Positions 1-64,000 of a DNA stretch of 64,000 bases are shown here, in pieces. The position numbers and the translations under genes were made by a program. Position 1 is the stretch's first letter; each line of letters begins with the position of its first letter. The notes beneath the pieces were generated by a model, which saw nothing but the letters and a program-made list of their open reading frames with translations, was not told where the DNA came from and ran no database searches. This DNA is from Flagellatimonas centrodinii (GTDB lineage Bacteria; Pseudomonadota; Gammaproteobacteria; Nevskiales; Nevskiaceae), in NCBI RefSeq assembly GCF_016918765.2, contig NZ_CP092104.1, positions 620,001 through 684,000 on the forward strand. The letters are read 5' to 3'.

Positions 1-2
1 CC

Positions 3-626
3 CAGCGCTTCAGTGCCGAGAGCCATCCGAGTCAGTGCTTTGATGGGGAATGTCACGACGAAGTCCTACTGTCCGACCTGCGCGCACAACTTCAGCACGG
101 CACCGGCGACCAACTGATCGTATTGCATCAGCTGGGCAGCCATGGGCCGGCCTACTTTCGGCGCTATCCAGAGCGCTTCCAGCATTTCACACCGGAGTGC
201 GCGCAGGACGATGCCTATCGCTGCGATACCACCGCACTGGTCAACAGCTACGACAACACCATTCGCTACACCGACCATGTCATCGACCGCACCATCGAAC
301 TGCTGAGTCGACTACAGCCAGAGGCAGACGTTGGACTGCTGTATGTCTCCGATCACGGCGAAAGCCTGGGCGAAGGTGGCCTCTACCTGCATGGCTTTCC
401 CTACGCCCTGGCCCCCGCCTCACAAACCCGCGTCCCGCTGATTGCCTGGTTGAGTTCCGGCCTCAAGCGCCAGCTATCGCTAGGCGGTGACTGTCTGAGG
501 CGATCGGCCGCGAGCCCGCATTCTCATGACGAGATCTTCTCAACCTTGCTGGGCCTGTTCGACGTGCGTACCACGGCATACCGCCCGCGGGATGACCTCT
601 TCGGCGATTGCCGGATCCACGCATGA
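3..626 (+). CDS. eptA: Phosphoethanolamine transferase, EptA/MCR-type (3' part only)
   Basis: C-terminal 207 residues of a sulfatase-fold phosphoethanolamine transferase; the reading frame runs in from the left edge with no start. The catalytic domain shows the family signatures CxDEVLL near the window edge, LHQLGSHGPAYF with the substrate-site histidine region, and SDHGESLGEGGLYLHG, which supplies zinc ligands (Asp-His). The cysteines around FDGECHDE and PEC/YRC match the conserved periplasmic disulfides. The family transfers phosphoethanolamine from phosphatidylethanolamine to lipid A at the periplasmic face and so lowers the negative charge of LPS. The membrane-embedded N-terminal half lies outside the window. 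The stop codon overlaps the next gene by 4 bases (ATGA), so the two are probably co-translated. Family assignment is strong; lipid A rather than another glycolipid as acceptor is inferred. Confidence 0.9.
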   Translation, partial: QRFSAESHPSQCFDGECHDEVLLSDLRAQLQHGTGDQLIVLHQLGSHGPAYFRRYPERFQHFTPECAQDDAYRCDTTALVNSYDNTIRYTDHVIDRTIELLSRLQPEADVGLLYVSDHGESLGEGGLYLHGFPYALAPASQTRVPLIAWLSSGLKRQLSLGGDCLRRSAASPHSHDEIFSTLLGLFDVRTTAYRPRDDLFGDCRIHA

Positions 627-1882
627 TCACCGGCGGCCGATACGCGGCACTGTGTCTGACGTTGGCCCTCGCCATGGTCCGCGCGGAAGCCGCCGCCCCC
701 ATCGGCGAGATCCGCTTCGAGGGCAATCGCATCACCCAGGACGTCACCATGTTGCGCGAGATTGGCATCCGCGTGGGTGAACCGCTTGACGAAGCGCGCA
801 TCGAGCAGAGTCGCCAGGCCCTTCAGGATCTCGGGCTGTTTCGCAAAGTGGAGGCACATCACGTTGCAGGCTCGACCGGAGAGGTGGTGATCTTCACCGT
901 CACGGAGAAGTGGTACCTGCAGGCCTACCCCAGACTGTCCGCCAACAGCGACGGGCAGAATAGCTACGGCGCGGAAGTACGATGGAACAACCTTTGGGGG
1001 CTGAACCACAGTCTGCGCGCCCTGGGCCGCAGCCGTGACACCCGGGAAGCCGGACGTGGCCGCGACATCAGTTACCGACTTAGCTATAACGCGCCTTTCC
1101 TGATCGGCCCGCACAGCGGATTGCGCGGCAGTCTCGCCCACGACGCCACGCGCTTTGAAACACCCGATCACTATGTCGAGACGGTGGAGGAGGCGGAGCT
1201 CATGCTGACCCACGCCTACGGACTCGATCATCAGGCCAGCCAGGGCTGGACCATCGGCATCGGTCCCTATTGGCGGCGCCAGTCGGTCGACGTCGACACC
1301 GCTGCACGCACCTACGGCGAGAGCTGGGCGCTGGCCACGCAGGCCGACTACCTTGATCTCCGCGATCATGTCTATAGCGAGACCGGCCATCGAGCGCGGG
1401 CTCGTCTCGAAGTCGCCGACCAGAACCTTGGATCTGACTACAGCTACCTGTTACTGACGGGAGAATTGCTGCACGCCGAGGCCATCGGCACGCGGGCACA
1501 CCAAACGCTGGAAACCGCGCTACGGTTTGGCCTGCGCAACAATGGGCTGTCGAATCATCCGGCCTTCACCCTGGGCGGTACAGACGGCCTTCGCGGCTAT
1601 GACCGTCGTTCCATGAAAGGCAACCTCTTCTATCTGGCCAGTGTGCAATGGCTTCGACCCGTGATCTGGGACAGCCTGCGTGCGGTTGTCGGGGTGGAGA
1701 TCGGAAATGTCGCCAAGGCCGACCAGCCGGTATCGGATCAACCGCAAATCAGCTTCAACGCCGGCCTTCGGCTACGACCCAAGCGCTTGGTCGGCTTCGA
1801 GTTAGAACTGGGGGTAGCCTTCGCGCTCGGCGGAGACACACCCGGCAGCGCACGCCCCTACGGTGGCAAGGTCGGCAACTGA
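623..1882 (+). CDS. BamA/TamA-family (Omp85) outer-membrane protein with one POTRA domain
   Basis: 419 residues starting at the ATG inside the upstream stop (ATGA overlap); this start gives a clean signal peptide ending near AEAAAP. Residues about 26-105 form a single POTRA-like domain (IGEIRFEGNRI...LFRKVEA...VTEKWYLQ). The rest is a predicted beta-barrel with alternating residues and the Omp85 loop-6 type motif LRGYDRR near residue 330, where the family has VRGF/Y. One POTRA and about 420 residues is much smaller than BamA (5 POTRAs, about 800) or TamA (3 POTRAs). It fits the small surface-antigen/D15 proteins of unknown cargo. Coupling to eptA suggests an envelope role, but no substrate can be named. 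Confidence 0.8.
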   Translation: MITGGRYAALCLTLALAMVRAEAAAPIGEIRFEGNRITQDVTMLREIGIRVGEPLDEARIEQSRQALQDLGLFRKVEAHHVAGSTGEVVIFTVTEKWYLQAYPRLSANSDGQNSYGAEVRWNNLWGLNHSLRALGRSRDTREAGRGRDISYRLSYNAPFLIGPHSGLRGSLAHDATRFETPDHYVETVEEAELMLTHAYGLDHQASQGWTIGIGPYWRRQSVDVDTAARTYGESWALATQADYLDLRDHVYSETGHRARARLEVADQNLGSDYSYLLLTGELLHAEAIGTRAHQTLETALRFGLRNNGLSNHPAFTLGGTDGLRGYDRRSMKGNLFYLASVQWLRPVIWDSLRAVVGVEIGNVAKADQPVSDQPQISFNAGLRLRPKRLVGFELELGVAFALGGDTPGSARPYGGKVGN

Positions 1883-1887
1883 ACCGG

Positions 1888-3720
1888 CTACTCCACCGTC
1901 ACACTCTTGGCGAGGTTGCGCGGCTGGTCGACATCGGTGCCCTTGAGCACCGCCACGTGATAGGCCAATAGCTGCAGGGGGATGGTGTAGACAATGGGAT
2001 CGGTGAGTTCAGCGCCATGCGGCATGCCGAAGACGGTGACGCCGGGCTCGTCACGGAAGCCCGCTTCGGCGTCGGCGAACACCAGCAGCTCGCCGCCGCG
2101 GGCGCGCACTTCCTGCAGGTTGGATTTCACCTTGTCGAGCAAATCGCCACGTGGCGCGACCGCGATCACCGGCATGTCCTCGTCCACCAACGCCAGCGGG
2201 CCGTGCTTGAGCTCCCCCGCAGCATAGGCTTCGGCGTGGACATAGCTGACTTCCTTGAGCTTGAGGGCCCCTTCCATCGCCACCGGCCACATCGGCCCCC
2301 GTCCGAGGAACAACGCGTTCTGCTTGGTCAGCAGGCTCTCGGCGATCTGACGAATGCGGTCGTTCTGGGCCAGCACGTCCTCCACCAGTCGCGGTGCGGC
2401 TTCAAGCTGGGCCACCAGCTCGGCCTCGCGTTCCGCATCAATGGCACCACTTCGGCGCGCCATCAGCAGCATCACCAGTGCCAGCGCCATCAGCTGGGTG
2501 GTGAACGCCTTGGTGGAGGCGACGCTGCGCTCGGGGCCAGCGTGGGTCATCAGGGCGATGTCGGACTCACGTACCAGTGACGACTCGGGGGCATTGCAGA
2601 TCACCAGTGCAGCGGCCACGTTGGCGCTCTGACGCGCGTGACGCAGGGCTTCCAGCGTGTCTGCGGTTTCGCCGCTCTGGGAGATGGTGATGAACAGGGT
2701 GTCGGGGGCGATCACCGGATTGCGATAGCGGAACTCGCTGGCCAGCTCGACCTGGCACGGTACGCGGGCGATCTGTTCGAACCAGTAGCGCGCCACCATG
2801 CCGGCGTGCGAGGACGTGCCGCAGGCGACGATGTGGACGTTCCTGACACGGGCCAGCAGCGCCTCCGCCTGCGGCCCCAGGCAGGCCTCGAGCACCCGGC
2901 CATGGGCAGTTCGCCCCTGCAGCGTCTGCGCCAGCGCGACCGGCTGTTCGAAGATCTCCTTGGTCATGAAGTGCCGGTAGGGGCCCTTGTCGACGGCATC
3001 AGGCGACAACGTCGAGGTACGCACCGGGCGTTGTTGCATGGTGCCGTCGGCGGTGAAGATCTCGTAGCCGCTGGCGCGCAGTTCGGCGATGTCGCCTTCT
3101 TCCAGATAGACAAAGCGATTGGTCACGGGCAGCAGCGCCAGGGCATCGCTGGCGGCAAAGTGCTCACCGATACCGACCCCCAGCACCAGCGGGCTGCCCT
3201 TGCGGGCCAGCAGCAGGTGGTCGGGACTGTTGGCGTCGATCACCGCCAGCGCATAGGCACCCCGTAGCTCAGGAAGAATGGCGCACAGCGCCTGGCGTAG
3301 ACTGCTGCCAGCGTCGATTTGCTGCTGCAGCAGGTGCGCCACCACTTCGGTATCGGTCTCCGACTCGAAGGCGTAGCCGGCATCGATCAGGCGTGTCCGC
3401 AGCGCCTCGTGGTTTTCAATGATGCCGTTGTGGACCACCGCCACCGTGCGCGACGCATGGGGGTGAGAGTTGCGCTCAGCCGGCACGCCGTGAGTGGCCC
3501 AGCGGGTGTGGGCAATGCCGAGACGGCTATCCAACGGGGAGGCCGCCAGGGCATCGGCCAGTGCCGCTACCTTGCCGACCGCGCGCCGTCGCTGCAGGCC
3601 ATTGTCTCCCACCAGCGCCAGCCCGGCGGAATCGTAGCCACGATATTCGAGCCGGCGCAGACCCTCGATCAGAATCGGACTGACGTTGCGTTGCGCGATG
3701 GCGCCGACAATGCCGCACAT
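1888..3720 (-). CDS. glmS: Glutamine--fructose-6-phosphate aminotransferase (isomerizing) GlmS
   Basis: 610 residues, the usual GlmS length. It makes glucosamine-6-phosphate from fructose-6-phosphate and glutamine, the first step to UDP-GlcNAc. The start is fixed by MCGIVGAI, whose Cys2 becomes the N-terminal nucleophile of the class-II glutaminase domain (residues 1-230); a longer in-frame upstream extension was rejected for this reason. Two SIS domains follow, with CGTSSHAG, SQSGETADT and STKAFTTQ, and the C-terminus LAKSVTVE is typical. It follows the MscS-like gene by 5 bases and glmU before that, so one transcript can supply both UDP-GlcNAc enzymes. It ends convergently 5 bases from the Omp85-like gene. 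Confidence 0.97.
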   Translation of the reverse strand: MCGIVGAIAQRNVSPILIEGLRRLEYRGYDSAGLALVGDNGLQRRRAVGKVAALADALAASPLDSRLGIAHTRWATHGVPAERNSHPHASRTVAVVHNGIIENHEALRTRLIDAGYAFESETDTEVVAHLLQQQIDAGSSLRQALCAILPELRGAYALAVIDANSPDHLLLARKGSPLVLGVGIGEHFAASDALALLPVTNRFVYLEEGDIAELRASGYEIFTADGTMQQRPVRTSTLSPDAVDKGPYRHFMTKEIFEQPVALAQTLQGRTAHGRVLEACLGPQAEALLARVRNVHIVACGTSSHAGMVARYWFEQIARVPCQVELASEFRYRNPVIAPDTLFITISQSGETADTLEALRHARQSANVAAALVICNAPESSLVRESDIALMTHAGPERSVASTKAFTTQLMALALVMLLMARRSGAIDAEREAELVAQLEAAPRLVEDVLAQNDRIRQIAESLLTKQNALFLGRGPMWPVAMEGALKLKEVSYVHAEAYAAGELKHGPLALVDEDMPVIAVAPRGDLLDKVKSNLQEVRARGGELLVFADAEAGFRDEPGVTVFGMPHGAELTDPIVYTIPLQLLAYHVAVLKGTDVDQPRNLAKSVTVE

Positions 3721-3725
3721 GATGG

Positions 3726-4640
3726 TTATCCCGGTGAGGTGGGGGGATGGAGTTGAACCGCGATGGGTCCGTCCGGCAGCCGAAGCCGGTTGGTCACGCT
3801 GGCGCGCGATACGCCTGCCGCATCCAGCGCGTCCGCAATGGCAGCCAGGTAGCCTGCGCGAGCGGCGGCCGGGCGCTCGATACCGCCTCGGCCGACCCAG
3901 ACCACCAGCTCGCACGCCAGGTAATCACTGTGAAGCTCGGTGATCCACAGTTCGGGCTCATTGCGAGGGTCCGGCAGCGTTTCGGGCACCTGACTGGCGG
4001 CCGCCAGCGTGGCGATGCGCAAGGCCTCGCGATCGGTATCAGGCGCAACCTGAAACGGTACATGGAGCCGCCGCCGCGCAGTCTGCAGGGTCCAATGGGT
4101 CACCTGCCGCAGCACCAGTTCACTGTTGGGCACCATGACCTCGCCACCATCGACCGACTGAATGCGGGTATGCCGCAGCCCGATCTCTCGCAAGGTGCCG
4201 GCGACGCCGGACTCCAGCGTCACCACATCACCGATACGCAGCGCCTTCTCTCCCAGCAGGAAGAAACCACCGATGAGGTTGTTGAACAGCCCCTGCATGC
4301 CCAGACCGATGCCGATGCCGATGGCGCCGGTGAGCAGGGCAATGGCCGACAGGTCGACACCAATGACATGCAGCGCCAAGAGGGTGCCGACCACCCAGAG
4401 CAAGTACCGGGTCACCCGTGACAGCGTGTAGAACGTCGACCGGTTGAGCCCCGGGCGGCGGGCCGCCACGCGCAGCAGACCGCGCTCCACCTGCGCTGCA
4501 AACCAGGCCACTGCGAACAGCATCACCAAGCCCACCAGCAACCGCAACGGGGTGACCGGGTTGTTCCCCAGGGAAAACAACGGCACGTCGGCGAGGCCAC
4601 TGAAACCCTCGAACGCCCCCTGCATCCAGCCGGTTGCCAT
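3726..4640 (-). CDS. Small-conductance mechanosensitive channel, MscS family
   Basis: 304 residues. Three hydrophobic segments lie at about 30-52, 72-92 and 95-130. The last is the pore-lining helix with the Gly/Ala-rich pattern AIGIGIGLGMQGLFNNLIGG seen in MscS. The cytoplasmic beta-domain follows (RIGDVVTLES, IQSVDGGEVMVPNSEL) and then the alpha-beta domain to the end. MscS-type channels open at high membrane tension and release solutes during osmotic downshift. The start codon overlaps the glmU stop by one base, and glmS starts 5 bases after its stop, so it is translationally embedded between the two amino-sugar genes. The length is close to E. coli MscS (286). Confidence 0.9.
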   Translation of the reverse strand: MATGWMQGAFEGFSGLADVPLFSLGNNPVTPLRLLVGLVMLFAVAWFAAQVERGLLRVAARRPGLNRSTFYTLSRVTRYLLWVVGTLLALHVIGVDLSAIALLTGAIGIGIGLGMQGLFNNLIGGFFLLGEKALRIGDVVTLESGVAGTLREIGLRHTRIQSVDGGEVMVPNSELVLRQVTHWTLQTARRRLHVPFQVAPDTDREALRIATLAAASQVPETLPDPRNEPELWITELHSDYLACELVVWVGRGGIERPAAARAGYLAAIADALDAAGVSRASVTNRLRLPDGPIAVQLHPPTSPG

Positions 4641-6031
4641 CAGCGGTCCTTCTTGGTGGGGCGCTGCCAGCCGGGCAGGCTGATCTGTTTGCCGCGGGCC
4701 ACGGTCAGCTGGCCATCGGGGGCGTCCTTGGTGATCACCGAGCCGGCGCCGATCGTGGCCTGCTCGCCCACGGACACCGGCGCCACCAACGATGAGTTGG
4801 AACCGATGAAAGCGCCGTCGCCAATTGTGGTCGCATGCTTGTTGATGCCGTCATAGTTGCAGGTGATGGTGCCAGCCCCGATGTTGACCCCCTGTCCCAA
4901 TGTCGCATCGCCAACGTAGCTGAGATGGTTGATCTTGCTGCCGGCGCCAACATCCGTTTTCTTGGTTTCGACGAAGTTGCCGATACGGGCGCCCTCCGCC
5001 AGCCGGGTGCCCGGCCGCAATCGCGCAAACGGCCCGATGTGAACCGCTGCGCCAGCAGTGACGCCTTCCAGGACAGAATGTGCCGCCACTTCAGCGCCCG
5101 CGCCCAGGCTGACGTCGCGCAGCAGGCAATACGGCCCGATACGCACGCCGTCCGCCAGTGTCACCGTTCCCTCGAACACACAGCCGATGTCGATCTCGAC
5201 ATCACGTCCGGTCGACAGGGTGCCCCGTAGATCAAACCGCGCCGGGTCCGCCAGCGCCACACCCGCCCGCATCAACGCGACGGCCTGGCGTCGCTGGTAC
5301 ACCCGTTCGGCCCGCGCCAGTTGCAGGCGATCATTGACGCCTTCCACTTCGTCGGCATCGGTGGCCACCACGGCGGTTACCGGTATGCCGTCCGCAACTG
5401 CGAACCCGACAACGTCTGTGAGGTAGTACTCGCCCTTGCGGTTGTTGTTGTCGATGCGTGTAAGCCAGGGCTTGAAAAGTCGGGCCGGTGCGGCGATGAG
5501 GCCGGTATTGATCTCGGTGATCTGCCGCTGCGCCGGGCTGGCGTCCTTGTCTTCGATGATGGCGCGGATCGCCCCATCCTCGGTCCGCACGACGCGTCCA
5601 TATCCGCCGGGATCGTCCAGCCGCACAGTCACCAGCGCCAAACCGTCTGCGGCCGCCGTCGCCAGCGCCTGCAGGGTTTCGGGGCGGATCAACGGCACGT
5701 CGCCGTAGGCCACCAACAGACAGGCATCGTCCGGGATATCCGGTGCGGCCTGTGCCACGGCATGACCGGTGCCAAGCTGTTCGGCCTGATGGATCCAGCG
5801 CGGCATCGCATCGCCACGGTAGTGTGTTTTGACCCACGACTGGACCGCCTCTGCGCCATGACCGTGCACGACGTGCACGACGGCGGCGCCAACGGCCTGC
5901 CCGGCGTCGAGGACATGGCCGAGCATCGGCTTTCCCCCCACCCGGTGAAGTACCTTGGGAAGGACAGAGTTCATCCGGGTGCCCTGGCCGGCGGCAAGGA
6001 TGACGAGGTGCAACGGAAGCGCAGAGGTCAT
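4640..6031 (-). CDS. glmU: Bifunctional GlmU: GlcN-1-P acetyltransferase / GlcNAc-1-P uridylyltransferase
   Basis: 463 residues. It completes UDP-GlcNAc synthesis for peptidoglycan and LPS. The N-terminal uridylyltransferase domain (1-230) has the nucleotide-binding signature LAAGQGTRMNS with K25-type PKVLH, and AYGDVPL for metal binding. The C-terminal half is a left-handed beta-helix of hexapeptide repeats with HIGPFARLRPGT, GNFVETKK and INHLSYVGDA, which form the acetyl-CoA site. The ATG giving MTSALPLHLV was chosen because it places the nucleotide loop at the usual distance from the N-terminus; a further upstream in-frame start would add 16 non-conserved residues. It lies downstream of atpC beyond a hairpin terminator and overlaps the MscS gene. 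Confidence 0.97.
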   Translation of the reverse strand: MTSALPLHLVILAAGQGTRMNSVLPKVLHRVGGKPMLGHVLDAGQAVGAAVVHVVHGHGAEAVQSWVKTHYRGDAMPRWIHQAEQLGTGHAVAQAAPDIPDDACLLVAYGDVPLIRPETLQALATAAADGLALVTVRLDDPGGYGRVVRTEDGAIRAIIEDKDASPAQRQITEINTGLIAAPARLFKPWLTRIDNNNRKGEYYLTDVVGFAVADGIPVTAVVATDADEVEGVNDRLQLARAERVYQRRQAVALMRAGVALADPARFDLRGTLSTGRDVEIDIGCVFEGTVTLADGVRIGPYCLLRDVSLGAGAEVAAHSVLEGVTAGAAVHIGPFARLRPGTRLAEGARIGNFVETKKTDVGAGSKINHLSYVGDATLGQGVNIGAGTITCNYDGINKHATTIGDGAFIGSNSSLVAPVSVGEQATIGAGSVITKDAPDGQLTVARGKQISLPGWQRPTKKDR

Positions 6032-6064
6032 GGGGGGCAAGTGTACGGCCCGGAGGCAGACATG

Positions 6065-6089
6065 AAAAAGGCCGGGCAAGCCCGGCCTT
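6065..6089 (-). terminator. Rho-independent terminator after atpC
   Basis: A perfect GC-rich hairpin, AAGGCCGGGC/GCCCGGCCTT, followed on the minus strand by a run of Ts (6065-6069). It sits 20 bases beyond the atpC stop and upstream of glmU, so it should end the ATP synthase transcript. Confidence 0.85.
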
Positions 6090-6108
6090 GGTCAGACACC
6101 GTGGGCGA

Positions 6109-6525
6109 TCAACGGGTCTTCTTGAGGTTCTGCACAAAGTGCAGGCGCGCCGCAGCTTCAACCAACTCGGCCTGCGCACGTGCAACGTCTATGTCGCTGG
6201 CAGCATTCGACAGCGCATCCTCGGCGGCCTGCTTGGCTGCCGCAGCGGCAGCCTCATCGGCATCCTTGGCCCGCAGCGCCGTATCGGCCATCACCGTCAC
6301 CCGCTTCGGCTGCACTTCCAGCAAGCCCCCTCCGACAAAGAAGGGCAACTCTTCGCCGGAGGTCGTCTTGACACGCACCGCCCCCGGCTTGAGCCGTGTC
6401 AGCAACGGCGCGTGTCCGGGCGTGATGCCGACCTCGCCCATCTCTGCCGGGGCAAACACCATGGTGGCGCTGCCGGCATGGATGTGGCCTTCCGCGGACA
6501 CAATTTCAATCTGCAGTTCGGACAT
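6109..6525 (-). CDS. atpC: ATP synthase F1 subunit epsilon
   Basis: 138 residues, standard length. The N-terminal beta-sandwich (1-88) has the conserved GHAPLLTRLKPG and GGGLLEVQP segments. The C-terminal pair of helices is Ala-rich (ADEAAAAAAKQAAEDAL) and forms the regulatory arm that can inhibit ATP hydrolysis. It is the last gene of the atpIBEFHAGDC operon and is followed directly by a hairpin terminator. Confidence 0.97.
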   Translation of the reverse strand: MSELQIEIVSAEGHIHAGSATMVFAPAEMGEVGITPGHAPLLTRLKPGAVRVKTTSGEELPFFVGGGLLEVQPKRVTVMADTALRAKDADEAAAAAAKQAAEDALSNAASDIDVARAQAELVEAAARLHFVQNLKKTR

Positions 6526-6573
6526 CAGCTTTCTCGGTCAGGATCGGGGCACAGGGCGCAATCGGCACGCCGA

Positions 6574-8016
<1,443 letters not shown>

Positions 8017-8025
8017 TCACAGGTT

Positions 8026-8886
8026 TCATACCGCCGCGGCACCGCCGACGATTTCCGCCAGTTCCTTGGTGATGTTGGCCTGACGCGCCTTGTTGTAGGC
8101 CAGCTGCAGGTCGTCGATGATCTGCCCGGCGTTCTCGGTCGCCGCCTTCATCGCCACCATGCGCGCCGCCATTTCGCAGGCGGTGTTCTCGATCACCGCC
8201 TGATACACCTGCGATTCGAGGTAGCGCTGCAGCACCGTGTCAATCAGCGATTCCGCACTGGGCTCGTACAGATAGTCCCAGCTGTCCAGCAAATCGTCGC
8301 TTTCCACCTTGGCCACCGGCAACAGCTGCTGCACGCGTGGCTGCTGGGTCATGGTGTTGACGAAGTTCGACGACACCAGCTCCACGCGGTCCACTTCACC
8401 ATTGAGGTAAGCATCGGTCAGCACCTTGATGGTGCCGAGCAGCGCTTCCAGGTGCGGCCGGTCGCCCAACTGGGTCACCTGTGCCATCACCTTGCCGCCG
8501 ACCCGCTTGAAGAACGACACCGCCTTGGCGCCCACCACGGCGAACTGTGCTTCAACACCTTGGTCCTGCCAGCCTTTTAGGTCCCGCACCGTGGCGCGGA
8601 AGGTGTTGATGTTGAGGCCACCGCAGAGGCCGCGATCGGTCGAGACCACCAGGTACGCCACCCGCTTCACCGGCCGTTCGGTCAGGAAAGGATGACGAAA
8701 CTCGGTATTGGCCGCTGCCAGGTGCCCCAGGGTGCGTCGAACTTTCTCGGCATAGGGCCGCGCCTGCGCCATGCGATCCTGCGCTTTGCGCATTTTCGAC
8801 ATGGCGACTTTTTCCATCGCGCGCGTGATCTTCTGCGTGTTCTTCACGCTTTTGATCTTGCCGCGGATTTCCTTTGCGCCTGCCAT
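8026..8886 (-). CDS. atpG: ATP synthase F1 subunit gamma
   Basis: 286 residues; the central rotor shaft. The N-terminal helix [20 protein letters not shown] and the C-terminal helix with [12 protein letters not shown] match the conserved coiled-coil ends of the family, and DRGLCGGLN is the conserved Rossmann-like core motif. It stands between atpA and atpD as expected. The upstream gap to atpA (88 bases) holds a short tandem repeat. Confidence 0.97.
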
Positions 8887-8895
8887 TTATTTCTC

Positions 8896-8943
8896 GTGAC
8901 TGGTGACTGGTGACTGGTGATTCGTGGCGGTGACCGGTGACCC
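8896..8943. repeat. 7-bp tandem repeat in the atpG-atpA spacer
   Basis: Seven units of GTGACTG and variants stand head to tail (three exact GTGACTG, then GTGATTC, GTGGCG, GTGACCG, GTGACCC). It lies inside the atp operon between the atpA stop and the atpG start. It resembles the simple intergenic repeats common in Xanthomonadales-like genomes. No function is evident. Confidence 0.75.
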
Positions 8944-8974
8944 GCTGCCTCGCGTGTCGCCGGTCACCATCGAA

Positions 8975-10516
<1,542 letters not shown>

Positions 10517-10561
10517 GTTCGTCTCTACTCGTTCAGCGCGCGGCAGGCGCGCCACATTGAC

Positions 10562-11098
10562 TTATTGGGCCAGCATCGTCTGCAAGCGGGCGAGATCGCC
10601 CTTCGCAGACCCATCGATCACCAGGTCACCCGCGCGGATCACCGCCCCGGCGATCAGCTCCGGATCAATTTCCCACTGCACCTTGACCTGTCGGGACAGC
10701 CGTTCGCCGATGGCCTTGGCCAGCGACGCCTGCTGGGCATCCGGTACCGCCACCGCCGAGGTGATCTCGACCTCCACGGTGCGCTCCGCGTCAGCACGCA
10801 GCGCCTCGAACTCCTCGGCAATCTGCGGTGCAGCCGACAAACGGCCGTTGTCCACCAGCAACCGGACCAGATTCTGCCCGGCCGACCCCTGCGCCCCGGC
10901 CAGCCCCTGGCTCACCGCATCGGCCAACGCCGAACGGGTGACCTTGGGATGGCTCAGCAACGGCGCCACACCGGGGTCCGACACCACCGTGGCCAGGGTG
11001 GCCAGCAGCGCCGACCAACCGGCATAGTCATTGCCGCTGCGGGCGAGCTCGAAAACTGCCTTGGCGTATGGACGTGCAACCTGACTGAGCTGGGCCAT
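10562..11098 (-). CDS. atpH: ATP synthase F1 subunit delta
   Basis: 178 residues. It joins F1 to the peripheral stalk. The N-terminal helical domain starts with RPYAKAVFELA, and the C-terminal region has the family pattern QVKVQWEIDPELIAGAVIR followed by GDLVIDGSAKGDLARL. It is placed between atpF and atpA with 8 and 45 base gaps. Confidence 0.95.
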   Translation of the reverse strand: MAQLSQVARPYAKAVFELARSGNDYAGWSALLATLATVVSDPGVAPLLSHPKVTRSALADAVSQGLAGAQGSAGQNLVRLLVDNGRLSAAPQIAEEFEALRADAERTVEVEITSAVAVPDAQQASLAKAIGERLSRQVKVQWEIDPELIAGAVIRAGDLVIDGSAKGDLARLQTMLAQ

Positions 11099-11106
11099 GG
11101 TGCGCC

Positions 11107-11580
11107 TTACACCCGGCTCGCAAGGCCGTCGAGCACTTCGGCATGCGCCTTGGCATCGATCTCGCGCTTGAGAATCTGCTGCGCGCCCAATACGGCGAGC
11201 GCGGCCACCTGCTGACGCAGCGCATCCCGCGCATGCGCCGTCTGGCGTTCGACCTCGGCATGGCCGTTGGCGACGATACGGTCCTGCTCGGCCTGGGCAT
11301 CCGCCTTGGCCTTCTCCAGCAGCTGGGCTGCCTGACGGCTGGCGTTGGCGATGATGTCCTGAGCCTGGCCACGAGCGGCCTTGAGCTCTTCCTCCGACTT
11401 GGAGGACGCGTCTGCGAGCGCAGCCTTGGCCTTGTCCGCCGCGGCAAGGCCGTCGGCGATCTTGGCTTCGCGCTCCTGCATCGCCTTCATGATCGGCGGC
11501 CAGACGTATTTCATCGTGAACAACACGAAGATCAGAAATACGATCATCTGGCCAACGACGGAGGGAATGCTGATACCCAT
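11107..11580 (-). CDS. atpF: ATP synthase Fo subunit b
   Basis: 157 residues. One N-terminal membrane helix (about residues 7-27, [20 protein letters not shown]) is followed by a long charged, alanine-rich coiled coil that forms the peripheral stalk dimer. Length and layout match proteobacterial b subunits. It lies between atpE and atpH. A single b gene is present, so the stalk should be a homodimer. Confidence 0.96.
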
Positions 11581-11633
11581 CGAAAACTCCGCTTAGAACC
11601 GGTAAAGCGCGCCGAACAGGTTCGGCGCTCTGA

Positions 11634-12795
<1,162 letters not shown>

Positions 12796-12808
12796 TCAAT
12801 CCGTCCCT

Positions 12809-13153
12809 TCAATCCCAGAGCAATGCAAACCAGTACACCACCAGTGCTGCCATAAAGCCCGCAATCAACGGCAGGGCATGCTCAGCAAAGCCCTGCAACG
12901 CTATCGCGAACAGCACGATGGCCAGAATCCACTTGCGAGCCTGCGCCCGCATGAACGCCCGAACCATGACATGGGGGTCGTTCGTTCCGGCGCCGAAAAC
13001 ACGGGCACCGGCGTAATACGTCAGGGCCGCGGCGATCATGCCGCCGATAAACGCGGCCAGACCGGGCATGGGCCCAGAGATGACACCCCAGAGTGCAGCC
13101 ATCACGACGGCTATCGCTGCTTGCAGCCGTGCAATGCGGATGGCGACGTTCAT
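12809..13153 (-). CDS. atpI: ATP synthase subunit I (AtpI)
   Basis: 114 residues with four hydrophobic segments; the first gene of the atp operon. AtpI is a small membrane protein that helps c-ring assembly and cation supply. The ATG at MNVAIRIARL was chosen because GGAGA stands about 7 bases upstream; an earlier in-frame start lacks such a site. Sequence conservation in this family is low, so the assignment rests on hydropathy, length and position ahead of atpB. Confidence 0.85.
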   Translation of the reverse strand: MNVAIRIARLQAAIAVVMAALWGVISGPMPGLAAFIGGMIAAALTYYAGARVFGAGTNDPHVMVRAFMRAQARKWILAIVLFAIALQGFAEHALPLIAGFMAALVVYWFALLWD

Positions 13154-13194
13154 CGGGTCTCCGCGTTGTTTGATGCACCGCACCAATCAACGGG

Positions 13195-13224
13195 AGTATA
13201 AACAATCCGTCGCATTTGAGGCAA
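13195..13224 (-). promoter_or_regulatory. Sigma70-type promoter of the atp operon
   Basis: On the minus strand TTGCCT and TATACT are separated by 18 bases. The -10 box lies about 42 bases upstream of the atpI start, leaving a short leader with a Shine-Dalgarno site. It is the best promoter match seen in the spacer between parB and atpI. Confidence 0.7.
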
Positions 13225-13347
13225 CTCCCGTCAAAAGGCCCGTAGGAGCAAGTTTTGTTGCCACCACATCGGCCGAAACCCTCATCGCAGGGGCATTTCC
13301 CTCGGCAGCAAAAATGCCGAAAGGGAAAATTCCCGCCGCGGAACTGC

Positions 13348-14208
13348 TCAGCCCTCGAGGACCCCCAGCAGCCGTTTCAACTGGGCGCCGTCGCGATAGC
13401 TGATGACCAGTTTGCCGCGCCCCTGGGCATTGCCCTGCAGCTTCACCGGCAACCCCAGCGCGCTCGACAGGCGCCGCTCCAGCTCGGGATCGCCGGCAGC
13501 CGCAGCCGACGCGCGCGGGGCGGCCGCGGCCGTCGCCTGCGGATCCTTGAGCAGCAGTTCGGTCTGACGCACCGACAGATGGCGCTGCACCACCAGACGC
13601 GCCAACTGCACCTGGCGCGCACCGTCCGCAGCGAGCAACACCTTGGCATGCCCGAGACTGAGCTGGCCACTGCGGACCAAGGCCTGGGTATCGGCCTCCA
13701 GATCCAGCAACCGCAGCAGGTTGCTGACGTGCGTCCGCGAGCGACCGACCGCCTGGGCGCACTGATCGTGGGTCAGGCCGCAGTCATCAATCAGTTTGCG
13801 CAGGGCCTCAGCCTCTTCCAGGGCGTTGAGGTCGGCGCGCTGGATATTCTCGACCAGCGCCACGGTCATGGCGTCCTGCTCGTCGAGTGCGCGGACGATC
13901 ACCGGGATGGTCTTGAGCCCAGCCCGTTGCGCGGCCCGCCAGCGGCGCTCGCCGGCAACGATCTCGAACTGCTTGCCCTTGGCCCGCACCACCAGCGGCT
14001 GCACCACACCCTGGGTGCGGATGGAGTCAGCCAGCTGCGCCAGCGCGTCCTCATCAAAATGGCGCCGCGGCTGATGGGCACCGGCGATCAGTTGCTCGAT
14101 CCCGACCTCCCGCAGCTCATCGCCGGCCGCTTCGTCGACACCGGGCGTCTGCGCGCTCGACAGCAGCGCGTCGAGGCCACGACCCAGTCCGCGTTTCTTG
14201 GTACTCAT
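13348..14208 (-). CDS. parB: Chromosome-partitioning protein ParB
   Basis: 286 residues. It binds parS near the origin and spreads as a CTP-dependent clamp. The N-terminus KKRGLGRGLDALLSS, the CTP-binding motif GERRWRA near residue 87, ENIQRADLNALEEA and the helix-turn-helix VGRSRTHVSNLLRLL all match. The C-terminal dimerisation region (LVISYRDGAQLKRLL) is present. It overlaps the parA stop by 4 bases. No clear parS site was identified in the window by eye. Confidence 0.96.
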   Translation of the reverse strand: MSTKKRGLGRGLDALLSSAQTPGVDEAAGDELREVGIEQLIAGAHQPRRHFDEDALAQLADSIRTQGVVQPLVVRAKGKQFEIVAGERRWRAAQRAGLKTIPVIVRALDEQDAMTVALVENIQRADLNALEEAEALRKLIDDCGLTHDQCAQAVGRSRTHVSNLLRLLDLEADTQALVRSGQLSLGHAKVLLAADGARQVQLARLVVQRHLSVRQTELLLKDPQATAAAAPRASAAAAGDPELERRLSSALGLPVKLQGNAQGRGKLVISYRDGAQLKRLLGVLEG

Positions 14209-14993
14209 TCACTCAGTCTCAGTTGGCCGCCGTCATGGCGGCGCAGCACCTCGCCCGCCAGCGCCAGGTAGGCCTTGGCACCACTGGACGCGGCGTCATA
14301 GAGCATCACCGGCACGCCATGACTGGGCGCCTCGGCAAGGCGGACGTTACGGGGGATGACGGTACGGTAAACCTTGTCGCCGAAGTGCTGGGTCAGCTGC
14401 GCCGACACGTCGTTGGACAGGTTGTTGCGCGGGTCGAACATGGTCCGCAGCAGGCCCTCGATCTCCAGCCGCGGGTTGATCACCCGCTTGATCTTGCCCA
14501 CCGTGTCCATCAGCGCGGTCAGGCCTTCCAGCGCGTAATACTCGCACTGCATCGGGATCAGCACGCCATCCGCCGCCACCAGCGCGTTGACGGTGAGCTT
14601 CGACAGCGCCGGCGGGCAATCGAGCAATACGTAGTCGAACTGGTCCGCCACTTCGGCGAGAGCGCTCTTCAGCGAGAAGTCGCCAGCGGCGACCTCCCGC
14701 AGCTTGATCTCGGCCTCGGTCATGTCGCTGTTGCCCGGCAACAGCCACAACGAGGAGGTGTCCACCTGCACGATGACATCGCGGATGTTGGCGGCTTCCA
14801 GCAGCACGTCACGGCAGGAGTGGGTGACCCCGTTCTTGTCGACGCCCACGCCCATGGTGGCGTTTCCCTGGGCATCGAGATCCACCAGCAGCACACGCCG
14901 CTTGGTGGCCGCCAGTGAGGCCGCGAGGTTGATCGAGGTGGTGGTCTTGCCCACGCCCCCTTTCTGATTGGCAACGGCGATGACGTAGCTCAT
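14205..14993 (-). CDS. parA: Chromosome-partitioning ATPase ParA (Soj)
   Basis: 262 residues. It is a deviant-Walker ATPase that moves ParB-parS complexes. The Walker A motif KGGVGKTTTSINLA is at residues about 11-24 and Walker B VLLDCPPAL near 115. The start was set at MSYVIAVANQ, with the P-loop at its usual distance; an upstream in-frame region overlaps rsmG and is not conserved. The gene overlaps rsmG by 4 bases and parB by 4 bases. Confidence 0.96.
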   Translation of the reverse strand: MSYVIAVANQKGGVGKTTTSINLAASLAATKRRVLLVDLDAQGNATMGVGVDKNGVTHSCRDVLLEAANIRDVIVQVDTSSLWLLPGNSDMTEAEIKLREVAAGDFSLKSALAEVADQFDYVLLDCPPALSKLTVNALVAADGVLIPMQCEYYALEGLTALMDTVGKIKRVINPRLEIEGLLRTMFDPRNNLSNDVSAQLTQHFGDKVYRTVIPRNVRLAEAPSHGVPVMLYDAASSGAKAYLALAGEVLRRHDGGQLRLSE

Positions 14994-15646
14994 GTCGGAT
15001 GCGCCAGCAACAGGTGACGGGCCTCGTCGAGACCGGGCACCCGCAGACGCAACGGCTCCCTGATGGTGATATCGGCTGGCACGGCGGCCAGTTCCTCTTT
15101 TTCTAGTTTGCCCTTCATCGCCGCCCATTGACCACCGGGTGCCAGCAGATGCCGGGTCAGGGCGAAGAAGTCCGCCAGCGCCGAAAAGGCCCGGCTGGTC
15201 ACCAGCGTATAGGGTTCCGGCGGCACCCAGGCTTCCACCCGGGTCTCGGCCACGGTGACCCGCGACAAGCCCAGCGTGCGCACCGCATGGCGCAGAAACC
15301 GCGCTTTCTTGCCGTTGCTGTCGAGCACCGTCACCGGCAGCTCCGGGTAGACGATGGCGAGGATCAGCCCCGGCAGACCCGGCCCACTGCCGACATCCAG
15401 CAACCGGGCGCCGGGCGCCGCCAGCGCCGGCGCCAGTACCGGCAGCAGCGACAGCGAGTCGAGCAGATGACGGTCGACCATCGCCTGCAGGTCACGCACC
15501 GCCGTCAGGTTGTAGGCGTTGTTCCAGCGTTCCAGCTCCATCAGGTAGGCCATCAACTGGTCGACCGTGGCATCCGGCAGGTCCAGTTTGAGGATGTCGA
15601 TCCCGGTCGTCAGCCGGGTGCGCAGCGGGTCGGCCCAGATACTCAT
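14990..15646 (-). CDS. rsmG: 16S rRNA (guanine527-N7)-methyltransferase RsmG
   Basis: 218 residues. SAM motif LLDVGSGPGLPGLILAI near residue 84, the N-terminal RWNNAYNLTAVRD signature and VTSRAFSAL are characteristic. It methylates G527 of 16S rRNA. In most proteobacteria mnmG lies directly upstream; here the neighbour is a HerA-like ATPase ending 6 bases before the start. Confidence 0.96.
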   Translation of the reverse strand: MSIWADPLRTRLTTGIDILKLDLPDATVDQLMAYLMELERWNNAYNLTAVRDLQAMVDRHLLDSLSLLPVLAPALAAPGARLLDVGSGPGLPGLILAIVYPELPVTVLDSNGKKARFLRHAVRTLGLSRVTVAETRVEAWVPPEPYTLVTSRAFSALADFFALTRHLLAPGGQWAAMKGKLEKEELAAVPADITIREPLRLRVPGLDEARHLLLAHPT

Positions 15647-15652
15647 CGGGCG

Positions 15653-17182
15653 CTATCGCTTCAGCAGCGAGCCGAACAGGCCGCGCAACAACTGGCGGCC
15701 GACTTCGCGGCCCACTGCACTGCCGGCGCTGCGCACTGCCGACTGCATGGCCTTCTCCGCCATGCTCTGCGGTGCCGCCCGCCGCCGCGGCGCGGCCGAA
15801 GGCTTGCGGGAGCGGGTTCCACTGCCATAGGCCGCGGTCACCTGTGCGTTCCAGTCATCGGCGCGGGCCGCCGCTTCGGCATCGGCGGCGGCGCGGGCCT
15901 CGGCCTCCTCGGCCTTGCGGGCCAGCAACTCGTAGGCCGACTCCCGGTCCACCAGCACCTCGTAGCGGCCCGCCAGCGGGCTGCGCGACAGCACCACGCG
16001 GCGCTCCTCGTCGGTCAGCGGGCCCATCCGTGAACGCGGCGGCGCCACCTTGGCGCGCTCCACCGGGCTGGGGATCCCCTTGTCCTGCAGGGTGGAGATC
16101 AGCGCCTCGCCGACCCCCATCTCGGTGATGGCGGCCTCCACGTCCAGCCCCGGGTTGGCACGGAAGGTTTCGGCCGCCGCGCGCACGGCCTTCTGGTCAC
16201 GCGGGGTAAAGGCACGCAGGCCATGCTGCACCCGGTTGCCCAACTGGCCCAGCACCGCATCCGGCAGGTCCAGCGGGTTCTGGGTGACGAAGTACACACC
16301 GACCCCCTTGGAGCGGATCAACCGCACCACCTGCTCCACCTTGTCCACCAGTGCGCGCGGCGCATCCTTGAACAGCAGATGGGCTTCATCGAAAAAGAAC
16401 ACCAGCCTGGGCCGGTCGAGGTCGCCCACTTCCGGCAGGCTTTCGAACAGCTCCGACAGCAGAAACAGCAGGAAGGTGGCGTAGAGCCGCGGCCGGGCGA
16501 ACAGTTGGTCGGCCGCCAGCACGTTGATGATGCCGCGACCCGACAGGTCGGTGCGCATGAGGTCCGGCAGTTCCAGCGCCGGCTCGCCGAACAGCGCGGC
16601 CCCACCCTCCTGCTCCAGTTGCAGCAGGGCGCGCTGGATGGCCGCCACCGAGGCGGTGCTGACCAGACCATATTGCTGCCCGATGGCCTTGGCGTTTTCG
16701 CCGACATGGCGCAGCAGCGCGGTCAGGTCCTTGAAGTCCAGGAGTGCCAGGCCGTTGTCGTCGGCGAACTTGAAGGCCACCGCCAGCACCCCGGTCTGTG
16801 CGTCCGACAATGCCAACAGCCGCGCCAGCAGCAGCGGCCCCATTTCCGAAATGGTGGTGCGGATCGGGTGCCCCTGCTGACCGAAGACATCCCAGAACAC
16901 CACCGGCTGCGGCGCCGGCGCGTAACCCGCCACCCCCAGCTCGGCGGCGCGCTCCGCCAGCTTGGGCTTGGCTTCACCCGCGGCCGCCAACCCTGACAGG
17001 TCCCCTTTCACATCCGCGCAAAACACCGGCACACCGAGCGCCGAAAAGCCCTCCGCCAGCACCTGCAATGTGACCGTCTTGCCGGTGCCGGTGGCACCCG
17101 CCACCAGGCCGTGGCGGTTGGCGTAGCGGGCAAGCAGGGTCTGGGCGGTGTCGCCCTTGCCGATCAGAACGCGGTCATTCAT
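15653..17182 (-). CDS. HerA-like helicase/ATPase, DUF853 (YjgR-type)
   Basis: 509 residues. Walker [12 protein letters not shown] lies at residues 30-40 and Walker [14 protein letters not shown] near 255; [20 protein letters not shown] is the conserved sensor/arginine region. The C-terminal 90 residues are Ala/Arg-rich and end in a hydrophobic helix with [16 protein letters not shown]. coli YjgR has the same size and layout; its cellular role is not established. The gene is in line with rsmG-parA-parB (gap 6), where mnmG would be expected. Confidence 0.85.
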
Positions 17183-17254
17183 GCCGGAGATCCGGGAACA
17201 GGGCCGGAAATGATCGGTTGCGCCGCCGCCGGGGGCAAGCGCCGGCCGCCGCAG

Positions 17255-18229
17255 TCAGCCGTCGCGACGGGTCAGGCGGATCTCACGACGGTCCGGGCTG
17301 TACGACACCTGCACCGACATCTCCGCCCGCAGCGCCGCCGCCAGGTTCTCGGCATCGCCGGTGACAAAGGTGCCGCTGACCGTCAGCGCCGACAGCGAGG
17401 GATCGACGATGCGGATCTGTGTTTCGGCATAGCGGTTGACCTCGCGCACGGCCTCAGCCAGCGGGGTGGCGCGGAACAGCAGGCGGCCGCGGGTCCAGCT
17501 CATCACCGCTTCCTCGTCCACCACCTGGCGGCGCACCTCGGGCACTTCGGCGGTAAAACGCAGCTGCTCGCCGGGGGCGACCTCGATCTGCTGGGCCACC
17601 TCCGGGCGGTCGACCACCACCCGCCCTTCCAGCAACGTCACCTGCACCTCGGCGGCCTCGCGACGGACGGTGAACCGGGTACCCAACGCGGTCACGCTGC
17701 CGCTGCCCGCCTGGACCAGAAACGGCCGATCGGCGTCATGCGCCACGTCGAACAGGGCTTCTCCCTGCAACAGGTGCAGCGTGCGGCGCTGCTCGCTGTA
17801 GTCCACCCGCAGCCGGGTATCGGTATTGAGGGTGACCGTGGAACCGTCCGCCAGGGCCAGCACGCGCTGTTCCCCCAGGGCCGTGCGATAAGTGCCCGGC
17901 GGGTTCTGCCACAGCCAGAGGGTGCCCAATGCCAGGGCCGCCACGGCGAGGCTGGCGGCCAGCGCCAGCGGCGCACGCCAGCGCCGAGGCGGCGCCTGCG
18001 TGGCGCCCAGGGTCTGCTGCATCAGGGCCCGTATCTGCGGCATGTCGCGGGTTTCGCCCACCCGCCCCCACAGCGCCTCGACTTCGGCGAAGGCTCGGGC
18101 GTGGCGCGGGTCATCCTTCCAGTGGCGAAACGCCACCCGCTCCATCGGACTCACGTCCGGATCGAGCATACGCGTGAACCAGCGCTCGGCCTGGGCCTGA
18201 ATCTCGACGGGGGCGGATTGACGGGTCAT
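17255..18229 (-). CDS. FecR-family anti-sigma/sigma regulator 1
   Basis: 324 residues. The N-terminal cytoplasmic part (1-85) has the DUF4880-like pattern AERWFTRMLDPDVSPMERVA and HWKDDPRHARAFAEVEALW. One membrane helix spans about 87-107. The periplasmic FecR domain follows (LADGSTVTLNTDTRLRVDYS, LLQGEALFDVAHD, VTALGTRFTV), then a secretin/STN-like tail (LAEAVREVNRYAETQIRI). The start was taken at MTRQSAPVEI; the longer in-frame version overlaps the sigma factor gene. It begins 14 bases after the ECF gene. It probably relays occupancy of a TonB receptor to the sigma factor. Confidence 0.92.
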   Translation of the reverse strand: MTRQSAPVEIQAQAERWFTRMLDPDVSPMERVAFRHWKDDPRHARAFAEVEALWGRVGETRDMPQIRALMQQTLGATQAPPRRWRAPLALAASLAVAALALGTLWLWQNPPGTYRTALGEQRVLALADGSTVTLNTDTRLRVDYSEQRRTLHLLQGEALFDVAHDADRPFLVQAGSGSVTALGTRFTVRREAAEVQVTLLEGRVVVDRPEVAQQIEVAPGEQLRFTAEVPEVRRQVVDEEAVMSWTRGRLLFRATPLAEAVREVNRYAETQIRIVDPSLSALTVSGTFVTGDAENLAAALRAEMSVQVSYSPDRREIRLTRRDG

Positions 18230-18243
18230 ATGCTGATAAACGC

Positions 18244-18816
18244 CTAGCGGGTCGTTTCGCCCACCCGCTCGCGGATCAGGGCGAGCGCGCGGGTGATGTG
18301 CTGGTCCACCATCGAGGTGGAAATGCGGCAACGCTCGGCGATCTCCCGATGTCGCAGGCCATGAAAGCGGCTCAGCACGAACACCTGACGGCAGCGTTCC
18401 GGCAGGGTTTCCACCGCGGCCACGATCAGGGACATCTGTTCATCGTGGGCCACCTGCTCGTCCACTGGCAGTTCATCGGCCTCAAGATCGAGATCATCCA
18501 CCGCCACCGTGCCGGCGGTGTTGTGGGTGCGATCCTGCCGACCGCGGGAGAACGCGAGGTTGATGGCGATGCGGAACAGCACCGCCTTGAGGCTTTCGGG
18601 GTCGCGATTGCGGTAGCGCCAGGCGCGGATATAGGTCTCCTGAGCCAGGTCGTCGGCATCCTGCTCATTGCCGAGCCGTCGTTGCAGAATCCGCAGCACG
18701 GCCGGGTGATGCTCCCGATAGGCCGCCTCGAATGCCGCCCGCTCGCCCGCCGCGGTCGCGCTGTCCCGCTCGATGTCATCCATGGCACCCGCCAGAAAGG
18801 GCTGCGGCGTGTTCAT
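18244..18816 (-). CDS. ECF RNA polymerase sigma factor 1 (FecI-like)
   Basis: 190 residues. Region 2 (YREHHPAVLRILQRRLGNEQDADDLAQETYIRAWRY split over residues about 36-72) and region 4 (LPERCRQVFVLSRFHGLRHREIAERC) match iron-starvation-type ECF sigma factors. The start MNTPQPFL is preceded by GGAGGA at about 7 bases. It is followed by its FecR partner, and its likely target is the TonB-receptor gene about 6 kb upstream on the same strand. The signal sensed is unknown. Confidence 0.92.
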   Translation of the reverse strand: MNTPQPFLAGAMDDIERDSATAAGERAAFEAAYREHHPAVLRILQRRLGNEQDADDLAQETYIRAWRYRNRDPESLKAVLFRIAINLAFSRGRQDRTHNTAGTVAVDDLDLEADELPVDEQVAHDEQMSLIVAAVETLPERCRQVFVLSRFHGLRHREIAERCRISTSMVDQHITRALALIRERVGETTR

Positions 18817-19062
18817 CCGGTTCTCCTCCAAGCCGGGGACCGGGTCCGACGCGTGGGTATCCCCCCACTTTCATGTCGTCGCGGTACCCCACTGGCCAGC
18901 CTCTGACCTGCGGCGGCAGTCTGGCGCATCGCAATGCCCGACCGCCAGCGCCACAGACATGCGGGCCGGTCTTCCGTTACCTCATGGGGAGTTAAACGCT
19001 TCGGACGCGCTTTACCACAGGCCCTGATGGTGCACTTTTTTGGTGCACTTCGAGAATGTCCC

Positions 19063-19623
19063 TCAGCGTTCGCGGGGCTCGAACGGCTCAAGGGGTTCCA
19101 GCGGCAGCAACGGCGGCCGCTTGGTATCCACCGCCAGCGTCAGGCCGACAATGGCATTGCGCATCTGCTCGGTGGTCGGAAGATTGAAAGTGTTCCAGCG
19201 AAACAGGCGAAAGCCGGCATCCAGCAGCGCCTTTTCCTTGCGGATGTCCGCCTCGGTGCGTTCGATTTCGTCTTCGAAGCCGTCTTCCAGATCGATCACC
19301 GCCACCGTGCGGAAACTGCGATCGCAAACCACGAAGTCGGCCGACAGGTCCTGGATGCGGCGCTGCCACTGCAGCGCCTCGGCACCCCGCACGAAGCACA
19401 GCTTGCTCAACGACACCTGGCTGAGAATGATGTGTTCCGGCAAGCCTTCCAGCAGCGAGAAGAACACCGCCTGCTCAAGGTCGCCCAGCGGCCGGCGACG
19501 GCGGTACGGCCAATGGCCGCGCTCAACGCGCTGCTGCTCGCGACGGCGCTGCCAGAACCACAGGCCTGCCCCGCCTGCAGCCAGCACCACCACCATCGAA
19601 ACCGCGAGCACAATCCACCACAT
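19063..19623 (-). CDS. DUF2726 membrane-anchored protein
   Basis: 186 residues. It starts with a single membrane helix (2-24) and a positively charged stretch (QRRREQQR), so the bulk is cytoplasmic. The rest is a DUF2726-type domain: LEQAVFFSLLEGLPEHIILSQ, then FVVCDRSFRTVAVIDLEDG and KEKALLDAGFRLFRWN. This order resembles the PD-(D/E)xK nuclease fold core, but nuclease activity is inference. It lies alone between the TonB receptor and the ECF/FecR pair, 246 bases before the sigma gene. Whether it belongs to that circuit is not clear. Confidence 0.8.
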   Translation of the reverse strand: MWWIVLAVSMVVVLAAGGAGLWFWQRRREQQRVERGHWPYRRRRPLGDLEQAVFFSLLEGLPEHIILSQVSLSKLCFVRGAEALQWQRRIQDLSADFVVCDRSFRTVAVIDLEDGFEDEIERTEADIRKEKALLDAGFRLFRWNTFNLPTTEQMRNAIVGLTLAVDTKRPPLLPLEPLEPFEPRER

Positions 19624-19750
19624 AAAGCCTCCAACGCGCCTTCACCGACCCAAGGGGGGGCAGTACGGCGCTCCATACCCAATAAGACGCATAAGCCAGC
19701 AAAAACCGCACCACATCGAGCAATTTTTACGCCATCGAAAGCGGATATTC

Positions 19751-19766
19751 GTCACATTTTTGTGAC
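19751..19766. promoter_or_regulatory. Palindrome GTCACA-N4-TGTGAC
   Basis: Perfect 6-base inverted repeat around four Ts, 128 bases upstream of the DUF2726 start. It could be an operator or part of a small terminator-like hairpin. The same half-sites in the opposite arrangement appear at 36308-36325. Confidence 0.4.
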
Positions 19767-20246
19767 ATGGACTCCAAATCCGGGCGCGCAGCATGCCGGA
19801 TTGGGCCGGCTACGCCAAACTGACAGCAGCGATCACATCGTCGTGGCGGCTGACATCATCCGCCATCGCGATACGGTTGAATCATCAAGATGGGTCTTCA
19901 GGCCTTCAGACGAGCGAGCGCACCTGTCTCTCGCGGGATGAGCACTTCGCCCGAAGGCCGGGAGACACCGGGCCAAGAAGAAGAGGGCGCCTGCGCGGCA
20001 GCGTTGGACAAAAGGCGCGCGCAGTGGTTTCGTTGACTACCGCTACGACGATCTCATCGTGTCGCTGGGCAGCCAAGGTCACCGGTGTCCGCTTTCAATC
20101 TGTCGTCCAGGGCCCGGGATGATCTGGAAGCGAGGGAATGCCGTGCTCGAGCTTTTAGCGGCAACCCCATCCGACTGGCAGGGCCCTCGAGAGTGGGGGC
20201 GCCACACGGCGCCAACGATCGAGACGACAGCGGTTTGGCAGCGCCG

Positions 20247-20285
20247 TCCCTCGGCGACGAGCCGCATGTGCTCGCCACCGAGGGA
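20247..20285 (-). terminator. Possible terminator hairpin after TonB receptor 1
   Basis: TCCCTCGG and CCGAGGGA form a perfect 8-base stem with further partial pairing inside. It starts 22 bases beyond the receptor stop. No T-run follows on the minus strand, so intrinsic termination is uncertain. Confidence 0.3.
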
Positions 20286-20306
20286 TGGAATACCCGTTGG
20301 ATTTCC

Positions 20307-23300
20307 TCAACCGCCGAAGCCGATCCCCAGTTTCAGGGTCGGACCCTCGATCGTGCGGTCGTAGGTCTTGCGTTCTTCCACGCCACCATCAATGGCGTCG
20401 ATGTAACGCTCCCAGCGGTAACCCGCCGACAGGCTCAGGCTGTTCACCCGATAGCTCAGCCCCAGCGTCGCGCCCACCATCGGCACCGTCTCCGAGGTGC
20501 TGCGGCGGGTGCCGGGCACAGTGCGTTCGGTAATGGCTGTCGGCGTTTGCGGCGGCGCCTGGAAGCCGCTGGCCTGCACGGCCGTCCAGGCGTAGTACCA
20601 CTCACTTTCCTCGCTGTCGGCGATATCGGTGGTCTGACGACCGAACAGGGCCCCACCGCTCAACGACCAGTCCAGTTCCACCACACCCGACTGCGGGTTG
20701 CCGAACAATGGCGAGGCGGCACTCCAGGTCAGCAGCGGGCCGGTGCCGTCGAAGCCGCGCCGGGCATCAAAGTCGGCCTGATACACGGTGTGGGTCACCG
20801 GCCGCTGGCCGACAAAGAAGACGTCGACATTCTCGGGAATCATCCAGTCCGGCACCCCTTCCAGCGCCGCCTGGGTCTGCGAGATCAAGCGCGCCCGCCG
20901 CACTGCCAGCTCGACACTGGACCGCGAGAAGGTGCTCAGCTCCAGATCCCGGCGGATCGCCACATCAAACAGACGATAGCTTTCGGAGGCCCGCATCTCG
21001 GCCGCCACCCGGTTGGTACGAGAATAACTCTGCAGATCGATCCAAATCGGCGCCGGAATAGGATTGGTGCACTGTGCCTCGAAGGAGCCGCCTACCAACG
21101 GGCAGAAGGGCTCGGTCTCCCAGGATGCGCCGCCCGCCACCGAGTGGCGCAGATTCCCCTGACGATAGCCCACCGACAGTGTCCACGGCCCCGCATCGGG
21201 CCGCCAGCCGAGCTTGATCTCGCGGGTCTGGCCCCAGCCCAGGTCGGCGCTCTGCACACCCTCAGCGATATCCAGCGGTCCGGAGAAGGCGTCATAGAAG
21301 GTCGGCAGCGCCGCCGTATTGTCAGCATCCACCCGTTGCACCTGCCCGCCCACTTCCAATTGCAGCGGCCAGCGATGACCCGCATCAAACCGCCGCCCGA
21401 AGTTCCCCAGGGTCGACCCACCGCCCCAGTTCTTGGTCACCCGCAGGCCGAACAGTCGCGGCTCGGTGAGGAAGATGTTGGTGGTCAGGCCGGTGTCGTC
21501 GGAATTGAGGAAGGCGCCGGAGATGGCGGTTTCATCAAACACGTTCTTCACATAGGCCATCACGTTCCAGCCCGAGGCTTCGTTCATGAAGATCGCCGCC
21601 ACGTTGGCCGTGTAGTAGTCGTCCAGGCGACTGAACTCATGGTCGTTGAAGATGCGCCACCAGGACTCGGACTGCCAGTGCAGATCGGCATGCAGGGTCA
21701 TCAACCAGGCATTGCCCAGCGGCAGGATGTAGTCGCCCGTCAGGGTCAGGGTGTAGTTGGGGGCATTCGGCAGTTCGTTGCCGGACAGATCCTTGGCGAA
21801 GCCTTCACCGTTGTTGGGGGCGGTGGCGGGATCCCAGCCGGGATAGTTGGGGTGATACTGCAGCGTGTTCGAACCTCCACCCACGGTCGGATCTGGCACG
21901 TAAGGGAGGTTGGTGACCGGGTCATTGCCGTTCAGATAGGCAATCTCACAGCCACCGGGACCACCGCCACCAACGCTTCCGAGTCCGGTGGGGCCCGGGA
22001 CAAGGTCGCTTGTGAACTCACTCTCCCGCTTCAGCCCACCGAAAAGCCACTCCGGCAGGATGCAACTGGAGGCATAAGTTGGGAACGGCCGCACCACCAC
22101 CCAGTCGTCGTTACCGGCGGTGCGGTCCATCAGGTCGATGGCCTTCTCACCATCGCCGATACGGGTCTTCTGGTAGCCGCCCTTGAAGCCCAGCCGCAGG
22201 TTGTCCAGCGCGTACCAGTCGGTCTCGAGTTCGAAGCCCCAGATTTCGGCATCAAAATTCCGGTTGAAAGCGGAGCGATCCACGATCTCGGAGATCTGGT
22301 AGTCGTGGTAGTTGTAGTAGAACGCCGCCATATTGACCGTCAGACGGCCGTCCATGAGGGTGTTCTTGGTACCAATTTCGTAGGCGTTGATGAACTCGGG
22401 CTCAAAGGTCCGCGGCCGCGTCGCCGAGACGGCACCCAAGCCCTGCGCCTGGATGGGATCGGCATAGTAGGTATAGACGAACCCCGGCGGGTTGGATCCC
22501 CCCGCCTTGTAACCGCGGCTGAAGGACCCGTACACCAGGGTCTCGTCAGTGAAGCCGAGATCGGGCTTCCAGTCGAGCACGATGCGGCCGGTGGGCTCGC
22601 GCCAGGTTTGCGAAATGACTTCGGCGGTCGGGTAGCCGACCGTCAGTGACGCCAGGGTCCAGCTGGGGATGCGCGGGGCATCCTTTTCATCTTCCGACCA
22701 GCGCGCGCCCACCGTCAGCTTCAGGTCGGGCGTGATGTTGTAGTAGGCCTCGCCGAATATCGCCTGCGAGTGCAGGGTGTAGGGGTTGCGACTGAGGAAG
22801 TAGTTATGGCCCTTGTCATTGAGACTGCCGATGGGATTGGGGTCCATGTAGACACACTGGGTGACCCCGTAGACCTCCGCCGGATCGCCCGGCGCATAGC
22901 CATTGGGCAGGCAGACACCGTTATCGGTCACCCCTGCGATATATGGCAGGCGTTGGGAACTTGGGTTCGGATCGCCGAAGGCGGCAATCATGCTAATGGA
23001 ATTGAAAAAGACGTAATACTTGTCTTCAGTGGTATAGCGCAGATAGTTGGCGCCCAGACTGAAGTTGAACGGCCCGTCGAAGTCCGAGGCAATGCGCAGT
23101 TCCTGGCTGAACTGGCGCGATTCAGCGGTGGAGATATCCACTGCCACCAAGCGATCAGAGCACCCGAGTTGAGGATCACAGAAGATTCCCCCGTCGGGGC
23201 CGAGTTGTAACACCCCTTCTCTTAGATTTTCCACTTTCGTGGTATCGGCATTCAACCAAGCTCCCGGCGCTGTATTGAAGCGGTTGAAGTCCTGCAGCGA

Positions 23301-24971
23301 GTAGACAAAATCATCGCTGTAGGACGTCTCCGAGCTCAGGGTCAACGCATCGGTCAGCGCGATGTTGATCTGCAGCTCGCCGATATCGGCCTTGGCGCGG
23401 TACTCGGGATTGATGGTGGACTCGATGGTGCGGAGGCTCTGCTGCTGCGTGGTGCTGAGATAGGGATCGTCCAGCGCGATCGGCAGTCCGATACCCGCCA
23501 ACGGCACGTAGTAGGGCAGCATCACACCGTTGGGGGTCTGAAGGGAGTCGGCTGAATACAGTGAGCCCCGCTTACAGCCCTGGCTCAAGGTCGCCTGAAT
23601 CCCGGAGTACAACTGGAAGGCTTGCCCCGCGTTGGTCAGGTGCTCGAAATAGTCGACGTCATACCCCGCCACATTGGTCACGACATCCTTGTCGCAGAGC
23701 TGCTTGCCGGAACGCAGGCGGTCATCGTCTTCTTCGAAGTGCTCCCAGATCAGGTTGGCTTCAATGATGTCGTTGGGCTTGAACCGCAGCGAGGTGCGCG
23801 TGGACCACAGGTCCCGCCCGTCGATGGGGCTGTCGGTGATGGCGTTATCGGCGTAGCCGTCACGCTTGGTCCAGGCGCCGGCAAAGCGCAGGGCCACGGT
23901 GTCTTCCACCAGCGGCAGGTTGATCATCTGCTCGATGCGGTGGCTGTTGTAGTTGCCCATGTCCACCGACGCGCGCGCTTCTGCGTAAAAACTCGGCTTG
24001 GCAGTGATCAGGTTCACCACCCCGGCGGTGGCATTGCGGCCATAGAGGGTACCCTGCGGTCCACGCAGTACCTCGATGCGCTCGAGATCGTAGAATTCCT
24101 GCTCGAAGAAACGGTTGCGGACAAACGGGGTGTTGTTCATCGCCACCGCCACCGCGGGATCGGTCGTCGCCGAGATGGCCTGGGTGCCAATCCCGCGGAT
24201 CTGGATCGAATAGCCCGAGAAGTTGGTCTTGGTGAACGTCATGTTCGGGACCTGGGTGATCAGGTCCGGCCCGCCTGCGATCTGACTTTTGGTCAGGTCT
24301 TCCATGCTGAAGGCACTGATGGCAATCGGCACGTCCTGCAGCCGCTCCGACTTCTTCTGTCCGGTGACAATGATCTCTTCCACCCCGGCGCGGCGGGCAA
24401 TTTCGACGCTGGCCGTGGTGGACTGCCCCGGCGCGGCGATGCCGAGATCGATGCTGTCATCCCGCAGCAGAGCGGGGTCGGGCTGGTCGTCGAGCAGTGC
24501 AAGGTCAACGCTGACAATGCCGGCTTCGGCATCCACGCCGATGTCGGCGGCCTTGCGCAGCACCAGGGTTTCTGCGTTTACCGAGACGCCGACCAACCCC
24601 GTGCCCTCCAACAGCAGCTGCAGCGCCTGGGCGGCGGACAGCTCACCGCTGACAGCGGGCGTGCTGACGTCCTCGGAAATCTCGGGGCTATACAACACCC
24701 GCAGGCCGCTTTGCTCACCGAAGCGGTCGATGGCGTCGGCCAAAGAACTGGCCGGGATGTCGAAGCGGGCGGTGACGCCGGGCGCCAGTGCCGAGGTGCG
24801 GGTTTCCACCGCGTCGACCTGGGCCTGAGCCTGGGCGACCGGCAGCCCGACCAATGGCAATGCCAGCAACAACATGGCGATGCCATGCTGTAGCCGGGGC
24901 ATACGGGCGGGGGTTGGGCGCGCGCGGACACGGCCGAGTGCATCGGGGGCTTTTCTCTTCATATCTCCCAT
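20307..24971 (-). CDS. TonB-dependent receptor 1 with STN domain and extra C-terminal beta-barrel
   Basis: 1554 residues, far longer than usual receptors (700-1000). A signal peptide ends near AQAQAQ (about 50). A secretin/TonB short N-terminal domain spans about 69-139 (FDIPASSLADAIDRFGEQSG), the part that signals to FecR. The TonB box region is VEEIIVTGQKK (about 196-206). The plug follows with PDLITQVPNMTF, RGIGTQAIS and VLRGPQGTLYGRNATAGVVN. The barrel appears to end near residue 1182 at LFGLRVTKNW, as in ordinary family members. A further 372 residues form a second beta-rich region ending YDRTIEGPTLKLGIGFGG. An alternative start 9 bases downstream (MKRKAPD) is possible. Substrate unknown. 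The ECF/FecR pair 1 is nearby on the same strand. Confidence 0.93.
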   Translation of the reverse strand: MGDMKRKAPDALGRVRARPTPARMPRLQHGIAMLLLALPLVGLPVAQAQAQVDAVETRTSALAPGVTARFDIPASSLADAIDRFGEQSGLRVLYSPEISEDVSTPAVSGELSAAQALQLLLEGTGLVGVSVNAETLVLRKAADIGVDAEAGIVSVDLALLDDQPDPALLRDDSIDLGIAAPGQSTTASVEIARRAGVEEIIVTGQKKSERLQDVPIAISAFSMEDLTKSQIAGGPDLITQVPNMTFTKTNFSGYSIQIRGIGTQAISATTDPAVAVAMNNTPFVRNRFFEQEFYDLERIEVLRGPQGTLYGRNATAGVVNLITAKPSFYAEARASVDMGNYNSHRIEQMINLPLVEDTVALRFAGAWTKRDGYADNAITDSPIDGRDLWSTRTSLRFKPNDIIEANLIWEHFEEDDDRLRSGKQLCDKDVVTNVAGYDVDYFEHLTNAGQAFQLYSGIQATLSQGCKRGSLYSADSLQTPNGVMLPYYVPLAGIGLPIALDDPYLSTTQQQSLRTIESTINPEYRAKADIGELQINIALTDALTLSSETSYSDDFVYSLQDFNRFNTAPGAWLNADTTKVENLREGVLQLGPDGGIFCDPQLGCSDRLVAVDISTAESRQFSQELRIASDFDGPFNFSLGANYLRYTTEDKYYVFFNSISMIAAFGDPNPSSQRLPYIAGVTDNGVCLPNGYAPGDPAEVYGVTQCVYMDPNPIGSLNDKGHNYFLSRNPYTLHSQAIFGEAYYNITPDLKLTVGARWSEDEKDAPRIPSWTLASLTVGYPTAEVISQTWREPTGRIVLDWKPDLGFTDETLVYGSFSRGYKAGGSNPPGFVYTYYADPIQAQGLGAVSATRPRTFEPEFINAYEIGTKNTLMDGRLTVNMAAFYYNYHDYQISEIVDRSAFNRNFDAEIWGFELETDWYALDNLRLGFKGGYQKTRIGDGEKAIDLMDRTAGNDDWVVVRPFPTYASSCILPEWLFGGLKRESEFTSDLVPGPTGLGSVGGGGPGGCEIAYLNGNDPVTNLPYVPDPTVGGGSNTLQYHPNYPGWDPATAPNNGEGFAKDLSGNELPNAPNYTLTLTGDYILPLGNAWLMTLHADLHWQSESWWRIFNDHEFSRLDDYYTANVAAIFMNEASGWNVMAYVKNVFDETAISGAFLNSDDTGLTTNIFLTEPRLFGLRVTKNWGGGSTLGNFGRRFDAGHRWPLQLEVGGQVQRVDADNTAALPTFYDAFSGPLDIAEGVQSADLGWGQTREIKLGWRPDAGPWTLSVGYRQGNLRHSVAGGASWETEPFCPLVGGSFEAQCTNPIPAPIWIDLQSYSRTNRVAAEMRASESYRLFDVAIRRDLELSTFSRSSVELAVRRARLISQTQAALEGVPDWMIPENVDVFFVGQRPVTHTVYQADFDARRGFDGTGPLLTWSAASPLFGNPQSGVVELDWSLSGGALFGRQTTDIADSEESEWYYAWTAVQASGFQAPPQTPTAITERTVPGTRRSTSETVPMVGATLGLSYRVNSLSLSAGYRWERYIDAIDGGVEERKTYDRTIEGPTLKLGIGFGG

Positions 24972-25158
24972 CCAGGTTTTCGCTGATGTGAGTGGCGGCG
25001 CTTCCTCCCAGAAGTCACCTTTGCCGCCAGTCTTCAGAGTAATAAATGCCTGAGGGGGGATTTACCCCATGTTGGGGGGCGCCGTTGGCGCCCCGGGAAT
25101 CGAGAATCGGGAGTCGGGAATCGTAGAAGCAGCAGCAACAGCAACAGCAACAGCATTA

Positions 25159-25259
25159 CTCTCGCGGAGCCGCTGAGATCGCGGAGAACGTCAAAAGCGT
25201 TTCAAGTGACTATTTCCGCTGTCGTTTTTCTCTGCGTGCTCTGCGTTCTCTGCGAGAAA
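25159..25259. repeat. Imperfect 100-base inverted repeat, MITE/REP-like
   Basis: The left arm (25159-25199, CTCTCGCGGAGCCGCTGAGA and on) pairs with the right arm (25217-25259, ending TCTCTGCGAGAA). The loop is about 17 bases. Arms match at roughly three of four positions. The CTCTGCG motif repeated three times in the right arm is typical of intergenic repeats in Xanthomonadales-like genomes. Confidence 0.65.
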
Positions 25260-25270
25260 CCGCCTTTGAC

Positions 25271-25315
25271 GTTGCTTCTACTCGGCACGCATCACTCAAC
25301 TCTCAGCACTGTCTT
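25271..25315. repeat. 45-base dispersed repeat, copy A
   Basis: The reverse complement matches 41477-41521 at 38 of 45 positions with no gaps. The core on the minus strand is TGAGTGATGCGTGC. It stands beside the large inverted repeat and 88 bases before the subtilisin start. Confidence 0.75.
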
Positions 25316-25402
25316 ATGGAACCGTTGGTCCGCTGCCTGCGTCCGTTCCCCACAGCATTCCGTATGATCAGAACGGTTCTTGACCATGGATGGCAGGCAA
25401 TG

Positions 25403-27886
25403 ATGAAAGTGACTTGGGCACTGGCTATGGCGGCGGCTTCCGTGCTGCCAGCGGCATGGGCGGTGACGCCCCAACACCCCTTGGCACCGCATGTGCCGGG
25501 CGAGGTGATCGTGCAGTACCGGCCGGGGGCGGTGCTCGGCAAGTCATCGGCCGCCTGGGGCCTGGAGAAGCGTGCGACGCTGGCCGAAGGCGCGGCGGCG
25601 CTGTTTGCGGTGCCGGCCATCACCGATGTGGCATCCATGATCGACGCGCTGGCCGACGACCCGGCGGTGGCCTGGGCCGAACCCAACTATCTGCGCTACC
25701 CGCTGCAAACTGCCACGCCCAACGACCCCCTGTTCGGTGACCTGTGGGGCCTGCAGAACACCGGTCAGGCCAACTTCGTGCCTGGCCCGGGCGCGCCGGT
25801 CAGTGTGGTGGGGGCGGACATGAACCTGCTGGCGGCCTGGGACCCGGCCGGTGACGGCAGCTTTACGCGCACCGGCGACCCGTCGGTGGTGGTGGCGATC
25901 ATCGATGACGGCTTCGAGATCGGCCATGCCGATCTGGCCGACAACTTCATCAGCGCCGCTGGCTATGGCGACCCGCGCCCGACCAGCAGCGAACAAAACC
26001 ACGGCACGCTGGTGGCGGGCTCGCTCGGTGCCATCGGCAATAACGGCCGCGGCGTGGCCGGCACCACCTGGCGCAGTTCGTTACTGCCGCTGCGGGTGGG
26101 CTCCAGCAGCGGCGGGCTGAGTTCGGCCGACATCATGCGGGCCATCGAATACGCACGTGACAACGGCGCTGACATCATCAACGCCAGCTTTGGCGGGCCG
26201 GGATATTCGCAGACCGAGGAGAACCTGATCCGCGGTCTCGCTGATCGCGACATCCTGTTCGTGGCGGCCGCCGGCAACGACGACGCCAATCTGGACTTCG
26301 GGCGACTGGCCTACCCGGCGCTGTACGACGCCCGCAACGTGATCGCGGTGGCCGCCACCAACCGCCAGGACGATATCGCCAGCTTCAGCATGTACGGCCC
26401 GCTCAGCGCGGACGTGGCGGCGCCCGGCCTGCAGATTGTCACCACCGCGGTGGGCGGTGGCTATGTCACCGGTAATGGGTGTGGCAGTGGCGGCAATTGC
26501 GGCGTCTCGGGCACCTCGTTTTCGGCGCCCTACGTCGCGGGTATCGCGGCGCTGCTGAAAGCACATGTCAGCCCAACGCCGGGCTGGCGCGAGATCAAGG
26601 CGCGGCTGGTGGAAAGCGGCGATTCGCTGGGCAATGCCCGCGCCCGCAGCGCCGGTGGCCGGGTGGATGCGGCAGCGGCGCTGGACATGAGCCCACGACC
26701 TTCACTGACGATCGACACGGTCACGCTGGACGACGGCAATAACGGGCGGCTCGACCCCGGGGAAACTCTCGACGTGGTCGTCACCGTGTTCAACGGCTGG
26801 ATGCCCGCCAGCAACGTACAGGCCAGCCTCAGCGCACAGGGGCCGGTGACGGTGAACGACGGCACCCTCAGTCTCGGCAGCATCGCGGCCGACGGCACGG
26901 CGCAGGCGCGGTTCAGCGTCACCGTCGGCGGCACGCCAGGACAGTATGAGGAGGTGATCTTCACCCTGGCCCTGAGCGCGGACGGTGGCTACAGCACCCA
27001 GCGCAGTTTCATCCAGGAGGTGGCGCTGCTGCCGCTGGGCATGACGGTGAATCCCAGCTTCCAGATCGGCCTGCCCGACCCCGACGCGCTCTACGACGAG
27101 TTCCACACCTGGCATCTCGATGTGCCGAGCAAACCGGCCGGCACCCACACGCTGGTGGTGCGCAGCCGCACCGCCAACGAGATCGACATTGATCTGCTGG
27201 GGCGCGCCGGCAGCGCACCGCGCTACCTGATCACCCTCAATCTCGACCCCAACATTCCGACCAATCGCGGGTTCTTCTGCACCGGCACCACCGCCGGCTG
27301 CCAGGACCCGAACACACTCGTCGGCGGTCGCTTCGACGGCAACGAGGCCAACACCTTCGTGCTCACAGATGGCACCAGCTTGCCGCAGAGCTTCTATTTC
27401 ACGGTGGTGAACTTTGCCCAGGCTGCCTTCGGCTACGAGTTGAGCGCCAGCCTCGAGGCGGGCGACCTGCGCCCAGCGCCGTTCAACTTCGAACCCGCCA
27501 CCCAGGTCCCGCCCGGGCAGCTGGCAGTGTCCAATGTCATCACCGTCAGCGGCATCACCGCGCCGACCTTCGCCTATGCCGGCAACGGCCAGATCAGCGT
27601 CAACAATGGCCCCTATGTCACCGACACCACGGTGGAGAACGGCGACACCGTGCGGGCGCGCGCGCTGTCACCGGCCAGTGGCACCACGCGGGCGGATGTC
27701 ACCATCGGCGGCGAAGAATCATCGTTCATCGTCACCCCCGGCGCGGTGGTGCCCGGCCCCGGCGTACCGGGTCCGCTGCCCTCCGGCGGCGGCGGGGCGC
27801 TGTCGTGGTGGATGCTCTGCGCCGCCCTCATTGGCGTGGCGAGCCGCCGAGTCACCGTAGTCATCGGGAGACCACGGAGCGCCTGA
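25403..27886 (+). CDS. Secreted subtilisin-like serine protease (S8) with GlyGly-CTERM-like tail
   Basis: 827 residues. The signal peptide (MKVTWALAMAAASVLPAAWA) supports this start, and the preceding in-frame ATG lies one codon upstream. A propeptide-like region covers about 30-100 (GEVIVQYRPGA...AEPNYLRYP). The catalytic triad is Asp167 (VVAIIDDG), His199 (EQNHGTLVAG) and Ser371 (SGTSFSAPYVAG). Two or three beta-sandwich regions follow, including a CARDB-like part (LDPGETLDVVVTVFNG). The tail has SGGGGALSWWMLCAALIGVASRR, shown here in outline as Gly-rich, hydrophobic, Arg-Arg, which resembles the GlyGly-CTERM sorting signal cleaved by rhombosortase. Unusually, 11 residues follow the Arg-Arg. 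It is divergent from TonB receptor 1 and stands alone. Confidence 0.92.
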   Translation: MKVTWALAMAAASVLPAAWAVTPQHPLAPHVPGEVIVQYRPGAVLGKSSAAWGLEKRATLAEGAAALFAVPAITDVASMIDALADDPAVAWAEPNYLRYPLQTATPNDPLFGDLWGLQNTGQANFVPGPGAPVSVVGADMNLLAAWDPAGDGSFTRTGDPSVVVAIIDDGFEIGHADLADNFISAAGYGDPRPTSSEQNHGTLVAGSLGAIGNNGRGVAGTTWRSSLLPLRVGSSSGGLSSADIMRAIEYARDNGADIINASFGGPGYSQTEENLIRGLADRDILFVAAAGNDDANLDFGRLAYPALYDARNVIAVAATNRQDDIASFSMYGPLSADVAAPGLQIVTTAVGGGYVTGNGCGSGGNCGVSGTSFSAPYVAGIAALLKAHVSPTPGWREIKARLVESGDSLGNARARSAGGRVDAAAALDMSPRPSLTIDTVTLDDGNNGRLDPGETLDVVVTVFNGWMPASNVQASLSAQGPVTVNDGTLSLGSIAADGTAQARFSVTVGGTPGQYEEVIFTLALSADGGYSTQRSFIQEVALLPLGMTVNPSFQIGLPDPDALYDEFHTWHLDVPSKPAGTHTLVVRSRTANEIDIDLLGRAGSAPRYLITLNLDPNIPTNRGFFCTGTTAGCQDPNTLVGGRFDGNEANTFVLTDGTSLPQSFYFTVVNFAQAAFGYELSASLEAGDLRPAPFNFEPATQVPPGQLAVSNVITVSGITAPTFAYAGNGQISVNNGPYVTDTTVENGDTVRARALSPASGTTRADVTIGGEESSFIVTPGAVVPGPGVPGPLPSGGGGALSWWMLCAALIGVASRRVTVVIGRPRSA

Positions 27887-27994
27887 TGTCATCGCGAGGG
27901 GCGCAGCCCCGCGGCGGCGATCTCATGTCGAGGGCAGTGCGGGCAGTGCCGCCAGAACGAGATTGCCACGCCCCCTGCGGGGGCTGGCAATGAC
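27860..27994. repeat. Palindromic GTCATYGC element, copy 1
   Basis: Arms are GTCATCGCGAGGGGCGCAGC at 27888 and, inverted, ending GGCTGGCAATGAC at 27994, each continuing into GGCGATCTC/GAGATTGCC. An extra half-arm (GTCATCGGGAGACCACGGAG) lies at 27860 and overlaps the last codons of the subtilisin gene. The same family occurs at 30866-31132 and 36431-36644. It fills the spacer between the protease and arsC. Confidence 0.8.
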
Positions 27995-28011
27995 GGGGAA
28001 CGGGCCGCCCC

Positions 28012-28356
28012 TCAAAGCACCGCCAGCACTGCCTCCGGCGGGCGGCCGATGGCGGCCCGCGAGCCGACGACGAGGATGGGCCGCTCGATCAGCACCGGGT
28101 TGTCGGCCAGCAACTGCAGCCAGGCCTGACGCGAGCGATCATCGCCCGGGTTCAGGCCGAGCGCCTTGGCGGCGTCCTCCTTGAAACGCACCAGGCTTTC
28201 CGGCCCGGCGCCGAGGGCGGTGCAGATGCGGTCCAGCTCGGCAACCGTGGGCGGGGTTTCGAGGTAGCGCACCACCTCGGGCGCATGGCCACGGTCCTGC
28301 AGAAGTTGCAGGGTCTGACGCGACTTCGAGCACCGCGGGTTGTGATAAAGCTTCAT
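28012..28356 (-). CDS. arsC: ArsC-family arsenate reductase (glutaredoxin type)
   Basis: 114 residues with a thioredoxin fold of the ArsC/Spx group. Cys9 in NPRCSKSRQTL is the catalytic cysteine. The region IERPILVVGSRAAIGRPPE carries the conserved Arg-Pro and Gly-Arg-Pro-Pro elements of glutaredoxin-coupled arsenate reductases. No other ars gene is near, so a general redox role (as for YffB/Spx-like relatives) cannot be excluded. The next gene upstream ends 12 bases before it. Confidence 0.85.
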   Translation of the reverse strand: MKLYHNPRCSKSRQTLQLLQDRGHAPEVVRYLETPPTVAELDRICTALGAGPESLVRFKEDAAKALGLNPGDDRSRQAWLQLLADNPVLIERPILVVGSRAAIGRPPEAVLAVL

Positions 28357-28368
28357 CGCCGCGCGGCC

Positions 28369-28764
28369 CTAAAACTGGATGCGTCCGCCGCCCGCCCCCG
28401 GCGGCAACCCGCCAGCCGGACCCCCCTGCCCCGGTACCAGGATGGAACTCGCCTGCTCGCGGCGCATGCGTTCCATCTCTTCCATCATGTTCTGGATGGC
28501 GGCCTTGGCGGCGTCGGGGAATTTCTCCAGCGCCTCGTTGACGCTGGTGGCGTCGATGGCGAAATTCAGCGGCAGCGCACCGGCCTGGGTCATCAGCGTG
28601 GCGTGGCCTTCATATTCCACGGGCCGGCTCGGGTCGTCGGCACCGTCGGCGGTCACCGGCACCAGACGGCGCAGGGTGCCAACCCGACGGTCGGTTAAGC
28701 TGTCTTCGCGGAACAACTGGGTGGTGTCGAGGCGGATATCGGGCAAGCCGGAGGGGTCAGCCAT
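28369..28764 (-). CDS. Conserved-looking hypothetical protein between thiC and arsC
   Basis: 131 residues, no family recognised. It has no signal peptide or membrane helix. The middle shows beta-strand-like stretches (HATLMTQAGALPLNFAIDAT), followed by a charged helix (EALEKFPDAAKAAIQNMMEEMERMRREQ split here as two parts in the protein, about 75-103). A Gly/Pro-rich tail follows (GGPAGGLPPGAGGG). Spacing of 12 bases to arsC and 24 to thiC suggests one transcript. The coding call rests on good codon use, tight packing and lack of overlap. Confidence 0.65.
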   Translation of the reverse strand: MADPSGLPDIRLDTTQLFREDSLTDRRVGTLRRLVPVTADGADDPSRPVEYEGHATLMTQAGALPLNFAIDATSVNEALEKFPDAAKAAIQNMMEEMERMRREQASSILVPGQGGPAGGLPPGAGGGRIQF

Positions 28765-28788
28765 GGCGGTTCTCGTTGGGGATGGGTG

Positions 28789-31132
<2,344 letters not shown>

Positions 31133-31187
31133 AACGCTTGGCCTTCTTCTTGCATCGGCACGACCCACCTTGTACCCGGAGCTAACG

Positions 31188-32486
<1,299 letters not shown>

Positions 32487-32494
32487 GCGCGGCT

Positions 32495-33115
32495 ATGAGC
32501 AGCCCCAGCCCGATGAACCTGGCCCGGCGCCGGCGTGCGCTGGAAATCGGCCTCAGCGGTGTGCTCGGCGGCGGCCAGCTACGCGATGCCCTGGCCCTGT
32601 GGGACGGCACCTATGCGAAGGACCGGGCCAACGCGATGACCGACTTCGCCCAAACCCTGACCGCACAACTGGGGCTGGCACCGCGGCAGGCAGTGGCGCT
32701 GCGGTCGGCCCTGTTCCAGGCATTGCTCAAGTACGACGTTCAGCGCGACGCCCCGCCTGCGGGGCCGGCCAGTACCGGCGCCACCATCGGCAGCCCGGCC
32801 TACATCGTGTTCCGCGAAATGGCGGTGCGCCTTTTCAATACCGCGGAACACGCCGGACCCGAGGCCCTGCGTGATTTCATCGAAACTGCCGAATCGCCCG
32901 AGACCGCCATCCTCTCCGGCGGCCTGCACCAGGGCGATTTCGGGGCCGTCAGCGGCGCCGACGACAAGACCCTGGCGTCCATCCTGCACCGGCTGTATGT
33001 GGGCCTGGTCCACGCCGTCGGGCCGGTTGCCGCCGACCGCGGCCTGGCGCGCGCCGTGAGTGCCGCCGAGGCGCTGCCGGCAGCCGTGCAGTTCTCGCCG
33101 CAGCGGCTGTTGTAG
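32495..33115 (+). CDS. Hypothetical protein downstream of amt
   Basis: 206 residues, mostly helical by eye, with no signal peptide or membrane segment and no family recognised. The frame begins at MSSPSPMNLARRRR 8 bases after the amt stop; a GTG 12 bases upstream would overlap that stop. Ala/Leu-rich helices (LAPRQAVALRSALFQALLKYD) are followed by a more variable part. Tight linkage to amt suggests joint expression. The strand and frame are supported by codon bias and by the absence of a competing gene. Confidence 0.65.
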   Translation: MSSPSPMNLARRRRALEIGLSGVLGGGQLRDALALWDGTYAKDRANAMTDFAQTLTAQLGLAPRQAVALRSALFQALLKYDVQRDAPPAGPASTGATIGSPAYIVFREMAVRLFNTAEHAGPEALRDFIETAESPETAILSGGLHQGDFGAVSGADDKTLASILHRLYVGLVHAVGPVAADRGLARAVSAAEALPAAVQFSPQRLL

Positions 33116-33178
33116 CGCACCGGGCACAACGAACGAGGCGCCCACCCGTGGCGCCTCGTCCATCACCCCGCGGGGCGA

Positions 33179-34549
33179 TCAGTTGCCTGCACGTCGCACC
33201 CCGTCGATGCTGAACTCGCCCGGCCGCGGCTCGCGGCGGTTGAACCGGGCCGAGCTCGGCTCTTCGCTGGTGATGTTCTCGGCGCTGTAGGCGCCCGACA
33301 GCAGGTCCTGATAGAAGCTGGCGTTGAGGTAGTAGAACTGGCCATCGTAGGCGTAGGCGGCGGCGTTGTTGGTGACCCGCCACAGCTCGCCGCGACGGTC
33401 GTACAGGTCTGCCAGCGACAGCTGCCAGGAGTCCTCTTCGACATAGAACACACGCTTGCCGTAGACGTGCCGGTTGCCGGGCTTCAGGGTGCCTTCCACC
33501 ACCCAGACCCGTCGCAGCTCCCAGCGCAACGTATCGGGGTTCGGGTGCCCGGTGGTCGAGGTGATGTCGGCATAGGCCGTGGCGGGGTCTTCCAGCCGGT
33601 TGGTGTGGAACGGTACGTAGAGCGCCTGCCGCCCCACCAACTTCCAATCGAAACGCTCGGGCGAGCCGTTGAATCCGTTCTGCTCGTCCACTACCCGCGG
33701 CCCCACCGGCATCGGGTAGTCGAACCCGACATCCGGCGACTTGCGCAGCCGCCGTGAACCGGGGTCGTACTGCCAGGCCTGGCGCGGTGCGTTGAGAAAG
33801 TCGAAGGTGTTGACAGTGAATGACACCTTGCCTGCCTCGCGTGGCGGTGCCTTCTGCGCACTGATGCTCTGCGAATAGACGTCGCCGTCGTTCCAGCCTT
33901 CGCGGTCGTTGCCCCGCAGATAGCGATTGAACACCGTCAGCTCGTTGCGGGCCCAGGCCACGGCACCGTTGGGCTGCACATACGCGCCGACATTGGGCGC
34001 TTCGAGCATCCAACCGCCCACCGTGGTCATGATGTTGTAGACCACCTCGATTCCGGTCTGCGGGATTGGAAACGCCGGCCCGCCATAGGCACCGACCAGC
34101 GTAAGGCCATCGTTGGTGAGGGACGCTTCGGTGGCATTGCGCCGCACGTTCTCGTTGACCGTGTCGCTGTGGCGAAAATCGCGGCGCGTCGGGTACACCA
34201 CCATGCGATAGGTGTCGGGGTAGCGTGCGAACAGGGCCTTCTGGCCCTCACTCAGGTTCGCCGCGTGCTCGGCCATGTTGGCCGCGGTAATGGTGAGCAG
34301 CGGCGCGTCGTCCGGGTACGGGTCGGCATTGCGCTTGCCGTCGTAGTCGACGTGCTCGGGCACCCCCAGCCACTTGCCGCTCCATTCGGGGATGCGGCCG
34401 TCCTCGCTGGCAGCGCGCTCGGCGCCGGTGGGGGTCAGCGTGGTGCCGAGTGCGGCGGCGGCTTCAGCCGACACCGCCGAAAATGCGGGCTGGCTGGCCA
34501 CAAGGCTGATCAAGGCAACCGCCGGCAGGCAGATGAACGTGGTTCTCAT
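33179..34549 (-). CDS. DUF1329 periplasmic/outer-membrane-associated protein
   Basis: 456 residues with a signal peptide (MRTTFICLPAVALISLVASQ, cleavage near AFS-A). The body matches DUF1329: LGTTLTPTGAERAASEDGRI and PEWSGKW near the N-terminus, YPDDAPLLTITAANMAEHA, then the aromatic WVVEGTLKPGNRHVYGKRVF and EEDSWQ. The family has a LolA/LppX-like fold and usually accompanies DUF1302 proteins and sometimes RND pumps, often in degraders of hydrophobic compounds. It follows the DUF1302 gene by 19 bases. A role in moving a hydrophobic ligand across the periplasm is inference. Confidence 0.9.
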   Translation of the reverse strand: MRTTFICLPAVALISLVASQPAFSAVSAEAAAALGTTLTPTGAERAASEDGRIPEWSGKWLGVPEHVDYDGKRNADPYPDDAPLLTITAANMAEHAANLSEGQKALFARYPDTYRMVVYPTRRDFRHSDTVNENVRRNATEASLTNDGLTLVGAYGGPAFPIPQTGIEVVYNIMTTVGGWMLEAPNVGAYVQPNGAVAWARNELTVFNRYLRGNDREGWNDGDVYSQSISAQKAPPREAGKVSFTVNTFDFLNAPRQAWQYDPGSRRLRKSPDVGFDYPMPVGPRVVDEQNGFNGSPERFDWKLVGRQALYVPFHTNRLEDPATAYADITSTTGHPNPDTLRWELRRVWVVEGTLKPGNRHVYGKRVFYVEEDSWQLSLADLYDRRGELWRVTNNAAAYAYDGQFYYLNASFYQDLLSGAYSAENITSEEPSSARFNRREPRPGEFSIDGVRRAGN

Positions 34550-34568
34550 GTGGTTTCTCCGTCCGGGT

Positions 34569-36197
34569 TCAGAAGCTGTACTTGGCGCTGAAGGCCACAT
34601 GGCTGCGGTCGGCCAGGGTTTTGTTCACCAGATCCGGTGTGCCGCGATAGCCGTTCCATGCGGCCTGCAGTTCAAGGTTGCCGAGGTACTTGCCGGTCAC
34701 GCCAACGCTGTAGCGCTCGTCGCCCTCACCGGTGAAGCTGCCGAGCGCCCCGGCGATGGCCGGCTTGCCGTGGAACAGGTGCCCGTGCACCAGCGACAGC
34801 GTCAGGTCCCAGCCCGGGAACACCTGCTGATACCCGAACTGCGCCAGCAACTGATACGCCGTGGCGGTGTGGCCGTTGCTGGGGGTGTCGAAGGTGGCGC
34901 CGCCGACGACGATGGGCTCGACATCCTGAAGCTGCAGCCACGACACCTCACCGAGCACCGTCAGCGTGTCCCACAGCGCCGTCGGCAGCAGCAACCGGGT
35001 CAGGCCCAGGTTGGCCTGCAGGGCGTCGGCACGCCCCGGGGTCGGCGAGTTGGTTGGGCCCACATTGATGTTGACGCCGGCGCCTTCACGGTAGGTCAGC
35101 TCCCCCGCTACCGCCGTGCCGAGCACCTGCGAGGCGAAGCTGGCGCCGGTCATCTTGATGTCGTCGATGTACACCGCGTTGTAGCCCACCGGCAATGGCT
35201 GAAACACGCCGGGCGCCACCTCGATCGGTGTCACCTGGGTGAAGACACCGGTGGGGTTCTTGTCGTGATAGCGGATGTGATGCACGCCCACCTCGGTGGC
35301 ATCGCCCAGGCGCAGGCGGGTCGACAACCCCCACTGACCTTCGTCATCAGGCTCGATGTCATCCCCGCGCGGCACCCGATCGAGGCCGAACGGCGCCAGC
35401 GACGGAATCAGCAGCGTGTTGGCGCCCGGCCCGATGACATCGGTGGAGCTGAAGAAGGCCCCCGCCGGGTTCAGCTCGGTCGACTCCCACTCCCACTGCC
35501 AATAGCTGGCGACACTGATCCGTGGCGTCAGCCCCCACTGCAGGTAGACCTGCCCCACCGGCAGCAGAATCTCCTTCACCTCGGTGCCCGGCACGTTCGA
35601 CTTGGTGGCATCCGCCGGCGACTGCGCGCCACTCATGTTGGGAAAGAACAAGCTCTCGCCCCACGAAATGACCTGGTTGCCAACCCGAACATCCAGCGCC
35701 GTCTGCCCGAGGTACCAGGTGCCGTAGGCGTAGGCATCGAGCAGCCGTGCGCGGCCGCCGAGAAACTTGCGTGCCTCATCGGTGAATTCGTTGGGGTCGC
35801 CATCCTTGTTGGCCGACGCCGGATTGTCGTGATCGTTGTCGCGCCGGTACACGTTGTCGTAGAAGGCACTGCCGCGGACGAATGCCCCATACTGCTGATG
35901 CCGTAAGTGCAACTCGCCGAGCACCGCCAGCCGATTGTTGATCATCGCGCCGCGCGCGAAATTGCGGTTGCCGTCGTCGCCATTGACGTTGCTGTTGAGC
36001 GTGGCGTCCGGGTCTTCCAGCCGCCAGGCGGCGCTGTAGGTCAGGTTGGCGAGATAGTCGAGCGAGGTATCAACCCCGAGACCGATGGTGCCTGCCTGTA
36101 CCGGCGCCGCCATCAGTACCGCCGCGCCCACAACGATGCTGCTCAAAAACGATTGCCCTGCCGCGCGTGCCGCCGATGAATGCCAGGAAGCGTTCAT
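34569..36197 (-). CDS. DUF1302 outer-membrane porin-like protein
   Basis: 542 residues. The start MNASWHSSAA gives a long signal peptide with cleavage near VQAGT (about 35). The body is a predicted beta-barrel with family segments such as LDAYAYGTWYLG, RVGNQVISWGESLFFP, LLPVGQVYLQWGLTP and a C-terminal aromatic AKYSF as in outer-membrane proteins. It is the first gene of a two-gene unit with DUF1329. By family context it is thought to be a channel for hydrophobic or aromatic compounds; the substrate here is unknown. A palindrome lies 111 bases upstream. Confidence 0.9.
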   Translation of the reverse strand: MNASWHSSAARAAGQSFLSSIVVGAAVLMAAPVQAGTIGLGVDTSLDYLANLTYSAAWRLEDPDATLNSNVNGDDGNRNFARGAMINNRLAVLGELHLRHQQYGAFVRGSAFYDNVYRRDNDHDNPASANKDGDPNEFTDEARKFLGGRARLLDAYAYGTWYLGQTALDVRVGNQVISWGESLFFPNMSGAQSPADATKSNVPGTEVKEILLPVGQVYLQWGLTPRISVASYWQWEWESTELNPAGAFFSSTDVIGPGANTLLIPSLAPFGLDRVPRGDDIEPDDEGQWGLSTRLRLGDATEVGVHHIRYHDKNPTGVFTQVTPIEVAPGVFQPLPVGYNAVYIDDIKMTGASFASQVLGTAVAGELTYREGAGVNINVGPTNSPTPGRADALQANLGLTRLLLPTALWDTLTVLGEVSWLQLQDVEPIVVGGATFDTPSNGHTATAYQLLAQFGYQQVFPGWDLTLSLVHGHLFHGKPAIAGALGSFTGEGDERYSVGVTGKYLGNLELQAAWNGYRGTPDLVNKTLADRSHVAFSAKYSF

Positions 36198-36307
36198 GCG
36201 TCTCCTCCGCTGTCTTGCGAATGGTTGTTGTGCGCCCCAGTGGTCCGGGGTCACGCAAACCATGGCAACACCCGTCAGCGGTGTCCTACTCCGTTCGGCC
36301 TACGCGA

Positions 36308-36325
36308 TGTGACCGAGGTGTCACA
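36308..36325. promoter_or_regulatory. Palindrome TGTGAC-N6-GTCACA upstream of DUF1302
   Basis: Perfect 6-base half-sites separated by six bases, 111 bases upstream of the DUF1302 start. It resembles a CRP/FNR-type site, but the TGTGA-TCACA spacing is 8 instead of 6, so another dimeric regulator is more likely. Confidence 0.5.
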
Positions 36326-36430
36326 TGACGACCAACGCAGTGCCGGGGCCGACGAACGGACTTGGTGGCGGTCATTGCAGGCCGATGCAACCCGGACAGT
36401 TGGAATCGCGAGCTTGTGCAGCCCGCTGCT

Positions 36431-36644
36431 GTCGTCGCGAGCCCGCTAGCCTTGCCTGTTGTCATTGCCAGCCGGCGAAGCTCTCCCTGCTGACATCGCC
36501 AGCACGCGAAACCCTCCCTGCTCATCGCCGATCCGCGAAGTCCTCCCTGCTGTCATTGCGGGCCCGCGAAGCGGGCGCGGCAATCTCATCCGGCTGGCAC
36601 CGTCTTAGTCAACGAGATCGCCACGCGGCCAGGCCGCCCGCGAC
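36431..36644. repeat. Palindromic GTCATYGC element, copy 3, with tandemly amplified arm
   Basis: Five units of about 30 bases (GTCATTGCCAGCCGGCGAAG then CTCTCCCTGCT and variants) stand head to tail from 36431. The last unit (36552) carries on into GGGCGCGGCAATCTC. An inverted arm starting GAGATCGCCACGC closes near 36644. The layout equals copy 2: one amplified arm, a short middle and a single opposite arm. Confidence 0.8.
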
Positions 36645-36689
36645 ACCTTGAATGCCCTGCTTTTTATCCGCCAACCGTTTCGATGGCCC

Positions 36690-36719
36690 AAAAAAAAAGC
36701 GGCGGGAGAACCCCGCCGC
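36690..36719 (-). terminator. Rho-independent terminator of TonB receptor 2
   Basis: GCGGCGGG/CCCGCCGC hairpin with a 5-base loop, followed on the minus strand by nine Ts. It starts 18 bases after the receptor stop. Confidence 0.9.
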
Positions 36720-36736
36720 ATTTTCTGTCATTCATC

Positions 36737-39700
36737 TCAACCGCCGAAGTCGAGTGAGATCGTCGTGGTGGGCCCTTTGATCGTGCGATCGTAGGATTCG
36801 GGTGTGTCAGCCCCACCATCGATGGCATCGATGTAGCGCTCCCAGCGATAGGCCGTGCCGATGCTGAAACCTCCAACCCGATAGGTCAGTCCCAGGCTGG
36901 CCCCCACCACCGGGACGTTTTCCGAACGGGTTCGCGTGCTGCGAGGGATGTCGGTTTCCTCAATCGACGATGGGGACGGCGGCACAACCGTCAATCCAAT
37001 GAGATCACCGCCCTTCAGCTCGTTGACCCGCGCCTTTTCGCGGCCGGAGACCGTCACCCGCTGGTCACCGTGCAAGATGCCGCCAGTGAGCCCCCAGTCC
37101 AGATCGACAACGCCCGAACGCCCGCCATCAAACAAGCGATTCGCGGCTTCCCAATTCACCATCAGCCCGGTCCCCTCGAACTGTCGGCGCACGGCGATAT
37201 CGGCGTTGTACAGGGTGCGTGTCGCCAGATTTCCCGGCAACCCTTGAATCACCACGATATTCTCCGGAATGTTCCAATCGGGGATCCCGTTCAGCGCAAC
37301 GTCTGTGTCGGAATCGAGTCTGCCACGCCGCAGGCCGATACCCACAGCGGAGCGTTCCAGACCGCCGAAACGCCATTCTCGCCACAGGGTCAGGTCGGAG
37401 AAGCGATAGGCCTCACGGTCCCGTATGGAGATCGCCGCATTGTTGGCAATCGAGAAGTTCGTGAGTGGCAGGAACTGCCCAATCCCGTCGACGCTGTTCG
37501 GATCGCTGCAGATCTCCGGGTTTTGCAGCTCGAGAATCCCTCCTGCCAGCGTGCACACAGGGTCAGTGAATTGCTCGGCATAGGCGTCTGCCTTGCCCGT
37601 GGTACTTCCGAACCGATACTGCCCCGCAAGCGCCCATGGCCCTTCGCCCATATTCCAGGTCAGGCCGATTGAGCGACCGTCCCCCCAGCTCAAGCTCTCG
37701 TTCTGCGGGCCATCGAAGATATCCAGCGCCCCCGAAAAGGCATCGCCGAAGCTGGGGGCCACCGGCGTCGTGGGCGCGTCGATCTTCAACACCTGCCCGC
37801 CCAGCGCCAGGGTCAGGGGGAACCGGTGGTCCGCAGGGCGGCGCGCGCCAAACCCACGAATCACGCCACTGCCATTCCAGTTCTTGGTCACCCGCAGGCC
37901 GAACAACCGGGGCTCGGTCAGAAAGACATTGGAGGTCAGACCGGTGTCGTCGGAGTTGAGGAACGCGCCTGAAATGGCGGTCTCGTCAGTCACATTCTTG
38001 ATGTAGGCCATGATGTTCCAGCCGTCGACATCATTGACGAAGATGGCGGCCAGATTCATCGTGAAGTACTCGTCCAGACGGTTGAACTCGTGGTCGTTGA
38101 ACACCCGCCACCAGGATTCCGACTGCCAGTGCAGATCGGTGTGCAGGTTCATCAGCCAGCGACTCGACAACGGGATGGTGTAATCCGCAGATACCGTGGC
38201 CGTGTAGTTGGGCGCATTCGGCAGTTCGTTGCCCCCCAGCTCCTTCGCAAATCCCTCCCCGTTGTTGGGCGCGGTGGCAGGGTCGAAGCCCGGGTAGTTG
38301 GTATGTCGGTCCAGTTGACTGCGCGCAATCCCGCCGGGTAGGCCCTGTGCCTCCCTCTCTGCCATGGTCAGATCGCTCAATTGAATGGTGGGATCCGGCA
38401 CATAGGGCAGCTGCGTCACGGGGTCGTAACCTTGGCCGTAAGCGATTTCACAGCCCCCCACACCACCACCTCCCACACCGCCAAGCGGTACCACTTCCGT
38501 CGGATTGTCCGGGTCGTCCAGAAACACCATGGTGGGCAGGATGCAGCTCGAGGCGATGGTCGGGAACGGCCGGACCACCACCCAATCCTCATTGCCGGCA
38601 GTCCGGTCCATCAAATCGACGGCAGCTTCACCATCGGCGATGCGGGTCTTCTGATAGCCGGTCTTGAGCCCGAGTAGCAGGTTTTCACGTGCGTACCAAT
38701 CCAGCTCAATCTCGGCACCCCACACCTCGGTGTCGAAGTTCCGGTTGAAGGCGGAGCGATCCACGATTTCGGAGACCTGATAGTCGGTGTAGTCGTAGTA
38801 GAACGCTGCCAGGTTGGCCGTCAGTCGCCCGTCCAACAGCGTGTTCTTGGTGCCGATCTCAAAGGCGTTGACGAACTCGGCATCGAAGGTTTTTGGACGG
38901 GTTGCCGAGGCCTGCTGCGCCGCCCGTGCTGATCCCGGATCTGCGTAGTAGGACCGCACGAAGCCGGGAGGATTGGCGCCTCCCGCCTTGTATCCGCGCG
39001 AGTAAGACCCATACAACAGCGTCTCGTCAGTGAAGCTTAGATTGGGCTTCCAATCGAGGACCAGTCGACCCGTGGGCTCCCGCCATTCCTGTCGCTCGAC
39101 ATCAGCGACCGGGTAGCCATAAGTCCCGGTCACCAACAGCCACGTTGGAATGCGCGGCGCCGTTTTCCGATCCACGGACCAACGAAGACCTGCCGTCAGC
39201 TTGAGGTTGTCGGTGATGTTGTAATACGTCTCGCCAAAGAGGCCATAGGATCGAAGGCCGTAAGGATTTCGACTGAGGAAATAGTTGTGGCCCTGGTCGT
39301 TGACGCTATCGATGGAGTTGGGGTCGATATAGGTACAACCTTGCACTGTGTATAGGTCATCCGGATTCCCGGGTGCATACCCATTGAGCAGACAGCCACT
39401 GTTGTCGGATTGACCAGCGACGTAGGGACCGTCGGGCAGTGGGTCGGGATTGAACCGATAGGGGTTCCGCGCCGCGATCAGGCTGATGGAGTTGAAAAAG
39501 ACCTGGTACTGCACCTCGGTATCAAAGCGCAGATAGTTGGCCCCCAAACTGAAGTTGAAGGGGCCATCAAAGGCCGAGGCGAGTCGCAGTTCCTGACTCA
39601 GCTGTTCCGATTCCGAGGATGCGATATCAACCCCGACTAGACGGTCGGAGCAGCCCAGCTGGGGATCACAGAAGACACCATTCTCATCAAGAACGCCATT

Positions 39701-41386
39701 GTCCACGGACAGCGCGTCGGTAGCCCAGGCGCCTGGCGCCGTATTGAAACGGTTGAAGTCCTGCAGCGAATAGGCGCTGTCGAGTCCGTAGGCCGTCTCC
39801 GAAGTGAGGGTCAGGCTGTCGGTAAGACCGATGTCGAGTTGCAGATGCCCGATATCGGCACTGGCCCGATAGACCGGGTCAATGGTGGACTCGATGGCGC
39901 GCAGATCTTGCGACTGTGTGGTGCTGAGATACGGGTCGTCCAGCGCCGTCGGCAGACCGATGGCGCTCAATGGCACGTAGTAGGGCAACATCAGACCATT
40001 CGGGGTCTGGAAGGCGGCGGCATCGTATAGCGACCCGCGTGTGCAGCCCTGGCTCAAGGTGGCCTGCGTTCCTGCAAATAACGCGCCTGATTGCCCCCCT
40101 GCGGTATCGGTACTGAAGTAGTCCTGAGGCACTCCTCCGACTTCAGTAACGACATCCTTGGTACACAGCTGCTTACCGGAGCGAAGACGATCATCGTCTT
40201 CCTCGAAGTGTTCCCAGGTGATGATGGCATCGATCCGGTCGTTGGGCTGAATGCGCAACGACATGCGGGTGGAGAACAGGTCCCGGCCATCGATGGGGCT
40301 GCCGGTGATGTCGTTGGTGGCGTAGCCATCCCGCGTGGTGCCGGCCCCGGCGACCCGGAACGCGACGGTATCTTCGAGCAGCGGAATGTTGAGCATGCCC
40401 TCCCATCGACTGCTGTTGTAGTTGCCCATGTCCAGCGACGCCCGCGCTTCGGCATCGAACTTGGGTTTATTGGTGATCAGGTTGACCACCCCGGCGGTCG
40501 CGTTGCGGCCGTAAAGAGTGCCCTGTGGTCCGCGCAGCACCTCGACCCGCTCGAGGTCGTAGAACTCCTGTTCGAAGAAGCGGTTGCTGATGAACGTGGT
40601 GTTGTTCATCGCCACCGCCACGGCGGGGTCGGTGGTGGCCGAGATGGCCTGGGTGCCGATGCCGCGAATCTGGATGTTGTAGCCGGTGAAGTTGGTCTTG
40701 GTGAACGTCATGTTCGGGACCTGGGTGATCAGGTCCGGTCCACCAGCGATCTGCCCTTTGGTCAGGTCTTCCATGGTGAAGGCGCTGATGGCGATGGGGA
40801 CGTCCTGCAAGCGCTCTTCACGCTTCTGACCGGTGACGATGATTTCTTCAACGCCCCGCCGTCGGGCCATCTCCACCGCGGCGGTTCCGCCCGGGGCTGG
40901 AGTGGTATCCACGGTCGGATCAAACAGCTCGCCGTTGGCGTTGGGATCCGCAAGGGCAACCTCAGCGCCCTGCCCGCGGCTACGCTCGAGCAGTTGCCGC
41001 TGGTACCGCTCCACCGCGGCCGGCTCACCCACCATCAGCCCACCATCAGGTGTGAACAGGTATTCCAATGCGGTGCCCTGAAGCAATTGCTCGATGGCCT
41101 GCTCACGGCTGAGGTTGCCGCTGACCGGGGTGGCCACCTTGCCGACCACGGCGTCGGGCGCGAAGAACAGCTCCTGCCCACTCTGCCGGCCAAATTCCGC
41201 CAGGGCGGTGCCGAGGTCCTGCGAGGGGATATCAAAGCTGGTGGTGCGCGCCGAGACGGCTGTCGCCGCTGTGAGATCGGCGGCCGAGTTCCCTTGCGCC
41301 CACGCGCCCGGTGCCAGCGCGAGACCTCCCCATGCCAACAGCAGGGCGCCGGCGATCTGTGCCGGGCCAAAACGCGATTCGGACAT
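36737..41386 (-). CDS. TonB-dependent receptor 2 with STN domain and extra C-terminal beta-barrel
   Basis: 1549 residues, a paralogue of the receptor at 20.3-25.0 kb. GGAGG precedes the ATG, and the signal peptide ends near APGAWAQ (31). The STN domain spans about 50-120 (FDIPSQDLGTALAEFGRQSG), the TonB box region is VEEIIVTGQKR (about 179-189), and the plug has DLITQVPNMTFTKTNF and VLRGPQGTLYGRNATAGV. The receptor barrel appears to end near 1170 at LFGLRVTKNW. A further 379 residues form a second beta-rich domain whose end (YRWERYIDAIDGG, YDRTIKGPT) is nearly the same as in receptor 1. The FecR/ECF pair 2 lies 157 bases upstream. A strong terminator follows. Substrate unknown. Confidence 0.93.
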   Translation of the reverse strand: MSESRFGPAQIAGALLLAWGGLALAPGAWAQGNSAADLTAATAVSARTTSFDIPSQDLGTALAEFGRQSGQELFFAPDAVVGKVATPVSGNLSREQAIEQLLQGTALEYLFTPDGGLMVGEPAAVERYQRQLLERSRGQGAEVALADPNANGELFDPTVDTTPAPGGTAAVEMARRRGVEEIIVTGQKREERLQDVPIAISAFTMEDLTKGQIAGGPDLITQVPNMTFTKTNFTGYNIQIRGIGTQAISATTDPAVAVAMNNTTFISNRFFEQEFYDLERVEVLRGPQGTLYGRNATAGVVNLITNKPKFDAEARASLDMGNYNSSRWEGMLNIPLLEDTVAFRVAGAGTTRDGYATNDITGSPIDGRDLFSTRMSLRIQPNDRIDAIITWEHFEEDDDRLRSGKQLCTKDVVTEVGGVPQDYFSTDTAGGQSGALFAGTQATLSQGCTRGSLYDAAAFQTPNGLMLPYYVPLSAIGLPTALDDPYLSTTQSQDLRAIESTIDPVYRASADIGHLQLDIGLTDSLTLTSETAYGLDSAYSLQDFNRFNTAPGAWATDALSVDNGVLDENGVFCDPQLGCSDRLVGVDIASSESEQLSQELRLASAFDGPFNFSLGANYLRFDTEVQYQVFFNSISLIAARNPYRFNPDPLPDGPYVAGQSDNSGCLLNGYAPGNPDDLYTVQGCTYIDPNSIDSVNDQGHNYFLSRNPYGLRSYGLFGETYYNITDNLKLTAGLRWSVDRKTAPRIPTWLLVTGTYGYPVADVERQEWREPTGRLVLDWKPNLSFTDETLLYGSYSRGYKAGGANPPGFVRSYYADPGSARAAQQASATRPKTFDAEFVNAFEIGTKNTLLDGRLTANLAAFYYDYTDYQVSEIVDRSAFNRNFDTEVWGAEIELDWYARENLLLGLKTGYQKTRIADGEAAVDLMDRTAGNEDWVVVRPFPTIASSCILPTMVFLDDPDNPTEVVPLGGVGGGGVGGCEIAYGQGYDPVTQLPYVPDPTIQLSDLTMAEREAQGLPGGIARSQLDRHTNYPGFDPATAPNNGEGFAKELGGNELPNAPNYTATVSADYTIPLSSRWLMNLHTDLHWQSESWWRVFNDHEFNRLDEYFTMNLAAIFVNDVDGWNIMAYIKNVTDETAISGAFLNSDDTGLTSNVFLTEPRLFGLRVTKNWNGSGVIRGFGARRPADHRFPLTLALGGQVLKIDAPTTPVAPSFGDAFSGALDIFDGPQNESLSWGDGRSIGLTWNMGEGPWALAGQYRFGSTTGKADAYAEQFTDPVCTLAGGILELQNPEICSDPNSVDGIGQFLPLTNFSIANNAAISIRDREAYRFSDLTLWREWRFGGLERSAVGIGLRRGRLDSDTDVALNGIPDWNIPENIVVIQGLPGNLATRTLYNADIAVRRQFEGTGLMVNWEAANRLFDGGRSGVVDLDWGLTGGILHGDQRVTVSGREKARVNELKGGDLIGLTVVPPSPSSIEETDIPRSTRTRSENVPVVGASLGLTYRVGGFSIGTAYRWERYIDAIDGGADTPESYDRTIKGPTTTISLDFGG

Positions 41387-41476
41387 TTCTGCCTCCTTAG
41401 TGTGGGCGGGCCGCTTTATGGATTGCGGCTTTGCTCAGAGATAAGGACGGATGGCGAGGGGAAAGTGTGACCCTAC

Positions 41477-41521
41477 AAGACAGTGCCGAGTGGTGAGTGA
41501 TGCGTGCTGAGTAACGGCAAC
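41477..41521. repeat. 45-base dispersed repeat, copy B
   Basis: Matches the reverse complement of 25271-25315 at 38 of 45 positions. It lies between fecR 2 and TonB receptor 2. It is followed by a CAACAACAACCGCAACGAG-type stretch similar to the CAGCAA microsatellite near copy A. Confidence 0.75.
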
Positions 41522-41543
41522 AACAACCGCAACGAGCAACGCA

Positions 41544-42716
41544 TTAGCTGCGGCGGCCTAGAACAATCCGATCTTCGCTGATGTCGAGAATGCGGATGGG
41601 GAAGTGCAGGGTCAGCATGTTGACGAAGACGTTAGGGTTGCTGGTGCTGAACACGCCGCTGACCCGCAGCTCGCCGAGGCCGGGGTCCTGCAATACCACC
41701 TGACGGCGACCGTAGCGATTGAGTTCAGCAAGCGCGCCGGTGAGGGGGTCGTCTTCGAAGATGAGCTGGCCGTTGCGCCAGCTGACCGCACGCGCGGTGT
41801 CGGTCTGGCGGACCACGGAGGCGGCGCCAGCGGAGGGGGTGGTGGCGGCGACGAGTTGCTGACCTGCGGTCAGCACGTGAGGGGTGAGGGAGGTGGCGCC
41901 GGCGGCGCCACCGGGAATCGGGAATCGGGAGTCCGAAGCGGGTGAGCCGTCAGCAGTGCCAGTGGCACTGCTGAGCCCGCGGCGGACGGGCGGCAGCCCC
42001 GAAGGAATCGCGCTTTCGGCGACTTCGACCTTGCCCTCGATGAGGGTGACCTCGAAGCGTTCGGGGGCGAGGTGGATATCGAAGGCGGTGCCGAGGGCGG
42101 TGACCTGGTGGTTGCCGGCGGTGACGATGAAGGGATGCGCCGGGTCCTTCGCCACTTCGAACAGGGCCTGCCCTTGTAGCAGCGCGATGTGGCGGGCGGC
42201 CTCGTCGTACTGCACCACGGCGCGGCTGTCGGTGTTGAGGGTGACGACGCTGCCGTCATCCAGGGTGATGGCGAGGCGCTCGCCGACGGCGGTGCGGTAC
42301 AGCGCATCGCCGGCCAGGGCGTAGCGCAGCTTGGCTTGTAGGTAGCGGGCTTCATCCAGCGAACCGCCGGTGAGCACGGCGGCGCCCGTGACCAGGGCGA
42401 CCACGCCGGCAGCGACGGCGAGCCCGACCTGTCGACGACGGCGACGCTGGCCGCGGGCACGATGGATGATCTCGGCTTCCATCGCCTGCGCGGCGTGGGC
42501 GCCACCGGCGAGGCGGGCCATTCGATAGGTGTGGTCGAGCGCGTCGAAGGCAGCGGCATGTTCGGGCCGTTCGGCGCGCCAGCGTTCGAAGGCGGCCTGC
42601 AGGCCCGGGCTGGCATTGCCGTCGCGCAGGGCATCGCTCCAGACAGCGGCCTGGGCGTTGAGGCTGCCGCGGCTGCGGGCGAGCCGGTCGATCTCGGTGG
42701 CGGTCAACGCGGGCAT
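41544..42716 (-). CDS. FecR-family regulator 2
   Basis: 390 residues. The cytoplasmic N-terminal part (1-90) has LQAAFERWRAERPEHAAAFD and a basic run (RRRRRQ); one membrane helix spans about 97-118. The FecR domain follows (LDDGSVVTLNTDSRAVVQYD, LLQGQALFEVAKD, VTALGTAFDIHL), then a C-terminal STN-like part (DDPLTGALAELNRYGRR). It is about 65 residues longer than regulator 1, mainly from an insert at about 235-290. Part of that insert (SDSRFPIPGGAAGAT) is encoded by an intergenic-type repeat. It starts directly after the ECF stop and precedes TonB receptor 2. Confidence 0.92.
   Translation of the reverse strand: MPALTATEIDRLARSRGSLNAQAAVWSDALRDGNASPGLQAAFERWRAERPEHAAAFDALDHTYRMARLAGGAHAAQAMEAEIIHRARGQRRRRRQVGLAVAAGVVALVTGAAVLTGGSLDEARYLQAKLRYALAGDALYRTAVGERLAITLDDGSVVTLNTDSRAVVQYDEAARHIALLQGQALFEVAKDPAHPFIVTAGNHQVTALGTAFDIHLAPERFEVTLIEGKVEVAESAIPSGLPPVRRGLSSATGTADGSPASDSRFPIPGGAAGATSLTPHVLTAGQQLVAATTPSAGAASVVRQTDTARAVSWRNGQLIFEDDPLTGALAELNRYGRRQVVLQDPGLGELRVSGVFSTSNPNVFVNMLTLHFPIRILDISEDRIVLGRRS
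41894..41933. repeat. GGCGCC/GGGAATC intergenic-type repeat inside fecR 2
   Basis: GGCGCC-N3-GGCGCC followed by CGGGAATCGGGAATCGGGAGTC. It matches the intergenic sequence at 25078-25115 with only a few differences. It is in frame and encodes part of the FecR insert. Confidence 0.8.
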
Positions 42717-43280
42717 TCAGTCGGCCAGGTGCTGGTGCAGGTAGGTGAGCGCACGCGCCATGTGCTTGTGGACGACGCGGGTGGAAATGCCCAGCAGCCG
42801 CGCCACATCATCGTGCTTGCGTTGCTGCACCGCCCGCAGAAAGAAGATGTCACGCGTGCGTTGCGGCAGCTTCTGCAGGGCGGCGTTCATGCGCGCCAGC
42901 ATTTCCTCACCGATGACGATGCGCTCGAGGCTGATCTCGGTGGCGACGGCATGGCTGGCTTCGTCGTAGGATTCGTGGGCGTCGTGCTGACGCGCCTTCA
43001 TGCTGCGGCCCTGGTCGCAGAGCACACTGGAGGCCACCTGGAACACGTACTGCTGTACCCGTTCGATGGGTTTGCCGTTGCCGCGGCGCAGTAGCTGAAC
43101 GAACACTTCCTGGACCAGGTCATCAACATCCGAGGGGTTACGGGCCCGCTGGGCAAAGAAGCCGCGCAGCGCCGGGCCGTAGCGGCGCATCACGTTCTCC
43201 CACTGATGGCTCGCGTCGTCGCCGAAGTCCGCCAGGGCGGTCGGCGGCGGGGCTGACGACGACGACGGTGATTGAGTCAT
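42717..43280 (-). CDS. ECF RNA polymerase sigma factor 2
   Basis: 187 residues. Region 2 has RNPSDVDDLVQEVFVQLLRR and region 4 LPQRTRDIFFLRAVQQRKHDDVARLLGISTR. The N-terminal 25 residues are Ser/Pro-rich and not conserved. The stop is immediately followed by the FecR start (TGA-ATG), so the two are co-translated. It differs clearly from ECF factor 1, for instance in the helix-turn-helix, which suggests distinct promoter use. The probable target is TonB receptor 2 downstream. Confidence 0.92.
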   Translation of the reverse strand: MTQSPSSSSAPPPTALADFGDDASHQWENVMRRYGPALRGFFAQRARNPSDVDDLVQEVFVQLLRRGNGKPIERVQQYVFQVASSVLCDQGRSMKARQHDAHESYDEASHAVATEISLERIVIGEEMLARMNAALQKLPQRTRDIFFLRAVQQRKHDDVARLLGISTRVVHKHMARALTYLHQHLAD

Positions 43281-43392
43281 CCTGATCTCCTCCTCGCATA
43301 CGGGCAGCAGTCGCCTGCAAGGCGCGATACCCGGTGTTGTGAGGCGAGCCTAAGCGCGCTGTCGCCCCCCTGCAACCACGACGGATGAACGA

Positions 43393-43944
43393 CTAAAAAC
43401 CTGAACCCCTTTCGTGCAAAAGCCAATACAGGGCGGCCCAGACCTTGGGTTCCACCGGCTTTCCGGCCGCCTGCTGCGCCCGCAACCACGGGTGAACCGA
43501 CGCCAGCGGCACCACATGGACGGTGATGTTTTCGCCGTCGACGCCGCCGCCGGCGTGCACCCGGGTGAGACCGCGGGCGCGAACCAGATGGCTGGTTTCG
43601 GAGGTCAGGCCGGGCGACGACGGGCCGTCGAACGCGGGTTCCACGGCGGCACAGTCGAAGCCGGTTTCTTCCAGCAGTTCGCGGCGGGCGGTAGCCAGTG
43701 CGCTTTCGCCGGCAACGTCGGCGCTGTCGCCGATGACGCCGGCCGGCAGCTCGATGGTGTGGGCCTGTACGGGAATGCGGTACTGCTCGACCAGCACGAT
43801 TTCATCGTCATCGGTGACGGCGATCAGAGCAGCGGCGCCGGTGGCGGTTTGCCGTTGTACGTATTCCCAGTGGCCGTGGCGCAGCAGGCGCAGGAACTCG
43901 CCCTCGTGCAAGGTTTGCACCGGGGTGTCGGGGAGAGGGCTCAT
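43393..43944 (-). CDS. Nudix hydrolase, ADP-ribose pyrophosphatase-like
   Basis: 183 residues. The Nudix box core is ARRELLEETGF, with a glutamate seven residues before the REL as required; the box glycine is not at the canonical distance. The flanking beta-sheet EYVQRQTATGAAALIAVTDD and VLVEQYRIPVQAHTIELPAG are typical of ADP-ribose pyrophosphatases. The start MSPLPDTPVQ lies in a 4-base overlap with rlmJ. It is the last of a four-gene unit. Substrate is inferred from family only. Confidence 0.88.
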   Translation of the reverse strand: MSPLPDTPVQTLHEGEFLRLLRHGHWEYVQRQTATGAAALIAVTDDDEIVLVEQYRIPVQAHTIELPAGVIGDSADVAGESALATARRELLEETGFDCAAVEPAFDGPSSPGLTSETSHLVRARGLTRVHAGGGVDGENITVHVVPLASVHPWLRAQQAAGKPVEPKVWAALYWLLHERGSGF

Positions 43945-44765
43945 GTCGATGTCAGCATCTGGATCTCGTGGCGGGCACCCGGCCCCTGCGCCAGCAGTAT
44001 CGACAGCGCCGCCATCTCGGCCGGCGCGCCCTGAAGGAAGGCGTAAGGCGGGTTGATCACCGCAAGACCGCAGCCGCGCATGCGGCCGTCCTGCGGGTGA
44101 CTGACGAACAGGCGAATATCCACCGCCTCGCGGCCGATGGCACGCGTCAGACGGCGAACAAATGCATCGGCGGCATGGCGCTGCTTGACCGGGTACCAGA
44201 GCGCATAGATGCCGTTGGAGAATCGCCCCAGGGCAGTGCTGGCGAAGCGCACCAGCCGCTCGTACTCGTCGCGCGCTTCGAACGGCGGGTCGACCAGCAC
44301 CAGGCCGCGTTTCTCCGCCGGCGGCAGCAACGCCCAGGCGCCGTAGCCGTCGCGCAGATGCACGGCACGGTTGGGCCCGGACAGATGCCGACGAAGCTCC
44401 TCGGCGATGGCTGGCACCTGCTCGCAGAGCATCAGCCGGTCCTGTTCGCGCTGGCAAGCGGCGGCAATGGAAGGTGACCCCGGGTAACACTCGTGCCCGG
44501 TGGCGATGACGATCTCGCGGTAACGCTTGAGCCAGGGCGTGGTCAGGCTGGCGGAATCGGCCAGGACCCGACTGATGCCGTGCTCGGCCTCGCCGGTACG
44601 TCGAGCCGCCTCGTTGCCGAGGTAATACAGTCCGGCCCCAGCATGGGTGTCGAGGTAGGCCCAGGCATTGTCCTTCTGGTTCAGCGCCTCGAGCAGCCCC
44701 ACCAGCACGACATGCTTGAAGACATCGGCAAAATTGCCGGCGTGAAACTGATGCTGGTAGTGCAT
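43941..44765 (-). CDS. rlmJ: 23S rRNA (adenine2030-N6)-methyltransferase RlmJ
   Basis: 274 residues. MHYQHQFHAGNFADVFKHVV and LDTHAGAGLY are the family's N-terminal signatures, and VLVDPPFE is the N6-adenine catalytic motif IV. NGIYALWYPVK and CGLAVINPPY follow. It methylates A2030 in 23S rRNA. It lies 6 bases after the polyphosphate kinase gene and overlaps the Nudix gene. Confidence 0.95.
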   Translation of the reverse strand: MHYQHQFHAGNFADVFKHVVLVGLLEALNQKDNAWAYLDTHAGAGLYYLGNEAARRTGEAEHGISRVLADSASLTTPWLKRYREIVIATGHECYPGSPSIAAACQREQDRLMLCEQVPAIAEELRRHLSGPNRAVHLRDGYGAWALLPPAEKRGLVLVDPPFEARDEYERLVRFASTALGRFSNGIYALWYPVKQRHAADAFVRRLTRAIGREAVDIRLFVSHPQDGRMRGCGLAVINPPYAFLQGAPAEMAALSILLAQGPGARHEIQMLTST

Positions 44766-44771
44766 GGATTC

Positions 44772-46151
44772 TCAGTGCGCCGCAAGGGCATCACACAGGG
44801 TTTTCAAAACGGTGAGGCGGGCGTGGTGCTTGTCTTCTGCCGCCACCAGTGTCCAAGGCGCGCCAGGGCGATCAGTCTGCGCGAACATAGTATCGGCGGC
44901 GTCGGCGTAGTCCGTCCATTTCTCGCGATTGCGCCAGTCCTCGGCGGTGAGCTTGTGCTGCTTGTGCGGGGTTTCGGCCCGCGACTGAAAGCGGCGTAAC
45001 TGCTCTTCCGGGCTCAGGTGCAGCCAGCACTTCACCAGCACCGCACCGCGTTCCACCAGCTGCGCTTCGAAGGCATTGATTTCGCCATAGGCGCGCCGCC
45101 ATTGCGATGGGGAGGCCAGTTGCTCGACCCGCTCGACCAGCACGCGGCCGTACCAGGAGCGGTCGAACACGGTCATCTGGCCGTCGCGCGGGACATGACG
45201 CCAGAAGCGCCAGAGATACGGATGCTGTCGTTCCTCATCGGTCGGCGCGGCGATCGGCACCACCTGGAACAGTCGCGCGTCCAGCGCGTCGGTGACCCGT
45301 CGAATCACCCCACCCTTGCCGGCGGCATCCCAGCCTTCCAGCACCACGACCACGGCGCGTCGTGCCGCGTGTGCCGCCCACACCTGCCGGGCCAGCTGGC
45401 GCTGCAGCGCCGTCAGTTGACGGGCGGCTTCCGCCTTGGGCACCTGCGCCGACAAGTCGACATCGGCCAACCGGGGAGTGTTGCGGCGCACCGTCAGGCG
45501 CCGAACCGCGGGTGGTTGCAGCGGCGCCTGATGGAAGCGCTTGATCGCCTTCAGCACCGCGGCAATCGCAGCCTTGGCGGAACGCTCTCGGTGCCTGCCA
45601 TCGAGCGTCACCCAGTCACCGCTGTCTTCACGCAATTGCGCGAGCCGCCGATCCGCATGGTCGGCCGAGGCCAACAGGGCGATCTCGCTCAAGGTGGGCG
45701 CGCGTGCCGCCTCATTCAGGCGGCGGCGCACCCGTCGACGCGCATGGTCGACATCCAGTGACACCCACAGTTTGACCACGCAGACGCCGTCGGCGGTCAA
45801 CTGCCGCTCGAAGGCCTGCTGGGCGCTGACATCCACCTCGCCGCCGCGCAATGCGGCAAGAATCGGGTCGGCATACCAGCCGTCGAGGAACAGTCCGATC
45901 TGCCCCCGCACCGGCAGGTGCTGCCAGAAGCGCCAGAAGGTCGGGCGATCCTGTCCGGGCGCCTGCTCCGGGGTCCAGGCATTGATCCGCAGGCCCCGGG
46001 TATCCAGGCAGTGTGTGAGGGCATTCAGTACCTCATGGCGTCCGGCCGCCTCGACGCCGGCCACCACCAGCACCAAGGGAATCGCGGCATCGCGAAGTCC
46101 CTGCTGTGCGGTCAGTGCGGCGAGCCGCTGGTGGTCATTCGACTTCGGCAT
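44772..46151 (-). CDS. Two-domain PPK2-type polyphosphate:nucleotide phosphotransferase
   Basis: 459 residues made of two tandem PPK2 domains. The C-terminal domain (about 230-459) has an intact Walker A, LEGWDAAGKGGVIRRV, and the lid and Walker B motifs RFWRHVPRDGQMTVFDRSWY. The N-terminal domain (1-220) has a degraded P-loop (VAGVEAAGRHEVLNAL) lacking the lysine, with FWRFWQHLPVRGQIGLFLDG in place of the second motif. This matches class-II PPK2, such as polyphosphate:AMP phosphotransferase, in which only one domain is active. It overlaps the Na/Pi transporter gene by 17 bases, which links phosphate uptake to polyphosphate use. Confidence 0.92.
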   Translation of the reverse strand: MPKSNDHQRLAALTAQQGLRDAAIPLVLVVAGVEAAGRHEVLNALTHCLDTRGLRINAWTPEQAPGQDRPTFWRFWQHLPVRGQIGLFLDGWYADPILAALRGGEVDVSAQQAFERQLTADGVCVVKLWVSLDVDHARRRVRRRLNEAARAPTLSEIALLASADHADRRLAQLREDSGDWVTLDGRHRERSAKAAIAAVLKAIKRFHQAPLQPPAVRRLTVRRNTPRLADVDLSAQVPKAEAARQLTALQRQLARQVWAAHAARRAVVVVLEGWDAAGKGGVIRRVTDALDARLFQVVPIAAPTDEERQHPYLWRFWRHVPRDGQMTVFDRSWYGRVLVERVEQLASPSQWRRAYGEINAFEAQLVERGAVLVKCWLHLSPEEQLRRFQSRAETPHKQHKLTAEDWRNREKWTDYADAADTMFAQTDRPGAPWTLVAAEDKHHARLTVLKTLCDALAAH

Positions 46152-47697
46152 CCGTGCTGCCTCCTGTCGCGGCGCGTGCCAAAGGCACTGTGGTGGACTC
46201 GACGTCGATATCGCCCCGCAACTTTGTAAGCGTGACGACCAACTGCTCCAGTGTGCGCTGCGCCGCCAGCGCGCGAAAGGCGTCCGTCACCGAGAGGTGG
46301 CGCCCGGCCGTGCGGTCGAGGATGCCTGCCCGCACCGCTGCGGCCGGCACCCGCAGTGCCAACGCCGCCTGCGGGTAGTGCGTCAGCGCATCGGCCAGAT
46401 CGGCGCGTTGGGGGGCGAGACTGGGGCAGGCCAGCAGTTCCTGCAGCGTCGGCTCTGCGAGCAGGTCCGCCAGTACCTCGGCCTGTTCCAGACGCTGGAT
46501 CACCCCGGTCCAGGCGCCGAGACGCTGCGGCTCGACCGCCGGCACCCGACCGAGAAACTGGGCGGTAGCCGGCAACACCGAGCAGGCATCCTGTGGAAAC
46601 ACCGGCACTGCTCCGGCCAGCGCGCCCCGAAGATAGGCCACCAGGGCCACCACCGCCTCGTCGACCGTGCGGCTGGCAGCATCCAGCGCCAGCGCCGGAA
46701 CCGTGGTGAGGGTGTCGTCCAGGTGCCGCGCCAGTGGTGAGCGATGGTCCGGCGCCACCCATTCGGCCAGGCGCGCCAGGCGGGGAATCAACGGGATAAA
46801 GATCACCGCACCCAACAGATTGAATGCGGTGTGGAATGCGGCGAGCGACAGGGCGGGGTTGTCGCCGAGATAGGTCTCGGTCAGGCGATCCACCAGTTGG
46901 GTAAACAGCGGTAACAACAGGAAGGCGATGGCACCGGTGCCGACGTTGAAGACGATGTGCACGACGGCGGTTCGACGGGCTGGTGGCTGCGCACCGATGG
47001 CGGCGATCACCGCGGTCACCGTGGTTCCCACGTTCTGGCCGATGACCAGTGCGGCGGCCTGATCGAGACTGATGGCGCCGCTCGACAAAGCCGTAAGCGT
47101 GGTCGCCACCGCCGCGCTGGACGACTGCATCACCACGGTCATGATCAGTCCGACCGCCACCAGCGTCAGCCGCGCCCCCCACCCCGCGACGGCATAGCGA
47201 CTGATATCGATCCGGCTGGACAGGTCGGCCATGCCCTCCTGCAGCACATCGATGCCGACAAAGATCAGGCCAAAGCCCGCCAGCGCTGTGCCGGCCTGGA
47301 CAATACGCTGCCGCCCCAGCAGCCGCGCCAGGGCACCGACGCCGATCAATGGCAGGGCGACACTGCCGATGGACAGCTTGAGGCCCAGCAGGGTCACGAT
47401 CCAACCGGTGCTGGTGGTGCCGATATTGGCACCAATGACGACGCCGATGGCGTTGTTGAAACTCAGCAGCCCGGCCGAAACGAAACCGATGGTGGCCAAC
47501 GTGGTGGCACTGGAGCTCTGCACCAGTGCGGTCAGGCCGGCGCCGGTGGCAACCGCCGACAGCCGGTTGCCGGTGAAGCGCGACAACCAGCCACGCAAGG
47601 CATCGCCGGCCAATGCCTTGAGGCCGTCGGTCATCAGCACCATGCCCAGCAGGAACAGGCCGATGCCGCCAAAGACGGTGGCAACGGTCGTCAGCAT
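46135..47697 (-). CDS. Na+/phosphate cotransporter, NptA/YjbB family
   Basis: 520 residues. Two inverted repeats each carry a QSSS motif: LVQSSSATTLATIGF and VVMQSSSAAVATTL, both with a GANIGTTST/GQNVGTTVT partner. Eight or more membrane helices fill about 1-310. The C-terminal 200 residues are a PhoU-like helical domain. The family brings phosphate in (NaPi-II) or, for YjbB, exports it. Overlap with a polyphosphate phosphotransferase favours a role in phosphate/polyphosphate balance. Confidence 0.9.
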   Translation of the reverse strand: MLTTVATVFGGIGLFLLGMVLMTDGLKALAGDALRGWLSRFTGNRLSAVATGAGLTALVQSSSATTLATIGFVSAGLLSFNNAIGVVIGANIGTTSTGWIVTLLGLKLSIGSVALPLIGVGALARLLGRQRIVQAGTALAGFGLIFVGIDVLQEGMADLSSRIDISRYAVAGWGARLTLVAVGLIMTVVMQSSSAAVATTLTALSSGAISLDQAAALVIGQNVGTTVTAVIAAIGAQPPARRTAVVHIVFNVGTGAIAFLLLPLFTQLVDRLTETYLGDNPALSLAAFHTAFNLLGAVIFIPLIPRLARLAEWVAPDHRSPLARHLDDTLTTVPALALDAASRTVDEAVVALVAYLRGALAGAVPVFPQDACSVLPATAQFLGRVPAVEPQRLGAWTGVIQRLEQAEVLADLLAEPTLQELLACPSLAPQRADLADALTHYPQAALALRVPAAAVRAGILDRTAGRHLSVTDAFRALAAQRTLEQLVVTLTKLRGDIDVESTTVPLARAATGGSTDAEVE

Positions 47698-47794
47698 GGC
47701 GTCGCCTGGCGCGGACTTACACCGATCCGGGTAGCCGGGGCAATACGATCAGCGCGTGAGGCGGGACGTCGCATGGCCGTCGCGCGGGTGCGTC

Positions 47795-49092
47795 CTAGCC
47801 GCGGTCGCGGGCGCTGGCGGCATGGGCGGCGAGCCCTTCGGCATCGGCGATACGTCCGGCCACCGGTGCCAACGCGCGTGCACCGTCCGGGCTGCAGGCG
47901 ATCAGGCTGGTGCGCTTCTGGAACTCGTAGACACCCAGCGGGCTGGAGAATCGGGCGGCGCGCGAGGTCGGCAGCACGTGGTTGGGACCGGCGCAATAGT
48001 CGCCCAGGGCTTCCGGTGTATGACGGCCGATGAAGATGGCGCCGGCGTGGCGGATCTTCGGTAGCAGCGCTTCGGGGTCGTCCAGCGCCAGCTCCAGATG
48101 CTCGGGGGCGATGTGGTTGGCGATGGCGGCGGCATCATTGAGGTCGCGGGCGTGAATCAGTGCACCGCGATGCCCCAGCGAGGCGCGCACGATCTCGTGG
48201 CGCGGCAGCTCCGCCAGGCGTGCGTTGAGCGCGGCCTCGACCGCATCCAGATGATAGGCATCGGGACTGATCAGAATCGACTGCGCCAGTTCGTCGTGCT
48301 CGGCCTGGCTGAACAGGTCCATCGCCATCCACCGCGGGTCGGAGCCCGCCTCACTGATGACGACGATCTCCGACGGCCCGGCGATGGAGTCGATGCCCAC
48401 CCGGCCGAACACTCGGCGCTTGGCGGCGGCGACATAGGCGTTGCCGGGGCCGACGATCTTGTCGACCGCCGGCACGGTGTCGGTGCCCCAGGCCAGGGCC
48501 GCCACCGCCTGCGCGCCGCCAATGGTGATGACGCGATCGATACCGGCCAGGAATGCGGCGCCCAGCACCACCGGGTTGAGCACCCCGTCCGGCGCCGGCA
48601 CCACCATCACCACCTCGGGCACGCCGGCCACCTTGGCGGGGATGGCATTCATCAGCACCGACGACGGATAGGCGGCCTTGCCGCCGGGGACGTAGAGGCC
48701 GACCCGGTCCATCGGCGTGACCCGTTGGCCCAGCTGGTTGCCAAGCCGATCGGTGAACTGGAACGGCGCGATCTTCTGGTGTTCGGCGTACTGGCGGATG
48801 CGATCGGCTGCGGTGCTCAGGGCGGCGCGCAGATCATCCGGCAGGCGGTTCCAGGCAGCTTCCAGCTCGGCATGCGGCAACACCAGCTCGGCCGCGTCGG
48901 TGACGGCGCGACGATCCAGACGGTTGGTGTAGCGCAGCAGCGCGGCATCGCCCTCGGCGCGCACGGCGGCAATGATGTCGTCGACCACAGTGGTGATGTC
49001 GGCGCTGATCTCGGGGGCGCGGTCCAGCAACGCGTCCAGGCGGCTGCTGAAATCGGCCTCACGGCTGTCGAAGCGCTGGATCTTCAGGGCGC

Positions 49093-49096
<4 letters not shown>
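47795..49096 (-). CDS. hisD: Histidinol dehydrogenase HisD
   Basis: 433 residues. It oxidises L-histidinol to histidine in two NAD-dependent steps. The signature [13 protein letters not shown] and the catalytic Glu-His pair in [11 protein letters not shown] are present, with zinc-binding SQAEHDE. The start overlaps the hisG stop by 4 bases. The next his gene (hisC) does not follow; a 97-base gap leads to the phosphate transporter. Confidence 0.97.
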
Positions 49097-50999
<1,903 letters not shown>

Positions 51000-51236
51000 C
51001 TAGGCGCAGGGCGCCTTGGGCGCACGGGTGCGCAGGGCAAGCGCGTGGATCTCGCGGCCCATGCGCTCGCCGAGCGCGGCATAGACCATGCGGTGTTGCT
51101 CGATCATGGTCTTGCCGGCGAATCCGGGGTAGAGCACCTCGGCCTCGAAATGCTGGCCATCGTCGCCCTTCACCATCGCCACACAGCCGGGCAGGCCGGC
51201 CTCAATGAGCTGTTCGATCTGTTTGCGGTCCATCAT
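51000..51236 (-). CDS. ibaG: BolA-family protein IbaG
   Basis: 78 residues. The BolA fold carries HFEAEVLYPGFAGKTMIEQHRMVYAALG, quoted here only in part as FAGKTMIEQHRMVYAAL, with the conserved histidine at the iron-sulfur site. Position directly upstream of murA matches E. coli ibaG (yrbA). IbaG works with monothiol glutaredoxin in iron-sulfur handling and acid response. Two adjacent Met codons open the frame, so the start may be one codon later. Confidence 0.92.
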   Translation of the reverse strand: MMDRKQIEQLIEAGLPGCVAMVKGDDGQHFEAEVLYPGFAGKTMIEQHRMVYAALGERMGREIHALALRTRAPKAPCA

Positions 51237-51246
51237 CTCGAAGTCC

Positions 51247-52023
51247 TTATTTGCGCAGCTTGTAGCCGGTCATGAGCATCCACAGGGCGATGGCGGACAT
51301 CACGGTAGTGAAGGCGGCACACCACATCAGGCTCTGCCAGACGGGGACATCCGCCACCCCGAAGAAGCCATAACGGAACCCGTCGATCATGTAGAAGAAC
51401 GGATTGAAGTGGGACACGCGGTCCCATAGCTCGGGCAATGCATGCACCGAGTAGAACACGCCGGACAGAAACGACAGCGGCGTGATGAAGAAATTGGTGA
51501 ACGCGGCGATGTGGTCGAATTTCTGGCTGACCAGGCCCACGATGACACCAAATGCGGCGAGCCCGCTGGACGCCAGCAGGAAAACAGCCAGCAGCACCAG
51601 CGGCTGCGCGAACGGCAGCGGCACGAACGGCAGGGTGACCGCCAGCATCGCCATCGTGACCAGCAGGGCGCGCAGCACGGCGGCGCCAACATAGGCGGCG
51701 AACCATTCCCAGGCACCGATCGGCGCCAGCAACACGAACACCAGGTTGCCCATCACCTTGGACTGGATGAGGCTGGAACTGGAATTGGCGAAGGCATTCT
51801 GGATCACCGTCATCATGATCAGTCCGGGGATCAGGAACTCGGTGTAGCTGATGCCCTCGTACACCGGCGCCCGCCCCTGCATCGCCTGGGCGAACACCAG
51901 CAGGTACAGCAACGAGGTGATGATGGGTGCGCCGACGGTCTGGCCCAGCACATTGGTGAAGCGCTTCACCTCTTTCAGGAACAGGGTGCGGAAGCCGATG
52001 GGATTGCGGGTCATGTCGGTCAT
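51247..52023 (-). CDS. ABC-2 type permease (YadH-like)
   Basis: 258 residues with six membrane helices and the ABC-2 signature region FFITPLSFLSGVFYSVHALP and HFNPFFYMIDGFRYGFFG. The N-terminal FLKEVKRFTNVLGQTVGAP is the usual coupling part. It overlaps its ATPase gene by 4 bases. Such pairs occur before ibaG-murA in many beta- and some gammaproteobacteria. The exported substrate is not known. Confidence 0.92.
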   Translation of the reverse strand: MTDMTRNPIGFRTLFLKEVKRFTNVLGQTVGAPIITSLLYLLVFAQAMQGRAPVYEGISYTEFLIPGLIMMTVIQNAFANSSSSLIQSKVMGNLVFVLLAPIGAWEWFAAYVGAAVLRALLVTMAMLAVTLPFVPLPFAQPLVLLAVFLLASSGLAAFGVIVGLVSQKFDHIAAFTNFFITPLSFLSGVFYSVHALPELWDRVSHFNPFFYMIDGFRYGFFGVADVPVWQSLMWCAAFTTVMSAIALWMLMTGYKLRK

Positions 52024-52922
52024 GCGCGGGTCAGCTCCACGAAGATGTCTTCGAGATCAGGCTCGCGGGTGGCCACGTCCTCGATGACGCAGCCGGCCTG
52101 GCGCAGCGATTCCAGCACCGCGCCGATGGGGTGGGTGTCGCTCTGCAACTTGAGCTCGATCTGCCCGTTCGGCTCGGAATCGACCAGTGGTCGCAGCGCC
52201 TCGGGCAACGGCGCGCCGGACAACTTGATCCGAAGAAACCGGAACGGATGCTGACCCAACAGGCCCTGGGTGGTCTCCAGCGCCTTCACCTCGCCGTGGT
52301 CGAGAATGGCGATGCGCTCGCACATCTCCTGCGCCTCTTCCAGGTAGTGGGTGGTGAGGACCACGGTGGTGCCGTTGCGGTGCAGTTCGCGCATGAAGGC
52401 CCAGAGCGTGCGGCGCAGCTCGACATCGACGCCGGCGGTCGGTTCATCGAGGATCACCACCGGCGGCCGGTGCACCAGGGCCTGGGCGATCAGCACCCGC
52501 CGCTTCATGCCGCCGGACAGACCGCGCATCGGCGAGCGGCGCTTGTCGGCGAGGTCCAGACGTTCCAGCATTTCGTCGATCCACGGCCAGCTCTCACGGC
52601 CACAGCCGAAGTAGCCGGCCTGCAGCCGCAGCATGTCGACGACGTTGAAGAAGGGGTCGAACACCAGTTCCTGCGGGACCACCCCGAGCGAGCGCCGGGC
52701 AGCGCGCCAGTCGCGCACGGTGTCGTGTCCCATCACGCTGATCTGGCCGCTGCTGGCCTGCGACAGGCCGGCGATGATGCTGATCAGGGTCGACTTGCCG
52801 GCGCCATTGGGCCCGAGCAGGCCGAAGAACTCCCCCGGGCGGATATCAAAGGACACGCCCTTGAGCGCCTCAAGCGCGCCATAGCGTTTGTAGACGTCGG
52901 TGATACGAATGGCGGCTGGCAT
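52020..52922 (-). CDS. ABC transporter ATP-binding protein (YadG-like)
   Basis: 300 residues. Walker [18 protein letters not shown], signature LSGGMKRRV, Walker B VVILDEPTAGVD and switch histidine LTTHYLEEA are all in order. The C-terminal 80 residues are the usual extra domain of this subfamily. It is the first gene of the unit running to hisD. A perfect TATAAT box stands just upstream of its start. Confidence 0.93.
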   Translation of the reverse strand: MPAAIRITDVYKRYGALEALKGVSFDIRPGEFFGLLGPNGAGKSTLISIIAGLSQASSGQISVMGHDTVRDWRAARRSLGVVPQELVFDPFFNVVDMLRLQAGYFGCGRESWPWIDEMLERLDLADKRRSPMRGLSGGMKRRVLIAQALVHRPPVVILDEPTAGVDVELRRTLWAFMRELHRNGTTVVLTTHYLEEAQEMCERIAILDHGEVKALETTQGLLGQHPFRFLRIKLSGAPLPEALRPLVDSEPNGQIELKLQSDTHPIGAVLESLRQAGCVIEDVATREPDLEDIFVELTRA

Positions 52923-52930
52923 AGCCCGTC

Positions 52931-52936
52931 ATTATA
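52931..52936 (-). promoter_or_regulatory. TATAAT -10 box upstream of the yadGH-ibaG-murA-hisGD unit
   Basis: Perfect -10 hexamer on the minus strand, 8 bases before the ATP-binding protein start. No clear -35 box or Shine-Dalgarno is visible, so a nearly leaderless transcript would result. It lies in the 44-base divergent gap to the photolyase gene. Confidence 0.35.
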
Positions 52937-52966
52937 TTCGCTTACCCCCCTGCCCACGGCCTTGTC

Positions 52967-54379
52967 ATGTCCCGCACCGCGCTTGTCTGGTTCCGTCGCG
53001 ACCTGCGACTGAACGATCATCCGGCCCTCCAAGCGGCACTGGCGGCGGCGGAACGGGTGATTCCGGTGTTCGTATACGCACCCGACGAGGAAGCGCCCTG
53101 GGCCCCTGGCGGGGCCGCCAACTGGTGGTTGCATCACAGTCTGGCCGCGCTATCGGCGCGGCTGGCGGCGCTGGGCAGCCCGCTGGTAATTCGCCGCGGG
53201 CCGACGCTGGAGGCGCTGCGCGCGCTGATCTCCGAGACCGGCGCCGACCGGATCTTCTGGAACCGCCTCTACGAACCGGCCGTGCGTACGCGGGACGCGG
53301 CCATCAAGGAGGCCCTGCGTGAGGACGGCCTGACCGTCGAAAGCTTCAACAGCGCGCTGTTGTTCGAACCCTGGACCCTGCAGACCCAGAGCGACCAGCC
53401 CTACCGCGTGTTCTCACCGTTCTGGCGCAACGCCGAACCGCGGCTGGTCGACGTGCGCGCGCCCACGCCGGCCCCGACGGCACTACCGGGGCCGGCGAAG
53501 GCCGTCTCCAGCGAGCCGCTGGAGACACTGGCGTTGCTGCCCAGGCTGCCGTGGGCCGATGGTTTCAGGGCACGCTGGACCCCGGGTGAGGCCGGCGCGC
53601 TGGCCCGCCTGACCCCGTTTCTCGACGGCCCGGTGCAGCAGTACCGGCAACGCCGCGACCTGCCCGGCGACGATGACGGCACCTCGGGACTGTCGCCGCA
53701 TCTGCATTTCGGCGAGATCGGCCCGGCGCAGGTGCTGGCGGCCACCCGGGCACGGGGGCCGCTGAATCCGCAGGTCCAGCATTTCATTCGCGAGATCGGC
53801 TGGCGCGAGTTCGCCCACCATCTGCTCTACCACTACCCGCAGACGCCGACCGAAGCGCTGTATCACGACAAGTTCGGCGCCTTCCCCTGGCGCAGCGCTG
53901 CCGACTACGCCGACAACCTGCGGGCCTGGCAGCGCGGCGAAACCGGCATCCCCATCGTCGACGCCGGCATGCGCCAACTGTGGGCCACCGGCTGGATGCA
54001 CAATCGGGTGCGGATGGTGGTCGCCAGCTTTCTCACCAAGAACCTGCTGACCCCTTGGCAGGAAGGCGCCGCCTGGTTCTGGGACACCCTGGTCGATGCC
54101 AGCCTCGCCAACAACACCCTCGGCTGGCAGTGGTCGGCCGGCTGTGGCGCCGACGCCGCGCCCTACTTCCGCATTTTCAATCCGCTGCTGCAAAGCGAGC
54201 GCTTCGACGCCGACGGCGCCTATCTCGATGCCTGGGTGCCGGAGCTGCGGTCGCTGTCCGGCAAGCACAAGCACATGCCGTGGACCGCGCCGGTGCCGCC
54301 GAAGGGCTATCCTGCCCCCATCGTCGACCTCGCCGCCACGCGCGACCGCGCCCTTGCCGCCTACGACCGCATCAAGTGA
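52967..54379 (+). CDS. phrB: Deoxyribodipyrimidine photolyase (CPD class I)
   Basis: 470 residues. The N-terminal antenna-chromophore domain begins ALVWFRRDLRLNDHPAL. The FAD-binding domain has TSGLSPHLHFGEIGP, REIGWREFAHHLLYHYP, WATGWMHNRVRMVVASFL and GWQWSAGCGADAAPYFRIFN. It splits cyclobutane pyrimidine dimers using blue light. It is transcribed away from the ABC/murA unit and overlaps the next methyltransferase gene by 4 bases. Confidence 0.97.
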   Translation: MSRTALVWFRRDLRLNDHPALQAALAAAERVIPVFVYAPDEEAPWAPGGAANWWLHHSLAALSARLAALGSPLVIRRGPTLEALRALISETGADRIFWNRLYEPAVRTRDAAIKEALREDGLTVESFNSALLFEPWTLQTQSDQPYRVFSPFWRNAEPRLVDVRAPTPAPTALPGPAKAVSSEPLETLALLPRLPWADGFRARWTPGEAGALARLTPFLDGPVQQYRQRRDLPGDDDGTSGLSPHLHFGEIGPAQVLAATRARGPLNPQVQHFIREIGWREFAHHLLYHYPQTPTEALYHDKFGAFPWRSAADYADNLRAWQRGETGIPIVDAGMRQLWATGWMHNRVRMVVASFLTKNLLTPWQEGAAWFWDTLVDASLANNTLGWQWSAGCGADAAPYFRIFNPLLQSERFDADGAYLDAWVPELRSLSGKHKHMPWTAPVPPKGYPAPIVDLAATRDRALAAYDRIK

Positions 54380-55548
54380 AGCCACCCCACCCGACCCAGG
54401 TCCGCCACGCCACCGCCGTGCTGGCGGCGGTGATGACCCGCGAGCGACCCGCCGACGCGCTGCTCGCCGACTGCTTTCGCGCCCACCGCGAAATGGGGGG
54501 GCGCGACCGCGCCCATGTCAGCGACCTGGTCTACGGTGTCCTCCGCGATTGGCGACGGCTGACCGCCTGGGTCGACACCGACCCCGCGGCGCTGATCGGC
54601 GCGGCGCTGTCGGAACATCCGGCGGTGGGCAGTGAGGACCTCGCCCGGTACGGCCTGAACCCGCCGCCGCCGCCGCCGCATGATCTGCCCTGGCCGGTGC
54701 GCGACAACCTGCCCGAATCGCTGGTGGCCGACTGGCAGGCGTTGCTGCCGGCCGCAGAGTGGTCGCCTGCTGCGCAGGCCCTGAATCAGGCCGGGCCGGC
54801 AGATTTCCGTGTCAACCGACTGCGCGCCGACCGCGACGGCGCCTGCCGCGCCTTGAGCGCCCGCGGCATCGACGCACAGCCCACCCCCTGGGCGCCCGAC
54901 GGCCTGCGGCTGTCGCGGCGTCTGCCACATAGCGATCCGCTGCTGGCCGATGGCACGCTGGAACCGCAGGACGAGGGCAGCCAGTGGCTGGTCGCCTGCC
55001 TGCCGCTGCGGCGTGGTGAATCGGTGCTCGACTACTGCGCCGGCGCCGGCGGCAAGAGTCTGGCGCTGGCGGCAGCGGGCGCCGAGGTGAGTGCCACCGA
55101 TGCCGATGCCCACCGCCTGCGCCGGCTGCCGGCACGAGCGCGCAGAGCCGGCGCGAGGGTGCAGCTGGTGCCGTTTCCACCGCCCCTGGCCGACCGCTTC
55201 GACGGCGTCCTGGTGGATGCGCCGTGCTCCGGCAGTGGCGCCCTCCGCCGCGCCCCGGAGCGGCGTCTCGACCGCCCCGACCTCGAGGCACTGGCGGCCC
55301 TGCAGGGTGAGGTCCTGCGCGATGCGGCGCGTCATGTCCGTGTGGGCGGCTGGCTGGTCTATGCCACCTGCAGTCTGTCGCGACAGGAGAACGAGGCCGT
55401 GGTCGCCGACTTCGCCGCGACGCACCCCGACTTCGGTCCGGCCGACCTCGCGCAACCCGGGGGCGGCGGCGGTCCGCAGCTTCGCCTGTGGCCGCACCGC
55501 CACGGCACCGACGGGTTTTTCGCCGCCGGGTTCCGTCGCCGCGGCTGA
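54376..55548 (+). CDS. RsmB/NOP-family RNA (cytosine-5)-methyltransferase
   Basis: 390 residues from a GTG that overlaps the photolyase stop (GTGA). The N-terminal NusB-like part begins RHATAVLAAVM. The SAM site is VLDYCAGAGGKSLALA, the catalytic cysteine is in VDAPCSGSGALRRAPE, and the second cysteine is in YATCSLSRQENE. It resembles the shorter RsmB-like proteins more than RsmB itself. A proline run (NPPPPPPHDLP) lies near residue 96. The exact target nucleotide is unknown. Confidence 0.88.
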   Translation: MKPPHPTQVRHATAVLAAVMTRERPADALLADCFRAHREMGGRDRAHVSDLVYGVLRDWRRLTAWVDTDPAALIGAALSEHPAVGSEDLARYGLNPPPPPPHDLPWPVRDNLPESLVADWQALLPAAEWSPAAQALNQAGPADFRVNRLRADRDGACRALSARGIDAQPTPWAPDGLRLSRRLPHSDPLLADGTLEPQDEGSQWLVACLPLRRGESVLDYCAGAGGKSLALAAAGAEVSATDADAHRLRRLPARARRAGARVQLVPFPPPLADRFDGVLVDAPCSGSGALRRAPERRLDRPDLEALAALQGEVLRDAARHVRVGGWLVYATCSLSRQENEAVVADFAATHPDFGPADLAQPGGGGGPQLRLWPHRHGTDGFFAAGFRRRG

Positions 55549-55609
55549 ACCGCCCGGTCACGGGGGTCCGTTACAATCCGACACTCACCGTTCCTGACGA
55601 GATCTCCCC

Positions 55610-56575
55610 ATGCTGCTTTCGTGGCTCGCCGTTGCGGCCGGCCTGACCCTGCTGGTCTTTGCCGCCGACCGCTTCATCTTCGGCAGTGCCGGTCTGGCCC
55701 GCAGCCTCGGAGTGTCGCCGCTGGTGATCGGCATGGTGATCGTCGGCTTCGGTACGTCGGCACCGGAAATGGCGGTGTCGGCACTGGCGGCGGTGCAGGG
55801 CAACCCGGGCATCTCGATCGGCAACGCGATCGGCTCCAACCTGGCCAATACCGCCCTGATCCTGGGGTTCTGCGCCCTGCTGCGGCCGGTGCTGGTCAAG
55901 CACACGGTGCTGAAAATCGAGCTGCCGATGGTGCTGGGGGTCAGCGTGGCGGTGTGGCTGATGTGTGTGGATGGCGCCCTGACCTATCGCGACGGCGCCG
56001 TGCTGGCCCTCGGTCTGGTCGGCTTTCTCGGCTGGATGTTGATCAGCGCCCAGCGGGGCGAGGCGCCCATCGAGATCGAGGGCGAACTGCCACCGGCGAT
56101 CCCCACGGTGCAGGCCGTGATCTGGATCGTGGTGGGCCTGGTCCTGCTGATCGCCAGTTCGCAACTGCTGATCTGGGGCGCCGTCAACATCGCCCGTGCC
56201 TTCGGCGTGTCGGATCTGGTGGTGGGGCTGACGGTGGTCGCCATCGGCACCAGCCTGCCGGAACTGGCCGCCAGTGTTGCCGGCCTGCTGAAGGGTGAAG
56301 ACGACATCGCGCTGGGCAACATCCTCGGCTCCAACCTGTTCAATCTGCTGGCGATCCTGCAGGCCCCCGCCTGGCTGGCACCGGGCCCGCTGCCCGAGGG
56401 CGTGTTGTACCGCGACCTGCCGATGATGATCGCCATCACCCTGGCGGTGCTGGTGTTCGCTTGGAGTGCCCGCGGCCGTGCCCCTCGCATCAACCGGGTG
56501 GAAGGCGGGATACTGATGGTCGCCTATGTGGGCTATACCGCCTATCTCATCCACACCAGCCCGATCACGGGGTGA
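55610..56575 (+). CDS. yrbG: Calcium/sodium antiporter, YrbG family
   Basis: 321 residues with ten membrane helices. The two alpha repeats of the exchanger family appear as VIVGFGTSAPEMAVSALAAV with GNAIGSNLANTALIL, and VVAIGTSLPELAASVAG with GNILGSNLFNLLAI. It begins the plus-strand yrb cluster, as in E. coli. It stands 7 bases before kdsD. Confidence 0.95.
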   Translation: MLLSWLAVAAGLTLLVFAADRFIFGSAGLARSLGVSPLVIGMVIVGFGTSAPEMAVSALAAVQGNPGISIGNAIGSNLANTALILGFCALLRPVLVKHTVLKIELPMVLGVSVAVWLMCVDGALTYRDGAVLALGLVGFLGWMLISAQRGEAPIEIEGELPPAIPTVQAVIWIVVGLVLLIASSQLLIWGAVNIARAFGVSDLVVGLTVVAIGTSLPELAASVAGLLKGEDDIALGNILGSNLFNLLAILQAPAWLAPGPLPEGVLYRDLPMMIAITLAVLVFAWSARGRAPRINRVEGGILMVAYVGYTAYLIHTSPITG

Positions 56576-56582
56576 ACCGCCG

Positions 56583-57554
56583 ATGACCGATGAATCCCTG
56601 CAGGCCCTGGGCCGACGCGCGCTGGAGATCGAGCGCGACGCCCTGACCGCGCTGATCGACCGCATCGATCCGGCGTTTGCGGCGGCCTGCCACGTGCTGC
56701 TGGGCTGCAAGGCCCGGGTGGTGGTCACCGGCATGGGCAAGAGCGGGCACATCGGCAGCAAGATCGCCGCCACGCTGGCGTCGACCGGGACCCCGGCGTT
56801 CTACGTGCATCCGGGCGAGGCCAGCCACGGCGACCTCGGGATGATCACGCGCGACGACGTGGTGCTGGCGATGAGCAACTCCGGCGAAACCGCCGAGATT
56901 CTCACCCTGCTGCCGCTGCTCAAGCGCATGCGGGTGCCGCTGGTGGCGATGACCGGCCGGCCGACCTCTACCCTGGCGCGCACGGCGGATGTGCACCTGG
57001 ATGTATCGGTGGCGCTGGAAGCCTGCCCGCTGAATCTGGCACCGACCGCCTCGACCACCGCGACCCTGGCCATGGGCGATGCCCTGGCCGTGGCGCTGCT
57101 GGATGCCCGCGGTTTCAAACCCGAAGACTTCGCCCTGTCGCACCCCGGCGGCACCCTCGGCCGCCGCCTGCTGTTGAAGGTGGCGGACGTCATGCATACC
57201 GGCGACCGCCTGCCGCGAGTCCATGCCGACACCCCGCTGCGCGACGCCCTGCTGGTGATGACCCGCAAAGGTCTGGGCATGACGGTGGTGGTCGACGACG
57301 ATGACCGTGTCGAAGGGCTGTTCACCGACGGCGATCTGCGCCGGGTGCTGGACCAGGGTCACGATGTCCGCACGGTCAGCCTCGGCACCGTGATGACCCC
57401 CGGCGGCAAGCGCATCGCTGCCGACGCGCTGGCGGCGGAAGCGGTCGCCCGCATGGAAGAACACAAGATCACCGCCCTGATGGTGGTGGATGATCAGCAT
57501 CGTCTGCAGGGCATCGTGCACATGCACGAGCTGCTGCGGGCGGGGGTGGTGTGA
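56583..57554 (+). CDS. kdsD: D-arabinose-5-phosphate isomerase KdsD
   Basis: 323 residues. It makes arabinose-5-phosphate for Kdo. A SIS domain (about 30-180) has TGMGKSGHIGSKIAATLAST and SNSGETAEI. HPGGTLGRRLLLKVADVMH leads to two CBS domains to the end. The ATG giving MTDESLQALG was chosen; an in-frame start 57 bases upstream lies inside yrbG. It overlaps kdsC by one base. Confidence 0.97.
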   Translation: MTDESLQALGRRALEIERDALTALIDRIDPAFAAACHVLLGCKARVVVTGMGKSGHIGSKIAATLASTGTPAFYVHPGEASHGDLGMITRDDVVLAMSNSGETAEILTLLPLLKRMRVPLVAMTGRPTSTLARTADVHLDVSVALEACPLNLAPTASTTATLAMGDALAVALLDARGFKPEDFALSHPGGTLGRRLLLKVADVMHTGDRLPRVHADTPLRDALLVMTRKGLGMTVVVDDDDRVEGLFTDGDLRRVLDQGHDVRTVSLGTVMTPGGKRIAADALAAEAVARMEEHKITALMVVDDQHRLQGIVHMHELLRAGVV

Positions 57555-58063
57555 TGCGCCTGCCGGTAGACGAGTTGCGGCAGCGGGCGGCTCGGGTGAA
57601 ATGCCTGTTTCTCGACATCGACGGCGTGCTCACCGACGGCAAGCTCTACATTGGTCCGCAGTTCGAGGAAACCAAGACCAACTACGTGCGCGACGGCTGG
57701 GGCATCCGCCAGTGGATCAAACGCGGGCTGCAGGTGGCGGTGATTTCCGGACGCCCCTCCGAGGCCATGCGGCAGCGTCTGCAGTTTCTCGGCGTCCAGC
57801 ACATCGTGCTCGACCGCGAGGACAAGCTGCCGGCCTACGAGGCGATCCTGTCGCAACTGGGCCTGAAGGATGCCGACTGCGCGCATGTCGGCGACGACGT
57901 ACCCGACCTGCCGCTGTTCGCGCGGGTGGGGCTGGCCTGTGCGCCGGCCGATGCCCACGACCGCGCGCTGGTGGCCGCCCACTGGGTCAGCCGGTATCCC
58001 GGCGGTCACGGCGCCGTGCGCGAGGTGATCGATCTGTTGCTGACGGCCCGGGGCGACGGCTGA
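57554..58063 (+). CDS. kdsC: Kdo-8-phosphate phosphatase KdsC
   Basis: 169 residues, HAD superfamily without cap. The nucleophile motif is FLDIDGVLTDGKLY, with VISGRPSEAM as motif II and GDDVPDLPLF as the metal motif. The TGATG junction with kdsD favours this ATG over the GTG one codon upstream. Its stop overlaps the lptC start by one base. Confidence 0.97.
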   Translation: MRLPVDELRQRAARVKCLFLDIDGVLTDGKLYIGPQFEETKTNYVRDGWGIRQWIKRGLQVAVISGRPSEAMRQRLQFLGVQHIVLDREDKLPAYEAILSQLGLKDADCAHVGDDVPDLPLFARVGLACAPADAHDRALVAAHWVSRYPGGHGAVREVIDLLLTARGDG

Positions 58064-58602
58064 TGCCGGCCTGGCTCGGCATCCTGATGGTTGCGGCGCT
58101 GCTGGCCGTCGGCCTGTGGTGGCGCCCGGTGGGCGAGGGCCTGCCCACCACCCCGGATCGCGAGGCCGCTCCGCGCTATGTCGTCGAGGGCGCGCACTGG
58201 CAACGGTTCGATGACGACGGCGCGCCCAGCATCATCGCCCGCGCGCATGTCCTGCGTGCCTATGCTGACGAGCGGCTGGAGCTCGGCGCGCTGACCGTCG
58301 AGCAGCTGGGCCAAAGCGACGCCTGGCGCCTGCAGGCGCCCAGTGGCAGCGTGCCCCCCGGCGGTGAGCGGCTGCGCCTGGACGCTCCGGTCAGCGCCGA
58401 AGCCGGCACCGGCGACAGCGCCCTGGCACTGGTGGCCGGTCCGGTGTGGATCGACCGGATGTCACGCACCCTGCAGTCCGACGCGCCGGTCACCGTCACT
58501 GCGCCACAACGGCGTGCCCGGGCCCTCGGCTGGTCGGCCGATTGGGAAGCGCGGCGACTGACCCTACGGGATCATGTGGAGGTGACCCATGCGCTGCGCT
58601 GA
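58063..58602 (+). CDS. lptC: LPS export protein LptC
   Basis: 179 residues. One N-terminal membrane anchor (MPAWLGILMVAALLAVGLWW) is followed by a periplasmic beta-jellyroll with the repeated strand pattern of LptC ([27 protein letters not shown]). LptC passes LPS from LptB2FG to LptA. Sequence conservation is low; the call rests on length, anchor, fold pattern and its place between kdsC and lptA. It overlaps lptA by 14 bases. Confidence 0.92.
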   Translation: MPAWLGILMVAALLAVGLWWRPVGEGLPTTPDREAAPRYVVEGAHWQRFDDDGAPSIIARAHVLRAYADERLELGALTVEQLGQSDAWRLQAPSGSVPPGGERLRLDAPVSAEAGTGDSALALVAGPVWIDRMSRTLQSDAPVTVTAPQRRARALGWSADWEARRLTLRDHVEVTHALR

Positions 58603-59190
58603 AGCCAGGAATTCGGTGGTTGCGCTGCTGCTGGCCGTGGCAAGCGGCGCAGCCGTGGCACAGGCAGCCGGCGGCAATGCCGTGACGGTCACCGCTGACG
58701 AGGGTGAGTGGTCGGAAAACAGCCGCATGGTGTATCGCGGCAATGTACGACTGGAGTCCAGCACGCTGTCGCTGACAGGTGACAACCTCACCCTCGATCA
58801 GCCGACGTCACAACCCCTGAAAGCCCGGGTCGAAGGCAGCCCCGCGACCCTGCAGCACAGCGGCGGCGCGCAGGTGGATGGCGACACCACCCCCCCGGTC
58901 ACCGCCCGCGCCGACGTGCTCAACTATGACGCCGCCAGCGGCTGGGTGACCCTCGAGGGCCAGGCCCGGCTGACCCGTGGCAAGGACAGCATCGACGGTG
59001 AAACCATCCGCTACAACCTGATCGAACGCCGGGTTCAGGCGCGCAGCAACGGCAACGGCGGGCAGGTGCGTATCGTCATCCAGCCCCCGGCAGGCGCCGC
59101 GCTGCCCACCGGCGTGACGTTGCCAACACCATCGCCCAGCCCCGACCCGAGCCCGAGCCCGGATCCGTCCTCCGAGGCGGAGGCGCGCCC

Positions 59191-59194
<4 letters not shown>
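58589..59194 (+). CDS. lptA: LPS transport periplasmic protein LptA
   Basis: 201 residues. A signal peptide ends near AVAQAA (about 26). The OstA/jellyroll core (30-150) has [20 protein letters not shown] and the closing [17 protein letters not shown]. The last 45 residues are a disordered tail with Pro-Ser-Pro-Asp repeats ([16 protein letters not shown]) not seen in E. coli LptA. LptA bridges inner and outer membranes with its jellyrolls. It overlaps lptB by 4 bases. Confidence 0.94.
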
Positions 59195-59922
<728 letters not shown>

Positions 59923-59956
59923 GCCTGCACCCCGGTCAACCGCCGCAGTCAGACAT

Positions 59957-59987
59957 GAAAAAGCCCTCCGTCTCCGGAGGGCTTTTT
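59957..59987. terminator. Bidirectional terminator between lptB and the beta-helix gene
   Basis: AAGCCCTCCG/CGGAGGGCTT hairpin with a 4-base loop, flanked by A5 on the left and T5 on the right. It can end lptB on the plus strand and the beta-helix gene on the minus strand. Confidence 0.92.
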
Positions 59988-60003
59988 CGTTACCGCACCC
60001 CGG

Positions 60004-63000
60004 TTACGGGAAGACGGTGATCAACGGACCCTGCAGCACAGTCGCCGGGTCATTCAGCATCATGCCGTCGCTGTCCGCACCCTGAAACCCGGTGAACTGC
60101 AGCTGGTAGGTCAGCGGCCGCGGCGCCGGATCACCCGGGTCGCCGTCAGGACCGACCGGGCCGATCGGACCGACCGGACCCTGAGCGCCGTTGTCGCCGT
60201 CCATGCCGTCGACACCGTTGCGGCCATCCGAGCCATCGCAACCGGCCAACAGGCCGGCCGCCGCGATCGCAATCAGCACGACGGCAGTACGGCGGCGCCC
60301 CAGGGCGCCACCAACGCCGGCCAGGCCGAACAGCGCCAGCGGCACGCCGGCCAACAACGTGAACCCGACCGTGCGCGCTGGCGTGGCCTGGGCCATGGCG
60401 GCATCACTGGCAAAGTCGAGCAGCACAACATAGCGCTCGACCTGCCCACCGCCGAGCATCCGCCCCATGCCGCTGAAGGTGGCACTGAACGTCTTCATGC
60501 TGTCATCGAAGCTGACGCTGCCGATGCTCTGCTCGCCGGCATCGGCAAAGCCGTTGCCATTGGTGTCGAGAATCAGATCGCCCGGTCCCACGACATCGGC
60601 ACCGAAATCACCGCTGCCCCGCAGCGTCCCCGAAAAACCGTCAAGCCGGACTGCTCCCGCGCGGTTGTTCTGGTACGCGACGCTGAGCGCCAGCACGTCG
60701 GTATCGCCCGGCAGGACGGCGGTGGACGGCGGCGCGCCCATGCCCTGCTGCACGGTGGTGCCGAGCGGCAGGATCAAGGCGTTCTCGACCTGCAGCGCAG
60801 ACTCCACGGCCCCGATGTCGCAACCGCCGCCAAGGAAGCTGCCGCCATCGAGACGGCTCAGGTTGCGCTGGTCGACGGCGTTGACCGGTGCCGCCGTGCA
60901 GGCCGTGTTGTCGGCACCGTTGATCGCGGCGCTGCCGGCCACCGGCAGCACCGTGCGGGTGTTGCCGCCGTTCAGCCGCAGACCGTTGGGGTCCAGGCCG
61001 GAAGCGACGTCGACACGGTTGTTGTCACCATTGACCGTGGCCCCGGCACTGCGGGACACCAGGTTGTTGTCACCCGACAGGGCGCCGAAGACATCCGCGC
61101 CGGCAGTGGCGAAGTTGTCGGCGATGACGCTGTTGGTGACGTTCAGCAGCGCGCTGTCGCTGACATGCACGCCGCCGCCGGAAACCCCGGCTTCGTTGCG
61201 GGCCACGGTGACGTTGGTGGCCGTCAGCATCGCCCCCGGCTGCAGGAAGATGCCGCCGCCGAGAGGGGCCACGAGATCGCCATCAAGGCCGTTGCCGAAC
61301 ACCGTCGAATTGCTGATGTCGAGGCTGGAGCCACTGAACACCCACAGGCCGTTGCCTTCGTTGGCCGCGACGTTGCCCGACACCGTGCTGCGGTCGATGA
61401 CGACGCTGCTGCTGCCGCCGGAGCTGTGCAGCCCGCCGCCGTTACCGGGGACGCTGGCGGTGAGGTTGTTGGCCAGGGTGACTTCCACCAGGCTGACCGA
61501 GGTCGGCCCCATGCGGGCGTCATCCTCGATACCCCCACCGGCGCGGGTGGCGCGGTTGTTGGCAACGCGCGTGTTGGCCACCGTCACCGTGCCGCCGTTG
61601 ACGTTGAGAATGCCGCCGCCGGAACTGTTGCTGGCGCCGTCGGCCGCGTTGTTGGTGACGGTGCTGCCGCTCACCTGCAAGATGCCGCCGTTGTTGAACA
61701 AGCCGCCGCCACCTTCGCCGGCGCCGGTGCCGAGGGCGACATTGCTGTCGATCACGGTTCCGGTGACCACCATCAGGCTGCTGCCGCTGAAGTTCCACAG
61801 GCCGCCACCCTCGGCCGCTGCCGAGTTGTTGCTGACGGTGCTGTCGCTGACCTGGATCACCCCGCCCATGCCGACGGTGCTGCTACCGGTGAGGTGGAGA
61901 CCGCCGCCGTTGCCGGGACTGCCGGCGACAGCGGTCTGCCCGAGGGTGCTGTTGCCGCTGAGGCGCACGCCCGACAGCGAGGTGGTCGGCATCGCCGCAT
62001 CGACCACACCGGTGGAACGATCCTCGATGCCGCCACCAGCACGGTTGGACTGGTTGCCGGTGATGTCACTGTCGGTCACCACCAGGCGGCCGACATTGCT
62101 GAAGATGCCACCGCCGGAGCCTTGATCACCGGTCGCCCGGTTGCCGGCGATGGTGGCGTTGACCACTTCCAGCGTGCCGCCCTGGTTGAACAGGCCGCCA
62201 CCGCCGCGGAAGGTCTGGCCATTGGCCAGCGGCATCGGGAACGGATTGCCGCGCGCTTCGTTGTCGCGAATCGCGGTGCCGTCGACCACCATGCGCCCGG
62301 TGTTGTTCCAGAAGGCCCCACCCTCCTGCGCGCGGTTGCCGATGGCACTGCCGCCGCTGATGGTGGTCAGGCTGGTGCCGGCACCGTCGGTGATGTGAAT
62401 GGCGCCGCCATTGCCCGGCGGACCATTGCCCAGGGCGTCGTTGCCGGTGAAGACAACATTGGTGACCACGGTCTCGGTGGTGTTCACTGCGGGCAGCCCG
62501 GAGACATCTTCAAGGCCCCCACCGGCGCGATTCGCCAGGTTGTTGCTGAGGGTGCTGTCGCTGAGCGTCAACTGGCCGACGAGGTTGAGAATGCCGCCGC
62601 CGGAGCCTGCACCCTGAACCGCGCTGTTGCCGTCGATGACGGCATTGCGGACCACCATGATCGGCGCCGGCAGCGTGGGGTCGGTGAGCAGCGCACGGCC
62701 ATTGTTGAACAGCGCGCCGCCGCCATTGTTGGCACCGGTGCCGAGCGCGACATTGCCGAGGAAGCGGGCATCGCCGGCCGGGCTGTCGCCGATGGTCATG
62801 GTCGACCCGGCATCATTCCACAGCGCGCCCCCTTCGTTCTGGGCGGTGTTGTTCTGATAGAGCCCGCCGTTGACCAGGGTGTCGGTGCCCGCACCGGTGA
62901 TGTGCAGACCGCCGCCGTTGCCGGGGGTCGGACCGGCGCTGTTGCCGTCCATGGTGACGTCGATCAGGGTGACCGCGCTGGTGCCGGACCGGTCCTCGAT

Positions 63001-63723
63001 GGCGCCGCCGGCGCGGATGGCGCTGTTACCGGTGAACTGCGTATCGGTCACCAGCAGGGTGCCGCTGTTGATGATGGCGCCGCCACTGCCGCCCGGGCCG
63101 GTGGCGCTGTTGTCGCTGAAACTGCTGCCACTGATCGTGAGGGTGCCGCTGTTGTCGATGGCGCCGCCCTGGGTGGGGCCGGTGCCAACGCCGACGTTGT
63201 TGCTGACGGTGACGCCGTCGAGGCTCACGGTCTGGCCGGATTCGATCAGCATGGCCGCGCCGGTGAGGGCCGCGCCGTCGGTCAGGCTGAGATTCGCCAG
63301 GCCGACGCTCGCCCCGCCGGCGGCCATCGGCACCGTGAACACCCGGTTCAGGGTGTTCCCGCTCAGGCGAACCGAGGGGTTGCTACCGTTGTCACCGTCG
63401 ATCTGCAGCGGTCCGCCGCCGAGCTCCAGGGTGGCGATGAGGGCGATCGTCGGGCTGACCCCGGGCACGTCGAAGACAATGGTGTCGGTGCCAACCGCAT
63501 CGCCTGCCGGGGCGCCGTTGACCGCCGCGTTGGTGCGGGCCGCTTCGACCGCCTCACGCAGCGTGATTTCACCCATCACCGGGGCCGCCAACGGACGGTC
63601 TGCGAGCGTATTGACGGTATAGGTTGCGGCCATGGCGGCTGGCGCCAGCGCGACGCCGAGCACCGCCAGGCAGCCAGCAGCCACGGCGGTCCGACGGGCG
63701 CGGAAATTTCGATGTTGGTTCAC
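60004..63723 (-). CDS. Giant secreted parallel beta-helix protein with choice-of-anchor-Q region and collagen-like tail
   Basis: 1239 residues from a GTG with AAGGAG 8 bases upstream. The signal peptide ends AAMA-ATYTVNTLAD, followed by a CSLREA-like N-terminal region (ITLREAVEAART). Residues about 90-900 are parallel beta-helix coils with recurrent GGGLHITG, GGALWN, GGGLFNNGG, GGGILN and RAGGGIED motifs, arranged in a higher-order repeat of about 162 residues. A choice-of-anchor-Q-like part follows (LNGGNTRTVLPVAGSAAING, GGGCDIGAVES). Near the end are two hydrophobic segments, the second with a lipobox-like LLAGC (Cys1162), then Gly-X-Y repeats (GPVGPIGPVGPDGDPGDP). Probably surface-exposed and adhesive or scaffold-like; this is inference. 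Confidence 0.88.
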   Translation of the reverse strand: MNQHRNFRARRTAVAAGCLAVLGVALAPAAMAATYTVNTLADRPLAAPVMGEITLREAVEAARTNAAVNGAPAGDAVGTDTIVFDVPGVSPTIALIATLELGGGPLQIDGDNGSNPSVRLSGNTLNRVFTVPMAAGGASVGLANLSLTDGAALTGAAMLIESGQTVSLDGVTVSNNVGVGTGPTQGGAIDNSGTLTISGSSFSDNSATGPGGSGGAIINSGTLLVTDTQFTGNSAIRAGGAIEDRSGTSAVTLIDVTMDGNSAGPTPGNGGGLHITGAGTDTLVNGGLYQNNTAQNEGGALWNDAGSTMTIGDSPAGDARFLGNVALGTGANNGGGALFNNGRALLTDPTLPAPIMVVRNAVIDGNSAVQGAGSGGGILNLVGQLTLSDSTLSNNLANRAGGGLEDVSGLPAVNTTETVVTNVVFTGNDALGNGPPGNGGAIHITDGAGTSLTTISGGSAIGNRAQEGGAFWNNTGRMVVDGTAIRDNEARGNPFPMPLANGQTFRGGGGLFNQGGTLEVVNATIAGNRATGDQGSGGGIFSNVGRLVVTDSDITGNQSNRAGGGIEDRSTGVVDAAMPTTSLSGVRLSGNSTLGQTAVAGSPGNGGGLHLTGSSTVGMGGVIQVSDSTVSNNSAAAEGGGLWNFSGSSLMVVTGTVIDSNVALGTGAGEGGGGLFNNGGILQVSGSTVTNNAADGASNSSGGGILNVNGGTVTVANTRVANNRATRAGGGIEDDARMGPTSVSLVEVTLANNLTASVPGNGGGLHSSGGSSSVVIDRSTVSGNVAANEGNGLWVFSGSSLDISNSTVFGNGLDGDLVAPLGGGIFLQPGAMLTATNVTVARNEAGVSGGGVHVSDSALLNVTNSVIADNFATAGADVFGALSGDNNLVSRSAGATVNGDNNRVDVASGLDPNGLRLNGGNTRTVLPVAGSAAINGADNTACTAAPVNAVDQRNLSRLDGGSFLGGGCDIGAVESALQVENALILPLGTTVQQGMGAPPSTAVLPGDTDVLALSVAYQNNRAGAVRLDGFSGTLRGSGDFGADVVGPGDLILDTNGNGFADAGEQSIGSVSFDDSMKTFSATFSGMGRMLGGGQVERYVVLLDFASDAAMAQATPARTVGFTLLAGVPLALFGLAGVGGALGRRRTAVVLIAIAAAGLLAGCDGSDGRNGVDGMDGDNGAQGPVGPIGPVGPDGDPGDPAPRPLTYQLQFTGFQGADSDGMMLNDPATVLQGPLITVFP

Positions 63724-63880
63724 GGTGTCACTCCTTGTATGCGGGCTCATGTCTGGCGATCGGCGCCGGAATGCGCCGATCACAACCTGGGCCGGGTACA
63801 ACGAGGTGACCCCTGCTTCTCCCCCAGGCCTTTAGCCTTACGGCCGCGGGGCACGATTAGATGCAGCGGACCGACGCCCA
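63724..63880. other. Leader region of the beta-helix gene
   Basis: No gene seen. It contains a perfect hairpin (63758-63781) and a GC-rich stretch with several complementary segments further upstream, so the transcript leader may be structured. No known riboswitch class could be fitted with confidence. Confidence 0.4.
63758..63781. promoter_or_regulatory. Perfect 9-base inverted repeat upstream of the beta-helix gene
   Basis: GATCGGCGC and GCGCCGATC are separated by six bases, 35 bases upstream of the GTG start. It may be an operator or a leader hairpin. No T-run follows, so it is not a typical terminator. Confidence 0.5.
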
Positions 63881-63882
63881 CG

Positions 63883-63906
63883 AAAAAGCCCCCTGCGGAA
63901 GGGGGC
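63883..63906 (-). terminator. Rho-independent terminator of ssb
   Basis: GCCCCCT/AGGGGGC stem with a short loop, followed on the minus strand by five Ts. It lies 31 bases after the ssb stop. Confidence 0.88.
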
Positions 63907-63937
63907 CTGATCGACTGCCGCACAGCGGGTACTGCCC

Positions 63938-64000
63938 TCAGAACGGAATGTCGTCGTCTTCGAACGGGGCATCCATGGCCGGCGGCGCGCTCTGCTGTGC
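63938..64000 (-). CDS. ssb: Single-stranded DNA-binding protein, C-terminal end only
   Basis: The last 20 codons read AQQSAPPAMDAPFEDDDIPF then stop. The acidic tail DDDIPF is the conserved SSB tip that recruits partner repair and replication proteins. The Gln/Pro-rich linker before it is also typical. The OB-fold domain lies beyond the right edge. Confidence 0.9.
   Translation of the reverse strand, partial: AQQSAPPAMDAPFEDDDIPF

Follow-up and report, generated by a model that had tools for sequence, protein, structure and literature searches.

The analysed window, a stretch of 64,000 nucleotides from Flagellatimonas centrodinii, carries on its reverse strand the gene of a TonB-dependent receptor with a C-terminal Legionella_OMP-like domain (36737..41386, – strand), here called R2, which was read as an uninterrupted open frame of 1549 aa with Pfam domains. 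The features of a TonB-dependent receptor, a plug and a 22-strand barrel, are present according to Pfam and the structural model, with both PF07715 (Plug) and PF00593 (TonB_dep_Rec_b-barrel) above the Pfam cut-off. From the N-terminus, the chain consists of an STN-like signalling segment (residues 74–119; 41030..41167, – strand), in which PF07660 reaches 21.9 bits (E 1.6e-4), under the curated cut-off of 28.4, of the plug domain (residues 193–300; 40487..40810, –; PF07715 E 6.2e-15), and of a first barrel (residues ~313–1170; 37877..40450, –), delimited with AlphaFold and Foldseek and having 22 strands by count. The end of strand 22 is the motif LFGLRVTKNW (37877..37906, –), whose last residue, 1170, was placed from the C-termini of paralogues, and it is followed by a tail of 379 aa (36740..37876, –), a probable second barrel of Legionella_OMP-like type by hhalign comparison with PF05150 proteins and by its amphipathic pattern.

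Directly upstream, R2 is adjoined by a gene for a FecR-like anti-sigma regulator (41544..42716, –; PF04773 E 4.5e-22) and by that of a FecI-like sigma factor (42717..43280, –; PF08281 E 3.8e-12, PF04542 E 1.3e-6), which we take from the context to be of the ECF type; this adjacency, based on the Pfam domains of the neighbours, was tested for R2. Downstream lie the genes of a DUF1302 protein (34569..36263, –; PF06980 E 9e-140), presumably an outer-membrane barrel, and of a DUF1329 protein (33179..34600, –; PF07044 E 8.7e-109), a kind of protein that usually accompanies DUF1302. A position between FecI-like and FecR genes on one side and DUF1302 and DUF1329 genes on the other fits a ligand-sensing importer.

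A paralogous fused receptor, R1, is encoded in the same window (20307..24971, –). It is an open frame of 1554 aa, 60% identical to R2 over the full length, with an STN match that is likewise under the curated cut-off (E 7.2e-5) and a tail of 372 aa after LFGLRVTKNW (20310..21425, –), in which PF05150 reaches 25.6 bits in a search of the own genome. Its next gene upstream is a divergent subtilase gene (PF00082, window positions 25316–27886), and a FecR-like gene (17255–18331, –) lies downstream. Much of what the preliminary description had read from these two genes stands: both receptors run past the motif, by 379 and 372 residues, in single open frames, and the two tails share VVGASLGLTYRV/MVGATLGLSYRV, an identical YRWERYIDAIDGG, YDRTI(K/E)GPT and PDW(N/M)IPEN. 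They align end to end in BLASTP with 42% identity (E 9e-98, 283 bits). When the whole genome (3.6 Mb in 2 contigs, 99.31% complete) was searched with the R2 tail at E ≤ 1, four matches and no fifth were returned, namely R2, R1 and two further fused receptors, R3 and R4, which sit at two other loci with different flanks.

The receptor core of R2 (residues 182–1170) was modelled with AlphaFold from an alignment of 54 sequences (R2, R1 and 52 of 69 qualifying outside stretches), giving a mean pLDDT of 82.8 and a pTM of 0.84. After the plug, the model has 22 barrel strands, counted from the DSSP list, the last of which lies at positions 980–988 of 989 and so finishes one residue short of W1170. 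The nearest solved folds found by Foldseek are siderophore receptors, the best being FyuA (4epa, E 4.2e-36), with a TM-score of 0.87 when normalised to the target and 0.57 when normalised to the query length. Eleven tail-less paralogues in the same genome, U1–U11, all stop directly after the residue aligned to W1170, as exemplified by the C-terminal end LTTNVFTLDPRLIGVSISKQF. Outside this genome, a scan of GTDB contigs with core and tail gave 119 relatives, and the best 79 loci of the 119 were taken forward; 93 frames in them match the core, and 81 of these could be aligned, with their stop, within 40 residues of the core end. Beyond that end there are no residues in 77 of the 81, one or two in three and 135 in one, an alphaproteobacterial receptor relative (L114, 4300 onward) with a C-terminal extension at the same junction. 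At some of the outside loci, the tblastn spans overrun the core by as much as 42 residues; we take this for chance extension, as the frames stop at the core end and the tail model finds nothing at E ≤ 0.01 in frames of more than 180 aa at these loci. Since the core models as a complete barrel and the tail-less paralogues stop at the junction, the tail has been added behind a receptor that is complete without it, and is not part of the receptor itself.

Among the genomes searched, a convincing tail occurs in one only. It was found in the own genome alone among 41 relatives, in 1 of 85 genomes of the order and in 1 of 369 of the class, the own genome each time; in a sample of the phylum, 3 of 398 genomes match at E ≤ 0.01, these being the own genome and two weak fragments with E values of 0.001 and 0.006. 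The R2 tail has no match on plasmids at E ≤ 0.1, a scan of GTDB contigs with two peptide patterns, which a diverged tail could escape, gave 45 stretches of which none was confirmed, and a tail model run against frames of more than 180 aa at the best 79 of the 119 outside receptor loci returned nothing at E ≤ 0.01. This distribution makes the fusion a lineage-specific event. Two congeners are without the receptor clade (their best partial core matches have 34–37% identity in one and 28% in the other), partial core matches at E ≤ 1e-40 occur in 3 other of the 58 genomes of the family, and the best outside relatives of the core, among the best 79 of 119, come from Sphingopyxis, Microbulbifer, a gammaproteobacterial MAG and Lysobacter, with ~40% identity over the compared part. 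The expanded set of receptors may have been acquired by transfer.

The history of the four copies was followed in a tree of 27 cores, 15 from the own genome and 12 from the 79 outside loci. R1–R4 form one clade with a support of 100/100, and the presence of the tail requires one change of state; three clades neighbour the fused one, in an order that the core tree leaves unsettled. Judging by this tree, there was one fusion event, followed by gene copying to four loci, and R1 and R2 are therefore not independent evidence for recurrent fusion. The fusion had been called conserved in the preliminary description: this holds in that it is common to four paralogues, but not across species, as R1–R4 are a single clade that is confined, among the genomes searched, to one. 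The absence of the tail from close relatives had been considered there as a point against conservation; the two congeners do lack it, but because the receptor genes are absent too. Tail identity is 43% for R2–R1 and R2–R4, 54% for R2–R3, 47% for R1–R3 and R3–R4, and 99% for R1–R4, while the corresponding core values are 74% for R1–R2 and R2–R4, 69% for R2–R3, 65% for R1–R3 and R3–R4, and 93% for R1–R4. The tails have no internal stops, and in R1 and R2 their GC content by codon position is similar to that of the rest of the gene. With the NG86 method, dN/dS is 0.17–0.46 in all six pairs of tails, with a high dS of 1.2–1.5 in every pair except R1/R4, and 0.13–0.30 in the cores; the tail thus evolves faster and is nevertheless constrained, in line with the earlier view of a domain under selection.

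The only family to which the tail could be linked is PF05150 (Legionella_OMP), and the link is faint with the Pfam model itself. In the search of the own genome, R4 (26.1 bits) and R1 lie just above the cut-off of 25.4 and R3 (19.6 bits) below it, while R2 does not appear at E ≤ 1; by hmmscan, the whole R1 protein scores 22.9 bits (E 4.9e-5), below the cut-off in that run, and the R2 tail alone 10.7 bits (E 0.24). A comparison set was assembled from seven stand-alone PF05150 proteins of five genomes. In one hhalign comparison, the profile of the four tails matches this set with a probability of 97.7 and an E value of 1.7e-12, both profiles being shallow (Neff 1.7 and 3.4), and the alignment covers tail columns 143–372, ~230 residues that reach to a common C-terminus. 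Against single members of PF05150, the tails gave 0.7, 3.7, 5.9, 15.2, 85.4, 90.2 and 91.9%, and against the other comparison sets 1.3% (autotransporter barrels), 0.9% (receptor core) and at most 0.6% (five single proteins). In the reverse direction, a model of the seven PF05150 proteins finds the tails of R3 (E 7e-12), R4 (6e-11), R1 (1e-10) and R2 (6e-6); its best match among nine neighbour proteins is a small OMP_b-brl protein at E 0.005. As far as profile comparison can tell, the last ~230 residues of the tail are related to stand-alone Legionella_OMP proteins, and not to TonB or autotransporter barrels.

Other identities that were considered for the tail failed. As a duplicated TonB barrel it is rejected by the 0.9% against the receptor core, and as an autotransporter barrel by the 1.3%, together with the absence of PF03797 from R1, R2 and the R2 tail at E ≤ 1; no NCBIfam family matches the R2 tail at E ≤ 1, and no PDB sequence matches the tail at E ≤ 10. 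For its first ~140 residues no relative was detected, and the stand-alone PF05150 proteins likewise have an unaligned stretch opposite them. Most PF05150 members seen are in frames of ~293–482 aa without a receptor, and among the frames of the class sample PF05150 is joined to a receptor-length chain (at least 1100 aa) in none besides the window's own. The family matches at E ≤ 1e-4 in 25 of the 369 class genomes, and 3 of these 25 have several of its domains in one open frame, as possible tandem-barrel proteins: three domains in a frame of 1071 aa (G044:C4:95941-98952), two in one of 656 aa (G080:C13:1082037-1083896) and two in one of 700 aa (G168:C71:45509-47365). With two or three domains per frame in three genomes, chains of several barrels seem to be tolerated in this family.

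Whether the tail is itself a barrel was approached through its strand pattern. The alternation of outward and inward residues in the four tails is reached by 0, 10, 1 and 0 of 500 shuffles, as compared with 0, 13, 1 and 4 of 500 for four known or predicted barrels and 126, 360, 243 and 292 of 500 for four of five non-barrel controls. The fifth control, ThiC, is a soluble enzyme that also passes (2 of 500), so that the alternation test is suggestive only and not specific; its scripts, like those for calling strands, use a residue scale set from general knowledge. Conservation was compared over R1–R3, with R4 excluded as a near copy of R1. The earlier proposal that strands are conserved and loops vary is borne out column by column: among the 178 columns assigned to amphipathic strands 75 are invariant, as compared with 50 among the 204 others, and none of 381 circular shifts of the strand mask performs equally well. 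All twelve gapped columns fall outside the strands, which is built in, as gapped windows are not callable as strands. Within the strands, the outward residues are the more conserved (46 of 86 invariant, against 29 of 94 inward). From this strand-biased conservation and the family relationship, the tail is probably a second β-barrel.

An alternative to which we give a small share of probability is that the tail is a soluble β-rich domain, periplasmic or surface-exposed, for example a ligand- or peptidoglycan-binding module. The 135-residue extension of L114 stands at the same junction and, going by its motif, is a putative OmpA/MotB-like peptidoglycan-binding domain; moreover, the first ~140 tail residues match nothing. 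A soluble domain is at odds, however, with the co-terminal homology to an outer-membrane protein family and with alternating strands whose outward face is conserved.

The reading that we consider likely is that R1–R4 are two-barrel outer-membrane proteins, in which a complete TonB receptor is followed by a Legionella_OMP-like second barrel lying alongside it, and which arose by one in-frame fusion and were then copied. The second domain would fold as a barrel of its own beside the first, and the linker would lie on the periplasmic side; ~17 residues separate the end of the first barrel from the first strong strand of the tail. The first barrel, driven by TonB, would import a ligand; it would also switch on its own gene, by a signal passed from the STN-like segment to FecR and the sigma factor. 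The second barrel may be a passive partner held at a 1:1 ratio, serving as a pore or a surface-binding module like the Legionella MOMP, a protein which belongs to PF05150 by the family's own description and is described as having porin function (PMC6050704). As to origin, a Legionella_OMP-type gene would have been joined in frame behind a receptor once, and the product later copied to four loci.

The tail strands could instead join the 22 strands of the receptor in one giant barrel with a single, very wide pore. Barrels in general grow by hairpin addition, the linker is as short as stated, and the tail alone gave no confident fold (AlphaFold on two sequences, pLDDT 26.1). Such a structure is nonetheless improbable, considering that the core, modelled without the tail, already closes into a plugged barrel of 22 strands, that the cores are 65–74% identical among R1, R2 and R3, that eleven paralogues exist without a tail and that relatives of the tail occur without a receptor, in frames of 293–482 aa.

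A possible partner barrel of another kind is found in the neighbouring, tail-less clade U5–U11. Each of these seven receptors is followed downstream, as the next called gene and in the same orientation, by an autotransporter gene (PF03797 E 1.5e-15 to 8.6e-43), with a gap of ~1 kb for U6 and smaller gaps for the other six; the loci are L137 2833-5928, L138 1322-5011, L139 3752-6268, L140 10018-13053, L141 9756-12143, L142 3517-6030 and L143 3582-6140. Behind the autotransporter, two of the seven pairs have a further small outer-membrane gene, one of which was tested with Pfam and is PF13505. U1–U4 and R1–R4 are without a following autotransporter, the sole one nearby, beside U2, being that which follows U7, and a model made from the seven autotransporters found none in the flanks (up to 6 kb) of the best 79 of the 119 outside loci. 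That the tail is the barrel of such a downstream autotransporter, captured by deletion, is suggested by the seven pairs and by one of these autotransporters, D9, which faintly matches the tail model (E 0.007, 4.5 bits, 46 residues), but it is very improbable in view of the 1.3% that hhalign gives between the tails and the seven autotransporter barrels, the absence of any autotransporter better than E 1.1 in BLASTP, and the fact that the D9 match stops short of the C-terminus and no passenger remains. Lastly, a read-through, frameshift or misassembly, which would also give a tail seen in no other searched genome, can practically be dismissed, as the preliminary description had argued for a chance read-through, given four copies in four contexts of a 2-contig, 99.31% complete genome, frames without internal stops and with coding-like base composition in R1 and R2, and dN/dS below 0.5 among tails whose identity, except in the pair R1/R4, has fallen to 43–54%.

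Returning to the two-barrel reading, we put forward tentatively, as a suggestion that may well prove wrong, that the receptors of this family have as their partner another outer-membrane barrel, which is a separate autotransporter next door in the neighbouring clade (7/7), and fused in cis and of another family in R1–R4. In the fused protein, a transporter powered by TonB would then carry on a tether a passive pore or docking barrel, by which the ligand is captured or pre-concentrated. We know of no TonB receptor in which such a division of labour within one chain has been found.

Multi-barrel outer-membrane proteins as such are a published, if little-studied, class, with GfcD/YjbH as an example (PMC11494523, PMC9603273, PMC8592465). 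GfcD is described as having predicted barrels of 12 and 13 strands joined through a periplasmic domain, and is a proposed exporter of lipid-anchored polysaccharide (PMC11494523). Like this class (YjbH/GfcD), the R2 chain would hold more than one barrel domain; unlike in GfcD, a plugged TonB receptor forms the first barrel, and a short linker leads to a second domain of Legionella_OMP-like type. With the FecA/FpvA-type transducers that work with FecI/FecR, R2 shares a plug, a 22-strand barrel and the adjacent sigma factor and FecR genes, to which its STN-like segment, under the Pfam cut-off, may be added, and it differs from them in the ~990 residues from plug to barrel end, in long loops of low model confidence and in the second domain. 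As to PF05150, the C-terminal ~230 residues of the tail are profile-homologous to the family and have the same C-terminus, whereas most members seen are in frames of ~300–480 aa, the tail domain follows a receptor, and R2 alone is under the family cut-off. By the titles and abstract openings listed, no TonB receptor fused to another barrel was found in the literature searched; the paper of Solan et al. (2021) in PNAS, whose contents lie outside that search, reportedly deals with multi-barrel proteins and with their lineage-specific fusion and copying. A search of the literature for Legionella_OMP by name had no match, and for receptor-autotransporter operons nothing relevant was found among the titles listed. 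Two-barrel chains are thus already known, and the pairing of a TonB receptor with a Legionella_OMP domain looks new.

To our knowledge, outer-membrane proteins of solved structure have, with few exceptions, a single barrel in each chain. If the two-barrel reading is true, the C-terminal assembly signal of the receptor lies in the middle of the chain, which would make these proteins a natural test of how BAM recognises and closes successive barrels. Moreover, a single genome, with its four fused copies and eleven tail-less paralogues, readily allows receptors that have the second domain to be compared with those that lack it.

Two minor observations concern the individual copies. R1 (window 20307–24971) and R4 (L017 6396-10967) are mosaics of each other: their tail DNA is 98.7% and their core DNA 89.9% identical, their N-terminal regions are only 36.5% identical in protein, and ~900 consecutive aligned bases, spanning the core end and much of the tail, are the same. 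This near-identity of the tails is most likely due to recent gene conversion, which would homogenise transporter and tail but leave the sensing domains distinct. At the R3 locus, R3 and its FecI/FecR-like genes are preceded upstream by a CRISPR array with 28-base repeats, presumably of type I-F (L016 1-1404; bases 1–600 were read as DNA and the remainder was seen in translation).
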